Source: Chamaelirium japonicum (taxonomy: Eukaryota; Streptophyta; Magnoliopsida; Liliales; Melanthiaceae). Taken from it: a stretch of 64,000 nucleotides of DNA. Where the stretch lies: positions 36,761,335 through 36,825,334 of the forward strand of contig OX393549.1 of the NCBI GenBank assembly GCA_947650365.1. Reading direction: 5' to 3'. The notes beneath the pieces are model-generated. The model did not search any database and was not told the origin of the DNA. It saw only the letters and a program-made list of their open reading frames with translations. The position numbers were made by a program, and so were the translations under genes. Shown here in pieces: positions 1 to 64,000 of the stretch (positions are counted from its first letter, which is position 1; every line of letters starts with the position of its first letter).

Positions 1-304
1 CCGCTGGAGAACCCGAACGGGTTCGGGGTTGGGGCTGGTCCTCCCCAAATTTCTGGACAGATGTTCCAGGATTGAGGCTTGTTTCTTCATGCACCAAGGC
101 CTCATTGGCGCCTTGGCGGGCATCTTCGGCAGCAGTTTCCGGCGTGAAGAAGTCCGCAAGAGTTTGAGTACGCCGAGTGTAGACGCGTACTACCGGGGGA
201 ATGACATCCTCCGGGTTTTCTGGATCACCGTGTTGGAGTAGTGGAGACTCGGCGATAGGTGAGAGGCTTGTTGGAGCAAACGTATCATCGTTCGTTCCGG
301 CCAT
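1..304 (-). CDS. Ty3/gypsy-type gag, N-terminal part (runs off left edge)
   Basis: An open frame starts at an ATG at 304-302 and stays open to the window edge (101 codons). It begins MAGTNDDTFAPTSLSPIAES and is rich in Pro, Glu, Thr and Ser. I read it as the start of an LTR-retrotransposon gag because it lies just inside the primer-binding site (352-370) and LTR (377-3289) of a left-facing element, where gag is expected. Acidic, disordered N-termini are usual for gypsy gag. No capsid or zinc-knuckle part is visible because the frame is cut by the edge. The role is inferred from position; no diagnostic domain can be seen. Confidence 0.6.
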   Translation of the reverse strand, partial: MAGTNDDTFAPTSLSPIAESPLLQHGDPENPEDVIPPVVRVYTRRTQTLADFFTPETAAEDARQGANEALVHEETSLNPGTSVQKFGEDQPQPRTRSGSPA

Positions 305-351
305 GGCGAACTTGAAGCAACTCCTTCAAACGTACGGATGAAAGGAGAGGA

Positions 352-370
352 GGTCCCACCGGGCGTGCCA
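352..370 (-). other. Primer-binding site of left-facing gypsy element
   Basis: The minus strand reads TGGCACGCCCGGTGGGACC, starting with the TGG that pairs with a tRNA 3' CCA end. It begins six bases after the LTR end at 377, a normal spacing. It should prime minus-strand DNA synthesis. I cannot name the tRNA with certainty. Confidence 0.65.
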
Positions 371-1117
371 GAAATCTGTGGTCGCGGAAAAAGATTCGGG
401 TCGTCTTTATTGCGGATCACACGAGATTACAAATTTTCTTTGATCAGGAGATTGTGGGAGAGATCCTCTGGAGGGTCCCTCTGATCCGCGTCTCCACGTG
501 GTATTCGTGCGAGAGCTCTGAAGGGGTTGCCCAGGACAGGGGTCTTTACAGGGTGAGGGTTTTTGAGAGGCTAAGGAGTTTTCGCCGTTGATCTTGTCCC
601 TTCCGTGCTTCGCGCTTTCTCGGCTAGGGAGGCTTTGGGCTTCATTCCTCGGTCTTCGTGTCTTCCTCGATCCTTGCTCGACCTTAGCGTCCTTGATCGT
701 CGGTTCGCGGCGTCGATCGTGTTTTTGGCGTCAGCTTTGGCTTTAGCTTTCGGCTTTTAGCGTAGCTTTGGCGTGGCTCTGGCTTTTTGCTTGGCTTTGG
801 CGCTTGCGCTTGAACGTCGGCGGGTAGAGGCTTGCGATGCTTTAGTTCTTCCGGACTTCGCGTCGTATCGGCTAGAACGTGCGGTGCTTTGCTCGTGACC
901 GTCGTAGTTGCTTGGCTTTGGCACGTGCGTTGCTTTAGCGCGGGCTTTACCGGTGCGTTTGCTTTGGCTTCTTGCGTCGGCTTTGACTTTAGCTTTGACT
1001 CGATCTTTTTTTTCGAACGACTGGCGTTGCTTCTTCAAGGCTTCTTTCTTCTTCCGGCTTCCTCGACGGTTGTGGCGTCGGCTTGGCTTTTCGGTGGGGG
1101 TAGCATCGATCTTCGTG

Positions 1118-2100
1118 CGACGGTTGTAGCGTCGACCTTTGTTGATGAAGACCGCGGGGGTAGCACCGGCTTCGTGCGACGGTTGTAGCGTCGGCTTTTG
1201 TTGATGAAGACGGCGGGTGTGGCACCGGCTTTAGCGCGACGGTTGTAGCGTCGGCTTTTGGTTGACGAAGGCGGCAGGGGTAGCACCGGCTTCAGGCCTT
1301 CTTCTCCCGGCTTTCTTCTTCGTGCGAGGAGTCGATGCCTTGATTGAAGACGACGGGTGTTGTCGGCTTCGATCTTCTTCTCCGGCCTTTGCTTATGGCG
1401 TCTTCGGAGCTGATGAAGATCGTTGGAGCAATCGGGTGATGACGGCTCCGGGTCTTCTTCTCCACGCTTTCTTCTTCGTGCGAGGAGTCGAAGCTTTGAT
1501 CTCCGAGTGCAAGGTCTTCACGTTGATGAGGACTTGAAGGGCCAAGGACTCCCGTAGGATATGCTTGCCGTGCCTCGTGAAGCCTTCGGTCTTCAAGCGT
1601 TGGAGCTTCTTCGTAGCGCTCTTTCGTCTTCAGCTTTTCGGACCTGGCGACGGTTGTGACGTCGGCTTCTTCTCCGGGCGTGTTTGGCTTGATTGGAGTT
1701 GAAGGCTTCTTTTGGAGATGGCGGGTGTAGCACCGATCTCTATGCGACGGTTGTAGCGTCGGCTTTTGTTGATGAAGACGGCGGTGGTAGCACCGATCTC
1801 CGTGCGACGGTTGTAGCGTCGGCTTTGTTGGTGGAGACGGCGGGGGTAGCACCGATCTCCGCACGACGGTTGTAGCGTCGGCTTTGTTGGTGGAGACGGA
1901 GGGGGTAGCACCGATCTCCGCACGACGGTTGTAGCGTCGGCTTTGTTGATGAAGACGGCGGGGGTAGCACCGATCTCCGCACGACGGTTGTAGCGTCAGC
2001 TTTGTTGGTGAAGACGGTGGGGGTAGCACCGATCTCCGCACGACGGTTGTAGCGTCGGCTTTTGTTGACGAAGACGGCAGGGGTAGCACCGGCTTCAGGC
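1118..2100. repeat. 59-60 bp minisatellite in two blocks inside the LTR
   Basis: Units starting CGACGGTTGTAGCGTCGGCT recur at 1118, 1178, 1238, then 1745, 1805, 1864, 1923, 1982 and 2041. The two blocks are separated by unique sequence (about 1298-1740). That spacer is itself repeated after the second block: 1262-1620 matches 2062-2430. The whole is a higher-order repeat with a period near 800 bp. Confidence 0.9.
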
Positions 2101-2470
2101 CTTCTTCTCCAAGCTTTCTTCTTCGTGCGAGGAGTCGACGCCTTTGTTGAAGACGACGGGTGTTGTCGGCTTCGATCTTCTTCTCCGGCCTTTGCTTATG
2201 GCTTCTTCGGAGTTGATGAAGATCGTTGGAGAAGTCGGGATGACGACGACTCCGGGTCTTCTTCTCCAAACTTTCTTCTTCGTGCGAGGAGTCGAAGCTT
2301 TGATCTTCGAGTGCAAGGTCTTCACGTTGATGAGGACTTGAAGGGCCAAGGACTCCCGTAGGATATGCTTGCCGTGCCTCGTGAAGCCTTCGGTCTTCAA
2401 GCGTTGGAGCTCGTCTTTGCAGAGCCTTTTCCTCTTCAGCTTTCGACCTTTGATGCCTTCCCCCACCCCC

Positions 2471-2483
2471 TCTATTTATAGGC
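2471..2483 (-). promoter_or_regulatory. TATA box of the left-facing LTR
   Basis: The minus strand reads GCCTATAAATAGA, a strong plant TATA box about 800 bp into the LTR. Transcription would start near 2450 and run left through the minisatellite into gag. Confidence 0.6.
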
Positions 2484-2782
2484 AAAGGTGGGTGGTTGGG
2501 GGAGATATTGCTGAAATCTTTTTGTTTCATCCAATATCTCCCCCCATAACCATCGAGATTTTGTTCCTTGATTCGGGGAAACAAACTCAACCCCCTCCCT
2601 TTTAGTTGGGGTGGTTACGGGCTAGATGTGACTCGATCTTTTAAAGATTGAGTTGTTATTTTTGTTGCACTTTTGGATCGGATGGCGACACAACGTCATC
2701 TTGTCCGTTGGATCGAGGGATCGTCGCGGATCTACGGCTACGTAGACGTCCACGCCACCTCCCCCCGCATCGAGGCGGTTTT

Positions 2783-2863
2783 GATTTCTTTTTCCTTTCT
2801 TTTCTTTTTCTTTTCTTTTTCTTTTCTTTTCTTTTTCTTTTTCTTTTCTTTTCTTTTTCTTTT
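2783..2863. repeat. Polypyrimidine T/C tract
   Basis: About 80 bp of TTTTC-type runs on the plus strand (purine on the transcribed strand), in the U3 part of the LTR. Confidence 0.85.
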
Positions 2864-2999
2864 ATGGCCGGCCCCACCTCTCCTTGATGAGGGGGGCACG
2901 GTTTTCAAGAGGGGGGGGCCGGTGGGCCCCCCTCTTTGTGTTCGAGTCGCGGGTCCGGTGGGACCCGTTTGCTTCGAGTTGGGCCGCGATGCGCGAATT

Positions 3000-3250
3000 G
3001 GGTTTGCACGCGGGCCGAGTGCGCATGCGGGCCATTTGTGTGCGGGCCCAATTTGCATGCGGGCCGTTGTGTATGGGCCGATGTTCGCATGTGGGCCGTT
3101 GTGTGTGGGCCAAGTTGCATGCGGGCCGTTGTGCGTGGGCCAGATTTTCGCATACGGGCCGTTGTGTGTGGGCCGAGTTTCGCATGCGGGCCGTTGTGTG
3201 CGGGCCTGGTTTCGCATGCGGGCCGTTGTGTGCGGGCCGTGTTCGCATGC
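3000..3250. repeat. GC-rich short tandem repeats
   Basis: The phrase GCATGCGGGCCGTTGTG recurs about every 30 bp, with variation, in the U3 region upstream of the LTR TATA box. Confidence 0.8.
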
Positions 3251-3289
3251 GGGTCGGGTCCAATCTGTAGGCTAATTTCGGTGCCCACA

Positions 3290-4916
3290 ATGACCAACAA
3301 ATAATTCATCGGTGTTCCTCGACGAACCCACCTCGCTCTCTCATTTTCTCCTTTTGCTCTTTTTGATTTGTTATCTATGCCCTCTTTCCTCTCTCACAAC
3401 ATATAAACTCAGATTTTTCAATCTCTCTTCCTTATATTACATTGTTCTTTCTTCTCTCTAATCTCTTTTCTGACTTTCTATATTTATCAATTTTATTTCT
3501 CTCTTGCATTTGCTTATCCTCTCTACTTCCCTTCTCTTTGTCGATATTTAATCTTTAACTCGGATCTCAAACTTCTCACTAAGTAATTTCTTTTTCTTTA
3601 TTTAGAAAACTTGTTAGCTTTAATGAGACTTAATACTTTTTTCGATTCTCGTGGAATACAGCACCCTAATCTAGATCTCTGAACTTTGAGCCATCAACAC
3701 CTGTCGAGCTCCTGAGTATTGTAGTCTACTATCTACCAGGTGACACTACTTGGACATACCACATGCTTTTCAGTTATTTTATATATTAGTTTTAACGATA
3801 CAACTCAAAAATGTTCACGACGTGTTCTCCCAAAATTGAAAGAGCCTTCTGGCATACCTTAGGGTATGATCAGTCATCTTGTGGAATGTAATTCCCAAAG
3901 CTAGCAAGATAGGTATGAAGCTTCTCCGTGAAAGATGAAAACACATGTTTGGCCAAATATATATATGTTTATTCTTCTTCTCTCTTTCCCTCTTATCCCC
4001 CACCGGTATGTCGGTTTGCAGGTTTTTCATCTCTCTCTTAGGGGAACGGCATCACTGACAGGTCCACAATCATTTAATTGAACAAACTTAATTAATATAA
4101 TAGATTTATTACAGTTGGGACACGCTCTTAGCGTGTGCTAGTGTTACTTCCGTTTCTTTGTTGTACTTTACTGTTATAGTTTTCTAGTTTTACTGTCGTG
4201 GTTTTACTTCTCCATAAAATTGATCTTTTCTTGATAAATGCTTACTTTCATATACCTTCTACTTGTCAAGTTTTCTCATATTTGCGGCCCATGTATTCTT
4301 CAGCAGTAGAGGTTGTAAAGTTACATCAGTTGCAATAGTTACATTACTGGGTATTTCCTGTGCAACGTGGTTTCTTTCCTTTCAGTTCTGTATTTTTTTT
4401 TTGTCCGTAGTAGTTGTACCTATTCTTTAAAAGTTCTTATGTAATTGGAACTATTTGATTTGGTATAAATGGTTTGGATTAATTTAGTTCTCTTTTTGCG
4501 TTATTATTATTTACTATATATATAATAATAATAATAATATTTGTTTAAAAATGTCTCTAACTTTTTGTATTTTTGATTAGCTTATTTATAAAAGCCGATG
4601 AAATGTCTAAGGTGTTAGAGATGGCATTGGCCAATCAGTTTACCGCTGCACTTCTCTCCATTCAAGGCTGATTGAGAGAGGGAGAGGAGCCTATGACCCA
4701 CCGTCCCTGATTTGTGTACCACATGAGTGGGTGTGAATCCTGACCGTTGATGCCATGCCCTTGGGATTCTGGAATTAAAGGGTAATATATGCTTTTCTTA
4801 TTTCGAGTGCGAATCATGGTTGCCACTGCCCTGTCATGGAGTTATGGAATTAAAGGGTCCTGTGATCAGATGGCATGTAGAGCCGGTTAACCAATGGGCT
4901 TTGGGCTTGGTGGTAC
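3290..4916. other. Gene-less AT-rich stretch
   Basis: No gene is supported. The left part is C/T-rich and looks like an untranslated or intron sequence. A possible Helitron 3' end lies at 4121-4142. Further right are simple (TAA) runs near 4520. Confidence 0.5.
4121..4142 (+). mobile_element. Helitron-like 3' terminus
   Basis: A hairpin CACGCT-CTT-AGCGTG (4121-4135) is followed two bases later by CTAG (4138-4141) and then T. Helitrons end in a short hairpin, then CTRR, and insert between A and T. I could not place the 5' TC end, so the extent is unknown. Confidence 0.4.
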
Positions 4917-5251
4917 TAGGGATGGCAACGGTGCGATTTCGATGTAGTTTCGGACAAAACCAAAACCGCACCGCAACACTGAACCGTCACACCGAAATCG
5001 CATTGCATCGCGACGGTGTACCGTCATGTTAAACCAAAACCGCATCATGCGGTGCACCTCGGTTTATCACTTGAATGGTCTAAACGGTACGGTTTTATAC
5101 ATTTTTGATCAGAACAAAAACCGCACCGCTACACTGAAATCGAAAACCGAAACCGCACCGCGACGATTTTATATTTTGGTAAACCAAAATCGCACCATAC
5201 GGTATGGTTTATCGTGGTTTTCAGTTTTAAACCGCACCGTTGCCATCCCTA
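4917..5251. mobile_element. hAT-type MITE with 8-bp target duplication
   Basis: Termini are TAGGGATGGCAACGGTGCG at 4917 and its inverted complement ending at 5251. They are flanked by the perfect 8-bp direct repeat GGTGGTAC (4909-4916 and 5252-5259). The interior is built of AACCGCACCG-like words and has no coding capacity. An 8-bp duplication and this type of end are typical of hAT elements. Confidence 0.85.
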
Positions 5252-8200
5252 GGTGGTACTACCTCTCTCTCACATTGGAGAGGTTCTTAGTTTGGATGAA
5301 ATGCCATTCAGCCAAGGGCTGTTGTGTCTTGTGCTCTCCACTTATGAATGGATAGCATGCCAATCAATGGTGGGATAAAATGCCATCCAACCAACTCATT
5401 GGTTGATTGTTGTATCTTGTGCTTCACTTGTGAGTGGACACCACTTCATTTGGTTGAATGTTAGGTGGTGATCCCCCCTCTCAAGTTAGAGAGTCTCCTT
5501 GTATGTTAGTTGTGTGGGTTAGCACCTCGTTTGCGAGTGCAAATCCCGACAGTTGGTGTCATGTTTTTGAGGTGCTGTGATCAGATGCCCATCACTATCG
5601 TATGCTGCCTGCCGACCAAACTTGAGTGCGATTCATCGAACAGGCCTGAGTCGCCTTTAGAAGATGCATATCGAAGCTCACTGGCATTTATCCAGTGTCG
5701 AGTGCATGGACGAACACGGGCAACCCCCAGTCAAGGGATGACCGATCAGTCGCTGCTAACCGGTCACGACCTAGGGGATCGACGTCTGACTAAATTTCGG
5801 AGAACATATTAAATTTCAATTGATCAGTTAAGACGATCGGTCACTGCCAGAGGATGGACTATCGACCAACTGTTCGTTGAGCTGAATGTCAAGCTGTGGG
5901 TTCTCAGCGTGTGGGAGTTTGGACCAACCGGATGTCGATCGACTATACTGGGCACCCCCATGACCAATTTTCAACTGTCCACCATTGTGAGGAGTAATTA
6001 AATTGGCGATGAGATCATGGATGATCTACTATTCAGACCCGAGGGTGGGGAAAAGACCGAGATGATGGTGTCATGCGCTGAGGGAACTACATCTTCTGCA
6101 AGATAAGTGTTGTAATCAGAGGTCTGACCTTTTGCAAGATTGTCTTGTATTCAGAAGTCTGTTAAGCGTCTTCGAATGTATTAGGGTGCTTTTGAATGTT
6201 TGAATGTCTTCACACCTCTAAATACCTTATGTAGTCAGGCGTAATCAAGGTACAGAGTGTGCACCTTTGAATATAAGATGGTCTATCCCATGCCTTCTTG
6301 CTAAAAACTATTGAGGCTATGAGCTCATACTTCTGTGAGTGTCGAGTTTGTAAGCTCGGACTTTCCTGTTGAGTGCCAAGGTCATGTCTTCAGACTTTGC
6401 TGCCAAGTGTCGAGGTTGCAAGCTCGGACTTTTCTATTTGGTGGGGAACGGATCCTGTGCTTTTGTCTGTCAGATGGTCGGTTCTCGACACAACCGATCC
6501 AACTTATTATACTTGGCTCCTGCTCTAGTGGGTTTGATAATGACGTGTGAAAAGACGCTACCTGATTGTGGCATGACATTGATCGATCAAGATTTTGCAC
6601 TTGGTTTCTGCACCAGAGTGTGTTTGATAACAACGCTTGAATAACGTCGCCTAGTCATGGCAATGCACTTACCGATTATGATTCTTACACTTGGTTTCTA
6701 CACCAGAATGTGTTTGATAACGACGTGTGGAAGAACGCCGCCTGATCATGGCATGGCACTGACATATCAGGATTTTGCACTTGGCTTCTGCACCAATGTG
6801 CTTTTGATAATGACGCATAGAATAACACCGCCTAGTCTTGAAAATGCACTTATTAATTAAGATTTTACACTTGTTTTTTTGCACCAGAGTGTGTTTGATA
6901 ACGACATGTAGAATAATGCTTCCTGATCGTGGCATGCATGTCATTAACTGATCAGGATTTTACACTTGGTTTCTGCACCAGAGTGCGTTTGATAATGGCA
7001 TGTGGAATAGCACCATCTAGTTGTGGCAATACACTTACCAACTAGGATTTTATACTCGGTTTCTGCACCAGAGTGTACTTGATAATAACACATGGAGTAC
7101 GTCACCTAGTCAAAACAATGCACGTACCGACTAGGGTTCCAATACTTGGCTTCTGCACCAAAGTGTATTTGATAACAGCATGAATAACACCGCCTGATCG
7201 TAGCATGATACTGATTGATCAAGATTTTGCATTTGGTTTCTGCACTAGAGTGCATTTGATAACGACACATGGAATAGCACTACCTAGTCAATGCAATGTA
7301 CTTACCAACTAGGATTTTGCACATGGTGTATGCACGTATCATAATGCATTTGATAACGACACGTGGAATAGTACTGCCTAGTCATGGCAATACACTGATC
7401 GATTAGGATTCTTAAACATTGTTTCTGCACCAGAGTGTGCTTGATAATGATGTGTGGAATAATGCCATCTGATCATGGCATGACATTGACTGATCAGGAT
7501 TTTGCACTTGGTTTTTGTACTAGAGTGTTTTTGATAATGATGCATAGAATAGCACCGCCTAGTCGTGGCAATGTACTTATCGACTAGGATTTTGCACTTT
7601 GTTTATGCACCAGAATGCGTTTGATAACGATGCGTGGAATAGCACCGCCTAGTCAATGCAATGCACATACCTGGTTTCAGCACTAGAGTGCGTTAAATCG
7701 ACCTCCAGCATTGCATGATCAGCTAGAGGATCCTATGGCGGGATGTCAACTGTGCGTCCCGAGGGATCTGTTGTTTGCCTCGAGTGATCAGATAGAGGAT
7801 CGACTGGAGGAGCGCATGGTGAAGAACCAATTGTTCACCTCGGAGGACTGGCTAGAGGTCCATGAGGCTGTGGATTGACAACTCTCACTTCTAAAGCGGC
7901 CTTCTTGAGTGCGTCTTTTTCAACCATAAGTGAGGCATTCTGATTTTTTAAGAGTATGGAGCTGATAGTCTTCTATTGAGACTTGATAGTCTGTTGTGGA
8001 GTTACATCTGATTGCCAAGAGTTAGTCGCTTGTGGGGCTTCTGGTTAAGGCTGAGCTAATTGATTATCAGATCTTTGACTTCTAGAGTGAGATGCAGATT
8101 GGTGTTGATCTTCCCACTGATGGTAGTTTGCCTCTTGCCTCGATTAGTTGGTGATTCTCTTACTTATCATCATTGTTGATTGACAAGGTGAGCAAATAGG

Positions 8201-8332
8201 AATCGAGTATCGATCGGTTGGTTCCGGGTAGCCGATTCGCTTTTGGAAGCGAGTTGGAATATAAAGAGCTGATTGGTTACTTCTGCTCAACTGATCATCT
8301 TTTGGAGATGAGCGGATGAAGCTCTCAGCTCG
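5252..8332 (-). mobile_element. Decayed internal region of a left-facing LTR element
   Basis: This lies downstream, in the minus sense, of the primer-binding site at 8334-8351 and the LTR at 8352-9071. No frame of meaningful length survives. It contains the ~90-bp tandem array at 6540-7700 and degenerate GATCGG- or CGATCAG-type words. No matching second LTR was found to the left, so the element is truncated. Confidence 0.4.
6540..7700. repeat. ~90-bp tandem repeat array, about 13 units
   Basis: The phrases GCACTTGGTTTCTGCACCAG and GTGTTTGATAACGAC recur with a spacing of 86-96 bp, mostly 90. Adjacent units alternate between a CGATCAGG and a CGACTAGG form, so the true period may be about 180 bp. 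Units have diverged by roughly 10-20%. Confidence 0.85.
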
Positions 8333-8333
8333 T

Positions 8334-8351
8334 TTCCCACAGACGGTGCCA
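8334..8351 (-). other. Primer-binding site
   Basis: The minus strand reads TGGCACCGTCTGTGGGAA, a form often seen in plant Tat/Retand-type Ty3/gypsy elements. It follows the LTR end directly. Confidence 0.55.
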
Positions 8352-9071
8352 AATTATAGAAGAATTTTTACTGTCACTTGATCCCCTAACAATCAATTGA
8401 GTAGATTTGGGTGAGTTAGAGAAATGTAAATTAAGAGTAGAGAAAAAATAGAGTATGCACATGGATTTGTTATCGAAGTTCGACCATAGCCTATCTCCGT
8501 GCGGTAAATCGCAACCTTGAATTCACTATCTTATTTAAATGCTGGGGCTATCCCTCGACAGGCTGAGGGAGGCTTGTACAAAGATGTGGGATAGAGAACT
8601 AGAAGGTTAGTCGCAATAGAAGGTTAGAGAAACTCGTCAGCTCAGATGCAGAGCTCTGCTACTCCATGCGAGGCTCAGAGTGATCCAATTGGCCTAAAGT
8701 CCTGCTATTGCCATGAGGTGTATTTATAGCTGATCTACTTTCATAATCACCTTTGCTGACATGGCAAGCTGTGATTGGTCCATGTTGCATCTTGTGGTTT
8801 GTCCACGTGTGGGCCTCTGAATGGGCCACGAGATGTCCCCGTGGGCCTTTGGCAATGTGGCCTTATGCTAGCCCACGTTTCGGTGGGCTACGTGTCTATG
8901 GGCCGGCCTTAGTCATTTTTTGCACCCACAGTAGCTAGTAAAGATTTGTGGATCTGGCACTCCTTCGAGCAGCTAGGATCGGACAACGACATCAACGTCC
9001 TTGATTGTTCATCGGTCTTCAGTTAGCTTTGTGGAGGGAAAAGCTATCTCATGCAATTTTTACTGTCAACA
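8352..9071 (-). mobile_element. LTR of a left-facing, truncated gypsy-type element
   Basis: On the minus strand it starts TGTTGACAGTAAAAATTGC at 9071 and ends near 8352 beside the primer-binding site. A TATA box (GCTATAAATA) lies at 8721-8730, about 340 bp in. This would be the 5' LTR of the decayed element to the left. The exact inner end is uncertain by about 20 bp. Confidence 0.5.
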
Positions 9072-9128
9072 CTCACTACTATAATATGGGGTACTATCTC
9101 GCCGATGGGATTTACCCCTCATGATCAA

Positions 9129-11545
9129 TGTTGAGCGTCCATTTGGTGCGATTTATCCTTTCTTTTTCATGCACATAGCGTCACTTTGCTACGTAAAACT
9201 TTCATAATGCACGTAAACTGCATGAGTCTCTTTGCACCACGATATAGTAGACTCTCATACGAACCCAACGGCATATTGGTTCGCTCTCATACATTGCATG
9301 CATGAAAGATACAGAGCCTCATAGTCCAAATTATCCTTTTATCGATAATCGCGTTTGAATCTGATAAGCGTCATCTCATCTGTGTTTTTCAGGGAATTGA
9401 TCCGGTTTTCGATGCAGTCAGCTCAAAGACTTCATGACCAAGCCATGGATATTCTCACGATAATTTGACGGAGGCTGTACAGCTCGTTTGGAGGCTTATT
9501 CTGAAGAACGATGAAAACGGACAATTGCAATGAGTCGGATGAGAGAAGACTTTAACTGAGCCGATGCAATGCATGATACGAACTGGAAGAGGACTACAGA
9601 CATACAAATAGGCGATGAGATGATGGATTCGGATTACGATGACCAAAGCCTACTCAAGTTTCCCGCATGATCCCATTGCGCTTGAACCCAGTTGTACCTA
9701 TTCGACTCCTACGTGACAAACCCAAGCCCAACTCCGCAACAACCCCATGCATGCAACCTAGCCGCGCAGCCCATCTCTAGAGCTGATCTCATCCATTGCC
9801 TAAAATCAATCACAGCCATCCGTTGCGAACCAGCTGCACCAGATCACAGCATGGCCCAAACCCATGTATGCACCTAATTACAGCCATCCGTTTCCTCTCC
9901 CTTACACCCACCGTCCGATCCCAACTACCTCTTCTGTGGTCCCATGCATGCAGTCCATTACACCAAACCCAGCGGCCCAGCTCCTCTCTCTCTCTACAAG
10001 ACCGGACCGAAACCCATGCGAGCCGAACTTCTTTCTCTCTCTTCCTATTTTCTCTCTCTAGGCCGCACGTCTCTCTCTCTCCTCCTGGTTTTTCTCCCCC
10101 CGAAACCCTCTCTCTCGGTTCCGCTCTCTCTCTATCTCGTCCGTCCAACCCAGCCGATCACCCACTCCGGGTTTCTCTCTCAGCCCAAATCGAGCCCCCT
10201 ATTTTCTCTCTCTAAAATCCAGTCGGATTCCCTCCCCCTACCGGACTTCTCTCTCTCTCTCTTGCCTTTCTCTACCCAACCGAACTTCCCTCTTTCTCTC
10301 TCCTCCCATGCACGTCAACTCTCTCAACCGAACGGCTCTCTTTCTCTTTCCTTTCTTTCAATCTTTCCTTATCTCTCTCTAGTCCGAATTCTCTTTCTCT
10401 CTATCCTATATAGGGGAGGGCTCGGGTAAACTAAAGGGAGGGAGGTTTTGGACGAAAATCATCCACCACTAGAGGGGGGATGACCGAACCAACCATCCAC
10501 CACCTTAGCTCCCACCACTTAGGATCGAAGCCATCATCTTCTCCTTCATCTTCCACCATTCACGACCAAACCCGAAACCCTAATCCTCCACATCCGAGCC
10601 GCCATCGCACCATCGTTCGAGCCGTCATCCGTCATCCGTACCATCGAAGCCGTGCCGCAGCCGAGTCGAAGTGAAGGAGCATCGATCGGAGAGGAGGACA
10701 ACGAAGAGCAAAAGCGTATTCCGAGAATGATCTGTATCTTGCTCTTACCTTCCCTTACTTTTGATGTAATGCAACTCATGATGAACTAAACATATTGCTA
10801 AGGCTTAGATGAAACCCCGGTTATAAATATTATTTAGGTTTATTTTATGTGATCTATGCCAATGCACTTTAATGTTTTATGCGATTCAATTCTTAATTAA
10901 TTGATGATTCAATTTGCTCTCACAATCCATGCCATGTATGTTTTGTAGTTAGCGCTATAATTGATCGTCATGCAATTAGGCCTATTTTAATCGAATAATT
11001 AAAACCCAGATCTTGCATGCTTAACTCAGACATCGGATGCTCTGCTCATGTGCTTTGATCCGTTGTGCTTAACCTAGATGTGTGATGCTTCGTTTTATTA
11101 CATATGCTTGAATTGAATCCAATATTAGAAAATCATATTTAGAGCCTAACGATCACATCCTCGAGTCGAGCACGGGAATCGTATTCCCGCATGCTACTCG
11201 TTTGTATAGATCATTCTGAATAAACCTAGTAATATGGATAACCGAGGTGGATTCGAATGCCTTAGTACCTTCTCCACTTGAAACTCGACTTACCGTAACT
11301 AGCTTGTTTTTCTTTCTTTAATTAATTCGTTTTTAATCTCAAAACAATCAACTCCCATTAAACTACCTTTTAAAGTAATTTAGGTTAAATAGTTAATAAC
11401 TCTAGATTAGATAGTTCCCTCATTAGCAATCCCTGTGGGATCGACCTCGTAATACGTACCGCTCCTACAAAGCGATTCGTGCACTTGCGAGTTATAATTT
11501 AGATCAAATTAAAGCCTTAATTTAGGATTAGTTTAGATCGCATCA
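9129..11545 (+). repeat. 5' LTR of the 8.4-kb element
   Basis: 2417 bp, starting TGTTGAGCG and ending GCATCA. It contains a long CT-rich section (about 9980-10400) and a TATA box. ORFs in it (for example 9944-10429) also occur in the other LTR and are low-complexity Ser/Leu/Pro read-through, so they are not called. Confidence 0.92.
10405..10414 (+). promoter_or_regulatory. LTR TATA box
   Basis: CCTATATAGG sits just after the CT-rich section; the copy in the right LTR is at 16403-16412. Start of transcription is expected near 10440. Confidence 0.55.
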
Positions 11546-11551
11546 AGTTTT

Positions 11552-11569
11552 TGGCGCCGTTGCCGGGGA
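11552..11569 (+). other. Primer-binding site, tRNA-Asp type
   Basis: TGGCGCCGTTGCCGGGGA lies six bases after the LTR end. This is the well-known Athila/Tat-type site complementary to the 3' end of plant tRNA-Asp. Confidence 0.85.
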
Positions 11570-11675
11570 TTGCAACGGAGCTTTCATATCTAGGTTATTC
11601 CTTATTTGCCTTAGTTAGTTTTCGTTTTGTTAGTTTAATTTTATCTTTAGATTAGTTTCTCAATCTTTAACCAAA

Positions 11676-13277
11676 ATGTCTAACCAAGCAATGACCCTAA
11701 AAGAATACATGAATCTTACGAGATCAACAAAATATCAAGATCAATCTTCAACAGTAATGACCAACTCACATTCACCCCAAGCAATGACCCTAAAGGAATA
11801 TATGAACCAAACAAGAACCACCAGACATCAAGATTGTACAAACTTTTCAACTGAACAAGAATATCCTGAAAGAAATTTACCAATTAGGAGTTTACATGGC
11901 TATACACAACATAATTCACCATGCTATGATACACATGATTCTAGATGGCAAAATTATCACGATCCTAGATGGCAAAACTTTCAAAATCCAAGTAGGCAAT
12001 ATTATCAAAATTCTAGTTGGCAAAATCATCACGGCTATATTTGGAAAAATGAATCATCTGCAAATAATTTTCAAGAACCTTATGATTATATGCTATCAAA
12101 TGAGGAGACTCTTGAAGAGACACTACAAATGCTCAATCAACTTATGCAGAACTATCAAAGCAATATGCAAGAGCAAATGAATTCTTTTGAAAGAATTGAA
12201 TCACATTTTAATGTCATTAAGGAAGCAATACTTCGAGATCAATCTCAACCTGAGTCTAACTCCGATGAAGATTATGAGGATTATGAGAACACAATTAGTG
12301 TCTCAATAGATAATGAAGTTTATGAGGAGACCAAGATGGACATCTCTATAGAAGATGAACCTGCCAAATCTGATGTTCTTAATCCTTTGGAAGATTGTCC
12401 GAGCAATATTGATGACATTAATACGGATATGATTTTTAAGGATACTAATGATCTCCCATCCAATATTGACGTCATCAATGATGACATTATAGATAGTATA
12501 ATTGATGAAAAAGCCTATGCTCCCCCCTATGATGATGATGAAAGTAATATTCTCCAATCTAGTTTAAATGTTACTAATGATAATAAAATCTATGAGATGA
12601 ATATGATCGACAATCTTATAGAGAACAAGATTCTTCAATCATCTTTTAATGATCCAGTGGAGGCATGCTTAAAAAATTTTGGTGACCCGAACGATGATCT
12701 GACCAATATTATATTTGATGACACCCATGATCTTCCTTATGACATTGATGATGATATGTTTGTTAAAGAACCTAATGCTCTATCAATGAATCCTGAAATT
12801 AATGATATCAAGACTGATCATTTATCCAGTATCGAAAAATCATACAATGACCTACAAATTTTGCCATCTGAGTTTCAACATATATATTTGGGTGAAGAAG
12901 ACACATTTTCTGATTTAATTTTTCCTCAATACATCCAAAATCAAAAAATTCAATTATATAAAATTTTTAAAGATAATATACATGATACCTGGTGGAATAG
13001 GGAGTATAATAATGAATCTTATATTGTTCTATTTGAAAAGAAAAATCATGAAGAACAATATAGGATGAATCATAATAGAATAATGAAGAGTCACGCAGAA
13101 ACATGCCCAAAGTATACTATAGCATATAATTTCTCAATTGTTGACTACTCTCTTTTCTTTTTAAAAATTCCATCTGCTGAAAAACATATTTGTATTATAG
13201 CAGTTAATTTTTTTATTTATTCGCATCTGCTTGTCTTTATTAGTCTGTTTAGTCGCGTTGTTTTTTTTTCCTTGTAG
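11676..13277 (+). CDS. Gag-like protein of the non-autonomous retrotransposon (533 aa)
   Basis: A single ATG-started frame 130 bp after the LTR end. The N-terminus holds a duplicated QAMTLKEYMN motif (residues about 4-13 and 35-44). Next comes a Trp/Gln/Asn/His-rich zone with repeated RWQN or SWQN words, then a predicted coiled coil near residues 145-190 (LEETLQMLNQLMQNYQSN...). The middle is acidic, with Asp/Asn-rich repeats. The last ~30 residues are hydrophobic (IIAVNFFIYSHLLVFISLF). No zinc knuckle, protease DTG or polymerase motif is present. The coiled-coil part resembles the C-terminal region of Athila-type gag, so I infer a role in particle assembly or RNA binding. Function is not proven; the hydrophobic tail may be read-through rather than a membrane anchor. 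Confidence 0.6.
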   Translation: MSNQAMTLKEYMNLTRSTKYQDQSSTVMTNSHSPQAMTLKEYMNQTRTTRHQDCTNFSTEQEYPERNLPIRSLHGYTQHNSPCYDTHDSRWQNYHDPRWQNFQNPSRQYYQNSSWQNHHGYIWKNESSANNFQEPYDYMLSNEETLEETLQMLNQLMQNYQSNMQEQMNSFERIESHFNVIKEAILRDQSQPESNSDEDYEDYENTISVSIDNEVYEETKMDISIEDEPAKSDVLNPLEDCPSNIDDINTDMIFKDTNDLPSNIDVINDDIIDSIIDEKAYAPPYDDDESNILQSSLNVTNDNKIYEMNMIDNLIENKILQSSFNDPVEACLKNFGDPNDDLTNIIFDDTHDLPYDIDDDMFVKEPNALSMNPEINDIKTDHLSSIEKSYNDLQILPSEFQHIYLGEEDTFSDLIFPQYIQNQKIQLYKIFKDNIHDTWWNREYNNESYIVLFEKKNHEEQYRMNHNRIMKSHAETCPKYTIAYNFSIVDYSLFFLKIPSAEKHICIIAVNFFIYSHLLVFISLFSRVVFFSL

Positions 13278-13459
13278 TACTAACATTTTGCAGGAAACGA
13301 GGCTACAATGAACTTATGAGGTACTATCCATCCTTAAAACTTCGTACTTTTATTTTATATACATGTCCTACAAAAAAAAAAAAAAAAAAAAAGCTATCAT
13401 ATAATGTTACCATCTCATGCATGAGCATGTCTAATTCATACATTGAGGACAATGTCTAA

Positions 13460-13477
13460 TTTAAGTTTGGGGGTGTG
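13460..13477 (+). other. Internal polypurine-tract copy
   Basis: TTTAAGTTTGGGGGTGTG is identical over 18 bases to the terminal tract overlapping the right LTR start (15104-15121). It sits 180 bp after the ORF. Confidence 0.6.
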
Positions 13478-13610
13478 ATGTACCTTTTTGCAAAATCCTG
13501 TATGCATTCAATTTCCACAAAATTTTTCTGTTCTTATTTTGAATTTTTTTTTACACAAAAAAAAAAAAATTGTTTTTTTAAAATAATATTAATAATGCAT
13601 CAACTTACGC

Positions 13611-13672
13611 TGTAGTGGGACAGCTCGGCACATACGTCCTGGCGTATGTGTGTCTCGTCTGTAGTCCCCTAC
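13611..13672 (+). ncRNA. Structured RNA motif (shared with copia leader at 40973-41032)
   Basis: An inner stem CACATACG/CGTATGTG (13629-13636 and 13643-13650) is closed by the loop TCCTGG. An outer stem pairs GTAG-T-GGGAC (13612-13621) with GTCCCCTAC (13664-13672), nine pairs with one bulged T. Between them lie AGCTCGG on the 5' side and TGTCTCGTCTGTA on the 3' side. The same internal-loop sequences and two-stem plan occur in the leader of an unrelated copia element in this window. I do not recognise the fold as a known ribozyme or riboswitch. Confidence 0.55.
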
Positions 13673-15103
13673 CAAAACTACAGCGTTCGTATAGAAGTCT
13701 ATAGGAATTTGCATTTGCATATTTTTATTTTCTTATTCATATTTTAGTTTCTTATCGTATTACTTTTGCCTTCCTTTTCGTTCTTTTCGGAAAAAAAAAT
13801 TTTTTTTTTTTTCTATATATATTTAATCTTTATTTCAGGTTTAGTAGTATAATTATATTGTATTCGAATATGACCATAAGGCACCTGGTAATCAAGGTAT
13901 AAAGTCCAAGGATTAGCTAGAAAAAGTATGTCTAATATGGTTCTGACCCTTAGTAACCTTTTAGAGATTGTCAAAACAAACTAGACTTGACTTTCACTTC
14001 ACATCTGGCTTACACCTCTAGGGTCTAGATTCAAAACTTTCTTATCACCTAATAGTCACTTGGAGTCCTGATGAACCATGCGGATCTGATTCACTTGGTT
14101 TGAAAAAAAAAATATCATTAGAAAAGCGACCAGTGAATTCTAAGGTATAGCGGAAAGGGCTACCTATTAGCATGGTCTAGGACCTAATTATGTAAAATTC
14201 TTAACCTGTATGCCCTAGTATGAGTGAAGCCTGGTCGATAGGGTTATGAGAATGATCCTATGGATGCAGAGCGAATCAAATATAAAGGCAACATGAAGAT
14301 GGCTACCTAACTCATGAGAGCGTTGGCAGCGTGTCATGGGCATAGAGTGCAGCTGGCATGGTACAAGTTAGGAAGGGATATATAATTAGATCCAGAAAAA
14401 ATGAGACCGAAAAAAAAAAAAAAAAAAAGAAAAAAAAAAGAAAAAAAAAAGAAGGAAAAAGAAAAGGAAAATGGTGTGAAAGCCGTCGTTATAAACAATG
14501 TGGGGAAACTGGAATATCACATATAAAGCCGAAAGGTATTAAGGTGAATATCCACAACTCTCACTAGCCTGTCTAGATTAGCTGGTTTTGACTCAGGTTC
14601 TAAGGTCGACTTTGACCGTTCTAGGAGACTGTTAGAATGTTATGAATGTAGAGAACCAAACCCCCAGTTGTGTTTAGCCCAGACAACACCGTGCACTCGA
14701 GCATAGTTGACCTTGATCTTTTCTAACGGGAAACTAATAGTTAGAACCTAAAGTGCTTACTTCGAAAGCCGAAGCTTGGGCTAGATACCTTGTGAGTCTT
14801 GTGCCTTAGAAATTCTATTTTTGAGTACTTTTTAATTATTCTACGAAACCGAATTTTCTTATTTCTTATTTATATTTTCAAAAAAAAATAAAAAAGTTTG
14901 AATTTTGTGGTTAGATTCACTGCAAACCCTCACGAGACGAAACTCGTCCACTGGGGTAACCCAGGGGTTTAAAGGCTTGTTGCACGTGCTAAGTGCAATC
15001 GCGATTCCTGCGAAAGTGAGTTAAATTATTTTTTTTTTATTATTTTTTTTATTTTTATTATTTTTCTAGTCTATTTTATTTGCTTTCTCAAGGACGAGAA
15101 AGA

Positions 15104-15119
15104 TTTAAGTTTGGGGGTG
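15104..15119 (+). other. Polypurine tract
   Basis: TTTAAGTTTGGGGGTG directly precedes the right LTR, as needed for plus-strand priming. Confidence 0.8.
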
Positions 15120-17543
15120 TGTTGAGCGTCCATTTGGTGCGATTTATCCTTTCTTTTTCATGCACATAGCGTCACTTTGCTACGTAAAACTTTCATAATG
15201 CACGTAAACTGCATGAGTCTCTTTGCACCACGATATAGTAGACTCTCATACGAACCCAACGGTATATTGGTTCGCTCTCATACATTGCATGCATGAAAGA
15301 TACAGAGCCTCATAGTCCAAATTATCCTTTTATCGATAATCGCGTTTGAATCTGATAAGCGTCATCTCATCTGTGTTTTTCAGGGAATTGATCCGGTTTT
15401 CGATGCAGTCAGCTCAAAGACTTCATGACCAAGCCATGGATATTCTCACGATAATTTGACGGAGGCTGTACAGCTCGTTTGGAGGCTTATTCTGAAGAAC
15501 GATGAAAACGGACAATTGCAATGAGTCGGATGAGAGAAGACTTTAACTGAGCCGATGCAATGCATGATACGAACTGGAAGAGGACTACAGACATACAAAT
15601 AGGCGATGATGGGTTTGATGATGGATTCGGATTACGATGACCAAAGCCTACTCAAGTTTCCCGCATGATCCCATTACGCTTGAACCCAGTTGTACCTATT
15701 CGACTCCTACGTGACAAACCCAAGCCCAACTCCGCAACAACCCCATGCATGCAACCTAGCCGCGCAGCCCATCTCTAGAGCTGATCTCATCCATTGCCTA
15801 AAATCAATCACAGCCATCCGTTGCGAACCAGCTGCACCAGATCACAGCATGGCCCAAACCCATGTATGCACCTAATTACAGCCATCCGTTTCCTCTCCCT
15901 TACACCCACCGTCCGATCCCAACTACCTCTTCTGTGGTCCCATGCATGCAGTCCATTACACCAAACCCAGCGGCCCAGCTCCTCTCTCTCTCTACAAGAC
16001 CGGACCGAAACCCATGCGAGCCGAACTTCTTTCTCTCTCTTCCTATTTTCTCTCTCTAGGCCGCACGTCTCTCTCTCTCCTCCTGGTTTTTCTCCCCCCG
16101 AAACCCTCTCTCTCGGTTCCGCTCTCTCTCTATCTCGTCCGTCCAACCCAGCCGATCACCCACTCCGGGTTTCTCTCTCAGCCCAAATCGAGCCCCCTAT
16201 TTTCTCTCTCTAAAATCCAGTCGGATTCCCTCCCCCTACCGGACTTCTCTCTCTCTCTCTTGCCTTTCTCTACCCAACCGAACTTCCCTCTTTCTCTCTC
16301 CTCCCATGCACGTCAACTCTCTCAACCGAACGGCTCTCTTTCTCTTTCCTTTCTTTCAATCTTTCCTTATCTCTCTCTAGTCCGAATTCTCTTTCTCTCT
16401 ATCCTATATAGGGGAGGGCTCGGGTAAACTAAAGGGAGGGAGGTTTTGGACGAAAATCATCCACCACTAGAGGGGGGACGACCGAACCAACCATCCACCA
16501 CCTTAGCTCCCACCACTTAGGACCGAAGCCATCATCTTCTCCTTCATCTTCCACCATTCACGACCAAACCCGAAACCCTAATCCTCCACATCCGAGCCGC
16601 CATCGCACCATCGTTCGAGCCGTCATCCGTCATCCGTACCATCGAAGCCGTGCCGCAGCCGAGTCGAAGTGAAGGAGCATCGATCGGAGAGGAGGACAAC
16701 GAAGAGCAAAAGCGTATTCCGAGAATGATCTGTATCTTGCTCTTCCCTTCCCTTACTTTTGATGTAATGCAACTCATGATGAACTAAACATATTGCTAAG
16801 GCTTAGATGAAACCCCGGTTATAAATATTATTTAGGTTTATTTTATGTGATCTATGCCAATGCACTTTAATGTTTTATGCGATTCAATTCTTAATTAATT
16901 GATGATTCAATTTGCTCTCACAATCCATGCCATGTATGTTTTGTAGTTAGCGCTATAATTGATCGTCATGCAATTAGGCCTATTTTAATCGAATAATTAA
17001 AACCCAGATCTTGCATGCTTAACTCAGACATCGGATGCTCTGCTCATGTGCTTTGATCCGTTGTGCTTAACCTAGATGTGTGATGCTTCGTTTTATTACA
17101 TATGCTTGAATTGAATCCAATATTAGAAAATCATATTTAGAGCCTAACGATCACATCCTCGAGTCGAGCACGGGAATCGTATTCCCGCATGCTACTCGTT
17201 TGTATAGATCATTCTGAATAAACCTAGTAATATGGATAACCGAGGTGGATTCGAATGCCTTAGTACCTTCTCCACTTGAAACTCGACTTACCGTAACTAG
17301 CTTGTTTTTCTTTCTTTAATTAATTCGTTTTTAATCTCAAAACAATCAACTCCCATTAAACTACCTTTTAAAGTAATTTAGATTAAATAGTTAATAACTC
17401 TAGATTAGATAGTTCCCTCATTAGCAATCCCTGTGGGATCGACCTCGTAATACGTACCGCTCCTACAAAGCGATTCGTGCACTTGCGAGTTATAATTTAG
17501 ATCAAATTAAAGCCTTAATTTAGGATTAGTTTAGATCGCATCA
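15120..17543 (+). repeat. 3' LTR of the 8.4-kb element
   Basis: 2424 bp. It differs from the left LTR by about six substitutions and a 7-bp insertion near 15608. Confidence 0.92.
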
Positions 17544-17599
17544 ATCAATATTAGTGAAGATCATCTCAGCACCTCAAGGAAATAAGAGCAATTATTTTG

Positions 17600-17916
17600 T
17601 CAAATAGCAGGAGAGGGCAAAGAAGGATGTCAAGTAAGTTTTTAGAGTATTGCAATGCTGATTTGCAATAGTACGAGGGTCGTCGCATTTTTGGCAGCTG
17701 AATGTGTTTAAAGACATCATGACAGTCTATATCATAATGTACAACATGATTATCGAAGATAAACAAGATCTTTACTTCAACCTCAACTTCCACTTCATTG
17801 ATGTGATGCTAACTATAGAAGCTTTCCACGAGCATACGGTGCCTCTAATAAAGTTCATCCATAACCATCATCGGATCAAAAACATAGAAACTAATGATTA
17901 TATATCTTCAGAATAA
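17600..17916 (+). pseudogene. PIF/Harbinger transposase, broken C-terminal fragment
   Basis: The frame containing 17704 reads VFRVLQC, stop, FAIVRGSSHFWQLNVFKDIM and then YIIMYNMIIED. This matches the end of the DDE nuclease domain of plant PIF/Pong transposases, which typically have ERAFGVLQ.RFAIVRGPARFW...DIM..C.I.HNMI.ED. Stop codons at 17635-17637 and 17659-17661 and loss of everything upstream show it is dead. It lies just outside the right end of the 8.4-kb element, which inserted next to or into the old transposon. Confidence 0.65.
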
Positions 17917-18148
17917 TTTGATAGAGTATTTGTGGTAACTTAAAGAATCTCTACTTGAAAATTAAGTTTTTTTTAATATTTAATTTAATTATCTCGAACT
18001 TTTTCAAGTTATTGTATGTGCTTTTAATTTCAATAATAAAAGTTGTTTTATTGAATGCCAAAGAGTTCACTATTTAATACAATCTACTAAAAATTATATA
18101 ATTAAAGGAACTCAAGAAAATCACAACCATAATTAAAACTACAAGAAA

Positions 18149-18626
18149 CTACAACTCAAAGAAATCATAATCCTTTTGAGTTCTAATCTCAGCCTTGAAC
18201 AGTTCACAGTACTCTCGTTCTGCTTGCGAGAGCCTCCTGAGGTCCTTCATCATGAATACATCATCTGATTTATGTTGCTTCTGTGCTTTCTTTTGAAGCT
18301 CGGCCCATGCATGTATCTTTTCAACTTCTACCATAGACTCGCTTTCGGTATCTGTATCCCTTCTCTCCTTTCTTTTGTTACTGAACTTATCCATATTCAT
18401 CTTGAGCCATATAAAATGTGTCCTTGAATAGGTTGGAGGCAGAGTCGCTACTTCCTTTGTCGATTACCACCTGACCCTTGTACTTTCTCGCCAACTTTAA
18501 TGCCTTCTTCTCCTCCAGCCTTTGCATCACGGTTGAGTCATCATTTGAGTCACTCCCGAGACTCATAACATCAGGGGTTGCTATAGAGGAGGTGTTTGAC
18601 GAGGAATCAGATTCCCTCCCCTTCAT
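18149..18626 (-). pseudogene. PIF/Harbinger accessory (Myb/SANT-like) protein, C-terminal remnant
   Basis: Two minus-strand frames (18626-18387 and 18400-18149) join across a one-base frameshift near 18400. They encode an acidic Ser-rich linker, then a Lys/Glu/Gln-rich helix and a tail DLRRLSQAEREYCELFKAEI. This is the layout of the C-terminus of the DNA-binding accessory protein of PIF/Pong elements (SSxx..P...M.RKxAK then a coiled helix ending ..L....Y.......I). Convergence with the transposase fragment at 17600-17916 supports a single dead Harbinger element. The N-terminal Myb domain is missing; a solo LTR inserted at 18721 may have broken it. Family assignment is by pattern only. Confidence 0.5.
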
Positions 18627-18758
18627 CGGTTTTGTCCGTACTTGATAAAATGATTGTGTTTATGCGTCCATTTCTGTTGATATTGCAACGACACTCAGTA
18701 ATGCACGAGTTTGAAGGCCTTGTGGGTGCAAATTTTGGCAGAAGTCTACAAACCGCGG

Positions 18759-19100
18759 GACCCACCAGCCCTGCCTGGCGGGCCCACGAAGACTACCGCA
18801 GGACCCACCGGCCCTGCCTAGGGGGCCCACGAAGACTACCGCGGGACCCACCAGCCCTGCCTGGCGGGCCCACGAAGGCTACCACGGGACCCACCAGCCC
18901 TGCCTGGCGGGCCTACGAAGGCTACCGCGGAACCCACCAGCCCTGCCTGGCGGGCCAATGAAGACTACCGCGGGACCCACCAGCTCTGCCTGGCGGGCCC
19001 ACGAAGACTACCGCGGAACCCACCAGCCCTGTCTGTGGAATCCCCAAAGATAACAGTGGGACCCACCGGCCCTGTCTGGAGAATCCCCCGGATTTCCTCC
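18759..19100 (+). repeat. 43-bp minisatellite, about 8 units, in the solo LTR U3
   Basis: Units begin GGACCCACCAGCCCTGCCTG and continue with a GGGCCCACGAAGACTACC-like part. The last two units are more diverged. The array ends about 10 bp before the TATA box. Confidence 0.9.
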
Positions 19101-19110
19101 CAGGAAATCC

Positions 19111-19119
19111 TATAAATAG
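19111..19119 (+). promoter_or_regulatory. TATA box of the solo LTR
   Basis: TATAAATAG lies just downstream of the minisatellite. Confidence 0.6.
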
Positions 19120-19608
19120 CAGAGCTTTCAGAAGTAAAGGGATCGAATTTTCCAGAGCAAGTTTCCAGATCCCAGTTCAAAATCTAGAAGAGAAGATCAG
19201 TGCCATCATCTGATATCTGATTTCAGAAATTAGAGCTCTGGAATTTCCAGCTTTCCCATCCTTCAACTCTCCTCGATCTTCTTCTTGTCTCTGAAGAGAT
19301 CGGAGAAACTTCAGTGACACTCGGCCTGTCGAGGTCACTTCGAGCCAAGTGATAGTGAATTCGGGTTGCTCCCTATAGCACGGAGACGTAGGCTTTGGCT
19401 GAACTCCGAGATCACCTCTCGTGTTAACTTTCTCTGATTGCATCTCTCTTTGTTTGCATACCTAAAGAGCTAACTCGAAGTCACTAAGGCATCAGCCTTC
19501 AAGCATACCCTCTAACCAACTGATCGACCAACGATCTTCGACTCAACTTCAATTGACTGGTGAGGTGAAGTCTTCGGATCGGCATGAAGATTTTTCCCCC
19601 ACAGGCCT

Positions 19609-20610
19609 AATGATAGAGATCATTGTAAAGAAGTTTTGCTTCTGCTAGTTGTATAAATAATTTAAAACCATAGATGACACGATTAATTATAAAAACACAC
19701 GCTAAATATTTACCTGATCAACAAGTATGGTAACGGATCTCAGTCGTCTTTTAATTTGGCTCACGCAGATCGACAGTTGAATGATCAATCATCAGTTTAT
19801 CGTTTAGTTTTAGATCTATTAGGTCGTACACTGGGTATTGTACTTGGTGTAATAATAAAAAAGTCTTGTCCAAAAATAAAATCGTGTTTGATCAGTATTT
19901 TGGATCACTTCTTGGGTCGTGTTGAGCTATACAGACACTAGCAGTCTATCCTCGAGGATGGTCTGGTTTTCTCTGCGCTTATAAGGCTTCTTCTTCCTAG
20001 TGGCCGATACTTGTTCGAATGGTGTCTCCTCTTGTATCACATGCTCCTTCTCTAGAGATCGGGAACATCAGGTTCCCATTGACTATATTGTCACTCATGT
20101 ATGGGTTGAAGGCTATTGGAGTTTAGTCCCACATCGGCTAGCTGGCTGGGTAGTGTTGTCTTTATATACCCTTTGTGGACCTCCCATTATGACCTAGTTT
20201 TTGGGATGTGAGGGTATCTAACATGGTTTTGGAGCATGTTTGACCAATGTCCGTTATGCCGAGTGGGAGCCTACCCACATGACAAGAACTGGATGAAACT
20301 GGCCTGCATGTAAGGTGGGTGTTGGAGTTTAGTCTCACATTGGCAAGCGGGTTAGGCAGTGCCATCTTCCTATACTTAATACTCGATGTGGACCTCCCTT
20401 TACGACTTAGGTTTTTGGGTGTGAGGGTATCTAACAAAGGCCGATTCTTCACTGGTGAGAAGTTGTGTGTAGGAGAAGTTTTGATACCGATTCATGTAGT
20501 TTGTAGGTGAGTGAGAGAAGTCACAAACTGATTCGTAATTGGATGAGAGAGTGCAGAATGGGGTATTTAAAGGTTTTCTGAATTTTTTTGCATTTTTTTT
20601 TTTAAAAAAA
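19609..20610. other. Gene-less stretch with two USE-like repeats
   Basis: No gene. About 20113-20216 and 20320-20436 are diverged direct copies of one another. Each has a GTCCCACATCG-like upstream sequence element (20126-20136 exact; 20332-20342 with changes) followed by a TATA-like run (20161 and about 20371). See findings. Confidence 0.5.
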
Positions 20611-21205
20611 GGGACTTAGTGATAGGTCCCTGACAAGAGATTGGTACGGTGAAAAGGATAGACAACAAGACAGTTTTGCACCAAGTTCCTCTCGAAAAAG
20701 ATGCATTTAGAGGAAATCCCTTCATTGACTTTTCTCTTTTTTAAATGACAAAACTATCCCTAATACTAAAATCACAAATGTTACTCTTCACTGCAGCAAT
20801 GAGTAATAATATGCAATCGTTACTCTTTATTTTCAAATTGTTACTCTTTGATACAATGAAATCACTCTAGCAAAAAAGAAATAGAAATCTCAATAAAAAA
20901 AAATTGAAGAGTAACAATTGCTACAATGGTAGCAAAGAGTAACAATTCAGTGATAAAAGAGAACAATTGCTACTGTAATTTCAATGTAGCAATTTTTTAA
21001 AAAAAAAAATTGCTACATTGAAATCACATTAGCAATTGTTACTCTTATATTATTGAATTATTACTCTTTATGTGATTTTTCTATACAACTCTGTAGAGGG
21101 GTGAAATGAACATTTTCCAAACGGAATGACTTATAGCTAAACCATCTTGTTGTCTGTTTTATCGCTAAATAAATTTCTTGTCAGAGACCTATCGCTAATA
21201 ACCCC
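20611..21205. mobile_element. MITE with ~60-bp terminal inverted repeats
   Basis: The left end GGGACTTAGTGATAGGTCCC and the inverted right end (GGGGTTATTAGCGATAGG) match through TGACAAGA and GACAACAAGA. The interior is AT-rich with repeated GTTACTCTTT words. No clear target duplication because the flanks are A-rich. Confidence 0.65.
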
Positions 21206-22166
21206 AAAAGAATTAACCTATTTTTTAATTTAAAAAAAAATCACAAACATTCAAATTAGGGCAACGGTTATATTTTTTTTATCGTTGCAAACGGTTATAC
21301 ACTATATCGTTGCCCCCAAACCTATAAAAAAAAACTAGATGTTGGGCAAGCAACAATCAAGAGGAAAAAAAAAGGACTTGGACGTGTTGATTTATATAAG
21401 CACGTAAATTTTAGCATAAAGGTTATGGGGTCCACTTCTACAGAGGCTCTAGAGGAGCTCTGTCAAATGCGGAGGCCATTGAAGCTCCTGAGCGGGTGGA
21501 AACCATTTCTCCTGTCACATATGCCTTCAAAGCAGTGCTTTGAAAATAGAAGGGCGGTTCAACCGATTTGGACCGGAATCTGAACATGTTTCGGTTCGGT
21601 CTTTAAATAAATCGGTTTGTATGTTAACTCAGGAATCAAACATTGCCATTGAAGAATTTAGTAAATATTTACTTCAAATAACCATATTTTCATACGGTTC
21701 AAATAATTGAACCACCGGTTTGAACTGATTTGGACCAAACCGGATGCCTTTCGGTTCGTCTTTTGGTCCGGTTTTGAAAACACTGCTTCGGAGCAGTGCT
21801 CGGAGACTATTTGGGTTTGGAGTGCCACGTATGTCATGGGAGGGGCACTATTATTGATGCTCTTAGCTTGAGCAATACGACAAAATTGATAGCCCTTTAG
21901 GGAAAAATCTTATCCTGTCCCCCAAACCGTATCCAAAAGAACAATACTTGGCTGCTCGGCCCGAAGATAGAACAGCGTGCTTGGGCTAATGTGGCAACAC
22001 ATGATATGCCTTAAAAGTGGGGCCCTGTCCGTACGAAAGTATACTATCATTTTTATATTTTGAAAGATAAGTATATTATCACTTGAAGACATATAAACCC
22101 ACTTTATCCTATACTTTTATTACTATGAGGCCCACATTTATGACCTATCAACTACTGCCACCTCAG
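21206..22166. other. Gene-less stretch
   Basis: It includes a short hairpin-like repeat near 21258-21315 (GGGCAACGGTTATA and inverted GTTGCCCCC) and the MITE at 21533-21785. Nothing else is recognisable. Confidence 0.5.
21533..21785. mobile_element. hAT-type MITE
   Basis: The left end CAGTGCTTTGAAAA and the right end TTTTGAAAACACTG are flanked by CTTCAAAG (21525-21532) and CTTCGGAG (21786-21793), which match 6 of 8. The interior is rich in CCGGTTT and CGGTTCGG words. Confidence 0.65.
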
Positions 22167-22610
22167 TATGACCGGTAATTTCGGACCCGACACGACTCGA
22201 CATGAAGTTAGCGGGTCTGGGCTAAACGGGTTCGGGTCGTAAATGGGTCGAAACGATAGACCCGTTTAATAAACGGGTCGGGTCCGGGTTTACGTCTCGA
22301 CATGGTAGACCCGTTTAGTATTCAACGGGTCGTGTCGGTTCAGATCGGGTCTATCCGCAATCTGATACTATTATATATAATACTAGCAGGTCTTTCGGGT
22401 CAGGTCGGGTCGAGTCGGATTGGGTCGACTGAATAGACTCGGGTGGTAAACGGATCTTATCGGTCTACCCGTTTATTAGCGGGTCGGGTACGAGTTTAGG
22501 ATCTAAACACAATTAGTTAAACAGGTCGGGTCCGTATCTAGGAGTTTTGGACACGACACGAAACTAGACACGACACCGAACCTGACACGACACGACCCAT
22601 TGCCACCCCA
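22167..22610. mobile_element. Short transposon with 8-bp target duplication, GGGTCG-rich
   Basis: 444 bp flanked by the perfect repeat CACCTCAG (22159-22166 and 22611-22618). The right end is the inverted form of TGGGGTGGCAATGGGTCGTG, typical of hAT-like MITEs; the left end is less clear. A relative in opposite orientation lies at 45714-46179. Confidence 0.75.
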
Positions 22611-23755
22611 CACCTCAGCCCATGTAGGAGGTTCATGCTCCGCGGCGATTAGCCAAGTATTGTTCCATCGGAGGCATCCCATGCTGTTCCGTGTCGAACG
22701 TGAATCGCACCCTTTAGGGTGCGACAGTGACATCCAGCAACAGCATCTGTCATTTGGGTTTTTTTTACTTACACCCCTATTTTTATATCAAAGTTTAATT
22801 TACACCCCCACTAATAAAAATTTGATTTTAACTCTCAGTCCGTCACTTGACCATAAGAGATCTTTTAAAAATGAAGGTGTAACTCAATTTCGACATAAAA
22901 GTAAGATATAATTCATTAAAAAAAAGACTAATGTGTCTAAGGTCCTCGAGAAACAAACCGGTTTGGTGTAGAGAAACCGAAACAGATGCTTTTAGTAATG
23001 GACCCTATGATATAGATTTTATTATCTGTAGTCATTCATAATGACATGTGAGGTACATGGATCGCGATCTAAGTTTGTTACGTCTAAAAAATTTCTAAAA
23101 AAAAACTGAAATAATTATTCTTTTTATATCCTTTTTCATAAACAAAATTTTATTCATTGTTCAAATAAATTACAATAATGATTTTACTGTAGCAAATTTT
23201 AACAAATTTTTTAAAAATAAAATCTCTAAATTTTTTTTTTGTTACAATGATTTCACTGTAGCAAATGTTGCTCTTTAATTCCAAAATGTTATTCTATTAT
23301 GATTTTACTGTAACTACCCTAAATGTTACTCTTTATAAAGAGTAACATTTCAGTATAAAAAGTAATATTTGCTATAGTAATTTCGTTGTAGTTTTTTTTT
23401 ATAAAAGAATAAAATTTTTCAAAAATAATACTACAAAGATTACATTATAGTAAATGTTACTGTTTATTAACCGAAATGTTACTCATTATAAAGAATAACA
23501 TTTGCTACAGTTATTTCACTGTAGCTATATTTTTTTTAAAAATCTTATCAAAATTTTTTTTATTTTTTTGGGATTTTTAGTGGTTATATTACTGTGTCTG
23601 TTCGAATTTGTAATCGATGGCAGCGTTTATAATTTGGGTGAAGTCTGATGGATATTCATGATTTTTTTAAATACAGAGGCGGTTAAACGAGCCTGTCATT
23701 GTTCTGTTTTTTACAGAGGGAGTGCAGCTTAAACAAATTTTTTGGTGTCCTTTCC

Positions 23756-24582
23756 AGTGGCGGACCCAGGATTTTTCCTCAGGGGGGGCATAATTATTAA
23801 AAAGTAACTATAGTCGCTGCCTCATTGTCGAAGGCTTCGGCAGGCGGCGTGACAACGTACCTACCATTCCTTCGATCGCGTAGCAAAAGGCCTATTATGA
23901 TTTTGCCTCTAGTGGAGGAGCATTTCGATTCTCGAAGTCCTTCGAAAATTTGAAACTATAATTGGCCGACTCAATCAGAGTTCACGGGTTGTAAATAATA
24001 GACCAGATCCTTTTTTTTTTTGGCGGGGGGAGGGGGATTTCATACATACCCTCAAAAACCTATAAATAGGCCCCAGTTTCCACTCGATTCTTATTCACTA
24101 AGGGCCATGGGATGAACTCTACGGGGATGTCACGTGCGCGGGAGGTGGCAGACGACGGAGGGTATTGGCCGGACAGTGGTGGGCGTCGATGGCCGGCAAA
24201 CGGTGAGGCCGACCGTGGGTCACCAATACGGGCGGCGATGGCGGGTTAGAATTGTTTTTTAGATAAATTACACTTTGCTTCCCCCTCCTGAAGTTTAGCT
24301 CAAAAACATTTATCCCCCATATCGTTAAAAAACAACATTTTGCCCCACTTCAATTCAGCTTCGATCAGATAAAACTTACCAAATGAGGAAATCAAGTAGT
24401 TGACAAAAGGAGTATTGTGCTAACATTTCAAACTTTAGGGAGTGATTTGGAACAAAATAAACTATACTGGGGTTAAGTGTTTTTGAGCTAAACTTTAAGG
24501 GGGTAAGTGTAACTTACCTTGTTTTTTCCCAAAAATTGAGGAGGGGCTTCAGCCCCCCCTAGGCCCAATGTAGTCCGCCCCT
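23756..24582. mobile_element. Nested MITE, Mutator-like, second level
   Basis: Termini AGTGGCGGAC and inverted AGGGGCGGAC, followed by a CTCAGGGGGGG-type part at both ends. Flanked by the 10-bp repeat TGTCCTTTCC (23746-23755 and 24583-24592). Confidence 0.8.
24261..24518. mobile_element. Nested MITE, Mutator-like, third level
   Basis: Termini AGATAAATTACACTT and inverted GGTAAGTTACACTT, both continuing to a GAAGTTTAGCTC-type word. Flanked by the perfect 9-bp repeat TTGTTTTTT (24252-24260 and 24519-24527). Confidence 0.82.
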
Positions 24583-24966
24583 TGTCCTTTCCATTAAATA
24601 AGTTTCATTTTGGTGATCGACTACTAAGTCCCCCGCCCAAAAAAATCCACTTTTAATGGATTGCTCTCGGTCAGGTGACGGATTGGGGGGAAAGTCAAAT
24701 TTTTAGAAAATGGGGGTGTAAGTCTAATTTCATTATAAAAGTAGGGGTATGAGTAAAAAAAACCCTTGTGGGTGCGACAGTGACAGTACAGTGGCATCCG
24801 CAATATGGCACGTGACGAGAGTCATGAGTTCGAATCCTCTCCAGTACTCCACTTCCCCCTCAATTTCCGGTAGACGCTCTGATGCGCGCCGCTCGTTCAT
24901 CCGTCGTCCATCCTGTATTAGCGGTGTAATCGGGAAGTCCAGCAATACCGTTCACAGTCCTCTGCC

Positions 24967-24975
24967 TATAAATAT
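24967..24975 (+). promoter_or_regulatory. TATA box of the 6-phosphogluconolactonase gene
   Basis: TATAAATAT lies 66 bp before the ATG at 25033. Transcription would start near 25000, giving a short leader of about 30-35 nt. Confidence 0.6.
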
Positions 24976-25032
24976 CCTCCGCTGATTCCCCACCAAAGAT
25001 CGCAGGCTCGCAGCTCGAGGATTTTCCGATCG

Positions 25033-26137
25033 ATGGCCTCCGAGGCGGCCGACTCCGGCGCGGCGGCGGAAGGGAAGTGGGAGGTGCGTGTCTTCCCGAC
25101 GGAGGAGGTGGTGGCGACTTCCCTAGCCCACTACACTGCCAAGCTGTCGGAAAAGTACACCCGGGAGCGGTCGGCCTTCACCGTCGTCTTGTCCGGCGGC
25201 TATCTCATCAACTCCCTCAGGTACCGGCCGTGATCTATGCGAGAGGTTTTAGGGTTTCTCTTTAGATAGATGGATTCTCTAATTGATTTGGGGGAACGTA
25301 GGAAATTGGTGGAACCTCCGTATTTGGATTCGGTTGATTGGGCGAAATGGCACATCTTCTGGGTGGACGAGAGGGTGGTGAAGAAAACCGACCCTGATAG
25401 CAATTACAAGCTCGCTTATGATGGATTTCTCTCCAAGGTGTCGGATCGAAACCCAGATTGCTTGCCATGTTGGAAATTGTTTGCTTCTTTGCTCTAATTC
25501 AGTCTTTAACCTTATCAAAAAAAAAACTGAGTCTTTAATCTCTGTGGTCTTCATTTTTTTTTTTTTTAAAGCTAGTAACATCTTCCGATAATCGCCTTTG
25601 AGAACCATGGATTGCTGATGTTTTCTTTTTCTGCTTACTGAATGATAGGTTCCGATTCCACCAGAACAAGTGTATGCTATCGACGACACCCTGTCAGCAG
25701 AGGGCGCCGCCGATGACTATGAGGCCCGTTTGAAGGAATTGGTCAGGGCAGGGGTGGTGGAAGTTTCACCGGCCACTGGGTTCCCTAGATTTGATCTGAT
25801 GCTAATGGGGATGGGACCAGATGGCCATGTTGCTTCCCTTTTCCCCCACCATCCTCTTCTTCACGAAAAGAGGAGGTGGGTTACCTATATAACGAATTCC
25901 CCAAAGCCGCCGCCGGTGAGAATAACTTACACATTTCCACTCATCGACGAGTCGGCTTATATGGCGATGGTGGTTGTGGGTGATGGTGAAGTTGATGCGG
26001 TGCGCAAGGCTCTAGGACACCGTGATGATGCATCTGATCTGATGCCGGTTCAAATGATTTCGCTTAAACATGGAAAATTCACTTGGTTTTTAGATGAAAC
26101 GGCAGTTTCAAAGCTGGATCACTTGGAAGGCCTGTGA
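25033..26137 (+). CDS. 6-phosphogluconolactonase, three exons, 270 aa
   Basis: Exons 25033-25220, 25302-25437 and 25649-26137; all introns are GT-AG and the phases fit. The enzyme hydrolyses 6-phosphogluconolactone to 6-phosphogluconate, the second step of the oxidative pentose-phosphate pathway. Visible family motifs: VVLSGG near residues 54-59, KLVEPPYLDSVDWAKWHIFW with WVDER at the start of exon 2, SNYKLA, the GMGPDGHVASLFP block (G162-H168 region), and SPKPPP..RITYTFP. Length is typical of plant forms. There is no obvious plastid transit peptide, and the C-terminus (EGL) is not a peroxisomal signal, so the cytosol is likely. The start ATG is the first after a TATA box. The frame is intact. 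A three-level MITE nest ends about 200 bp upstream of the TATA box. Confidence 0.92.
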
Positions 26138-26517
26138 TGACCATGTAAGTTTGGATATAGTTCTATATATTTTCATTTTTATGAAGTTTCCGAAATGGCA
26201 GTTTACTCAATGTTTGGACAATTTCGTCAGTGTTGTCGCAACTCTGGTTTAGTTAGCTGAATCTGAATATGTTTATATTCTAGTAGTTTTGTCATGCTAT
26301 TTAATTGGGAAAAAAATTCTAATTCATAGTCAATAACCACATAATTTTGAAGGAAATATGATGAAAAAGATTATAGACCTACTACACACTAATATGACAC
26401 CACCATGGACATAGATACGATATGCGAGGACACAACTCGGTTTTTTAGAAATTCTAGGACACAAATATGGGCATTGAGTAAAGCATTGATTATGTATAAT
26501 CAAAGAGAACAAAAGGG

Positions 26518-26592
<75 letters not shown>
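26518..26592. repeat. (GA)n microsatellite
   Basis: About 75 bp of GA dinucleotides with one interruption. Confidence 0.95.
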
Positions 26593-26595
<3 letters not shown>

Positions 26596-28029
26596 GTCAA
26601 AAGTGTAAGTGGAAGTTCGTTGCTTAGGAAGTAACCTTACTTGGTTATCTTGATTTTGTACACTCGTATAATCATGTAAGATGATTTAAATTCCATATTA
26701 TATATGTAAAAACTAAATCAGTTTATGTGCTTTTTGTCATATGTTAGGACTTATGATGAAGTGAATGAATATTGTAAGTGGATTAGATGAACTGTCTAAC
26801 TTAAACAATCTGATTAAGGAGATGTCTCTTCCGGTGGGAAAGTTAATTATATATGGGTCATAAGTAATATAGCTTTTGTAGCTGACCCTTTGTGTAGATA
26901 AAACAATACTAAGGGATGGAGATTATGTACTTATAACCTGAAATTGAATTTTATGTTATTGGGCAAATTTATATTTCCTAAATGCACTATGCCTCATGTT
27001 AATTAAAAAAAAAAATTACGATGTTGGTGAGCTTGATGTCTTGTTATAGAGATGCATTAACGAAATTTATTCTCTGATTTTAAACGTGGATAGTTAATTA
27101 ACTAATGGAGCTCTCTTTTGACATTAAGATGTTATTTGGTAATTTTGCTCTCAAAGCTGAGAAAATGTTATTTCGTTTTGCACTTTCGAGTTTCTATGAT
27201 GTTCTTTGTACTTTTTTAACAAAAAAAAAAATCCGGATTGTTTTTCTTGATCTCAAGTTCAAAAGGAGAGGGTCTAGTGTGATGAGGACGGTGTAGGTTT
27301 CAAATCCAGACAGTTAGTTTGAGCAACAAATGCATTGGAGTGCCCAACTAAATTGGGGAAACATTAAGCATCATTCTTACATCTTGTACTTTGTCTCTGT
27401 ACAAGAATGCTGCTACTATTATGGAATAATGGTTCAGCCTCCTAAATAAGGGTTTAGCTTCCTTCTATTGAGCTTTTCTTCCTTAAAATCGTTCTTCTGA
27501 TCTTATATGTATGCTCTTCAGTACCACCCTACATAATTGCAACGTTGGGTGTGGGAAAGGTTGTTCTTCCTCACTTACCAATGGTATTGTCCTTCAGCAA
27601 TGGAATGGCGCTTTTCCTTCTCTATGTATGTGTGTCCATCGGAATCACCACAAATTAATAATGGCGGATTTACCATTCTAAGATGATGGTTGTGTTCACT
27701 TTTTTATATGAATGTTGGTTTCATTTTAGCACTTTGGCTTGTAATAAACGCCACATGGATGAATGCAATTCTCTATATTAAATCTTGCATTCAACTCTCT
27801 TCATCTAGATTCTTTCCACCTATTACTTGTAGCTGTATATACATTGTATAGGACGTTTAGTCCCACATTGGATACTCAAGAGTTCCTTCTCCTAATATGC
27901 TCGAATATACACATGGAGGGTTGCTTAGTAATTGCATGCGCTTTAACTGCGTATCCAAATTTGGCACCACCATGAACACAGATATGATATACAAGTACAC
28001 AAATCATATTTATACAAATACTAGAACAA

Positions 28030-28619
28030 TGTGGGTTCAAAATTTTGCTAAAGCATTCACGGGCGGTGTACAGTTCAAGTGGGGCATGCGAGAATAGCTC
28101 GAGGCCTAGCAGTTCAAGTTGGGTCTGCGAAAACAGCTCGAGACCTAGCAGACTATAGGAGCCCACCAAGCCCGCCTGGGGCCCACGAGGATAGTCCCTT
28201 TGATTCCTATAAATAGCAAACTCGATACCATATCCGAATTCCTGAATCAAACATCATTCTTCTGATTTCAGAGTTGCAGAACTTGGACAAAGAACATATA
28301 GGTTTGCGGAAACCACTATCCAAGAATAGAGTTGATTTGGTATCTCGTCCCGATCTTCCTCTATCCCCCCACCTTACTCTCTTTCTACTTGTAAAAGCCC
28401 TCATCGGCCTATCGAGGAATAGCTCTATTTTTCTCAGAGTTGGTGGATTCAAGGTTGCTTTTTGTCGCACAGAGACGTAGGCTTCGGCCGAACTTCGATA
28501 CCTTGTGTCAACTACTCTCTACTTTACACTCTACATTGTTTACGCTACAGTTCAACAGCACCCAATTCAATTGATTGTTGGCGGGAATCTTACATGGCAA
28601 AAGAATTCCCCTCATACAC
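28030..28619 (+). mobile_element. Solo LTR, related to the one at 18721-19603
   Basis: Starts TGTGGGTTCAAAATTTTGC and ends CCTCATACA. It has a CCTATAAATAGCA TATA box near 28208, and GAGACGTAGGCTTCGGC is shared with the other LTR. A 40-bp U3 unit (CAGTTCAAGT...GGCCTAG) is present twice. Flanks AACAA and CAAAA match only partly, so the exact ends are approximate. Confidence 0.55.
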
Positions 28620-29433
28620 AAAAAGAGAGAGATAGTGGGAGAGAGAGGGGGGGGAATAAAAACAGGAGTCAAAGTGTAAGTTGAAGTTCGTTACTTAGGA
28701 AGTAACCTTACTTGGTTATCTTAATTCTGTAAAATCGTTATAATCATTATAAGATGTAAATTCCATACTAAGTAAAACCTAAATTAGTTTATGCTATTCT
28801 ATCTTAGGTTGGGACTTATGATGAAGTGAATGAATATTGTAAGTGGGTTAGATTGAACAGTTGATAGTTTAAACAATCTGATTTATAAGTTGTGTCTTCA
28901 GGTGGGAAAGATAATTATATCTTGGTCATAATATATCTTTTGTAGCTGACCATGTTTGCCCATTGTGTAATGTACTTGTAACCTGACAGTGAACATTATG
29001 TTATTGGGCAAATTTGTAAGTCCGAAATGCAATATGGCTCGTGTTAATTAAAATAATAACAAAAAGTGATGTTGGTGAGTGCGATGTTTTATTATAGAGA
29101 TGTCATTAACGGAATTATTCTCAGATTTTAATAGTATATCTATCTTCCGATTCGATTTTAGTTGGTCTGATGAATATTTAATTTTGTTTGGCTCTTTATC
29201 AGTGTTCTTTGTATTATTTTAACAAAAATTTCCCAGGTTGTTTTTTCTTGATCTCAAGTTGTAGTTTTTGGATTGATAGGTATTTCATATTTGTTCTCTA
29301 AGTTTGTTTACTTTGGAAAAACACCCTAAAATGACGGAAGTTCAAAAAGAGCCCTGCTACTCTAAAACTTAAGCGATTAAGCCCCTTCAAAAACTTTACT
29401 CCTTTTCAACATAAAACAATCAACTTCCGTCAC

Positions 29434-30415
29434 TGTAAATGTAGTCATACTTTAGTCCAACATCTATTATGTATTGTAATGGTGTGCCTTCTCTCCCTAT
29501 GTAAGGAGAGATAGTGGTTGTATAATATAATCAATACAAGAGAGTATTCTCTCCAAACTCTAGTAGCTCTCTCTCCCTCTCTCTCTTGTAACATGGTGTC
29601 AGAGCAAGTTTGCTCGATCTAGAGTTTTAGAGCTCATCTTTGGCCTCGGCCTCAGCCTCCTCGGTCGCCAGAGGAGACCGAGAATAGTGAAATAAAATTT
29701 TCTTCCTTCTCCGCCACCCTCCAATCACCTACAATGTCGTGTCGACCGATACGGTCGCGGTTGTAGACATCAACATTTTTCCAATTAAGTCCACAAAAGC
29801 TCGAGATTTTGCCAAGTTTGAAAGACTTGGAATTTCATCGTGCCCAAAGTTTTCAAATATGGTTAAGTCTCGAAGAATTTGCTAGGATCCGGAGACATCA
29901 AAATGTATCCAAGTCCACGAGGACCAAAATTTGGCTAAGTTCAAAAGACTCCAACACCAAGATAGAGAGAGAGAAGGAAAATTTAATCTCACACGCGATG
30001 CCTCTCTTTTCTCGTGTCTTGCATGAGTATGCTCCCTTTGCTTTCTTGTCTATCTCCACGGCTTTGTCGCTCAGCTTCACCCTGATCTCCTCTATATCGA
30101 CGTCTACTATTGTTAGCTGCCTTCACCATCGCTCACTTGTTTGGCATTGGGCCTCAGCGACCATTGTCGGCAGGTTCTCTGCTCTTTGACCGCTAGTTTG
30201 CATCCTAAGCTTGCAACTCTTGGTTGTATTTTTCTTTCTTTTGTAATTTTTTTTTTCATTTTAGGCAAACTAATGTTGGTTTAGTTCCACATCAGTTTTA
30301 GGGGGGTGTTAAATGTAGTCATACTTCAGTTCCATATCAACTATGGTATTGTAATGATGTCCGTTTGCTCCCTATATAAGGAGAGGTAGTGCTAGTATAA
30401 TATAATCAATACAAG

Positions 30416-30470
<55 letters not shown>
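29434..30470 (+). mobile_element. TRIM-like small copia-type element
   Basis: The left LTR (29434-29593) starts TGTAAATGTAGTCATAC and ends TGTAACA. It is followed by TGGTGTCAGAGC (29594-29605), one base off the initiator-Met primer-binding site. The right LTR starts TGTTAAATGTAGTCATAC at 30307, preceded by the purine run TTTTAGGGGGG. Its end is blurred by an expanded CT microsatellite. The ~710-bp interior has no gag or pol. No target duplication was found. Confidence 0.6.

Positions 30471-30471
<1 letters not shown>
30418..30471. repeat. (CT)n microsatellite
   Basis: About 54 bp of CT dinucleotides, in the right LTR of the TRIM-like element. Confidence 0.95.
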
Positions 30472-30474
<3 letters not shown>

Positions 30475-31999
30475 CCAAACGATGTTTCTTGGCAAAGATT
30501 GCATTCACTGTTCCAGTGAACTTCAGTGACGGGTCTAGGACGATATAGTTTTCAAATCTGACAGTTTGTTTGAGCAACAATTGCTTTGGAGTTCGTATAA
30601 TTTTTCTCGAAAGCCCTCATGGAAGGCCCTCATTGTATAATTTTTCTCGAAAACACTTCTAATACCACCCAACAGATATAAGAAAGCTTGGAAAGAAGCA
30701 CAAAATGCATCAGATCCACAAAGAAGCACATGGTGGGTAGGTAATTATAACTTAGAAGACAATACTTGAATGATAAAGTATAGTATCCAAACAACAATTA
30801 ATTCGGATACCTTTCTATTCAAACCCTAAGGATAAATCCCTTTGTAATCAGTCCATTCTACTTATATTCTTGCTATACTACTATAATGTTGTCCTCCCAA
30901 CTAAATTGGAGAAGCATTCAGCATCATTCTTACACACGTTACTTTGCCTCTGTGTAGGAATGCTGCTACTATTATGGAATAATGGTTCACCCTCTTAAAC
31001 AAGGGTTTAGCGTCGTTAAATCGGAGTGGCTTCCTTCTATTGAGGTTGTCTTCCTTAGCGCTCAAACTTGGCTCTGCTGCTTGCCGGTGAAATAAAGCGT
31101 CCTCACGTTGTATTGTAATTTGTGCCACAGAGACGAATGCAGGTCTCGATCGTTGAGATGCTCCGCCAGGAATAGTCCCACATCGGCTAGTGGGGACGGG
31201 TTCCTTGTCTTCATATTAAGAACAAAATGGTTATCTAATTAATACAAGTTTGAAGTTATTGAGAACATGTATGAGGGACCTCACCAAGGATCAGCACTAA
31301 GCCCATATTATCTTTTTCGTATTATTGTGTGGTGCTTTCCGCGCGGTGGGGTGTTAAGTGGTTGGGGGTTCTGCCCCTTTGTTCCACCCGGTGGTGGTGG
31401 TGGTTGTCCGTTCACCAGGTGGCACTTTTGTTGGCTTGCGCCGGGCTGTGGCGTCTCTTGGAGGTCGGTTGACCTCCCCTTTCCATGAACCAAAAAAAAA
31501 AATGTGCTTGCTGCTAAATTTGAAGACAGACGAGGGGCAAAGCTAACATGGATGAAAGTTGCTCACAATAATATAAAAATTTTGTGCTAACAACAGAGAT
31601 AACATGAAAATAAATGAATATCAATCGATGATCAAGAACAGGATCGATCCTGATCCGTGACCCGATAGAAGTTGATCCAACCCGATTCAAAACTTTAATC
31701 AGGTCATACTCTTATATGATCAGATAAAGATCTAATTGGAATTAAATCGTATGTATATACCTAATATTATTATTATATGCAAAGATACATGATCACCATG
31801 ACATTATCTGATAGAATCTGATTGGTTCAGATATCTGAATTCAAGTGGGGTTCGAATTTGGATCACCCAAAATTTGATCAGTCAGGATACCAGATTGGAT
31901 TTGGATACTGAAGTATCCTTATAGGATTGGATTCGGATTATAGCAAAATTCGATTTGTATCCGACCCGTTGTCAGGCTTAGCGAAATAAGAGGTTTCAC
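30471..31999. other. Gene-less spacer with duplicated segment and a LINE-like tail
   Basis: 30551-31050 contains sequence diverged from 27297-27500 (ATGCTGCTACTATTATGGAA is common to both). A USE-like AGTCCCACATCGG is at 31173-31185. About 31330-31501 ends CCTTTCCATGAACC followed by an A run, resembling the LINE-type tail at 63380-63422. No gene. Confidence 0.5.
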
Positions 32000-32689
32000 T
32001 AGAGGTGTTCATGGTTCGGGTTGGTTCGGTTTTTTGATAAATTTGGAACCGAACTGAAGTTGATCGGTTCTCTAGAAAATGGAACCGAACCAAACCATTT
32101 CGTGGTAAAAATCGAACCAAACCAAACCGTAAAAGTTCGGTTTGGTTCTGCAGGTCTTTCAAATTTTCAAATCGCTTGTCATCGCACCGTGAGGTATGAA
32201 TGGTTGAGCTGCTGAGTTGGTTCAGATTTTATTTTTAAGCCTTTAACTTTAGATGCTGCTATTTGCCCCTATAGAATTACTAGTCACACCCTTAATTTTT
32301 CATTTTGAGATATTTCATAAGTTAGGATTTGGGGGTGCTAGTCATTATGTGGGTAACACCCTTCACTTTTTCAGTTTCATCACATCGTTGAACACTTGAA
32401 GTTTTGAATGCACCGAATGATGGTAATTGGGGTCACGACCATGTAATGTACAATATTAGTGAGATTGTACACTGTATAGTAGTAACTACTGAGGTTATAG
32501 TACCAATGGTTCGGGTTGCGTTGGTTTGGGTTAAAAAACTCACATCCCAGAACCGAACCGATCATATCGGGTTTTTTATTTTTGGGAACTGAACCAAACC
32601 GAACGGTCAAAAATACCCGATCCAAACCGAACCAAATAGACTGGTTCGGTTCGGTTTGGCAAGTCAACCCGAACAGATGAACACCCCTA
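32000..32689. mobile_element. hAT-type MITE, GGTTCGG-rich, with 8-bp target duplication
   Basis: Termini TAGAGGTGTTCATGGTTCGG and inverted TAGGGGTGTTCATCTGTTCG, flanked by the perfect repeat GGTTTCAC (31992-31999 and 32690-32697). The interior has no frame of note. Confidence 0.85.
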
Positions 32690-32779
32690 GGTTTCACTGC
32701 GGCCCATCGTCAGGATTGATATGGTCACTGCCTACATAATTGTAAACATCATGATCTGAATGGGTTCGACTCCTCTCCA

Positions 32780-33460
32780 CTGAAGATCGTCTCTCCTAAC
32801 GTGGGGAGCGACATGTGGCGATCTGAAAACCAACGGCCATGATTTAGGTCATGGGATGAACCCAAGGGGGGATGCCACCATCCTCTGCCGCCGCCCTCTA
32901 CCGTCCACTCTGGTTGCCTCCAACGACCACCCTTGTCGACAGCTGGCCACCACCATTGCTGGCGACCCCCCTGCTGACCACCGGCCACCCGCCGATAATC
33001 ACTTGTCGTCGCGCGACCTGAAAACCAACAACCATGATCTCCATGGGATGAACCCAAGGGGAGATGACACCACCCCCAACCCCCGCCCACCACCGTCCTC
33101 GCTGGCCGCCGACTCCGATGACCACCCATGCCGACAGCCGGCCACCACCGCTACCGGCAAACCTCTTGCTGACTACCGGCTAGGGGGGGGGGGGGGGGGG
33201 GGGGGGGGTCGATGGCAGCGGTGGTTGGTGGCCGGCGGTCGGCAGTGGCCTACAGAGACGGTGGTGGGCAGCGGCCAAGGGCAGTGGCATCCCCCCTTGA
33301 GTTCATCCCATGGCCGTTGGTTTTCGGATCGCCACATATTGCTTCCCAAATCATCAGCCCCCCCTTGAGTTCATCCCATGGCCGTTGGTTTTCGGATCGC
33401 CACATATTGCTTCCCAAATCATCAGCGACCGTTAGGGGGAGACAATCATCACCGAACCCA
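32780..33460. mobile_element. Inverted-repeat element with internal duplication
   Basis: The left arm (CATGTGGCGATCTGAAAACC ... GGGATGAACCCAAGGGG, 32810-32873) is mirrored at the right (33293-33425). The right arm is present twice in tandem (33292-33358 and 33359-33425). A partial direct copy of the left arm lies near 33024-33070. A 26-base G run interrupts the centre. Confidence 0.6.
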
Positions 33461-34073
33461 ACATGAATCGCACCTATCTCTTTGGATGGGGAAAATTTTG
33501 AGCACATCCTGCGAACCAAACAACCACAGGGCCCACTACCCTCTGAGCCTATCAGCATGCTCTGAATGTTGTGGGCCACTACCCTTATCTGCTGGGAGAA
33601 AATATTCAATTGGTCGGACGTACAACGTCAGTCGTGTACCCCTAAACCCAAATCACTATTAATCTGTTCCCATATTGATACTGCTTTGGGCGTGGGAGTA
33701 CACGCTGACGTGGTGCATGTGGGGCCTGCTACCCCACGTCTCTTGAATCACAGTAGGCCCCGTGGTTGTATGGTACGCAGGATGTGCTGAAAATTGCCCC
33801 CCCCCCCCCCCCGTGATGCATTTTACCATATGTTGGTGTTTACTTGGCGACTAATGCAGCCACTGGGCCAAACATGCGGGAAGCAACAGCACAGGAGCCC
33901 ATGATCCGACCGCTTGATCAGTCATTACGACTGCAATATGCCGGATTTGACCGTCGGATGTCCCTTCGGTGACCATGCGACAAAACTATTAGTTTCAGTA
34001 GTCCAAGTGGCCTACATCTGACGCTCAGCCCATACAACCATGTCACAGAGAAGAGAATTTTTTGCTATTCGCC

Positions 34074-34220
34074 TGGTACGTTGCACTTGCTTACAGCCCA
34101 ATCGGGTCGTGCCATGTAGGCCATTAATTGGAAAATAACGGAGACAGTAAGTGGAGCATACGTCCGGTTGCAAGTGTATAACCCCGATTGGGTCGTAAGC
34201 AAGTGCAGCATACCAGTCAG
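34074..34220. repeat. Small inverted repeat, about 35-bp arms
   Basis: GCACTTGCTTACAGCCCAAT near 34085 is mirrored by ATTGGGTCGTAAGCAAGTGC near 34188. It may be a short MITE; no target duplication was identified. Confidence 0.5.
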
Positions 34221-35333
34221 GTAGGCACAGAGGGACTTAGACTCTGCTCCAGTAACGAAATCGACTGGTAAGAGGGTGTTTGGTATGAGGAATTGATGGT
34301 TCAATAATAAAATATCGTTTCCATCTCTTCTTGTAGAACAAAAACTATCCATTAGAGGATCTGGGAATAGAAACAGATGGTTCGGAATGATGCCAAACAC
34401 ACCCCTTAACATGCCAGTAGTGCCCATGGTCGTGCGATGAAAAACCAACCCCCATGGTGCACTTAGTGCTAGCCAGTGACAAAAGTACCCTTCTGTATCG
34501 CGGTTGCTGCTTCCCCGTCAGACGGCCATGGGCGCTATTGGCCTGTTTCGGGCGCCGATTTCTATATCTTCATCTCTAGGGGACCATTACCAATACCACC
34601 CTCTAATCAGGGGGGACAATCATAACACATTTGTATGGGAATCTTGGTAGACAATGCCCCCATTGTCGGCAGATTGTCTTCCTTTGGGTGTTCTTTAGTG
34701 ATTGAACATCATGCACGTAGTAATAATTTTTTAAAAAAAAAAGGAAAAAAAAAATCATAGCAGAAACCGTGGAAGGCTCCTGACCTTTGCCTTGCTACCG
34801 ACCTGATGAAGCTTTGAAAACAGAGGAGGTGATGGGCTCCAGATATTAAGAAACGCAACGACCCTCGCGCTTCATGTGGGTCTCCTTTAAACTCATGTGC
34901 ATGGCATCCACAGGCCATGTGGGTCTTGAAAGCCACCATTCAATCCGATGCTTTAACCGTTGGTGAAGCAGTGAGAGGATCTGAATCGCCACTTTCGCTC
35001 CTTCGCTGGAAATTACCGGCGAGGTGGGTGGATGAAATGCCTACTCCGGCCGACTCCTACATCGCTCCCTTCTATAAGAGCATCTCCAAGGCTCCAACGG
35101 GCTCCGAAAGCCACCCCCTCCTTTTGCTATTATAGCGGAATCAGCTCGCTCCCTTCTATAAGAGTATCTCCAAGACTCCAACGGGCTCCGAAGCCACCCC
35201 CTCTTTTTGCTATTATAGCGGAATCAGCTCTCCAACAGACTCCTAATAAAACCGCTAGCCAGAGTAGCCGTTTGCCTCGGCACTTGTGGCTAGCGAGATG
35301 ACCGTTGGCACACACCGTCTGATCTGAATCCGA

Positions 35334-36064
35334 TGTTGGAAATAAATCGCTTGCTAAACAAATATTTCAAATCTTAATTTATTTTAATTAGATGTGAGAT
35401 GGATGACAACTTTATATTCCAAATATTGCCAAATAAAAAAGATGAAAATATGAGACAATAAAATTGCTAATGAATCCTAGCTAGTGAATGATCCAATATG
35501 AGACTTTTGTAGCGGAGTATGAATATGATAAAACTATACGTAAGCAAATAATACTATTAATATTCTAGTAATTTAGGAAGAAGAAGAGTTAAGAGGATGG
35601 CCTGGGGTCGAAGCACGCCTTGGCGCTGTCCTAGAAATCCAATTGCCCCCCACGTGCGGGTCTCGTGGCAAGGATGACTAGAGATATGACGAACCCCCCG
35701 GATGACCACCTTTCCTTCTCGTTGGCATGCCTCAGAGAAGGCACACGAACACCGCACTATCGCCTTCAGGAGCCCAGCAAAAAGCTTAAAGAAAATTGGA
35801 ATGGGAGATTTTTGGAGCAGAGTTTCAAGAGCAAAAGATGATCAAAAGTGTGTTTATTTAGCCATGGGTTTTGGGCCCATTTTATAGCCCACCAAGGGGT
35901 GTGATGGCTGCCCATTATTTTGGGCTTTAAAATCCAAGCCATAATGGGTTTGAATGTGACCGTTATAGCCGTTGCACAAAGGTTTGAATGTGTGCAACGG
36001 CTATACCGTTACAAAAGGTTTTTAAAACACAATAAAAACTAAAAATAAAAATAAAACGTTAACA
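35334..36064 (-). repeat. 3' LTR of the 6.8-kb copia element
   Basis: 731 bp. It carries 28 bp (near 35745-35785) that are missing from the other LTR. Confidence 0.92.
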
Positions 36065-36616
36065 ATCCCCCACATGTTTTAAAAACATTAAATATTTAAA
36101 AATCTTTAAAAAATTTAAAATAAGAGAATTTGCTGGTCTCCTTGTACTATGATTTCGGTAAAGGTACCTCTCGGTTTGAACCTTTACTTAGTGAAAATTG
36201 TTTTGGTCTGTGGCACCTTTAGTAGACTATGTCTTTGAACTTAGGACCATGATTCAGACTTTAACAAGTGTCACACACAGTATGGCTATGCTGATGTTCT
36301 AAACGGCCGGGTAGCGCTATTAACGGCCTTGCGCAGGTATCTTATGTGTGTATTCGAGATCAGCCCTAATCTCATAGTCGCGGCCTCACGACCACACATA
36401 TCGGTGATTCCTCAAAGAGTACGAGCAAGGAGACACTCTGTCTCAAGGATCTCGGAATCATTTAAGAGTTTTGAACTCATCCTACCCTTGCTTTTATGAG
36501 CACTGACGCCATAGGGATGGGAGTAGGTAAAACCAGTGCTCCTCATAGTCACCAATACAGCTTATTTCTACTCATTGAACCTCCGTGAGGTTGGGTTGCC
36601 ACCGTGGTGATCTTTC

Positions 36617-39600
36617 TTATGGGCTTAATCGCATCCCCCTCGATGCTTCTAGAACCACTGTTCTAGACACCCCCTTTGTGAGCTGATCAGCAATATTCTT
36701 CTCAGACTTCACAAAATTTAGGGTAATTATTTAGTATTTTAGTTCATACCTTAATGATTTATGTCGCACTTTTAAGTGTCGATTCATTTTTATATTTTCA
36801 TTTTCTTGTTTGCATTTATCAATTGCTGACTTACAATCGCAATGAATAGATATAGCTGGTATAAGTCTCTCTCCTATGGGTATATCAGTTATAAGGTCTC
36901 TTAACCACTCGGATTCTATACTAGTGGTATCTAGGGCTATCATTTCAGATTCCATTATGCTCCTAGCCATTACTGTCTGCTTGGTGGACTTCCAAGAGAC
37001 AGTTGCACCTCCTAATAGGAAGACAAAACCGATTGTAGATTTTACATCCAGGTTGTCACTGATCCAATTAGCATCAGTATAGCCTTCTAAGACGGCTGGA
37101 TAACCACTAAATTTAAGGCCATAGGTTAGTGTGCCCTTAAGATATTTTATTACTCTTTCTAGGGCATTCTAATGACTTTTATCTGGATTGTGTGTGTATC
37201 TACTTAGACGACTTACTGTATAAGCTATATCGGGTCTAGTATAGTTAGCTAAATATCCTAACGATCCAATTATTTGTGCATATTCCTTTTGTAACGCAGG
37301 TAAACCTGTGTTTTTCTTAAGGTGGATATTAGGATCATAAGGGGTGGATACTGAAGTACAATCAAAGTAAAAATATTTCCTAAGGATCTTCTCAGTATAG
37401 TGAGATTGAGTTAGTGTGATACTATCATCATTTCTAATGATTTTTGTGTTTAGTATCACATCTGCTTGACCTAAATCCTTCATATCAAAATTTTGGGACA
37501 GGAAATGTTTTACTTTATTTACTGCTGAATATTAGATCCAAAGATCAGGATATCATCCACATACAAACAGAGAATGATGATGCCATTATTACTAACCTTA
37601 TGGTATATACATTCATCGGTTTTGTTTATTTCAAAACCGTCGGATGTGATGACTTCATCAAACTTCCTATGTCATTGTTTGGGTGCTTGTTTTAGGCCAT
37701 ATAGAGATCTAATCAATTTACACACCTTAGATTCTTGACCTGAAACTATAAACCCCTCAGGTTGATCCATATAGATTTTCTCATCTAAGTCTCCATTTAA
37801 GAAAGCGGTTTTTACATCCATTTGGTGAATTACCAGCTTATTTATGGATGCTAATGCAATAAGGACTCTAATGGTAGTGATCCTAGCTACAGGAGCATAC
37901 ACATCAAAGTAGTCTATTCCAGGTTTTTGGGTAAATCCTTTGGCTACTAACCTAGCCTTGAATTTCTCTACCGATCCATCGGGTCTAAGTTTCTTCTTAA
38001 AGATCCACTTACATCCAATGGTTTTACAACCTGGAGGTAGGTTTACTAATTCCCAAGTTTGATTTTGGACAATGGATTGCATCTCGTTATTTATAGCTTC
38101 TTTCCAGAAAGGAGAATCGAATGACTTCATTGCATCTGCGTAGTTGATTGGTGTATCTTCTACTAGAAGAGCATAGAAGTCATCGAAGATCTTTTCTGTC
38201 CTAGCTCTAGAGCTTCTCCTAGGTTCAGTGGGAATGCTATCCTCAATTGGTCTTTTGTTTCTAGAGCACGATGCTATGTCAGTGTCGTTCGATCTAGGTT
38301 CTGTTCCAATTTTAGTCCTAAAAGGAAAGATGTCTTCAAAATAGGTAGCATCTCTAGCTTCCATTATTGTATTATTAGTAATTTCACTAATCTGAGAGTT
38401 AAAAACTAAAAATCGGTTAGCATTGCTATCTGATGCATAGCCTATGAAAATGACATCTATGGTTTTTGGACCGATCTTTTTCTTTTTATTTTTAGGGATC
38501 TTGACTTTTGCCAAACACCCCCACACTTTAAGATAATCCAAAGTGGGTTTTCTATTCTTCCACATTTCATAAGGGGTGAGGTTATTCTTTTTAGAGGGAA
38601 TTCTGTTAAGTATGAAACAGGCTATTACTAGTGCTTCTCCCCACAAGTTTTCAGGTGCTCCTAAGCTAATTAGCATGGCATTAACCATATCCATAAGGGT
38701 TCTATTCTTACGTTCAGCTACTCCGTTAGATTGGGGGGTATAGGGAGCTGTGACTTCATGAATTATACCGTGTTCTTCACAGAACTCGGTTAACTCATGA
38801 GAGGTATACTCTCCACCTCGATCGGATCTAAGTATTTTTAAGATCTTATCTCTTTGGTTTTCAGCCTCAGCTTTATAGACCTTAAATTTACTTAGTACCT
38901 CATCTTTGGTTTTTATGAGGTATAGGTAACAGTATTTTGATAGGTCATCTATGAATGTGACAAAATATCTGTTACCTCCTCTAGTAGTCCTTCCTGAGTC
39001 GCATACATCACTATGAACTAATTCGAGGATTTCAGAGTCTCTATCGATTGTTCTAAAAGGTTTCTTAGCTTGTTTTGCTTCTACACAAGTTTCACACTTA
39101 TCGAGGTTTTGGATATCTGCTTTAGGTATTAGATTTAGGTTCATCAGTCTCTTGATGGAGTTGTAATTCACATGACCTAGTCTAGCATGCCAGATAGGTG
39201 GAGATTCAACATTTAGTACTGAAAGACTTTTATTATTTTCTAAAGGAATACAAACATTTAGCTTAAATAAGCCATCACTCATAAATCCTTTCCCAATAAA
39301 AGACACTCCTTTTGTGATTACAACTTTATTCGATTCAAACACGAGTTTATAACCGTGTTGAACTAGAAGAGAACCGCTAACAAGGTTGTGTCTAATCTCT
39401 GGAACGTGATGAACTCCGTGTAGGGTTATGATCTTGTTCGATGTAAGCTTTAAGTTGACTTGACCCGTTCCCAATACGCGAGCTTCGGCATTATTTCCCA
39501 TGGTCACAGCTCCTTCACTTGATACCTGATAAGTGGAGAACCAAGAGCGATCAGAACATACATGGATGTTAGCTCCGGTATCAATCCACCAGTCAAGTGC

Positions 39601-40593
39601 TTACAAAGTCAAGTTTACTTCTGGAATAGAGGCAACTGATCTGAAAGCATTCTCAGATGAGGTGACCATATTTACTTGGGAAGGAGGTTGTGGTCCGTTC
39701 TTCCTAGGTTGAGAAGGTCCAGTCTTCTTGTAGAAGCAGTCCGATGCCATATGGTTGGTTCGACCACATACGTAGCAGTAGCGTACTCCTTTTGCTGGCT
39801 TCTTCTGAAATTTGGGGTTTTTGGTGAAAGACTTCTTGTGGAATGGTTTATTTGGTTTGGGATAAAAGGACTTGGTTTTCTTATGGTGTTTTGGTTTTGA
39901 TTCTATATTGTTTACCTTGGGTTTGGACTCGGAAAGAGATTTTTCTCTAAGTCTATGTTGTTCTTCTATCCTAATGGAATTGAAGACTTGGATTAGAGAT
40001 AGTTCTCCTTGGGAATGATTTAGTTTTCTAGCAAAGTCAGACCAGGATGATGGGAGTTTATCTATCAAGCAAGCTATCTGGAAGTTTTCATCTAGGGTTG
40101 ATCCGTTATCCTTGAGATAATGGACTAGATTCTCAAACTCATGAATTTGTTCATTCATCGGTTTAGAATCATTCATTTTAAACTTATTGAAATCAGCTGC
40201 TTTGTAGCGTTTGATCCCAGCATCATCTAGGTCGTACTTAGAATTTAGGGTATCCCAAAGTTCTTTAGCATCTTTTGAGGTATAGTAGATGTCGTATAAC
40301 CTATCGGAAAGGGATCCTAGGATACGGTGGCGACAAATATATTCTATTTCCTCAGGAGTCCTAGATGTGGAAGTAGAATCAGAGCCATCTGGGTTGGATG
40401 ATCCACTACTGGTTTGGGCATGTTTGTCTATAGGGTTGGACTCATTTCCTGATTCGGTGGTGCTATCACTTATTGCAGACATAAGTCCAAGCAAGGACAA
40501 CCAGAATCTCATCTGGTTTTGCCAACGCTTGAAATTAGCCCCATCGAATTTCTCAGGCTTCGCACTAAGGTACTCAGTTCTAGGGGAAGTCAT
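36617..40593 (-). pseudogene. Copia gag-pol polyprotein, three premature stops and two frameshifts
   Basis: The start is the ATG at 40593 (MTSPRTEYLSAKPEKFDG). Gag runs to 39604 and has a zinc knuckle CYVCGRTNHMASDC. A TAA at 39601-39603 separates it, in the same frame, from the protease (WWIDTGANIHVC). Next come the integrase zinc region and core (HARLGHV, CETC, DRGGEYTS, NGVAERKNR) and reverse transcriptase (KWIFKKKLRPDGS, QMDVKTAFLNGDL). A TGA at 37672-37674 replaces the Trp of the QAPKQW motif. YVDD is at 37552-37563, a frameshift follows near 37530, and a TAG at 37169-37171 again replaces a Trp. RNase H ([15 protein letters not shown]) runs to 36731, and after another frameshift the usual C-terminal tail (NIADQLTKG) reaches a TAA at 36617. 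The element cannot make a full polyprotein. Confidence 0.9.
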
Positions 40594-40972
40594 TTTTAGG
40601 GTAAGGGAGTTAAGCCTGGAATGAAACAAATTTTGTGTCAGAACAATATTATGCACTATTTTCTACGTGAACCAAATTTATCTTCTTTTGTATAATAGTT
40701 GACCTGAGTATCGCTAGATTTGACTTTGGAAGTCCAAATGAGTTCTCCAAAGTATGACAGCCAGATCAGCTCCAGATGGGTGGTGGAGCACTTGGCTCGC
40801 TTAAATACCAGTCCGTTTTAGGCACGTATGCCTTTTTGACAAGCTTTTTTAGACACCGTCTAACTAAGGATGATTCACCGGAATTCTTTAAGTCACTTCT
40901 TCGTGAGAGACTCAAGTATAAATAAAAGAAAATAATTAAAAGTTTTTTTTTTTTTATCAAAATCTCTAGATT

Positions 40973-41032
40973 ATAGGGATAACAGACTAGTCACACATAC
41001 ACGAATGTATGTGCCGAGCTCTCCCTACTAGA
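40973..41032 (-). ncRNA. Structured RNA motif in copia leader (shared with 13611-13672)
   Basis: On the minus strand an inner stem CACATACA/TGTATGTG is capped by TTCG. An outer stem pairs TAGGGA with TCCCTA. The internal-loop strands are GAGCTCGG and TGACTAGTCTGTTA. It lies about 410 nt after the 5' LTR and 380 nt before the gag ATG. The loop sequences match the motif in the non-autonomous gypsy-type element. Its role is unknown; packaging, dimerisation and translation control are possibilities. Confidence 0.5.
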
Positions 41033-41439
41033 GTCTTGATTTTGTTTAGATTATGTGTTTGATTATTATTATTATTATTTTTAATTATAAAATATTAAAT
41101 TTTAATTATGTGTAGTAAAACAATTTTTCACTTACACTAATGTTGTATTATCTATATTATACTAATGATCAAGCAATTTCTAATCAATCAAGATGCTAAC
41201 AATACAATTTTAACAAACTATACTATTATATTATTAGCAAGATCTAATGCTAAGCAAATATTAACAATGATGCTTTAGATTAGATCAAAGGTTAATACTA
41301 AAGCATTAAACTAAATATTGGTATGCCAATAATTAAGTATTTGCAAGATATAGAGATTTGTAAAAAATAAATTTAATTATTTTGAAATCTAAAAAATATT
41401 TCAAGCCAACAAATTAACAACTTAATTGGATTTTTAGAT

Positions 41440-42138
41440 TGTTGGAAATAAATCGCTTGCTAAACAAATATTTCAAATCTTAATTTATTTTAATTAGATG
41501 TGAGATGGATGACAACTTTATATTCCAAATATTGCCAAATAAAAAAGATGAAAATATGAGACAATAATTGCTAATGAATCCTAGCTAGTGAAGGATCCAA
41601 TATGAGACTTTTGTAGCGGAGTATGAATATGATAAAACTATACGTAAGCAAATAATACTATTAATATTCTAGTAATTTAGGAAGAAGAAGAGTTAAGAGG
41701 ATGGCCTGGGGTCGAAGCACGCCTTGGCGCTGTCCTAGAAATCCAATTGCCCCCCACGTGCGGGTCTCATGGCAAGGATGACTAGAGATACGACGAACCC
41801 CCCGGATGACCACCTTTCCTTCTCGTTGGCACGCCTCGGAGAAGGCACACGAACACGGCTTAAAGAAAATTGGAATGGGAGATTTTTGGAGCAGAGTTTC
41901 AAGAGCAAAAGATGATCAAAAGTGTGTTTATTTAGCCATGGGTTTTGGGCCCATTTTATAGCCCACCAAGGGGTGTGATGGCTGCCCATTATTTTGGGCT
42001 TTAAAATCCAAGCCATAATGGGTTTGAATGTGACCGTTATAGCCGTTGCACAAAGGTTTGAATGTGTGCAACGGCTATACCGTTACAAAAGGTTTTTAAA
42101 ACACAATAAAAACTAAAAATAAAAATAAAACGTTAACA
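41440..42138 (-). repeat. 5' LTR of the 6.8-kb copia element
   Basis: 699 bp, ending CCAACA on the minus strand at 41440. Confidence 0.92.
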
Positions 42139-42599
42139 TCCGACAGTGGCAGCAGAAATGATCGTTGGGAGTGAGATAGGAGTTGGTTGGAGTGCTCCAC
42201 AAAAGTCCACTCCCTATTGCCCATTTTGGCTCCCTATAATATGGAGCGGGGCTAGGAGTCAGTTGGAGATGCTCTAACTCTTCGCTAGTCTGCTAGTCAA
42301 ATGTTATGAGCGGCTTTCCCTCCCTCTTCTAGGCCCCCACACGACACGGACACCTCTTTTCAAAACTGGTGCCCATTTGAAAATCCGGAAGGCTGGCAAC
42401 AGTACACCGTAGACTTTTAAAAATCCTAAAAAATAAATAATAATTTCTAAATTTTGAAAGTTGTAAAAAAATAAAAAAAAATAATAGAATAGTGAGTGGC
42501 CTGAGGTGTCCCTTCGAAATGGTTTCAAAAAGTGGCTCCTCATTTTGTTGAAAAGCCTATGTGGCTCCATAGGATAGGGAGTGGCTCTAGGAGTCCCTT

Positions 42600-42930
42600 G
42601 GAGGTGCTCTGATGCTTCGGTGAATGAAGCACAAGCCAAAATATTTATGTGGTCGGTTGCAAAGTACAAAGTGCTAACCTGCTGTAACCTCACTCGGAGG
42701 AGCAACCCCAAGTCTTCCTTCATTTCTCCTCCAATTGGATTTGGAAGAGAATCAGGAACTCCCTCGGGCTTAAGGGCAGACCAGGCAACCTGCTATCACT
42801 CTGGACCATATGGAGACAGAAATGGATCAAGAAGACGTGGAGGAAAGATTGGAACCTGATAGTCATTATTACATGCCGGAGCATTTGGAAAGAACAGAAT
42901 TGCATGATCTCCTCTCAGAAGTCGGAAGAG
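42600..42930 (+). pseudogene. LINE reverse-transcriptase zinc-binding remnant
   Basis: One frame reads AKIFMWSVAKYKVLTCCNLT, like the start of the zf-RVT domain at the end of plant LINE polyproteins (KIFLW..AKGRLLT..NL). Shifted frames further on read IITCRSIWKEQN, like the usual I...IWKERN end. Several frameshifts and stops are needed. Assigned by pattern only. Confidence 0.5.
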
Positions 42931-43396
42931 AAAGCATCCTCAGGACGTTAGAAAGTTGGTTGAGCCTTTAGAAGATCATTCTCCAAGGGGAGAACCTTGA
43001 TCCGCCACCGGCCACCAAATAGCTCAGGCGACTCTTCCTCGATGGTGACTGAATTCCAGGAAATCCAATTGATTGGGGTTGGCAAAGAGACCGATGTCTC
43101 AAGTGTGTAGGCTTGGAATTGCATGAAGTAAGCTTGGTCACGCAAGACAACTTCATTTGGTGGGGAGTCGAAGGGGGGAGATTCTATGATAACAATCATG
43201 TGCATGTGTGTGTGTGCGCGCGTGTGTCTTGAACACACAATCGTTATCCATAAAAAATTCTTATGCATATTTGTTTTACTTGAGAACTAGTTAATCCAAT
43301 TTATTTCTGCATTAATTTACATCATATGTGGCCAAATCTTAGGCAAAAACTACTCAAATTTAATTCACTATGGTTTGGGTCATGCCTTAAAAGATA

Positions 43397-43750
43397 GGGC
43401 TAATTACAAAAGTCTCCCCTGATCGATATACCTCATTTCAAATTGGTCCATCAACTGTTTTTTGAACAATTTGACCCTTGAACTATGATCCGTCTCGATT
43501 TGGTCCCATTCGTCAATTTTTTATTCCAAAAATATCCTTATTTATTTCCAATAATACTCAAATATTTTATAAAATATTTAACTTATGCTTACTAGAACAA
43601 GAATATTTTTGGAATAAAAGTTGACGGAGGGAAATAAATACAAATGAATCATAGTTCAGGGGTCAAGTTGTTCACAAAATTAAAAAAAAATAGATTGATC
43701 AATTTGAAATGAGGTGTATAGTTCAGGGGAGGTTTTTGTAATTTGTCATA
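43397..43750. mobile_element. MITE with CTAATTACAAAA termini
   Basis: The left GGGCTAATTACAAAAGTCTC and the inverted right end (GACAAATTACAAAAACCTC) both continue into CCCCTGA. No exact target duplication. Confidence 0.65.
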
Positions 43751-44904
43751 AAAAATAAAATGTAAAAACGATCATGCCAATTATAGTTCTAGAGAAAGAA
43801 ACTTGGAACTAGGGAATTATGGTAAAAGAAGAGGCATGCTGTATTTTGCTTATTTTTGAGATAAAAAGAGAAGTGCAATCAAGCATATTATGTTTGTTTG
43901 TTTTTTTTTGCGACATACCCAATCCAAAATTTTATCTCTTTTTATTTTTTTGGTGTATCTAAAAAGGGTTAGAAGTAAGGATTAGGGCTTCGCTACCAAC
44001 TTGGCTGCGCTACTTGATTCGATGAAAAATTGACTAATCAGACCATCTTGCGTAGCGGGAGGTGCCCGCCCGTAGGGCCCTGGCCTAATTGGATTATTTC
44101 GGCTAGACCAAGTTACAAATTTGACTATGTTTATAGTCAATCGGAATAAACTCGGGACTTTTTTTTTCATTTGGATTGGCGAGTTTTGATACCATGATGC
44201 ATATATCTCCTACTCCACTTATTTCATTGGCAAGTTTTGTTTCGTTTCGAGTTAGGTGGAGCGAAATGGAGGGTCAAGTCAGAGTATCGCCAAGTTAGGT
44301 CAAGATATTGTTTTTTTTTTCTTTTTTTTTTTATCATGAATCAAAAAAGCTTAGCCAAACACTAGGTATCAAGATTAAATAGTGAGAGAAAATTTTGACG
44401 GCCAGCTTTGGAATTACCATTAACATTGTGCCACATACGTCACATATCCCCTACGAAAATTACTGCCTTAGCCCCTTCAAATTATCTCCTTACCCCTTAA
44501 AATATAGCTTTCATTGGGGCAAGTAGCGCAATGCCACTGGTCGTTCGTAATTTCGGTCGTCCAAGTCCGTTGTCAAATTTTTTTTTTTTCTCTTACTAAA
44601 TGCTTTAGATATCAAGATTTAAAGTGTGATTTATTTTTAGAGTTATGCTATTTGAACAATCTACACCGACAAAAACTTTGATAAATTAGACCCATGCGCT
44701 GATAGTGGGCCCCGCTTGATGCGAATGCCGTTGCACCAAGTCCTGGGCCACACCGACAGTGCATGGGTCTGATTTGTCAAAGTTTTTGTCCCTACAGATT
44801 GTTCAAATTGCGTTACTCTTCTTTAGAGTGCAGGACATTCGTAGATTGGAATTGCATCGCTCAAAGTCACAAGGTCACATGCCCTATCCTCTTTCAAAAA
44901 GAAA

Positions 44905-45413
44905 AGGTAAATTACACTTTCCCCCTCAAGTTTAGTTAAAACACTCTTAACCTCCTTTAATTTATTTTGTTTTAAATCACTCCCTAAAGTTTCAAAACGT
45001 TAACACAATACCCCTTTTGTCAACTACTTAATTTTCTTATTTAGTAATTTTTATCTAAAGCCCTTAACATAGTCTCCTCGAACCACGCCATCATTATGGT
45101 TCAGGGTCTGACCATCAACACCTATTATTTCCATTCCTAAGGATGGTTTCGAATTATTGCGATCTACAGGGAACCAAGAGAACCCCAAGAGACTCCCATC
45201 ACAAGAGTTAAGCGATCAAACAAGTGGAGATAGATGTCGATGGCTGGACCCCCGAACCACAGTGATTCTATGGTTCAGAGCGATTATTTTGTCATTCGAT
45301 TTTTATATTATCAAAACTGAATTGAATGGGGGTAAAATATAGTTTTTTAACTATTGAGGGTTTAATGTGGTTTGAATTAAACTTCTGATGGGGTAAAGTG
45401 TAATTTACCCTAA
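44905..45413. mobile_element. MITE with GGTAAATTACACTT termini
   Basis: The left AGGTAAATTACACTTTCCCC and right inverted AGGGTAAATTACACTTTACC form terminal repeats. A-rich flanks hide the target duplication. Related ends occur in the nested MITE at 24261-24518. Confidence 0.7.
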
Positions 45414-45430
45414 AGAAAAGAAAAAAAGTA

Positions 45431-46565
45431 GGGAAATTTTATTCATACCCCAAAAATCTGTAATTAGCCCTCGTATCCCTCGCGGTTCTCAATAACTTAC
45501 TCAACAATCCTTTAATACCAACAATGCCCTTTTTTTTTGTACCCCAAACCCCAAAGCCGCTGCTCAGCGTCTTTTGTACCCCCAACCCAACCCAATGTTT
45601 GTCTAAACTTAGCCCAAGCCCAACCCGTCTGGTTGGCCGGGTTGTGTGGGGTGGGTTCGGGTTAACCCGCCCAAAGTCGGGTTGGGTTCGGGTTGGCCCG
45701 CCCAAGTTGCAGCTAGGGGTGGCAATGAGTCGTGTCATGTCAGGTTCGTGTCATGTCTAGTTTCGTGTCGTGTCCAAAACCCCTAGACCCGGACCCGACC
45801 CGTTTAACTAATCGTGTCTAGATCCTAAACCCGTACCCGACTCGCTAATAAATAGGTAGACACGATAAGACCCGGTAAGACCCATTTACCACCCGGATCT
45901 ATTCAGTTGATCCGATCCGACCCAATCCGACTTGTCCCGACCTGACCCGAAAGACCCACCGGTATTATATATTATAGTATTGGATTGCTGGTAGACCCGA
46001 CCCGACACGACCCGACCCGTTGAATACTAAACGGGTCTTCCCGGGTCTACCGTGTCTAGACCCTAAACCCGGACCTGACCCGTTTATTAAACGGGTCTAT
46101 CGTGTCGACCCGTTTACGACCCGAACCCGTTTAGCCTTGTCCCAGAACCGCTAATTTCGTGTCGGGTCCTGTCGGGTCAAGGAGAAATAATTCGGGTTGG
46201 GCTCGGATTAGCCCGCCCAAAATCGGGTTGGGTTCGTGTTGGACTCTGGTTGGGTTCAGGTTGGCCCGCCCAAGTTGCAGCTCTACTTGTGTCTTCAAGT
46301 ATCAGCCAACTGCATGGAGTTTATTTAGGAGTGGGGTGTATTCAAGAGTGCATATAATTGGGGTATATTTAAGGGGTTATGTGTTTGATTGGGGTATAAT
46401 CAAGTTGGGGCGGGCCATTTAACTGGGGTGTATTGTAGGTGGGGTGTAAGGGGGAAGGGTATTTTTGGGATAGGAATGGGGTATGAAAAAAAAAAATGGG
46501 GTGTGTTCAAGTTTGTTGGAAATGGGGGCTAATTACAGATTTTTGGGGTATGAATAAAATTTCCC
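45431..46565. mobile_element. Transposon with 42-bp terminal inverted repeats, hosting another MITE
   Basis: Ends GGGAAATTTTATTCATACCC are mirrored at 46523-46565. Flanked by the perfect 8-bp repeat AAAAAGTA (45423-45430 and 46566-46573). The interior has GGGTTGGGTTCGGGTTGGCC-type repeats and the GGGTCG-rich MITE at 45714-46179. The right end is 55 bp upstream of the TATA box of the TBC gene. Confidence 0.8.
45714..46179. mobile_element. GGGTCG-rich MITE, same family as 22167-22610
   Basis: The left end TAGGGGTGGCAATGAGTCGT matches the inverted right end of the 22167-22610 element; the right end matches its left part (CTAATTTCGTGTCGGGTC). No target duplication was found here, perhaps because the host repeat rearranged. 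Confidence 0.65.
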
Positions 46566-46620
46566 AAAAAGTAAAGAAAAGAAAAGAAAAGTATTCTCTC
46601 TCCCTATCACTGGGCCATTC

Positions 46621-46629
46621 CTATAAAAT
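46621..46629 (+). promoter_or_regulatory. TATA box of the TBC gene
   Basis: CTATAAAAT lies about 390 bp upstream of the ATG at 47018 and is the best TATA-like site before the gene. A 5' leader of about 360 nt is implied. Confidence 0.45.
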
Positions 46630-47017
46630 CGCATGGCCCGAGTCTCCGCGAGTACAGAGTCTTGCCGTGTTTCCACAGAGTGGGAGAGAGTGGTTGGGAC
46701 TGGTTGTTGGGGGTGCGGCGGAAAGGTTGCGGCGGCGGCCGGTGATGGTCGGAGGAGGATCGGGGGAGGGGAGCGAGCGGGCCATCGATGTTGGTGTGGG
46801 GCTGGGTGCAGCGATTGGCCAGCAGCTTCACCGGAGGTTGGACGGGCGGCGGCCGCTGGCATGTGGGAATAGCGGTGGGTGTCACGGCCGTGGCCGGACT
46901 CGCCTTGGCCGCCACCCTCGTCATCTCCCCTCGTAGGTAAAAAGAGCTGAAAAACAAAAAAGCCCTTTGATTCCTTGCTTCACATCCTCCTTTCTTTCTG
47001 CGAAAAAAAAATAAGCG

Positions 47018-50000
47018 ATGAAAGCTCTCCGACGATCCCACACTACTTCGTCGTCATCATCTCCGTCGTCGCCCTCGTCGTCGTGGATCCATCTGCGTTC
47101 GCTTCTAATTGTTGCCTCCTCACCTCTTCCCAATCGGTGAGTCCCCTTCTCACTCCCTCACTCTCCATTTCCTATCTCCTTGCTTTGTTCTTTCTCTCTT
47201 AGTTCCGTTGAAGTCTCAATCCATCACCACAACAAGTCGCCTTTGTACTGGCAGGAGATAATTTTGCTGGGTTTTGAATTTCAAACTAGGTAGTTCCCAT
47301 TTTTGTCTGTTTTTAGTCAGAGGGTTTGATCTGCTTGCTGATACTGAGGAATATCTCAATGATTATTTGTTCATAGCAGATCATAGAGAGGTAATTGTGT
47401 CATGTTTTGATTCTTCTTATGTGGGTCAATGTCAAGATCATTGCTAGTGTGAGTTTCTGAGCATGCGGGTGGTACATTTTTGCTCGTTGGCTCGTTCATG
47501 GTGGGTTTCGCTTGTTGGGTGTGCTGGTTTCATATTATGCCCGCCTCTCTTAGATGTTAAATCTGTTCCTCTTCCATTTCCTTTCTTTGTTTGAGACTGA
47601 GCGCGAATCAGTGCTGGCGCCCGAGTGAGTTTCGAGAACTCTCTCGATTTTGGAAATTACTTAAGCTCCGGAATAAATAAGTTGAACAAGCATTGTCTCC
47701 ACTTGTTGGCAATCAATGTGTCTTTTTGATTTCTGGTCCTAGCCGGTACTCTTTGGTGGATTGAAGTCCCTTGCAATCTTTCGCTATCGTCTAATTTTCA
47801 TCTCGGGTTTGCATTTTGGTTGCTTAGTATTTTTTGGCTTTTCCGTGAAGTCGGGGAGGTTGTAATCTAATTGCAGTTCCAATTTTAGATCACTCTTTAT
47901 GTATTTTGTATTTACTTCCCAAATTGTTCACCTTTTGTGTTGTTATGATATATTTTTATAGCATCATTGCATAATTTTCAGAGGTGGTCTTCAATCCCCA
48001 TGGTCTCGAAGGAAAAGAAAGCATGCACTTTCTCGACAGCAATGGAACAGTTTCTTTACACCAGATGGAAATCTTCGAGACGGAGGGGTGAAGTTTCTGA
48101 AAAAAGTCCGCAGTGGAGTACGCACTTATTACACTTCATTTGTGTATTCAATTTATGTTACTTTTTCATTATCTTTCTATCTGTAGTGGTTGAAGAATGC
48201 TATTGATTTAAGACATCTGTCTATGATATAGGGAATTGATCCAAGCATCAGGGCTGAGGTTTGGCCTTTCCTTCTTGGAGTGTAAGATTTACTAACCCAT
48301 TTGTTTTTTAATTGTATTTTTGTTCTTTGGGTGATAATGCTTGGTTGATCTAATCTCTTGGATGCATTTCTCTGCTATCTAGTTATTGTTTCTCATGCCT
48401 AATTTTTTGGATCACCCGATATATGCTATTTATAATGATCTCTGTACAATGACTAAAGAATCATTCCAAAAAAGTAATTCATATGTCATGGATATGGGGA
48501 GGATATGATCAAGCCTTCTGCATGATAGTGCAAATTTTCGGGATTCTCGTATTAATTTTGCTTTTTGAGGCCAAGTGTGATCTCACTGCCTACATCTTCT
48601 TAAATTGAAAACTACAATATTATTACTACAGAAACCTGACCATTTGGAGCAGTCCTCAAAATGTATGCTGGTATCAATTTGATACTCAATAGAAATGTCA
48701 AAGAACAAAAAATGCATATGACCCAAAACCCACAACTTGTAAGACATGAAACCTCCTTAGATCATTTGGTTCTCCTCCACTTAAGAATGATGAAGGCAAT
48801 CTACTGCATAATTGGAAGTTACAGTGTCTTGTTGTTAAAGATTCGGTGATATCTTTCTTTTTACAGAACATGACATAATGACATATTGCATGTAGAAATC
48901 TCTGATACCTTTAGGAACAACGGTTATTTTGTAAAAGGATCTCCATTTAGCCAAAATTATAGACAAATGCAGACATTTTTGGATCGCCGATCAATAGGAT
49001 ATGTAACTTGTTTAATTTATTTCTAAGATAATTTTGTCACTTGGACATCTGATTGCAATAATAATCTAAGAAGCTTGGGTTATTTTTGCAAATTAATGTT
49101 TATTGTGATGCAAAAAGCTCAAATCTATATACCTGCATTGTACATTAACAAGGAGTAGCTAACCAGATTATCATTAGTCCAAGTCCGTTTAACGTTGTTA
49201 ATGTAATGTAATGGGTCGGGTTTACTGTATAGTCGGGTCGGGTTTACTGTACATATATATTGGGCTTGAGTCCCTCAATGGAATCATTCTGTTCCTCTCC
49301 AAACCCTAGCCGTCGTCTCCTAACATGGTATCAGAGCTCTAGGGCGACGGCAGAACCGCCGGCCCCCCCTCCGGCCCCTCCAGCCACCGCCGACCCCTCC
49401 TGACCCCACCCGAACCCCTTCCGCACCCCCCCCGGCCCCTCCAGTCCCTGCCGGTCCCCCCCCGGCCCTTCCAGCCACCGCCCGAACCTCTCCCGCCCCC
49501 CCCGGCCCCTCCGGTCACCGCCGGCTCCCCCCCCCCGGCCCCTTCAGCCACCGGCGACCCCCCCCGACCCCACCCGCACCCCTCCCGACCCCCCCCGACC
49601 CCACCCGCACCCCTCCCGACCCCACCCGACCCCACCCGAACCCCCCCCGGCCCCTCCGATCACCGCCGACCTCCCTCGCACACCCTCCAGTCCCCACCGG
49701 CCCTCCGATCCCCTCACCACAGCCCACCCGATCCCCTTCAGCCCACCCGATTCCCTCCCGACACCCTACAGCCTCCTCCATGGCATCTCCAGCTGTCCCG
49801 ACCGTTGCTGCGATCTCTCCACCGCTGAAGGCGGTCGCGTTCCAGTTGTCGGCGGCCAGCGACTGGCCTGACTGGTCCCTCACCGTCGAGGCCGCCCTCT
49901 CCAGTCGTGATCTGTGGGGTCACATCACCGGCGAGGATCCTCCTCCCACTGACTACTCCGGCTCGTCCTCTGTCACCAGCAGTGCTGCATCTTCTGCAGC

Positions 50001-53000
50001 GACTGCTACCACGGCCGTCCCCGTTGCTGCTCTTACGTGGCGCCGCCACGATCAGGCCATCCGGGCGTACCTCCTGGACTCGGTTGCTCGTCCGCTCCTT
50101 GCTCCCATCGGCCGCCTTCCGACTGCGCGCGCGATGTGGGAGTATCTCCGGGACCGTTTTCTCCCGCGCGGCGGCGCCCGCCGGCATCAGCTCATCTGCG
50201 ACTCGCAGTCTGCCCGTCAGGGGGAGCGTACCATTCAGGACTTTTTCAGTCAGATGAGTGCCTACTGGCATGAGCTGGACTCACTGATTCCGGAGCGGTG
50301 TGACTGCCCCCGCTCCCGGGACTTCCAGCGCTACCTCGACGAGGGCCACCTGCACCAGTTTCTGGCAGCACTTCGACCAGACTTTGCTCTCATAGCCGCC
50401 CAGCTCCTGCACCGTGAGCCCCTCCCTCGGCTCGAGGATGCCCTACTCGCCTTGGTCGACGAGGAGACCCGCCTTCAGACTCAGGGTGCTCGTGCTCCTC
50501 CACTTGCTCCTAGCTCCGATTCTGTCCTGGCAGCCGGGTTCTCCGATGAGGCTGTTTTCTGTCACTACTGCAAGGAGCCCGGCCACATGAAGCGCGAGTG
50601 CCCTACACGTCCTCCACGCAACCCCCGCTGGGGTCCGGATGAGCGATCCCCCCGCTGGTCTTCGACCTCTCGCGACGATCGACGCGGCGGTCGAGGTGGA
50701 CGGGGCCGAGGACGTGGTTCGTCTTCCTTTCGCCACTTTGGTGGTGCAGCGGCTACTGCAGAGGCCTCGCCGCTCCCCACTGCTCCCACAGCTCCTTCGC
50801 CGCCTGAGCCGGACCGTCTTCAGCGCCTCGAGGAGCTCCTTCTCCGCCACATAGCCTCCACCGGCTCCGCGACTGCGCACGGCTTGTCTGCCACCTCTGG
50901 TACTACTGCTCCATGGATCTTCGATTCGGGTGCCTCCTGTCACCTTACTTTTGACTCCACTGTCCTCACGGACTGTTCTCCCACTACCACCCACCAGGAG
51001 GTTCGCACTGCGGATGGGACTCTCGTCCCTATTCCGCAATGTGGCTCCATCACCACCACCTCTGACCCTTCTGGTCGCCTGACCCTATCCCATGTCCATC
51101 ATGCCCCTCGTCTTAATATTAATTTGATTTCCATCAGTTCTCTTTGCGACTCTGGCCTGACTGTCACCTTCACCCCTTCTGTTTGTGTTGTGCAGGATTC
51201 GCGGACGGGTCAGAGGATTGGGCTGGGCCGTAGGGCAGGAGGACTCTACCAGTTGGACCATCTCCATGTGTCTTCAGTTGCGTCTGTCATGTCTGTCTGA
51301 TGCCGACCTGTGGCACAGAAGGTTAGGTCATATATCTAGTGATCGACTCAAAAGCGTATTCCGTTCGGGCGCTTTGGGTCGAGCGTCTTTCTCCCCCCTC
51401 TCTGTCTGTACGGGTTGTCGACTGGCAAAGCATCTAGCTCTTCCTTTTTCTGCTAGTACTTCCCAGTCTAATGCTTTATTTGATTTAGTTCATTCGGATA
51501 TTTGGGGTCCTGCGCCTGTTGCATCTCTATCTGGTTATATGTATTATGTTTGTTTTATCGATGACTATTCTAGGTGCACCTGGGTCTATCTCATGCGTCA
51601 TCGGTCTGAAATTCCCCACATCTTTAGGCGATTCACCACTATGATACACACCCAGTTTGGTCGGCGAATCAAGACCTTTCGGTCTGATTGTGCCAAGGAG
51701 TATCTCTCCTCTGAGATGCGTGAGCTTCTTCAGTCTCACGGCACTCTTCACCAGCAGTCCTGTCCCCACACCCATGAGCAGAACGGCGTTGCCGAACGCA
51801 AGCATCGTCATGTCCTTGAGACTGCACGAGCCTTGCTTCTCTCTGCGTCTGTCCCTCACTCCTACTGGGCTGAAGCTGTCATGACGGCTGTCCACCTCAT
51901 CAATATCACTCCGTCATCTGCTCTGTCCGGTGCCACCCCTCACGAGCGCCTTCACTCCAGCCCACCTGACTACTCTCTTCTTCGCACGTTTGGCTGCACG
52001 TGCTTCGTTCTTCTTCCTCCCCATGAGCGCACCAAACTTTCCGCGAGGTCTGTTAGGTGTGTTCACTTGGGGCTCAGTCGTGAGCATAAGGGGTATCGCT
52101 GCTATGATCCCTTAGCTCGTCGGATCCGTGTCTCCCGTCACGTCTCCTTTGTTGAGGATGTCCCGTATTTTGCTCCTGAGTCTCGGGATCTTTCCTTGCC
52201 TACTTCGTCATCCTCCTCGCCCTCCTCACGTCTTCACATCCCTGTTCTACCCCCGGTTTCTGTTGCTCCATCCACGCCTACTACACCACCACCACCTCCT
52301 CCTCAGTATCCATCGCCACCACCACCACCACCTCCTCAGTCCCCCACGCCACCACCCCCACCACCTCCACCACCCATTACTCGTGTCTATGTACGTCGGT
52401 CTGCAGCTCCCCCTCCCGAATCGGTTCTCCCTGGTACTCCTTCGCCTGATGCTGCTGCTCCCTCCTCCCCGGTCGTGGATCCTGCTCCTGTTCGGCGCTA
52501 CCCAGCGCGCGAACATCACCCTCCAGTCAGATACGACTACTCTCCTGACAGGTTTGGTTACTCTGCTTTTCCCACTGACTCTCCTGCCTCTTCTGGCTTC
52601 TCTGCCAGTGTCTCCTATTCACCATCCTTTCAGGCCTTCCTTACTGCTCTTCACACTCACCGGGAGCCCCAATCGTACCGTGAGGCAGCATTACATCCAG
52701 AGTGGCGGCAGGCCATGTCAGTTGAGCTTGAGGCATTTCAGCGGACCCAGACCTGGGAGTTGGTGCCTTGTCCCCCCGGGGTGGTGCCTGTTAGCTGCAA
52801 GTGGATCTTCAAGGTCAAGACTCGACCTGACGGCTCCATTGAGCGGCACAAGGCTCGCCTCGTTGCTCGTGGCTTCTCACAGGAGTATGGGATTGACTAC
52901 GAGGAGACGTTTGCTCCAGTTGCTCGGATGACTACTGTGCGCACCCTCTTAGCTGTGGCAGCTGCTCGAGGGTGGCCTCTCCATCAGATGGATGTCACCA

Positions 53001-56000
53001 ATGCGTTTCTTCACGGTGATCTCTCCGCGGAAGTCTACATGGCTCCTCCTCCGGGCACTTCAGTTCCTCCAGGACACGTGTGTCGGTTGCGCCGGGCCAT
53101 CTATGGGCTCAAGCAGGCTCCTCGTGCCTGGTTTGAGCGCTTTCGCAGTGCAGTTCTGGCCGCCGGGTTTGTTGAGCGTCACTCCGACTATGCCCTGTTC
53201 ACTCGCTCCTCCAGTCAGGGCATTGCAGTCCTTCTCCTCTACGTGGATGATATGATCATCACTGGGGATGACAGTGCCACCATCGCCTCTCTCCAGCGGC
53301 ACCTCCAGAGTCAGTTTGAGATGAAAGACCTGGGCTCTCTTCGCTACTTTCTGGGTCTTGAGATTGCCAGGTCCGCTCGTGGTCTGTTGGTTTCCCAGCA
53401 GAAGTATATCTCCGACATTCTTACTGATGCTGCCCTCACTGACACACGTACTGCTGATACACCCATGGAGCTCAATTTGAAGCTTCTCGCTACCGATGGT
53501 GAGCCACTCCAGGATGTCTCCCGCTACCAGAGGTTGGTTGGGATGCTTGTCTATCTCACCATGACCCGGCCAGACATTGCTCATGCTGTTGGCATTGTCA
53601 GTCAGTTTGTTCAGGCTCCACGGTCAGTACACTATGCAGCTGTTCTGCGGATTATCCGCTACCTCCGGGGCACCATCACCCGTTCACTCCTGTTTCCCTC
53701 CACCTCTCCGTTGGTACTGCGCGCCTACTCAGATGCAGATTGGGCAGGAGATGCAGACACTCGTCGATCTACTACAGGATACTGTGTGTTTCTGGGTGAC
53801 TCCCTGATTTCATGGCGCAGCAAGAAGCAGGAGTCTGTGGCTCGCTCCAGCACCGAAGCCGAATACAGGGCTATGGCTTCCACCACCGCCGAGATTGTCT
53901 GGCTTCGACGTCTTCTGCTTGACTTGGGAGTGGTGATATCCGGGCCGACCCCTCTCTTCTGTGACAACCGGAGTGCTATTCAGATTGCTAGCAATCCGGT
54001 CTTCCATGAGCGAACAAAGCATATTGAAGTTGACTGTCATTATGTTCGCCAGGCGTTTATCGATCACATCATCTCCCTGCCTTTCATTCCCTCATCGGAG
54101 CAGACTGCTGATTTTCTGACGAAGCCACTGACGACTGCTCGCTTCAGACATTTTCTAGGCAAACTCTCGGTTCATGATCCACCGTGAGTTTGAGGGGGAG
54201 TGTTAATGTAATGTAATGGGTCGGGTTTACTGTATAGTCGGGTCGGGTTTACTGTACATATATATTGGGCTTGAGTCCCTCAATGGAATCATTCTGTTCC
54301 TCTCCAAACCCTAGCCGTCGTCTCCTAACAAACGTAAAATGCATGAATTATTAAATTTTTTGATATATTAAATTTGCTGACGATCACTTATCACGGTATA
54401 TTTGATGAAAGACCGAACATAAACTATTTCAGATCTTTTAAATATCGTATACTGAAATCAAAGATCAATATAATGCGAAATGGTACTTCCAGATCCTATA
54501 ATCTGCTGAATCTCTCGTTCACCTATGAGCAGTTCTTTGAATCTTAGTGAATTATTCATCACACATCATGCAGTCTCACTAAGCAGCAAAATATATTGGA
54601 TGCTACCACAACCTTATTGTTGAATTTGAATATGAATGTTATCGTTGATTGGAGGCGTTGAGTGTTCTTCAAACGCATGTATTTTAACTTTTAAGTTTCA
54701 TTTGGTTTTCTGATTTTGCACTGATCTGGATGCATGGTTAATAGTGTGAAATTAGTGAACTCTTTTACATTGACATCAATTAACTCTTGAGGTAAAACAT
54801 CGAAACCTTTAATTTGATTGTTTGTTTAAATCTGCACAATCTTGAGTTGCTTTTGCGATAGCGGCCGCATGTTCTGTTAGCGTAACTTGAATCAAACTCA
54901 ATAAGATATGTTCAAACTTGACTCTATAAACTATTCTGAAGGCTTGAGGTTGGCTCATTTGCATAAAAACAAAATCATATATGAAACTACAAAGAAAAGT
55001 AACAAAAGTATAATTAAAAACCTAGAGCTGTAAGCGGGTCAGACTTGGGCCATCCAAATTTTTGAATAGGCTCAACATGAAAACCTTACCCAAAATAATG
55101 TAAATTAAGTCCTAATAGATGTCGATTTACACCTTTATTAAAATCTACTTATTCATGTACGCTAATTACCTATTAGGCTTACAACAAATAACCTATCAAA
55201 TTTTAGATATGTCAAAATGAGCCATGTAATATTTCAAAAGGAATGATTCTAAACTAAAGCTCTAGACGTACAGTAAGTTGTCAAATATAAGCTTGAGAGC
55301 TAACATCATTGTAAAAAAGATTAGCATATCCATAAGTATTATGGCATCGTGGGCTCGGCAGATTTTTCACTGATTCAAACAGAACAACCCCCCCCCCCCC
55401 CCCCCCCCCCTAAATCTAAAGAGATTTGGTCAATCGAAATTGAAATATCTCCCCAAACCGAAAACATGTTATGATTTAGATCCTACTTCACCAAATTCGT
55501 TGAAGCGGATCCTAGGCAAGCTGAATTAGATCCAATTTGGCCAAATCAAGGTCAAATAGGACCAAGACCTCAAGCAGTCCTAATTTGGCTGAATCTGACC
55601 CAAATTAATAGAAGAAATTCCTAATTAGCCATGACTTTGTAGTTTTTTGTATTTAAAACTTTTTTTCGAAAACGACTGAACCAGTCGAACCTAACCCCTC
55701 CCCCCGCGAACTAGTTCTTTTTTCCCTCAATAGGAACTTGAACCCTGTCTTTCAAACTCCATCCAAAAAAATCAAATTCCATCCAAAAAGATTTGTGCAG
55801 GATGTGTATATAATTTGACTCAAAAAGATGAGCCAAGTGTAGTTAGAGCCTAGAGCTTGGCTTGTTTACTAATCGGGTTAGAAAAATCATACTTGAGGCT
55901 TGTTGGTTAAGTAAATGAGCCTGAACGGGCTATTATCAAGTCGAAAATGAGTCGTTCATAAAGGGTGTTTTCAAATTTACATCCTAAGCATAAATCATAC

Positions 56001-58701
56001 AATTGCTATCATTAATCATCATAGTCGTCTAGGTCTTATCCCATTTACACGGGGTCGATTATGGAGCACAAATTTAATAACGAAGACTTCATGAAAGATT
56101 GACAAATCTTTCATCGACTAACTTCCTCGTAAGAATTAAGATAGGTTTTAAAAGCCTAGCCAAGGCAATTTAGTAAGAGTTGGAGGGAAGATGGGAGAAG
56201 CCTGGCCCTGGTTGTGTAGGACAGACCAAGGATCCTAACAATAGCATTAATTCTCGCTTTAGGTGGAAATTTTGGGTTTGGTAAGGTGCAGGTTTTCAGA
56301 ACAGCAAGGGATATTTTTGTCTTTTCACCAAGTTCAGATTTTCTGATTGGGATAAAAGTTGGAGGGTTGATAGGACTAGATGTTAGGAAGGTCTGGTCAA
56401 AATTTGGAGGGTTCAATTCAATGAAAACTTTTGGGGCTTTTGTGAGGGATGTTGGAGCAAATATGGAAGAAGCTATAGGATTTGATTTTACGGAATTCGA
56501 AGGTGTTTTGATAGGGTTTCGATAATGTTTTAGGTTTCAGCTTTTAGATAATAACAATCATGATCTAAGTCATACACTCATACACCTTCAAGATGTGGTC
56601 AACTATAAAGACGATTGATAAAAATTTCCTACCGGTTGTGATTAGGTTATAGGCAATGCACCATACTATTATATAATTGCTTAATATTATCTCATTTAGT
56701 TATTGCATATAATATGGTAGAGCCACGTGTCATTTGAACTATTCTGATTGGATGAATACATAAAATGTATTCATATGATCTCATTGAACTTTCTAAAGCA
56801 GCGAACTGCTTCCTTTATGTTCATTATGCAATGGTTTATTGCATTTGACGTGTATCCATCTAGGTTAGCTCGTATTCATCATACGGCACTTCATGGTCTA
56901 TTGTACTAGTCTGATCCCCGGGCGAGACCCAGGAATTATTCGCCTTTTGATGGAGCTGCAAGGTCAATTTTTCTGCCCCCCCACACCCTCACACTGCCAT
57001 CGAGCGGTTTCCGTCGACTTTCCCCTGAGTTACTTTATCACGACAGTAACAGAGGGTTTGGCTTATATTATAGATAGATTACTGTGTGTTCTTGGTTCTG
57101 TCTATAATATTAATGGGTGCTCAAAGTGGGGAATTGGTAGCAAGTTTTTCATAGTTCTGACTTAGTTCCTTTTATGGTACAGCTACGGCCTGAACAGTTC
57201 AGAAGCTGAAAGAAAAGCCATTAGAGCACAGAAAAGGTATATAGCTTTTGTATTCATATTTTTCCTTTTTTGGTTGAATTGATCTTGAAGGGAAATGAGC
57301 ACAACAATCTTTTTTAAGCGATCGGCTCCTCTACCTTCCACCATGTCTTATTGAGATTTGTTGTAGTGTGATTCTAAGAAAATATGTTGCCCTAAATTGT
57401 GGTTGAAATGTTAGCTATTATACTGATCTATTTGCATATTATATAGGAAAGAATACAAGAAACTAAGGAGACGATGCCAACAGATTTCAAAGCACGGCAA
57501 TCTAGACGAAAAGGAGTTGAAGAGAATTGGTGAAGTCAGTGATCTAGAGAGCCCTAGATTTGATGAGCGCACTGAATCTCCCGACTCTTACTATGTTTCT
57601 AGTACCAGGCAGTCCCTTTCTATGGACCGAGGAAGCCCAGATGACGGCAATTTAGACCAACGAGTGTGTGATGAAGCCTCTGCCTCCAGATCTTGTAATG
57701 TGTACTACGACGAAGACAAGAGTGGGATCACCCAAGTTGATTCATCTGAGGGGGAGATTGAATCTTCCAATGGTGAATCATTGGTTGTAGATGAATCTGA
57801 AAGCATGCCTAGGTTCTCCACTGCAGAAGGGAGCATGGAAACTGATTGGAAACACGAAAAGATTCCTTCACTCAAAGGGGATACTCATAGATCTAATCGA
57901 ACAGCAGAGGACTTTGCCACATGGCAGCATATCATCCGTTTAGATGCCATCCGAGCCAATGCGGAGTGGGTCACCTTCTCTCCCGCCCAAGCGGCGGTCA
58001 CCGAGGACAAGGCATGCCGGTCTGCTGAGGCCATCAGATTGAGAGACTATGATCACCTGGAGCCGTTTAGGATCTACCATGCATCCCGGCTCGTTGCGGT
58101 GCTCGAGGCCTATGCACTCTACGACCCGGAAATCGGCTACTGCCAGGGGATGAGCGACCTGCTGTCGCCAATGCTAGCGGTGATGGAGGAGGACCACGAG
58201 GCCTTCTGGTGCTTCGCCGGCTTCATGAAGAAAGCCCGGCACAATTTCAGGCTCGACGAGGTGGGGATCCAGAGGCAGCTGAGCATCGTGTCGAAGATCA
58301 TCAGGTCGAAGGACGCGCAGCTCTACAGGCATCTGGAGAAGCTGCAGGCCGAGGACTGCTTCTTCGTGTATCGGATGGTGGTGGTGCTGTTCCGGAGGGA
58401 GCTCACCTTCGAGCAGACGCTGTGTTTGTGGGAGGTGATGTGGGCGGACCAGGCGGCGATCAGGGCGGGAATCGGGAAGTCCACGTGGGGGAGGATCAGG
58501 CTACGGGCGCCGCCCAGCGAGGACCTGCTGCTGTATGCGATCGCCGCGTGTGTTCTGCAGAGGAGGAAGCTGATCATCGAGAGGTACAGCAGCATGGATG
58601 AGATCATGAGGGAGTGCAACAGCATGGCCGGGCATCTCGACGTCTGGAAGCTTCTGGATGATGCTCATGATCTGGTGGTCACCCTCCATGACAAGATCTG
58701 A
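47018..58701 (+). CDS. TBC-domain Rab GTPase-activating protein, five exons, 537 aa
   Basis: Exons 47018-47136, 47982-48117, 48232-48281, 57183-57236 and 57447-58701; all GT-AG, phases fit, no internal stop. It should stimulate GTP hydrolysis by Rab/Ypt GTPases in membrane traffic. The N-terminus MKALRRSHTTSSSSSPSSPS and the WSRRKRKHALSRQQW block are typical of a plant Gyp1-like TBC group. The TBC domain starts in exon 3 (GIDPSIRAEVWPFLLGVYGL), is interrupted by an acidic insert (about residues 145-270), and resumes with the arginine finger IRLDAIR (R289) and glutamine finger YCQG (Q353). Both catalytic residues are present. Intron 3 is 8.9 kb because it holds a complete copia element (49196-54330) in the same orientation. 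The first four exons are short; most of the protein is in exon 5. The start is set by homology to known N-termini. Confidence 0.9.
49196..49325 (+). repeat. 5' LTR of the intronic copia element
   Basis: 130 bp, TGTTAATG...CCTAACA, identical to 54201-54330. Confidence 0.95.
49326..49337 (+). other. Primer-binding site, initiator Met tRNA
   Basis: TGGTATCAGAGC begins directly after the LTR, the canonical copia arrangement. Confidence 0.92.
49780..51300 (+). CDS. Copia gag and protease (506 aa frame)
   Basis: An ATG-started frame. Gag has the capsid-like UBN2 region (WPDWSLTVEAAL at the start, then IRAYLLDSVARPLL, MWEYLRDRF, LICDSQSARQGERTIQDFF), a CCHC zinc knuckle CHYCKEPGHMKREC at residues 261-274, and an Arg/Gly-rich RNA-binding stretch. 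Protease follows with WIFDSGASCHL; D382 is the catalytic aspartate. The frame continues into the pre-integrase region (GLYQLDHLHV) and stops at 51298-51300. The rest of pol lies in the +1-shifted frame, overlapping from 51185. Gag coats the RNA and the protease cuts the polyprotein. Confidence 0.9.
   Translation: MASPAVPTVAAISPPLKAVAFQLSAASDWPDWSLTVEAALSSRDLWGHITGEDPPPTDYSGSSSVTSSAASSAATATTAVPVAALTWRRHDQAIRAYLLDSVARPLLAPIGRLPTARAMWEYLRDRFLPRGGARRHQLICDSQSARQGERTIQDFFSQMSAYWHELDSLIPERCDCPRSRDFQRYLDEGHLHQFLAALRPDFALIAAQLLHREPLPRLEDALLALVDEETRLQTQGARAPPLAPSSDSVLAAGFSDEAVFCHYCKEPGHMKRECPTRPPRNPRWGPDERSPRWSSTSRDDRRGGRGGRGRGRGSSSFRHFGGAAATAEASPLPTAPTAPSPPEPDRLQRLEELLLRHIASTGSATAHGLSATSGTTAPWIFDSGASCHLTFDSTVLTDCSPTTTHQEVRTADGTLVPIPQCGSITTTSDPSGRLTLSHVHHAPRLNINLISISSLCDSGLTVTFTPSVCVVQDSRTGQRIGLGRRAGGLYQLDHLHVSSVASVMSV
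51185..54187 (+). CDS. Copia integrase, reverse transcriptase and RNase H
   Basis: The frame is open from about 51185 to TGA at 54185-54187. Real pol sequence begins near 51290 with DADLWHRRLGHISSDRL (integrase zinc-binding H residues) and CTGCRLAKH. The integrase core shows D (HSDIWGP), D (FRSDCAKEY) and E (NGVAERKHRH). A Pro-rich linker follows, then reverse transcriptase (KWIFKVKTRPDGSIERHKAR, QMDVTNAFLHGDL, YVDD at 53238-53251) and RNase H (YSDADWAG, STEAEYRAM, CDNRSAI), ending DFLTKPL. All catalytic motifs are present. No ATG is credible at the start; a one-base frameshift relative to gag-protease would be needed for a polyprotein. Confidence 0.9.
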   Translation: MLCRIRGRVRGLGWAVGQEDSTSWTISMCLQLRLSCLSDADLWHRRLGHISSDRLKSVFRSGALGRASFSPLSVCTGCRLAKHLALPFSASTSQSNALFDLVHSDIWGPAPVASLSGYMYYVCFIDDYSRCTWVYLMRHRSEIPHIFRRFTTMIHTQFGRRIKTFRSDCAKEYLSSEMRELLQSHGTLHQQSCPHTHEQNGVAERKHRHVLETARALLLSASVPHSYWAEAVMTAVHLINITPSSALSGATPHERLHSSPPDYSLLRTFGCTCFVLLPPHERTKLSARSVRCVHLGLSREHKGYRCYDPLARRIRVSRHVSFVEDVPYFAPESRDLSLPTSSSSSPSSRLHIPVLPPVSVAPSTPTTPPPPPPQYPSPPPPPPPQSPTPPPPPPPPPITRVYVRRSAAPPPESVLPGTPSPDAAAPSSPVVDPAPVRRYPAREHHPPVRYDYSPDRFGYSAFPTDSPASSGFSASVSYSPSFQAFLTALHTHREPQSYREAALHPEWRQAMSVELEAFQRTQTWELVPCPPGVVPVSCKWIFKVKTRPDGSIERHKARLVARGFSQEYGIDYEETFAPVARMTTVRTLLAVAAARGWPLHQMDVTNAFLHGDLSAEVYMAPPPGTSVPPGHVCRLRRAIYGLKQAPRAWFERFRSAVLAAGFVERHSDYALFTRSSSQGIAVLLLYVDDMIITGDDSATIASLQRHLQSQFEMKDLGSLRYFLGLEIARSARGLLVSQQKYISDILTDAALTDTRTADTPMELNLKLLATDGEPLQDVSRYQRLVGMLVYLTMTRPDIAHAVGIVSQFVQAPRSVHYAAVLRIIRYLRGTITRSLLFPSTSPLVLRAYSDADWAGDADTRRSTTGYCVFLGDSLISWRSKKQESVARSSTEAEYRAMASTTAEIVWLRRLLLDLGVVISGPTPLFCDNRSAIQIASNPVFHERTKHIEVDCHYVRQAFIDHIISLPFIPSSEQTADFLTKPLTTARFRHFLGKLSVHDPP
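54191..54200 (+). other. Polypurine tract of the intronic copia element
   Basis: TGAGGGGGAG directly precedes the 3' LTR. Confidence 0.85.
54201..54330 (+). repeat. 3' LTR of the intronic copia element
   Basis: 130 bp, identical to 49196-49325. Confidence 0.95.
54331..57182 (+). other. Remainder of TBC intron 3
   Basis: AT-rich intron with no gene. It includes a 23-base C run (55388-55410). A short T/G-rich open stretch near 56286-56525 has no recognisable product. Confidence 0.6.
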
Positions 58702-60089
58702 TACCACCACCACATCTTCTGTTATAACTTCAATAGTATCATTGAACCCCCCAAAAAAAAATCTCTCCCATGTTGCTTACTGCTTCATTGCTGAAGAGAT
58801 TGAGCCCGCACAATGACGAAAATTTCAGGAGGACGATGAAAGAGTGGAATTAGGTCACCTCGATTTTTTCTGGGACAATATTTAGATTTTCTATTTGGCA
58901 AATAAGATTTTGCTATTTGAATTTTTATTAGAATTACCTCAAACTTGCTTGTTTTCGGCCCTTTTACGGCCCCAAGGGGTTTCGAGAGGCTGTATTTTAC
59001 AAAGACAACCTGTATCAAGAATCTGCTGTTTGATGTTTCTTCAAGACACTGATTAAAACTCTTTTTTTTTTCTTTTTCCTATTTTTTGGTAACGATGATT
59101 TAAGAATTAAGACTGTGTATCCTGAAAACTTATTTGTTGAGCATTGTTGTTGTTTAAGAATGGAGATTTAAGTAGGGTTTTACCGTCTTCGGTGATTCCA
59201 TACTGGAACAGTGAATTGCTTAAAGATTGATGGTGATCTGTAGGTCTTAAGTGGATGCAGTTTTCGACAAAATGAATGGGTTTGGGTTGATATATTTAAA
59301 GATTGGGTTGGGTTAGGGTTGAAAAAATACAACCCGAGTTGAATTTGGGTTGGGCTTGGGTTGAGGGGTTGGGCAACCCGACCCAACCCAACCCGAGTAC
59401 TCATGTATATCTATGAATGTGTGATATACAGGTAACAATCACAACCATCCCGAGTACTTATGTATATCTATGAACGTGTGATATACATGTAACAATCACA
59501 ACCATCCCAAGTACACGTATGTTGAGGGTTCATAACCAAATATAAGTTCTTTTTTTATTGAGATCTTCAGAGGGTAAAATTTTAAACAATAAATATACCC
59601 GAACCTACACAATCCGACCCGTCCTACCAATTTGGGCTACTCCAAGCCCAACCCGAGTATAGAAATTTTTGCTTGGGTTGAGCTTGAGCTGGGCATATCA
59701 GGTTGGGTTGGGTTAGGGTTTAGTAGTTGGGTTGGGCATGGGTTGACCCCTAACCAGACCCAACCCGTCTGAGTTGCAGCCCTAGCTGAGAGTGGGATGG
59801 ACATGAAGCTCCACATGTTATGAGATTTAGAACATCCTGCAACAAACTTATCAAGAAAAAAAAAAAATCTTGAACAGCACACAAAGCATCCATTACCAGT
59901 TCTTTCAAAGTTGTATAATGGTTCCAAGTTCAACTGGCCACAGCCAGTGCATCCATAACACAGCCAGCTCAGGATCGCAATGAATTTAAAAACAAAACAC
60001 GATGGGGGGTCCCTCAGTCCAATCGTTCAGTCTGCTCCAAGTCCAGCAGCTCAAAGACGATACGTTTAACATAAAGGTAGAAGGGGGAA
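58702..60089. other. Spacer between convergent TBC and cytochrome b5 genes
   Basis: It carries both 3' untranslated regions. About 59270-59780 is rich in GGGTTGGG and CCCAACCC words and ends GTTGCAGCCCTAG, like a MITE terminus; I could not find the matching left end. Confidence 0.5.
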
Positions 60090-60505
60090 CTACTCGGCTT
60101 TGGTATAGTTCCGGACCACAAAGGCCAAGCCCAAGATCAGCACGGGCACGAGGAACTGCAGTAACTTGATCATGAAGTCCGATGTCTTGTCCGGATTGTA
60201 GGGCGCTTGCTGCGGAGCGACGTACGAGTGCTTCGTCGGGACAGTGGAGGCGTCTATCTCCCCGATCAAGTACTGGTCCATCATCTCCCTTGCGGTGCTG
60301 CTGTGCCCCACGTCTTCGAAATCGTTCGTCGCATCCTTCCCTGCAGAGAATCACCCGAAGAATGGATTGGTCAAAATTAGTTGGACGCTCGAGGAAAGGG
60401 ATATGATGATCGACAAATAGCTAAATAGGATTCTCTACCTGTTGCCGCTAGCAAGACCTCATCACCACCAGGATGATCCTCCATAAACGGGGTGACATCA
60501 TACAC
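60090..60505 (-). CDS. Cytochrome b5, ER-anchored, last two exons
   Basis: Exons 60505-60439 and 60340-60090 with a GT-AG intron; 105 residues are visible and the first exon is missing. The protein carries electrons to ER desaturases, hydroxylases and P450s. The heme-binding core is clear: [30 protein letters not shown] has its break between exons, with the first heme His in HPGG and the second in DVGHS. The C-terminus has a tail-anchor helix ([20 protein letters not shown]) and a short polar tail NYTKAE, so it should sit in the ER membrane facing the cytosol. I found no exon encoding the usual N-terminus up to 64000, so intron 1 is at least 3.5 kb and exon 1 is probably outside the window. 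Confidence 0.9.
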
Positions 60506-61938
60506 CTGAAGTGTTGATCCACAAAGAATGTGATTAGCTTTTGCTGTGTATGGGTAAGTGGAATCCCACCCCCGCCCCACATGGCTCCCCGCACCTACCC
60601 GTTTTTAAGCCACTGCCTCTTATATCGCGTGGCTTCTCTCTCCTCGGTATAGTGGGAAAATGGGAACGACTTGCAGGGGCTCACTGGAGACGGCTCCCCA
60701 TTCTGCTAAACCAAACAGGTACCATGTGCAAATCGGGGTCCCCTTACGTAAAAAGAGGTCGTAGCGTGTGTGTGTGTGTGTGCACGCGCGCGCGCATGGG
60801 TCGGTCCGCTAAGCAAACATGGTCTTAATGGAAGCCATGCGATACCACAGATATGGGGGAAGGCAGACCTTGCTAAGCTAATAGTGAGGTGTATTTCGTT
60901 TGTGGCATTGGATATATTTCAGGGGTGAAGAACCTCAAAAAACTAAAAGTAACCAACATCACGCAATGCTGTTAATGGGAATGAAACCTAGATAAAGGCA
61001 TCTCACCATTTCAGGAGGATTGTGGCTAATAGTTTGCACCACACAGATAAATGCAATTCCCTATATCAAACCTTGCCTTCTACACCCATCATCTACAGTC
61101 CTGGACTCTTTCCTAGTTTGGGGAAAACATTGGAGGGTTGGTACCTGGTAGCATGAGCTTAGGCTGCGTAACCAACAAGATAGATCACCCTACCCAACAA
61201 CATGTCTTTTAGGTTTCTTGGCGTGCCCTTCTCTTGCCAAGTTGCCATGTTCATGTTATACGCACCAATCATGGAGGGTTGACAGCCAGTCCGAAAACTA
61301 TTGTCGATCTTTCGCATAGTCGGTCTCATATTCATGGGATAAGACTTTGATGATGATGATGATGATGACATGATGGTCCGCTCAAGCCTGTGCATGTGAT
61401 GCTCAACATGGATGGCAACTACCGAACATGGCCATAACCAAGAATCTCCACTCACTTATTGATCGTATTTGTAGCTTGTCACAGCCTGCTTGCATCCTCC
61501 ACATCAACGGAGAAGACCGGAGCTGCCGCAACAGCCACCCTCAGGCATGAAACTCCAACCAGTGGAAATCAAGGGAGGAGATGGTCATTCTTTTCCCCAA
61601 ACAATATAAGCACTATAAGAAGATAATCTCAACTATTGAATTCCATTATGGCAAAGAGTTCAGCACATGAATTACTGCACGATAATTCACAAGGCACCTT
61701 CGAAGTGAATTTGCAGTCTTTTCGGCATTAGGAAAGTGGTTATATAGAAGTTTCACAATTAAGAAGCTCCGACAGAGATTGAAAGATTCATAATAGCTGA
61801 ATGTAACATGACATAAATTAAAAGTCCTATGGCCACTTGGAGATAGGTGAAGGATTGAAGTATCTTCAGTACACCAGCTATGGAAGTTCTTAAAAGGATG
61901 GAAGGAAAGTTCCATGCATGGTTTAGCTTGAGCATTAC

Positions 61939-62186
61939 GGCTGTGTTCGCTTAGTTGTTGGGTCCAGGTATATGCGGTGACGCTCTTCCACTCCCATGGT
62001 TTTTGTACAGCTTTTCAAAACATGGAATTTTGCAATGTAATAAGCTGATTTCACATGTTTTCCGGTTTCTGCAGACAGCAGAAATACAAGGCAGAACACT
62101 AAGCCAAACACCAAAACCAAATAAGTGGGGCCGCTTACTTTGTTACACGTGGTAGCAGCGTGCAAAAGCTAAGCCAAACACAAGCC
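61939..62186. mobile_element. MITE with GGCTGTGTTCGCTTAG-like termini
   Basis: The left GGCTGTGTTCGCTTAGTTGT and inverted right GGCTTGTGTTTGGCTTAG form imperfect terminal repeats. No clear target duplication. Confidence 0.5.
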
Positions 62187-62651
62187 TATGTATGGCATCA
62201 TATCAAACGACAATTACAACATTGTGGCCTCACCACCAGGACCTCATGCATCAATGACAATATGTATTGACCTAGAATGGGGTTGATTCATCTATAAATT
62301 GTATAGTTTTGGGCTACCAACTGTATATATTCGCAAGAATAGGTGTATCAACACCTACTCGACTCCATTTTTTTAACAAGTTTCTACAATACCTGCTATA
62401 TTTGGATATGTATTTTGCTCTAAATATAAAGGTTCAACACATTTCCTAGCATATTGTAATATATTTCTCTGAGCTAATGCATACCAAAAACTTTATACAG
62501 CACAATGCAAGCACTATCTCAAGTGTACTCAGAAACATAAATTGTGCTCCGTGTATTAGAACTATGATAGCATTCAACTTTCCCTAGCGTGTAAGGAGTC
62601 CTTCAATTGCTAATCCAATCCTCCAAAAGACTTCATAATGAAGTATACATC

Positions 62652-63422
62652 ATTCCTAGCCTCAGAGCAGTCGTTGCCTTTCCCCTTTCTCCCCTGCTTT
62701 AGGGTTTCCCAAATCTCGCTCCTGCCCTCCTCGATTGCTGCCGTCAACACTTGGGAGGTCGGGATTTCGGTGGATCCTCCCCCCATGGAACTAGATTTGG
62801 TTCTCCCTTCCTCTCCCATGTAAATAGTGGGATATCTCTCCCCGTCCTCTTAGGGTTTTGGTGTGTTTCGCCGGCTCGGATGGCTTCGGCGTCATCGGCG
62901 GTGGTGGTCGGCTCTTCAAAGGGTCGCGTGGCTCTCTCCGGCGTGGGTCGACAGGTCGTCACTCGGATTGCGGTGGCAGCTCCATGCAGATGCAGCGGGG
63001 TGGTGGATATGGACACCGGCCCGCCCAAGGTGGCAGATGCTCTAACGATGGGTTACATGATCCTCACCTCTGATCGGTGGGGTGGTGTCTAGCCTGGATC
63101 AAGGCTGTGACGGTTGATCGGCGGCGGTTGGGTGATACGGCGTTTCTGATGTTGATCCCTTTTTTGGTGGTTTTTTTGGGTTTGTTTTCTTGTATGTTTC
63201 CTTTGTGGGGCGTTTTCCTCTTGTAATTCCACCGTAGTGGCGTGGTTGGTGTTGTAGGGCGCTTGGTGCCCTTATCTTGTGTTTTGTCGTGTGTGGCGGT
63301 ACTTGTGGTCCGTCGTTTATGACAATGTTGGTTCACCGCTAGGTGGTGATTTGTTTCTCTGCTTACATCAAGCTGTGGTGTCTCCTGGTTGATCCCCCTT
63401 TTCAGATACCAAGAAAAAAAAG
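62652..63422 (+). mobile_element. Retroposon (LINE- or SINE-like) with 9-bp target duplication
   Basis: Flanked by GTATACATC at 62643-62651 and 63423-63431. It ends CAGATACCAAG plus an A run, and the last 250 bp are T/G-rich like plant LINE 3' tails. No reverse transcriptase is present, so it is 5'-truncated or non-autonomous. The plus orientation follows from the A tail. Confidence 0.65.
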
Positions 63423-64000
63423 GTATACATCTCTCTCAAATCTCTCCAAACTTGTTTGCCATAATCTCCCAAACTAATGAGTATATCAACAGTCCATTAT
63501 TCTTTTACTTGATTTCTCAAATAAAATTATTCTTTTACTTGACAAAAGTAAGCATTTACGATGAAGTTTATATAGAGTTTTGTTTTCATCCTCATATAGT
63601 AAAAAAAGGAAGTAAAAACTCAGATCTCTCACCACCCCTTATGCGGGGCAAGCTCGTTTCTTGGCAACGAAAAAGAATAGAAAAAAAAAAGCCTTACAAC
63701 ACGGTTTAGGAATCTTTCTTTACAAAATAAACCATATTCTCTCTATCACATGGAACCGTGCAAATGGGGGCAGAGACAATTTCCGAACTTCGTAAAAGAA
63801 AAGAAGAAAAATGTTGTAGTAAATATATTTTTTTCGCTTCATAGATTAATGAGGACCAAAAATGCTAAGGTGGAACAACATCATCGGGATGGGAAATCAA
63901 TAAAATTGATAAATCCCCCCTTCCCTTTCCTTTTAATCCATGTGGCGATAAGAAAAAAAGGAAAGGAAAAAAATTCTTATCACGCACCTCCCTTCGTATG

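Follow-up and report, generated by a model that had tools for sequence, protein, structure and literature searches.

Two LTR retrotransposons in the 64-kb window, that is, the whole stretch of DNA analyzed here, carry copies of the same predicted RNA hairpin. The first is a gypsy-like element at 9129–17543 on the forward strand. Its LTRs (9129–11545 and 15120–17543) are 2.4 kb long and 99.5% identical, and the TSD is ATCAA. TGGCGCCGTTGCCGGGGAT follows the 5' LTR and a PPT-like tract, GTTTGGGGGTG, precedes the 3' LTR. We take the site after the 5' LTR to be the tRNA-Asp primer match of Athila/Tat elements. Two similar PPT-like stretches exist on the forward strand of this element: AATTTAAGTTTGGGGGTGTGATG at 13458–13480, roughly 130 nt ahead of the hairpin, and GATTTAAGTTTGGGGGTGTGTTG at 15102–15124, at the 3' LTR. 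The interior possesses a 533-aa ORF (11676–13277, +) and no other ORF of 100 aa, and no pol-like frame was seen. The label "gag-only," proposed in an earlier note on this DNA, is not upheld. Specifically, the 533-aa ORF has 0 Pfam matches at E 0.01 and lacks a CCHC knuckle pattern, although a diverged gag is possible. Directly after the stop of this ORF, at 13278–13293 (+), TACTAAC is followed by a CAG acceptor-like site. The C terminus of the ORF may be intron read-through; splice scores here are not above those of shuffled sequence. From the hairpin to the 3' LTR there is no 100-aa open frame, and the longest ATG-started run is 69 aa.

The second carrier is a copia element at 35334–42138 on the reverse strand. 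Its LTRs align in two blocks, 98.3% and 99.6% identical. Given its TG...CA LTR ends and its TSD, TCGGA, the atypical LTR ends described in PMC5659011 do not apply to it. Pfam domains comprise Retrotran_gag_2, a zinc knuckle, integrase, and RT. The RT match extends only to position 128 of 244, the point at which the frame stops, so this copia copy is probably defective. At 41439–41421 (−), after the 5' LTR, the sequence ATCTAAAAATCCAATTAAG does not start with TGG and hence shows no evident primer site for an ordinary tRNA 3' end. About 400 nt separate the 5' LTR from the hairpin, which sits inside a leader of about 850 nt that precedes the gag ATG at 40593. Thus, the module occupies the 5' leader of the copia element versus the 3' noncoding region of the gypsy-like element. 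A third LTR-type element lies at 49196–54330 (+), with identical 130-bp repeats spaced 5 kb apart. The long frames between them look copia-like on visual inspection, and a search of this element with a covariance model gives no hairpin copy. The window also harbors tandem arrays with start-to-start spacings of 59–60 bp (1078–2121) and 43 bp (18709–19122).

The aligned core of the common module spans 13610–13683 (+) in the gypsy-like element and 40964–41033 (−) in the copia leader. Alignment of the two cores yields 75 columns, of which 69 are ungapped; 55 of these 69 are identical and 14 are substituted. The 14-mer AGCTCGGCACATAC occurs exactly, with 0 mismatches, twice in the window (13622–13635, + and 41007–41020, −), and the descriptor CTCGG-N14-40-TGNCTNGTCTG matches twice, versus 0.00 matches expected from 100 shuffles. 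A blastn comparison of the element interiors also returns the hairpin as its best match, with 81.5% identity across 54 columns and E 5.2e-6. The local score of 57 exceeds both the 42 obtained when sense is compared with antisense and the maximum of 43 reached by 200 first-order Markov shuffles. The two elements share this module far above chance. Both copies lie where the earlier note had placed them, and the shared pieces that it described are present; their spacing is not exactly equal, however, as the apical loops differ by 2 nt. Conservation within the module is uneven. The 5' side of the internal loop, AGCTCGG, is identical in copia at 7 of 7 positions, while the apical loop and the 3' bulge vary in sequence and length.

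In the MFE fold of 13598–13697, the gypsy copy runs from P1 to P1 at 13607–13686 (+). P1 pairs ACGCTGTAGT (13607–13616) with ACTACAGCGT (13677–13686) over 10 bp. P2 pairs 13617–13621 with 13664–13668 (GGGAC/GTCCC), and an 8-nt 3' bulge, CTACCAAA (13669–13676), separates P2 from P1. The alignment places AGCTCGG (13622–13628) on the 5' side of the internal loop, TGTCTCGTCTGTA (13651–13663) on its 3' side, and the P3 hairpin at 13629–13650 (CACATACG/CGTATGTG, last pair G-C, apical loop TCCTGG). The MFE is −36.8 kcal/mol (z −4.12; 1 of 200 shuffles as good). Among 417 80-nt segments in the gypsy-like element, the one at 13609 has the lowest MFE; by z-score it ranks sixth and its overlapping neighbor at 13629 ranks first. 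The outer stem drawn earlier for this copy, GTAG.GGGAC/GTCCCCTAC, competes with the MFE fold, in which ACGCTGTAGT pairs with ACTACAGCGT instead.

The copia copy runs from P1 to P1 at 40956–41040 (−) in the MFE fold of 40950–41048, with an MFE of −32.1 kcal/mol (z −5.76; 0 of 200 shuffles as good). Its P1 has 13 bp with one bulged A, its 3' bulge is 4 nt, and its P2 is TAGGGA/TCCCTA. The internal loop sets (G)AGCTCGG opposite TGACTAGTCTGTTA: AGCTCGG is assigned to 41014–41020 by exact match and alignment, and TGACTAGTCTGTTA to 40980–40993 by sequence and alignment. P3 (CACATACA/TGTATGTG) is capped by the apical loop TTCG. The 80-nt segment at 41038 has the seventh lowest MFE of 337 in the copia element, and, at z −2.34, it lies outside the element's best eight by z-score. 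The hairpin has a GC content of 0.44, a value that 12% of leader segments attain.

Three collinear helices are predicted in both copies, arranged as P1, 3' bulge, P2, asymmetric internal loop, P3, and variable apical loop. A G-U pair is added at the foot of P3 in both. The outermost P1 pairs are ACG/CGT in one copy and AUCAAGA/UUUUGAU in the other; their sequences differ, and each is paired. In both copies folding is more stable for the sense strand than for the antisense strand (−36.8 versus −32.7 kcal/mol for gypsy; −32.1 versus −24.6 for copia), as expected of RNA. The original drawing is incomplete: in both copies a third, outer stem closes past the interval then considered. Those shorter intervals give z −2.72 (1 of 200 shuffles) and −2.19 (4 of 200), less striking than the values with P1 included. 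The last inner pair was correctly given as G-C in one copy and A-T in the other. That both copies share one internal loop holds by alignment but not in detail, because the two MFE folds place extra weak pairs inside it differently; the loop as drawn here is the alignment's and not fully a joint prediction.

Evidence that the structure has been kept is moderate. Columns 3–73, in P1, are G-C in gypsy and C-G in copia, and columns 28–35, in P3, are G-C in gypsy and A-T in copia; in each case both sides have changed and pairing is kept. In total, the aligned core contains 21 gypsy-copy pairs, of which 17 are unchanged, 2 are compensated, and 2, at helix ends, are lost in copia (7–69, T-A to T-T; 13–56, C-G to G-A). 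Taken together, the changes leave most of the hairpin able to fold. Random placement of the 14 substitutions does as well or better in 0.012 of trials over these 21 pairs, which were picked by the fold itself. For the 19 pairs that both copies form (the two lost in copia excluded), 2 are compensated and 0 are broken, and the chance of all remaining intact is 0.003. Pairings slid by 1 to 3 columns yield 0 compensated pairs. When substitutions are placed at random in the gypsy copy, 4.7% of 1000 such sequences do no worse in folding than the copia copy. In a shuffle control, 122 of 500 trials show at least as much covariation as was observed, so chance is not rejected. With two copies only, the covariation rests on two events. 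Our conclusion is that the module is a shared, real, and probably kept RNA hairpin.

The module appears to be older than either insertion. Divergence between its copies is K2P 0.24, versus LTR-pair differences of about 0.5% in the gypsy-like element and 0.4–1.7% in copia. If rates are similar, the module copies parted long before either insertion, and both lineages would have carried the module through earlier rounds.

The main rival to a hairpin that is read by a host factor is a functionless recombination relic. The notion is that a tract was copied between families by template switching and that its arms pair through self-correction or luck. Hairpins can indeed self-correct, via quasi-palindrome templated changes. 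Consistent with a relic, there are only two copies, the structure statistics are modest (about 0.01 for the 21 pairs, plus the shuffle control above), and the two lost pairs lie at helix ends. Also consistent are the flanks, both of which show, in a gapped alignment, the weak collinear similarity that a longer copied tract would leave. The flank alignment scores are reached by 9 of 2000 and 26 of 2000 shuffles. Among GC-matched real segments, with the two loci themselves excluded, 0 of 22 and 2 of 76 do as well as the 5' flank, and 9 of 319 and 9 of 273 do as well as the 3' flank; both flanks jointly are equaled at 1 of 74 and 2 of 215 AT-rich places, that is, about 1 in 100. Thus, a longer tract, since decayed, may have been copied between the elements, with the hairpin as the portion that survives best. 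The flank similarity sits, however, in AT-rich, low-complexity sequence. Moreover, ungapped identity directly beside the module is 0.30–0.40 over 10 to 40 nt, where a tract of equal age evolving without constraint would be expected to retain close to 80%. Both insertions are also young, so the module has been carried longer than either of them. We regard a relic as a serious possibility that nonetheless falls clearly short of probable.

Further copies were sought within and beyond the window. A covariance-model search of the window, with matches considered up to E 10, found no third copy. Its 18 matches include the two model sequences, whose scores against their own model (98.9 bits for the gypsy copy, 92.1 bits for the copia copy) are high by construction. 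The next match (16.4 bits, E 0.035) skips the loop and P3, and it and the weaker ones were not taken as copies. When its stem is left free, the loop pattern matches 27 stretches in viral_contigs and at least 118 in genome_contigs. The 145 loop-pattern stretches listed were rejected as copies: in each, at most 4 uninterrupted pairs stand directly inside the loop, whereas the same count gives 10 and 9 in the two window copies. With none above 4 pairs among the matches listed, we take the prokaryote and virus loop-pattern matches as chance. The stem-specific pattern has 0 matches in viral_contigs. The copia pol piece is also without a match there in a search by six peptide patterns, an approach whose reach is limited to close relatives. 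Against 72,556 plasmid records, the gypsy hairpin yields 0 matches at E 1. A pairing-partner search within the elements for complements of the loop strands revealed no long match common to both. In open PubMed Central, queries on motifs, leaders, packaging, export, and structured RNA returned no description of the hairpin in the titles or abstract openings among the matches listed, and papers matching 10–12 letter pieces of the motif name no plant retrotransposon in their titles. The earlier note had held that a match to a known RNA family would count against its proposal; across the whole window, Rfam 15 gives none at gathering score. At E 10, the interval 13580–13710 has 0 Rfam matches, and 40940–41070 has 5 hits below gathering score, none of them a ribozyme. 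The best of these weak hits to the copia copy is SCARNA1 (16.9 bits versus a gathering score of 45, E 0.86).

The explanation that we tentatively favor, while giving it less than an even chance, is a cis-acting RNA hairpin that derives from one ancestral module, has its fold and loop under selection, and is read by a host factor in the handling of unspliced RNA. The hairpin would be about 80 nt long, and its best-kept part is the predicted asymmetric internal loop, AGCUCGG opposite UGNCUNGUCUGUNA, between helices. Both elements would have inherited a single ancestral module, acquired via recombination or template switching, and selection may since have kept the fold and the loop. The elements differ in apparent primer site, in module position, and in particle protein (Retrotran_gag_2 plus zinc knuckle in copia versus an ORF with no Pfam match in the gypsy-like element). 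These differences argue that the reader would be supplied by the host rather than by the elements. The fixed loop strand argues for binding at the internal loop, and the differing apical loops argue against kissing. Together, the two copies suggest a common job in both elements, for example binding a plant protein, which two copies cannot prove. The putative use would be on full-length unspliced RNA, with nuclear export the first candidate, followed by stability or sorting; export itself takes about half of the weight that we place on the host-factor reading. The "functional RNA" of the earlier note stands as a shared structured element, strengthened by a second compensated pair and an outer stem, while function itself, and transfer or recruitment between families, are extrapolated from two copies. 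Two of the roles once suggested fit poorly. Translation control suits the gypsy copy badly, as no 100-aa frame lies between that hairpin and the 3' LTR, and dimerization by apical-loop kissing is at odds with loops as different as TCCTGG and TTCG.

An unlikely alternative to the host-factor hairpin is a packaging or dimerization signal, in which a Gag-bound hairpin selects genomic RNA and was acquired by a non-autonomous element for packaging. Retroviral packaging signals sit in the 5' leader, as does the copia copy. The gypsy-like interior, with no pol-like frame, would need help in trans, and the AGCU of the loop is self-complementary. The gypsy copy, however, sits 3' of the ORF, and kissing usually involves apical loops, which here are not conserved. 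The gypsy-like element also has long LTRs and a primer-type site unlike anything beside the copia LTR, so one Gag is unlikely to serve both. Packaging is possible, but two different particle systems would have to read the hairpin.

Less probable still is a new, small self-cleaving ribozyme whose catalytic core would be the conserved internal loop. Small ribozymes usually look like a conserved internal loop between more variable helices, which is the arrangement here. The known small ribozyme classes, among them hammerhead, twister, twister-sister, and HDV-like, are represented in Rfam, but neither copy has a covariance-model match to an Rfam ribozyme family. Cleavage in the leader would separate gag from the 5' LTR and, we reason, would cut the genomic RNA that both elements need whole. 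A precedent exists in plant retrozymes, which resemble the present case as structured RNA in non-autonomous plant retroelements (PMC4918200). Theirs is a hammerhead, however, and the Rfam searches here gave no hammerhead match. A twister-sister-like minimal ribozyme has loop strands of 5 and 6 nt and a CA cleavage site (PMC11620745); the strands here, as aligned, are 7 and 13–14 nt, outside those loop sizes. Least probable of all is a host noncoding RNA or intronic hairpin, snoRNA-like for example, captured by both elements: SCARNA1 leads the weak Rfam hits of the copia copy, and the best-scoring acceptors (40616 in the copia leader, 13838 in the gypsy-like interior) both lie downstream of the hairpin, but SCARNA1 falls far below gathering score and is absent for the gypsy copy, and the best acceptors and donors lie within the range of shuffled sequence. 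An intronic position for the hairpin was dropped on the same splice scores.

The host-factor hairpin is modeled on retroviral transport elements, which present an internal loop to an export receptor. Specifically, the CTE of D-type retroviruses is a two-fold symmetric stem-loop with AAGACA internal loops bound by Tap-p15 (PMC4330393). Like the CTE, which recruits the export receptor to unspliced RNA, the present module is a stem-loop with a conserved internal loop. Unlike it, the module has a single asymmetric loop, and AAGACA is missing from AGCTCGG and from TGTCTCGTCTGTA/TGACTAGTCTGTTA. Plants are said to use TREX, not TAP/NXF1 (PMC12786077). With AAGACA in neither copy and plants said to rely on TREX, the export analogy is one of role only.

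Other transport elements offer looser parallels. Those of mammalian LTR elements include the IAP RTE, the MusD MTE, and the HML-8-derived MER11 element of SERV-K, the last of which replaced an older system in a recombinant (PMC11379458). The likeness is that of cis-acting export elements in LTR retroelements, with export here putative. The differences are that these elements are mammalian and that the MusD MTE and MER11 element form complex multi-stem structures, a distinction drawn from their published description and not from sequence. Among plant reverse-transcribing elements, the 5' leader of cauliflower mosaic virus is likewise structured and recruits TREX components (PMC12786077). That leader is, however, 482–608 nt long and works with viral P4 and P5, whereas the hairpin here is about 80 nt.

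A bolder proposal, which we consider doubtful at present, is that the hairpin represents an undescribed compact plant RNA transport or host-factor-binding element, exchanged by LTR retrotransposons across superfamilies and a counterpart of the retroviral transport elements. The hairpin, retained in two unrelated elements that inserted recently, offers a concrete candidate for reporter tests. If it recurs across families, plant retrotransposons would trade RNA modules, much as a primate retrovirus gained a transport element through recombination (PMC11379458).
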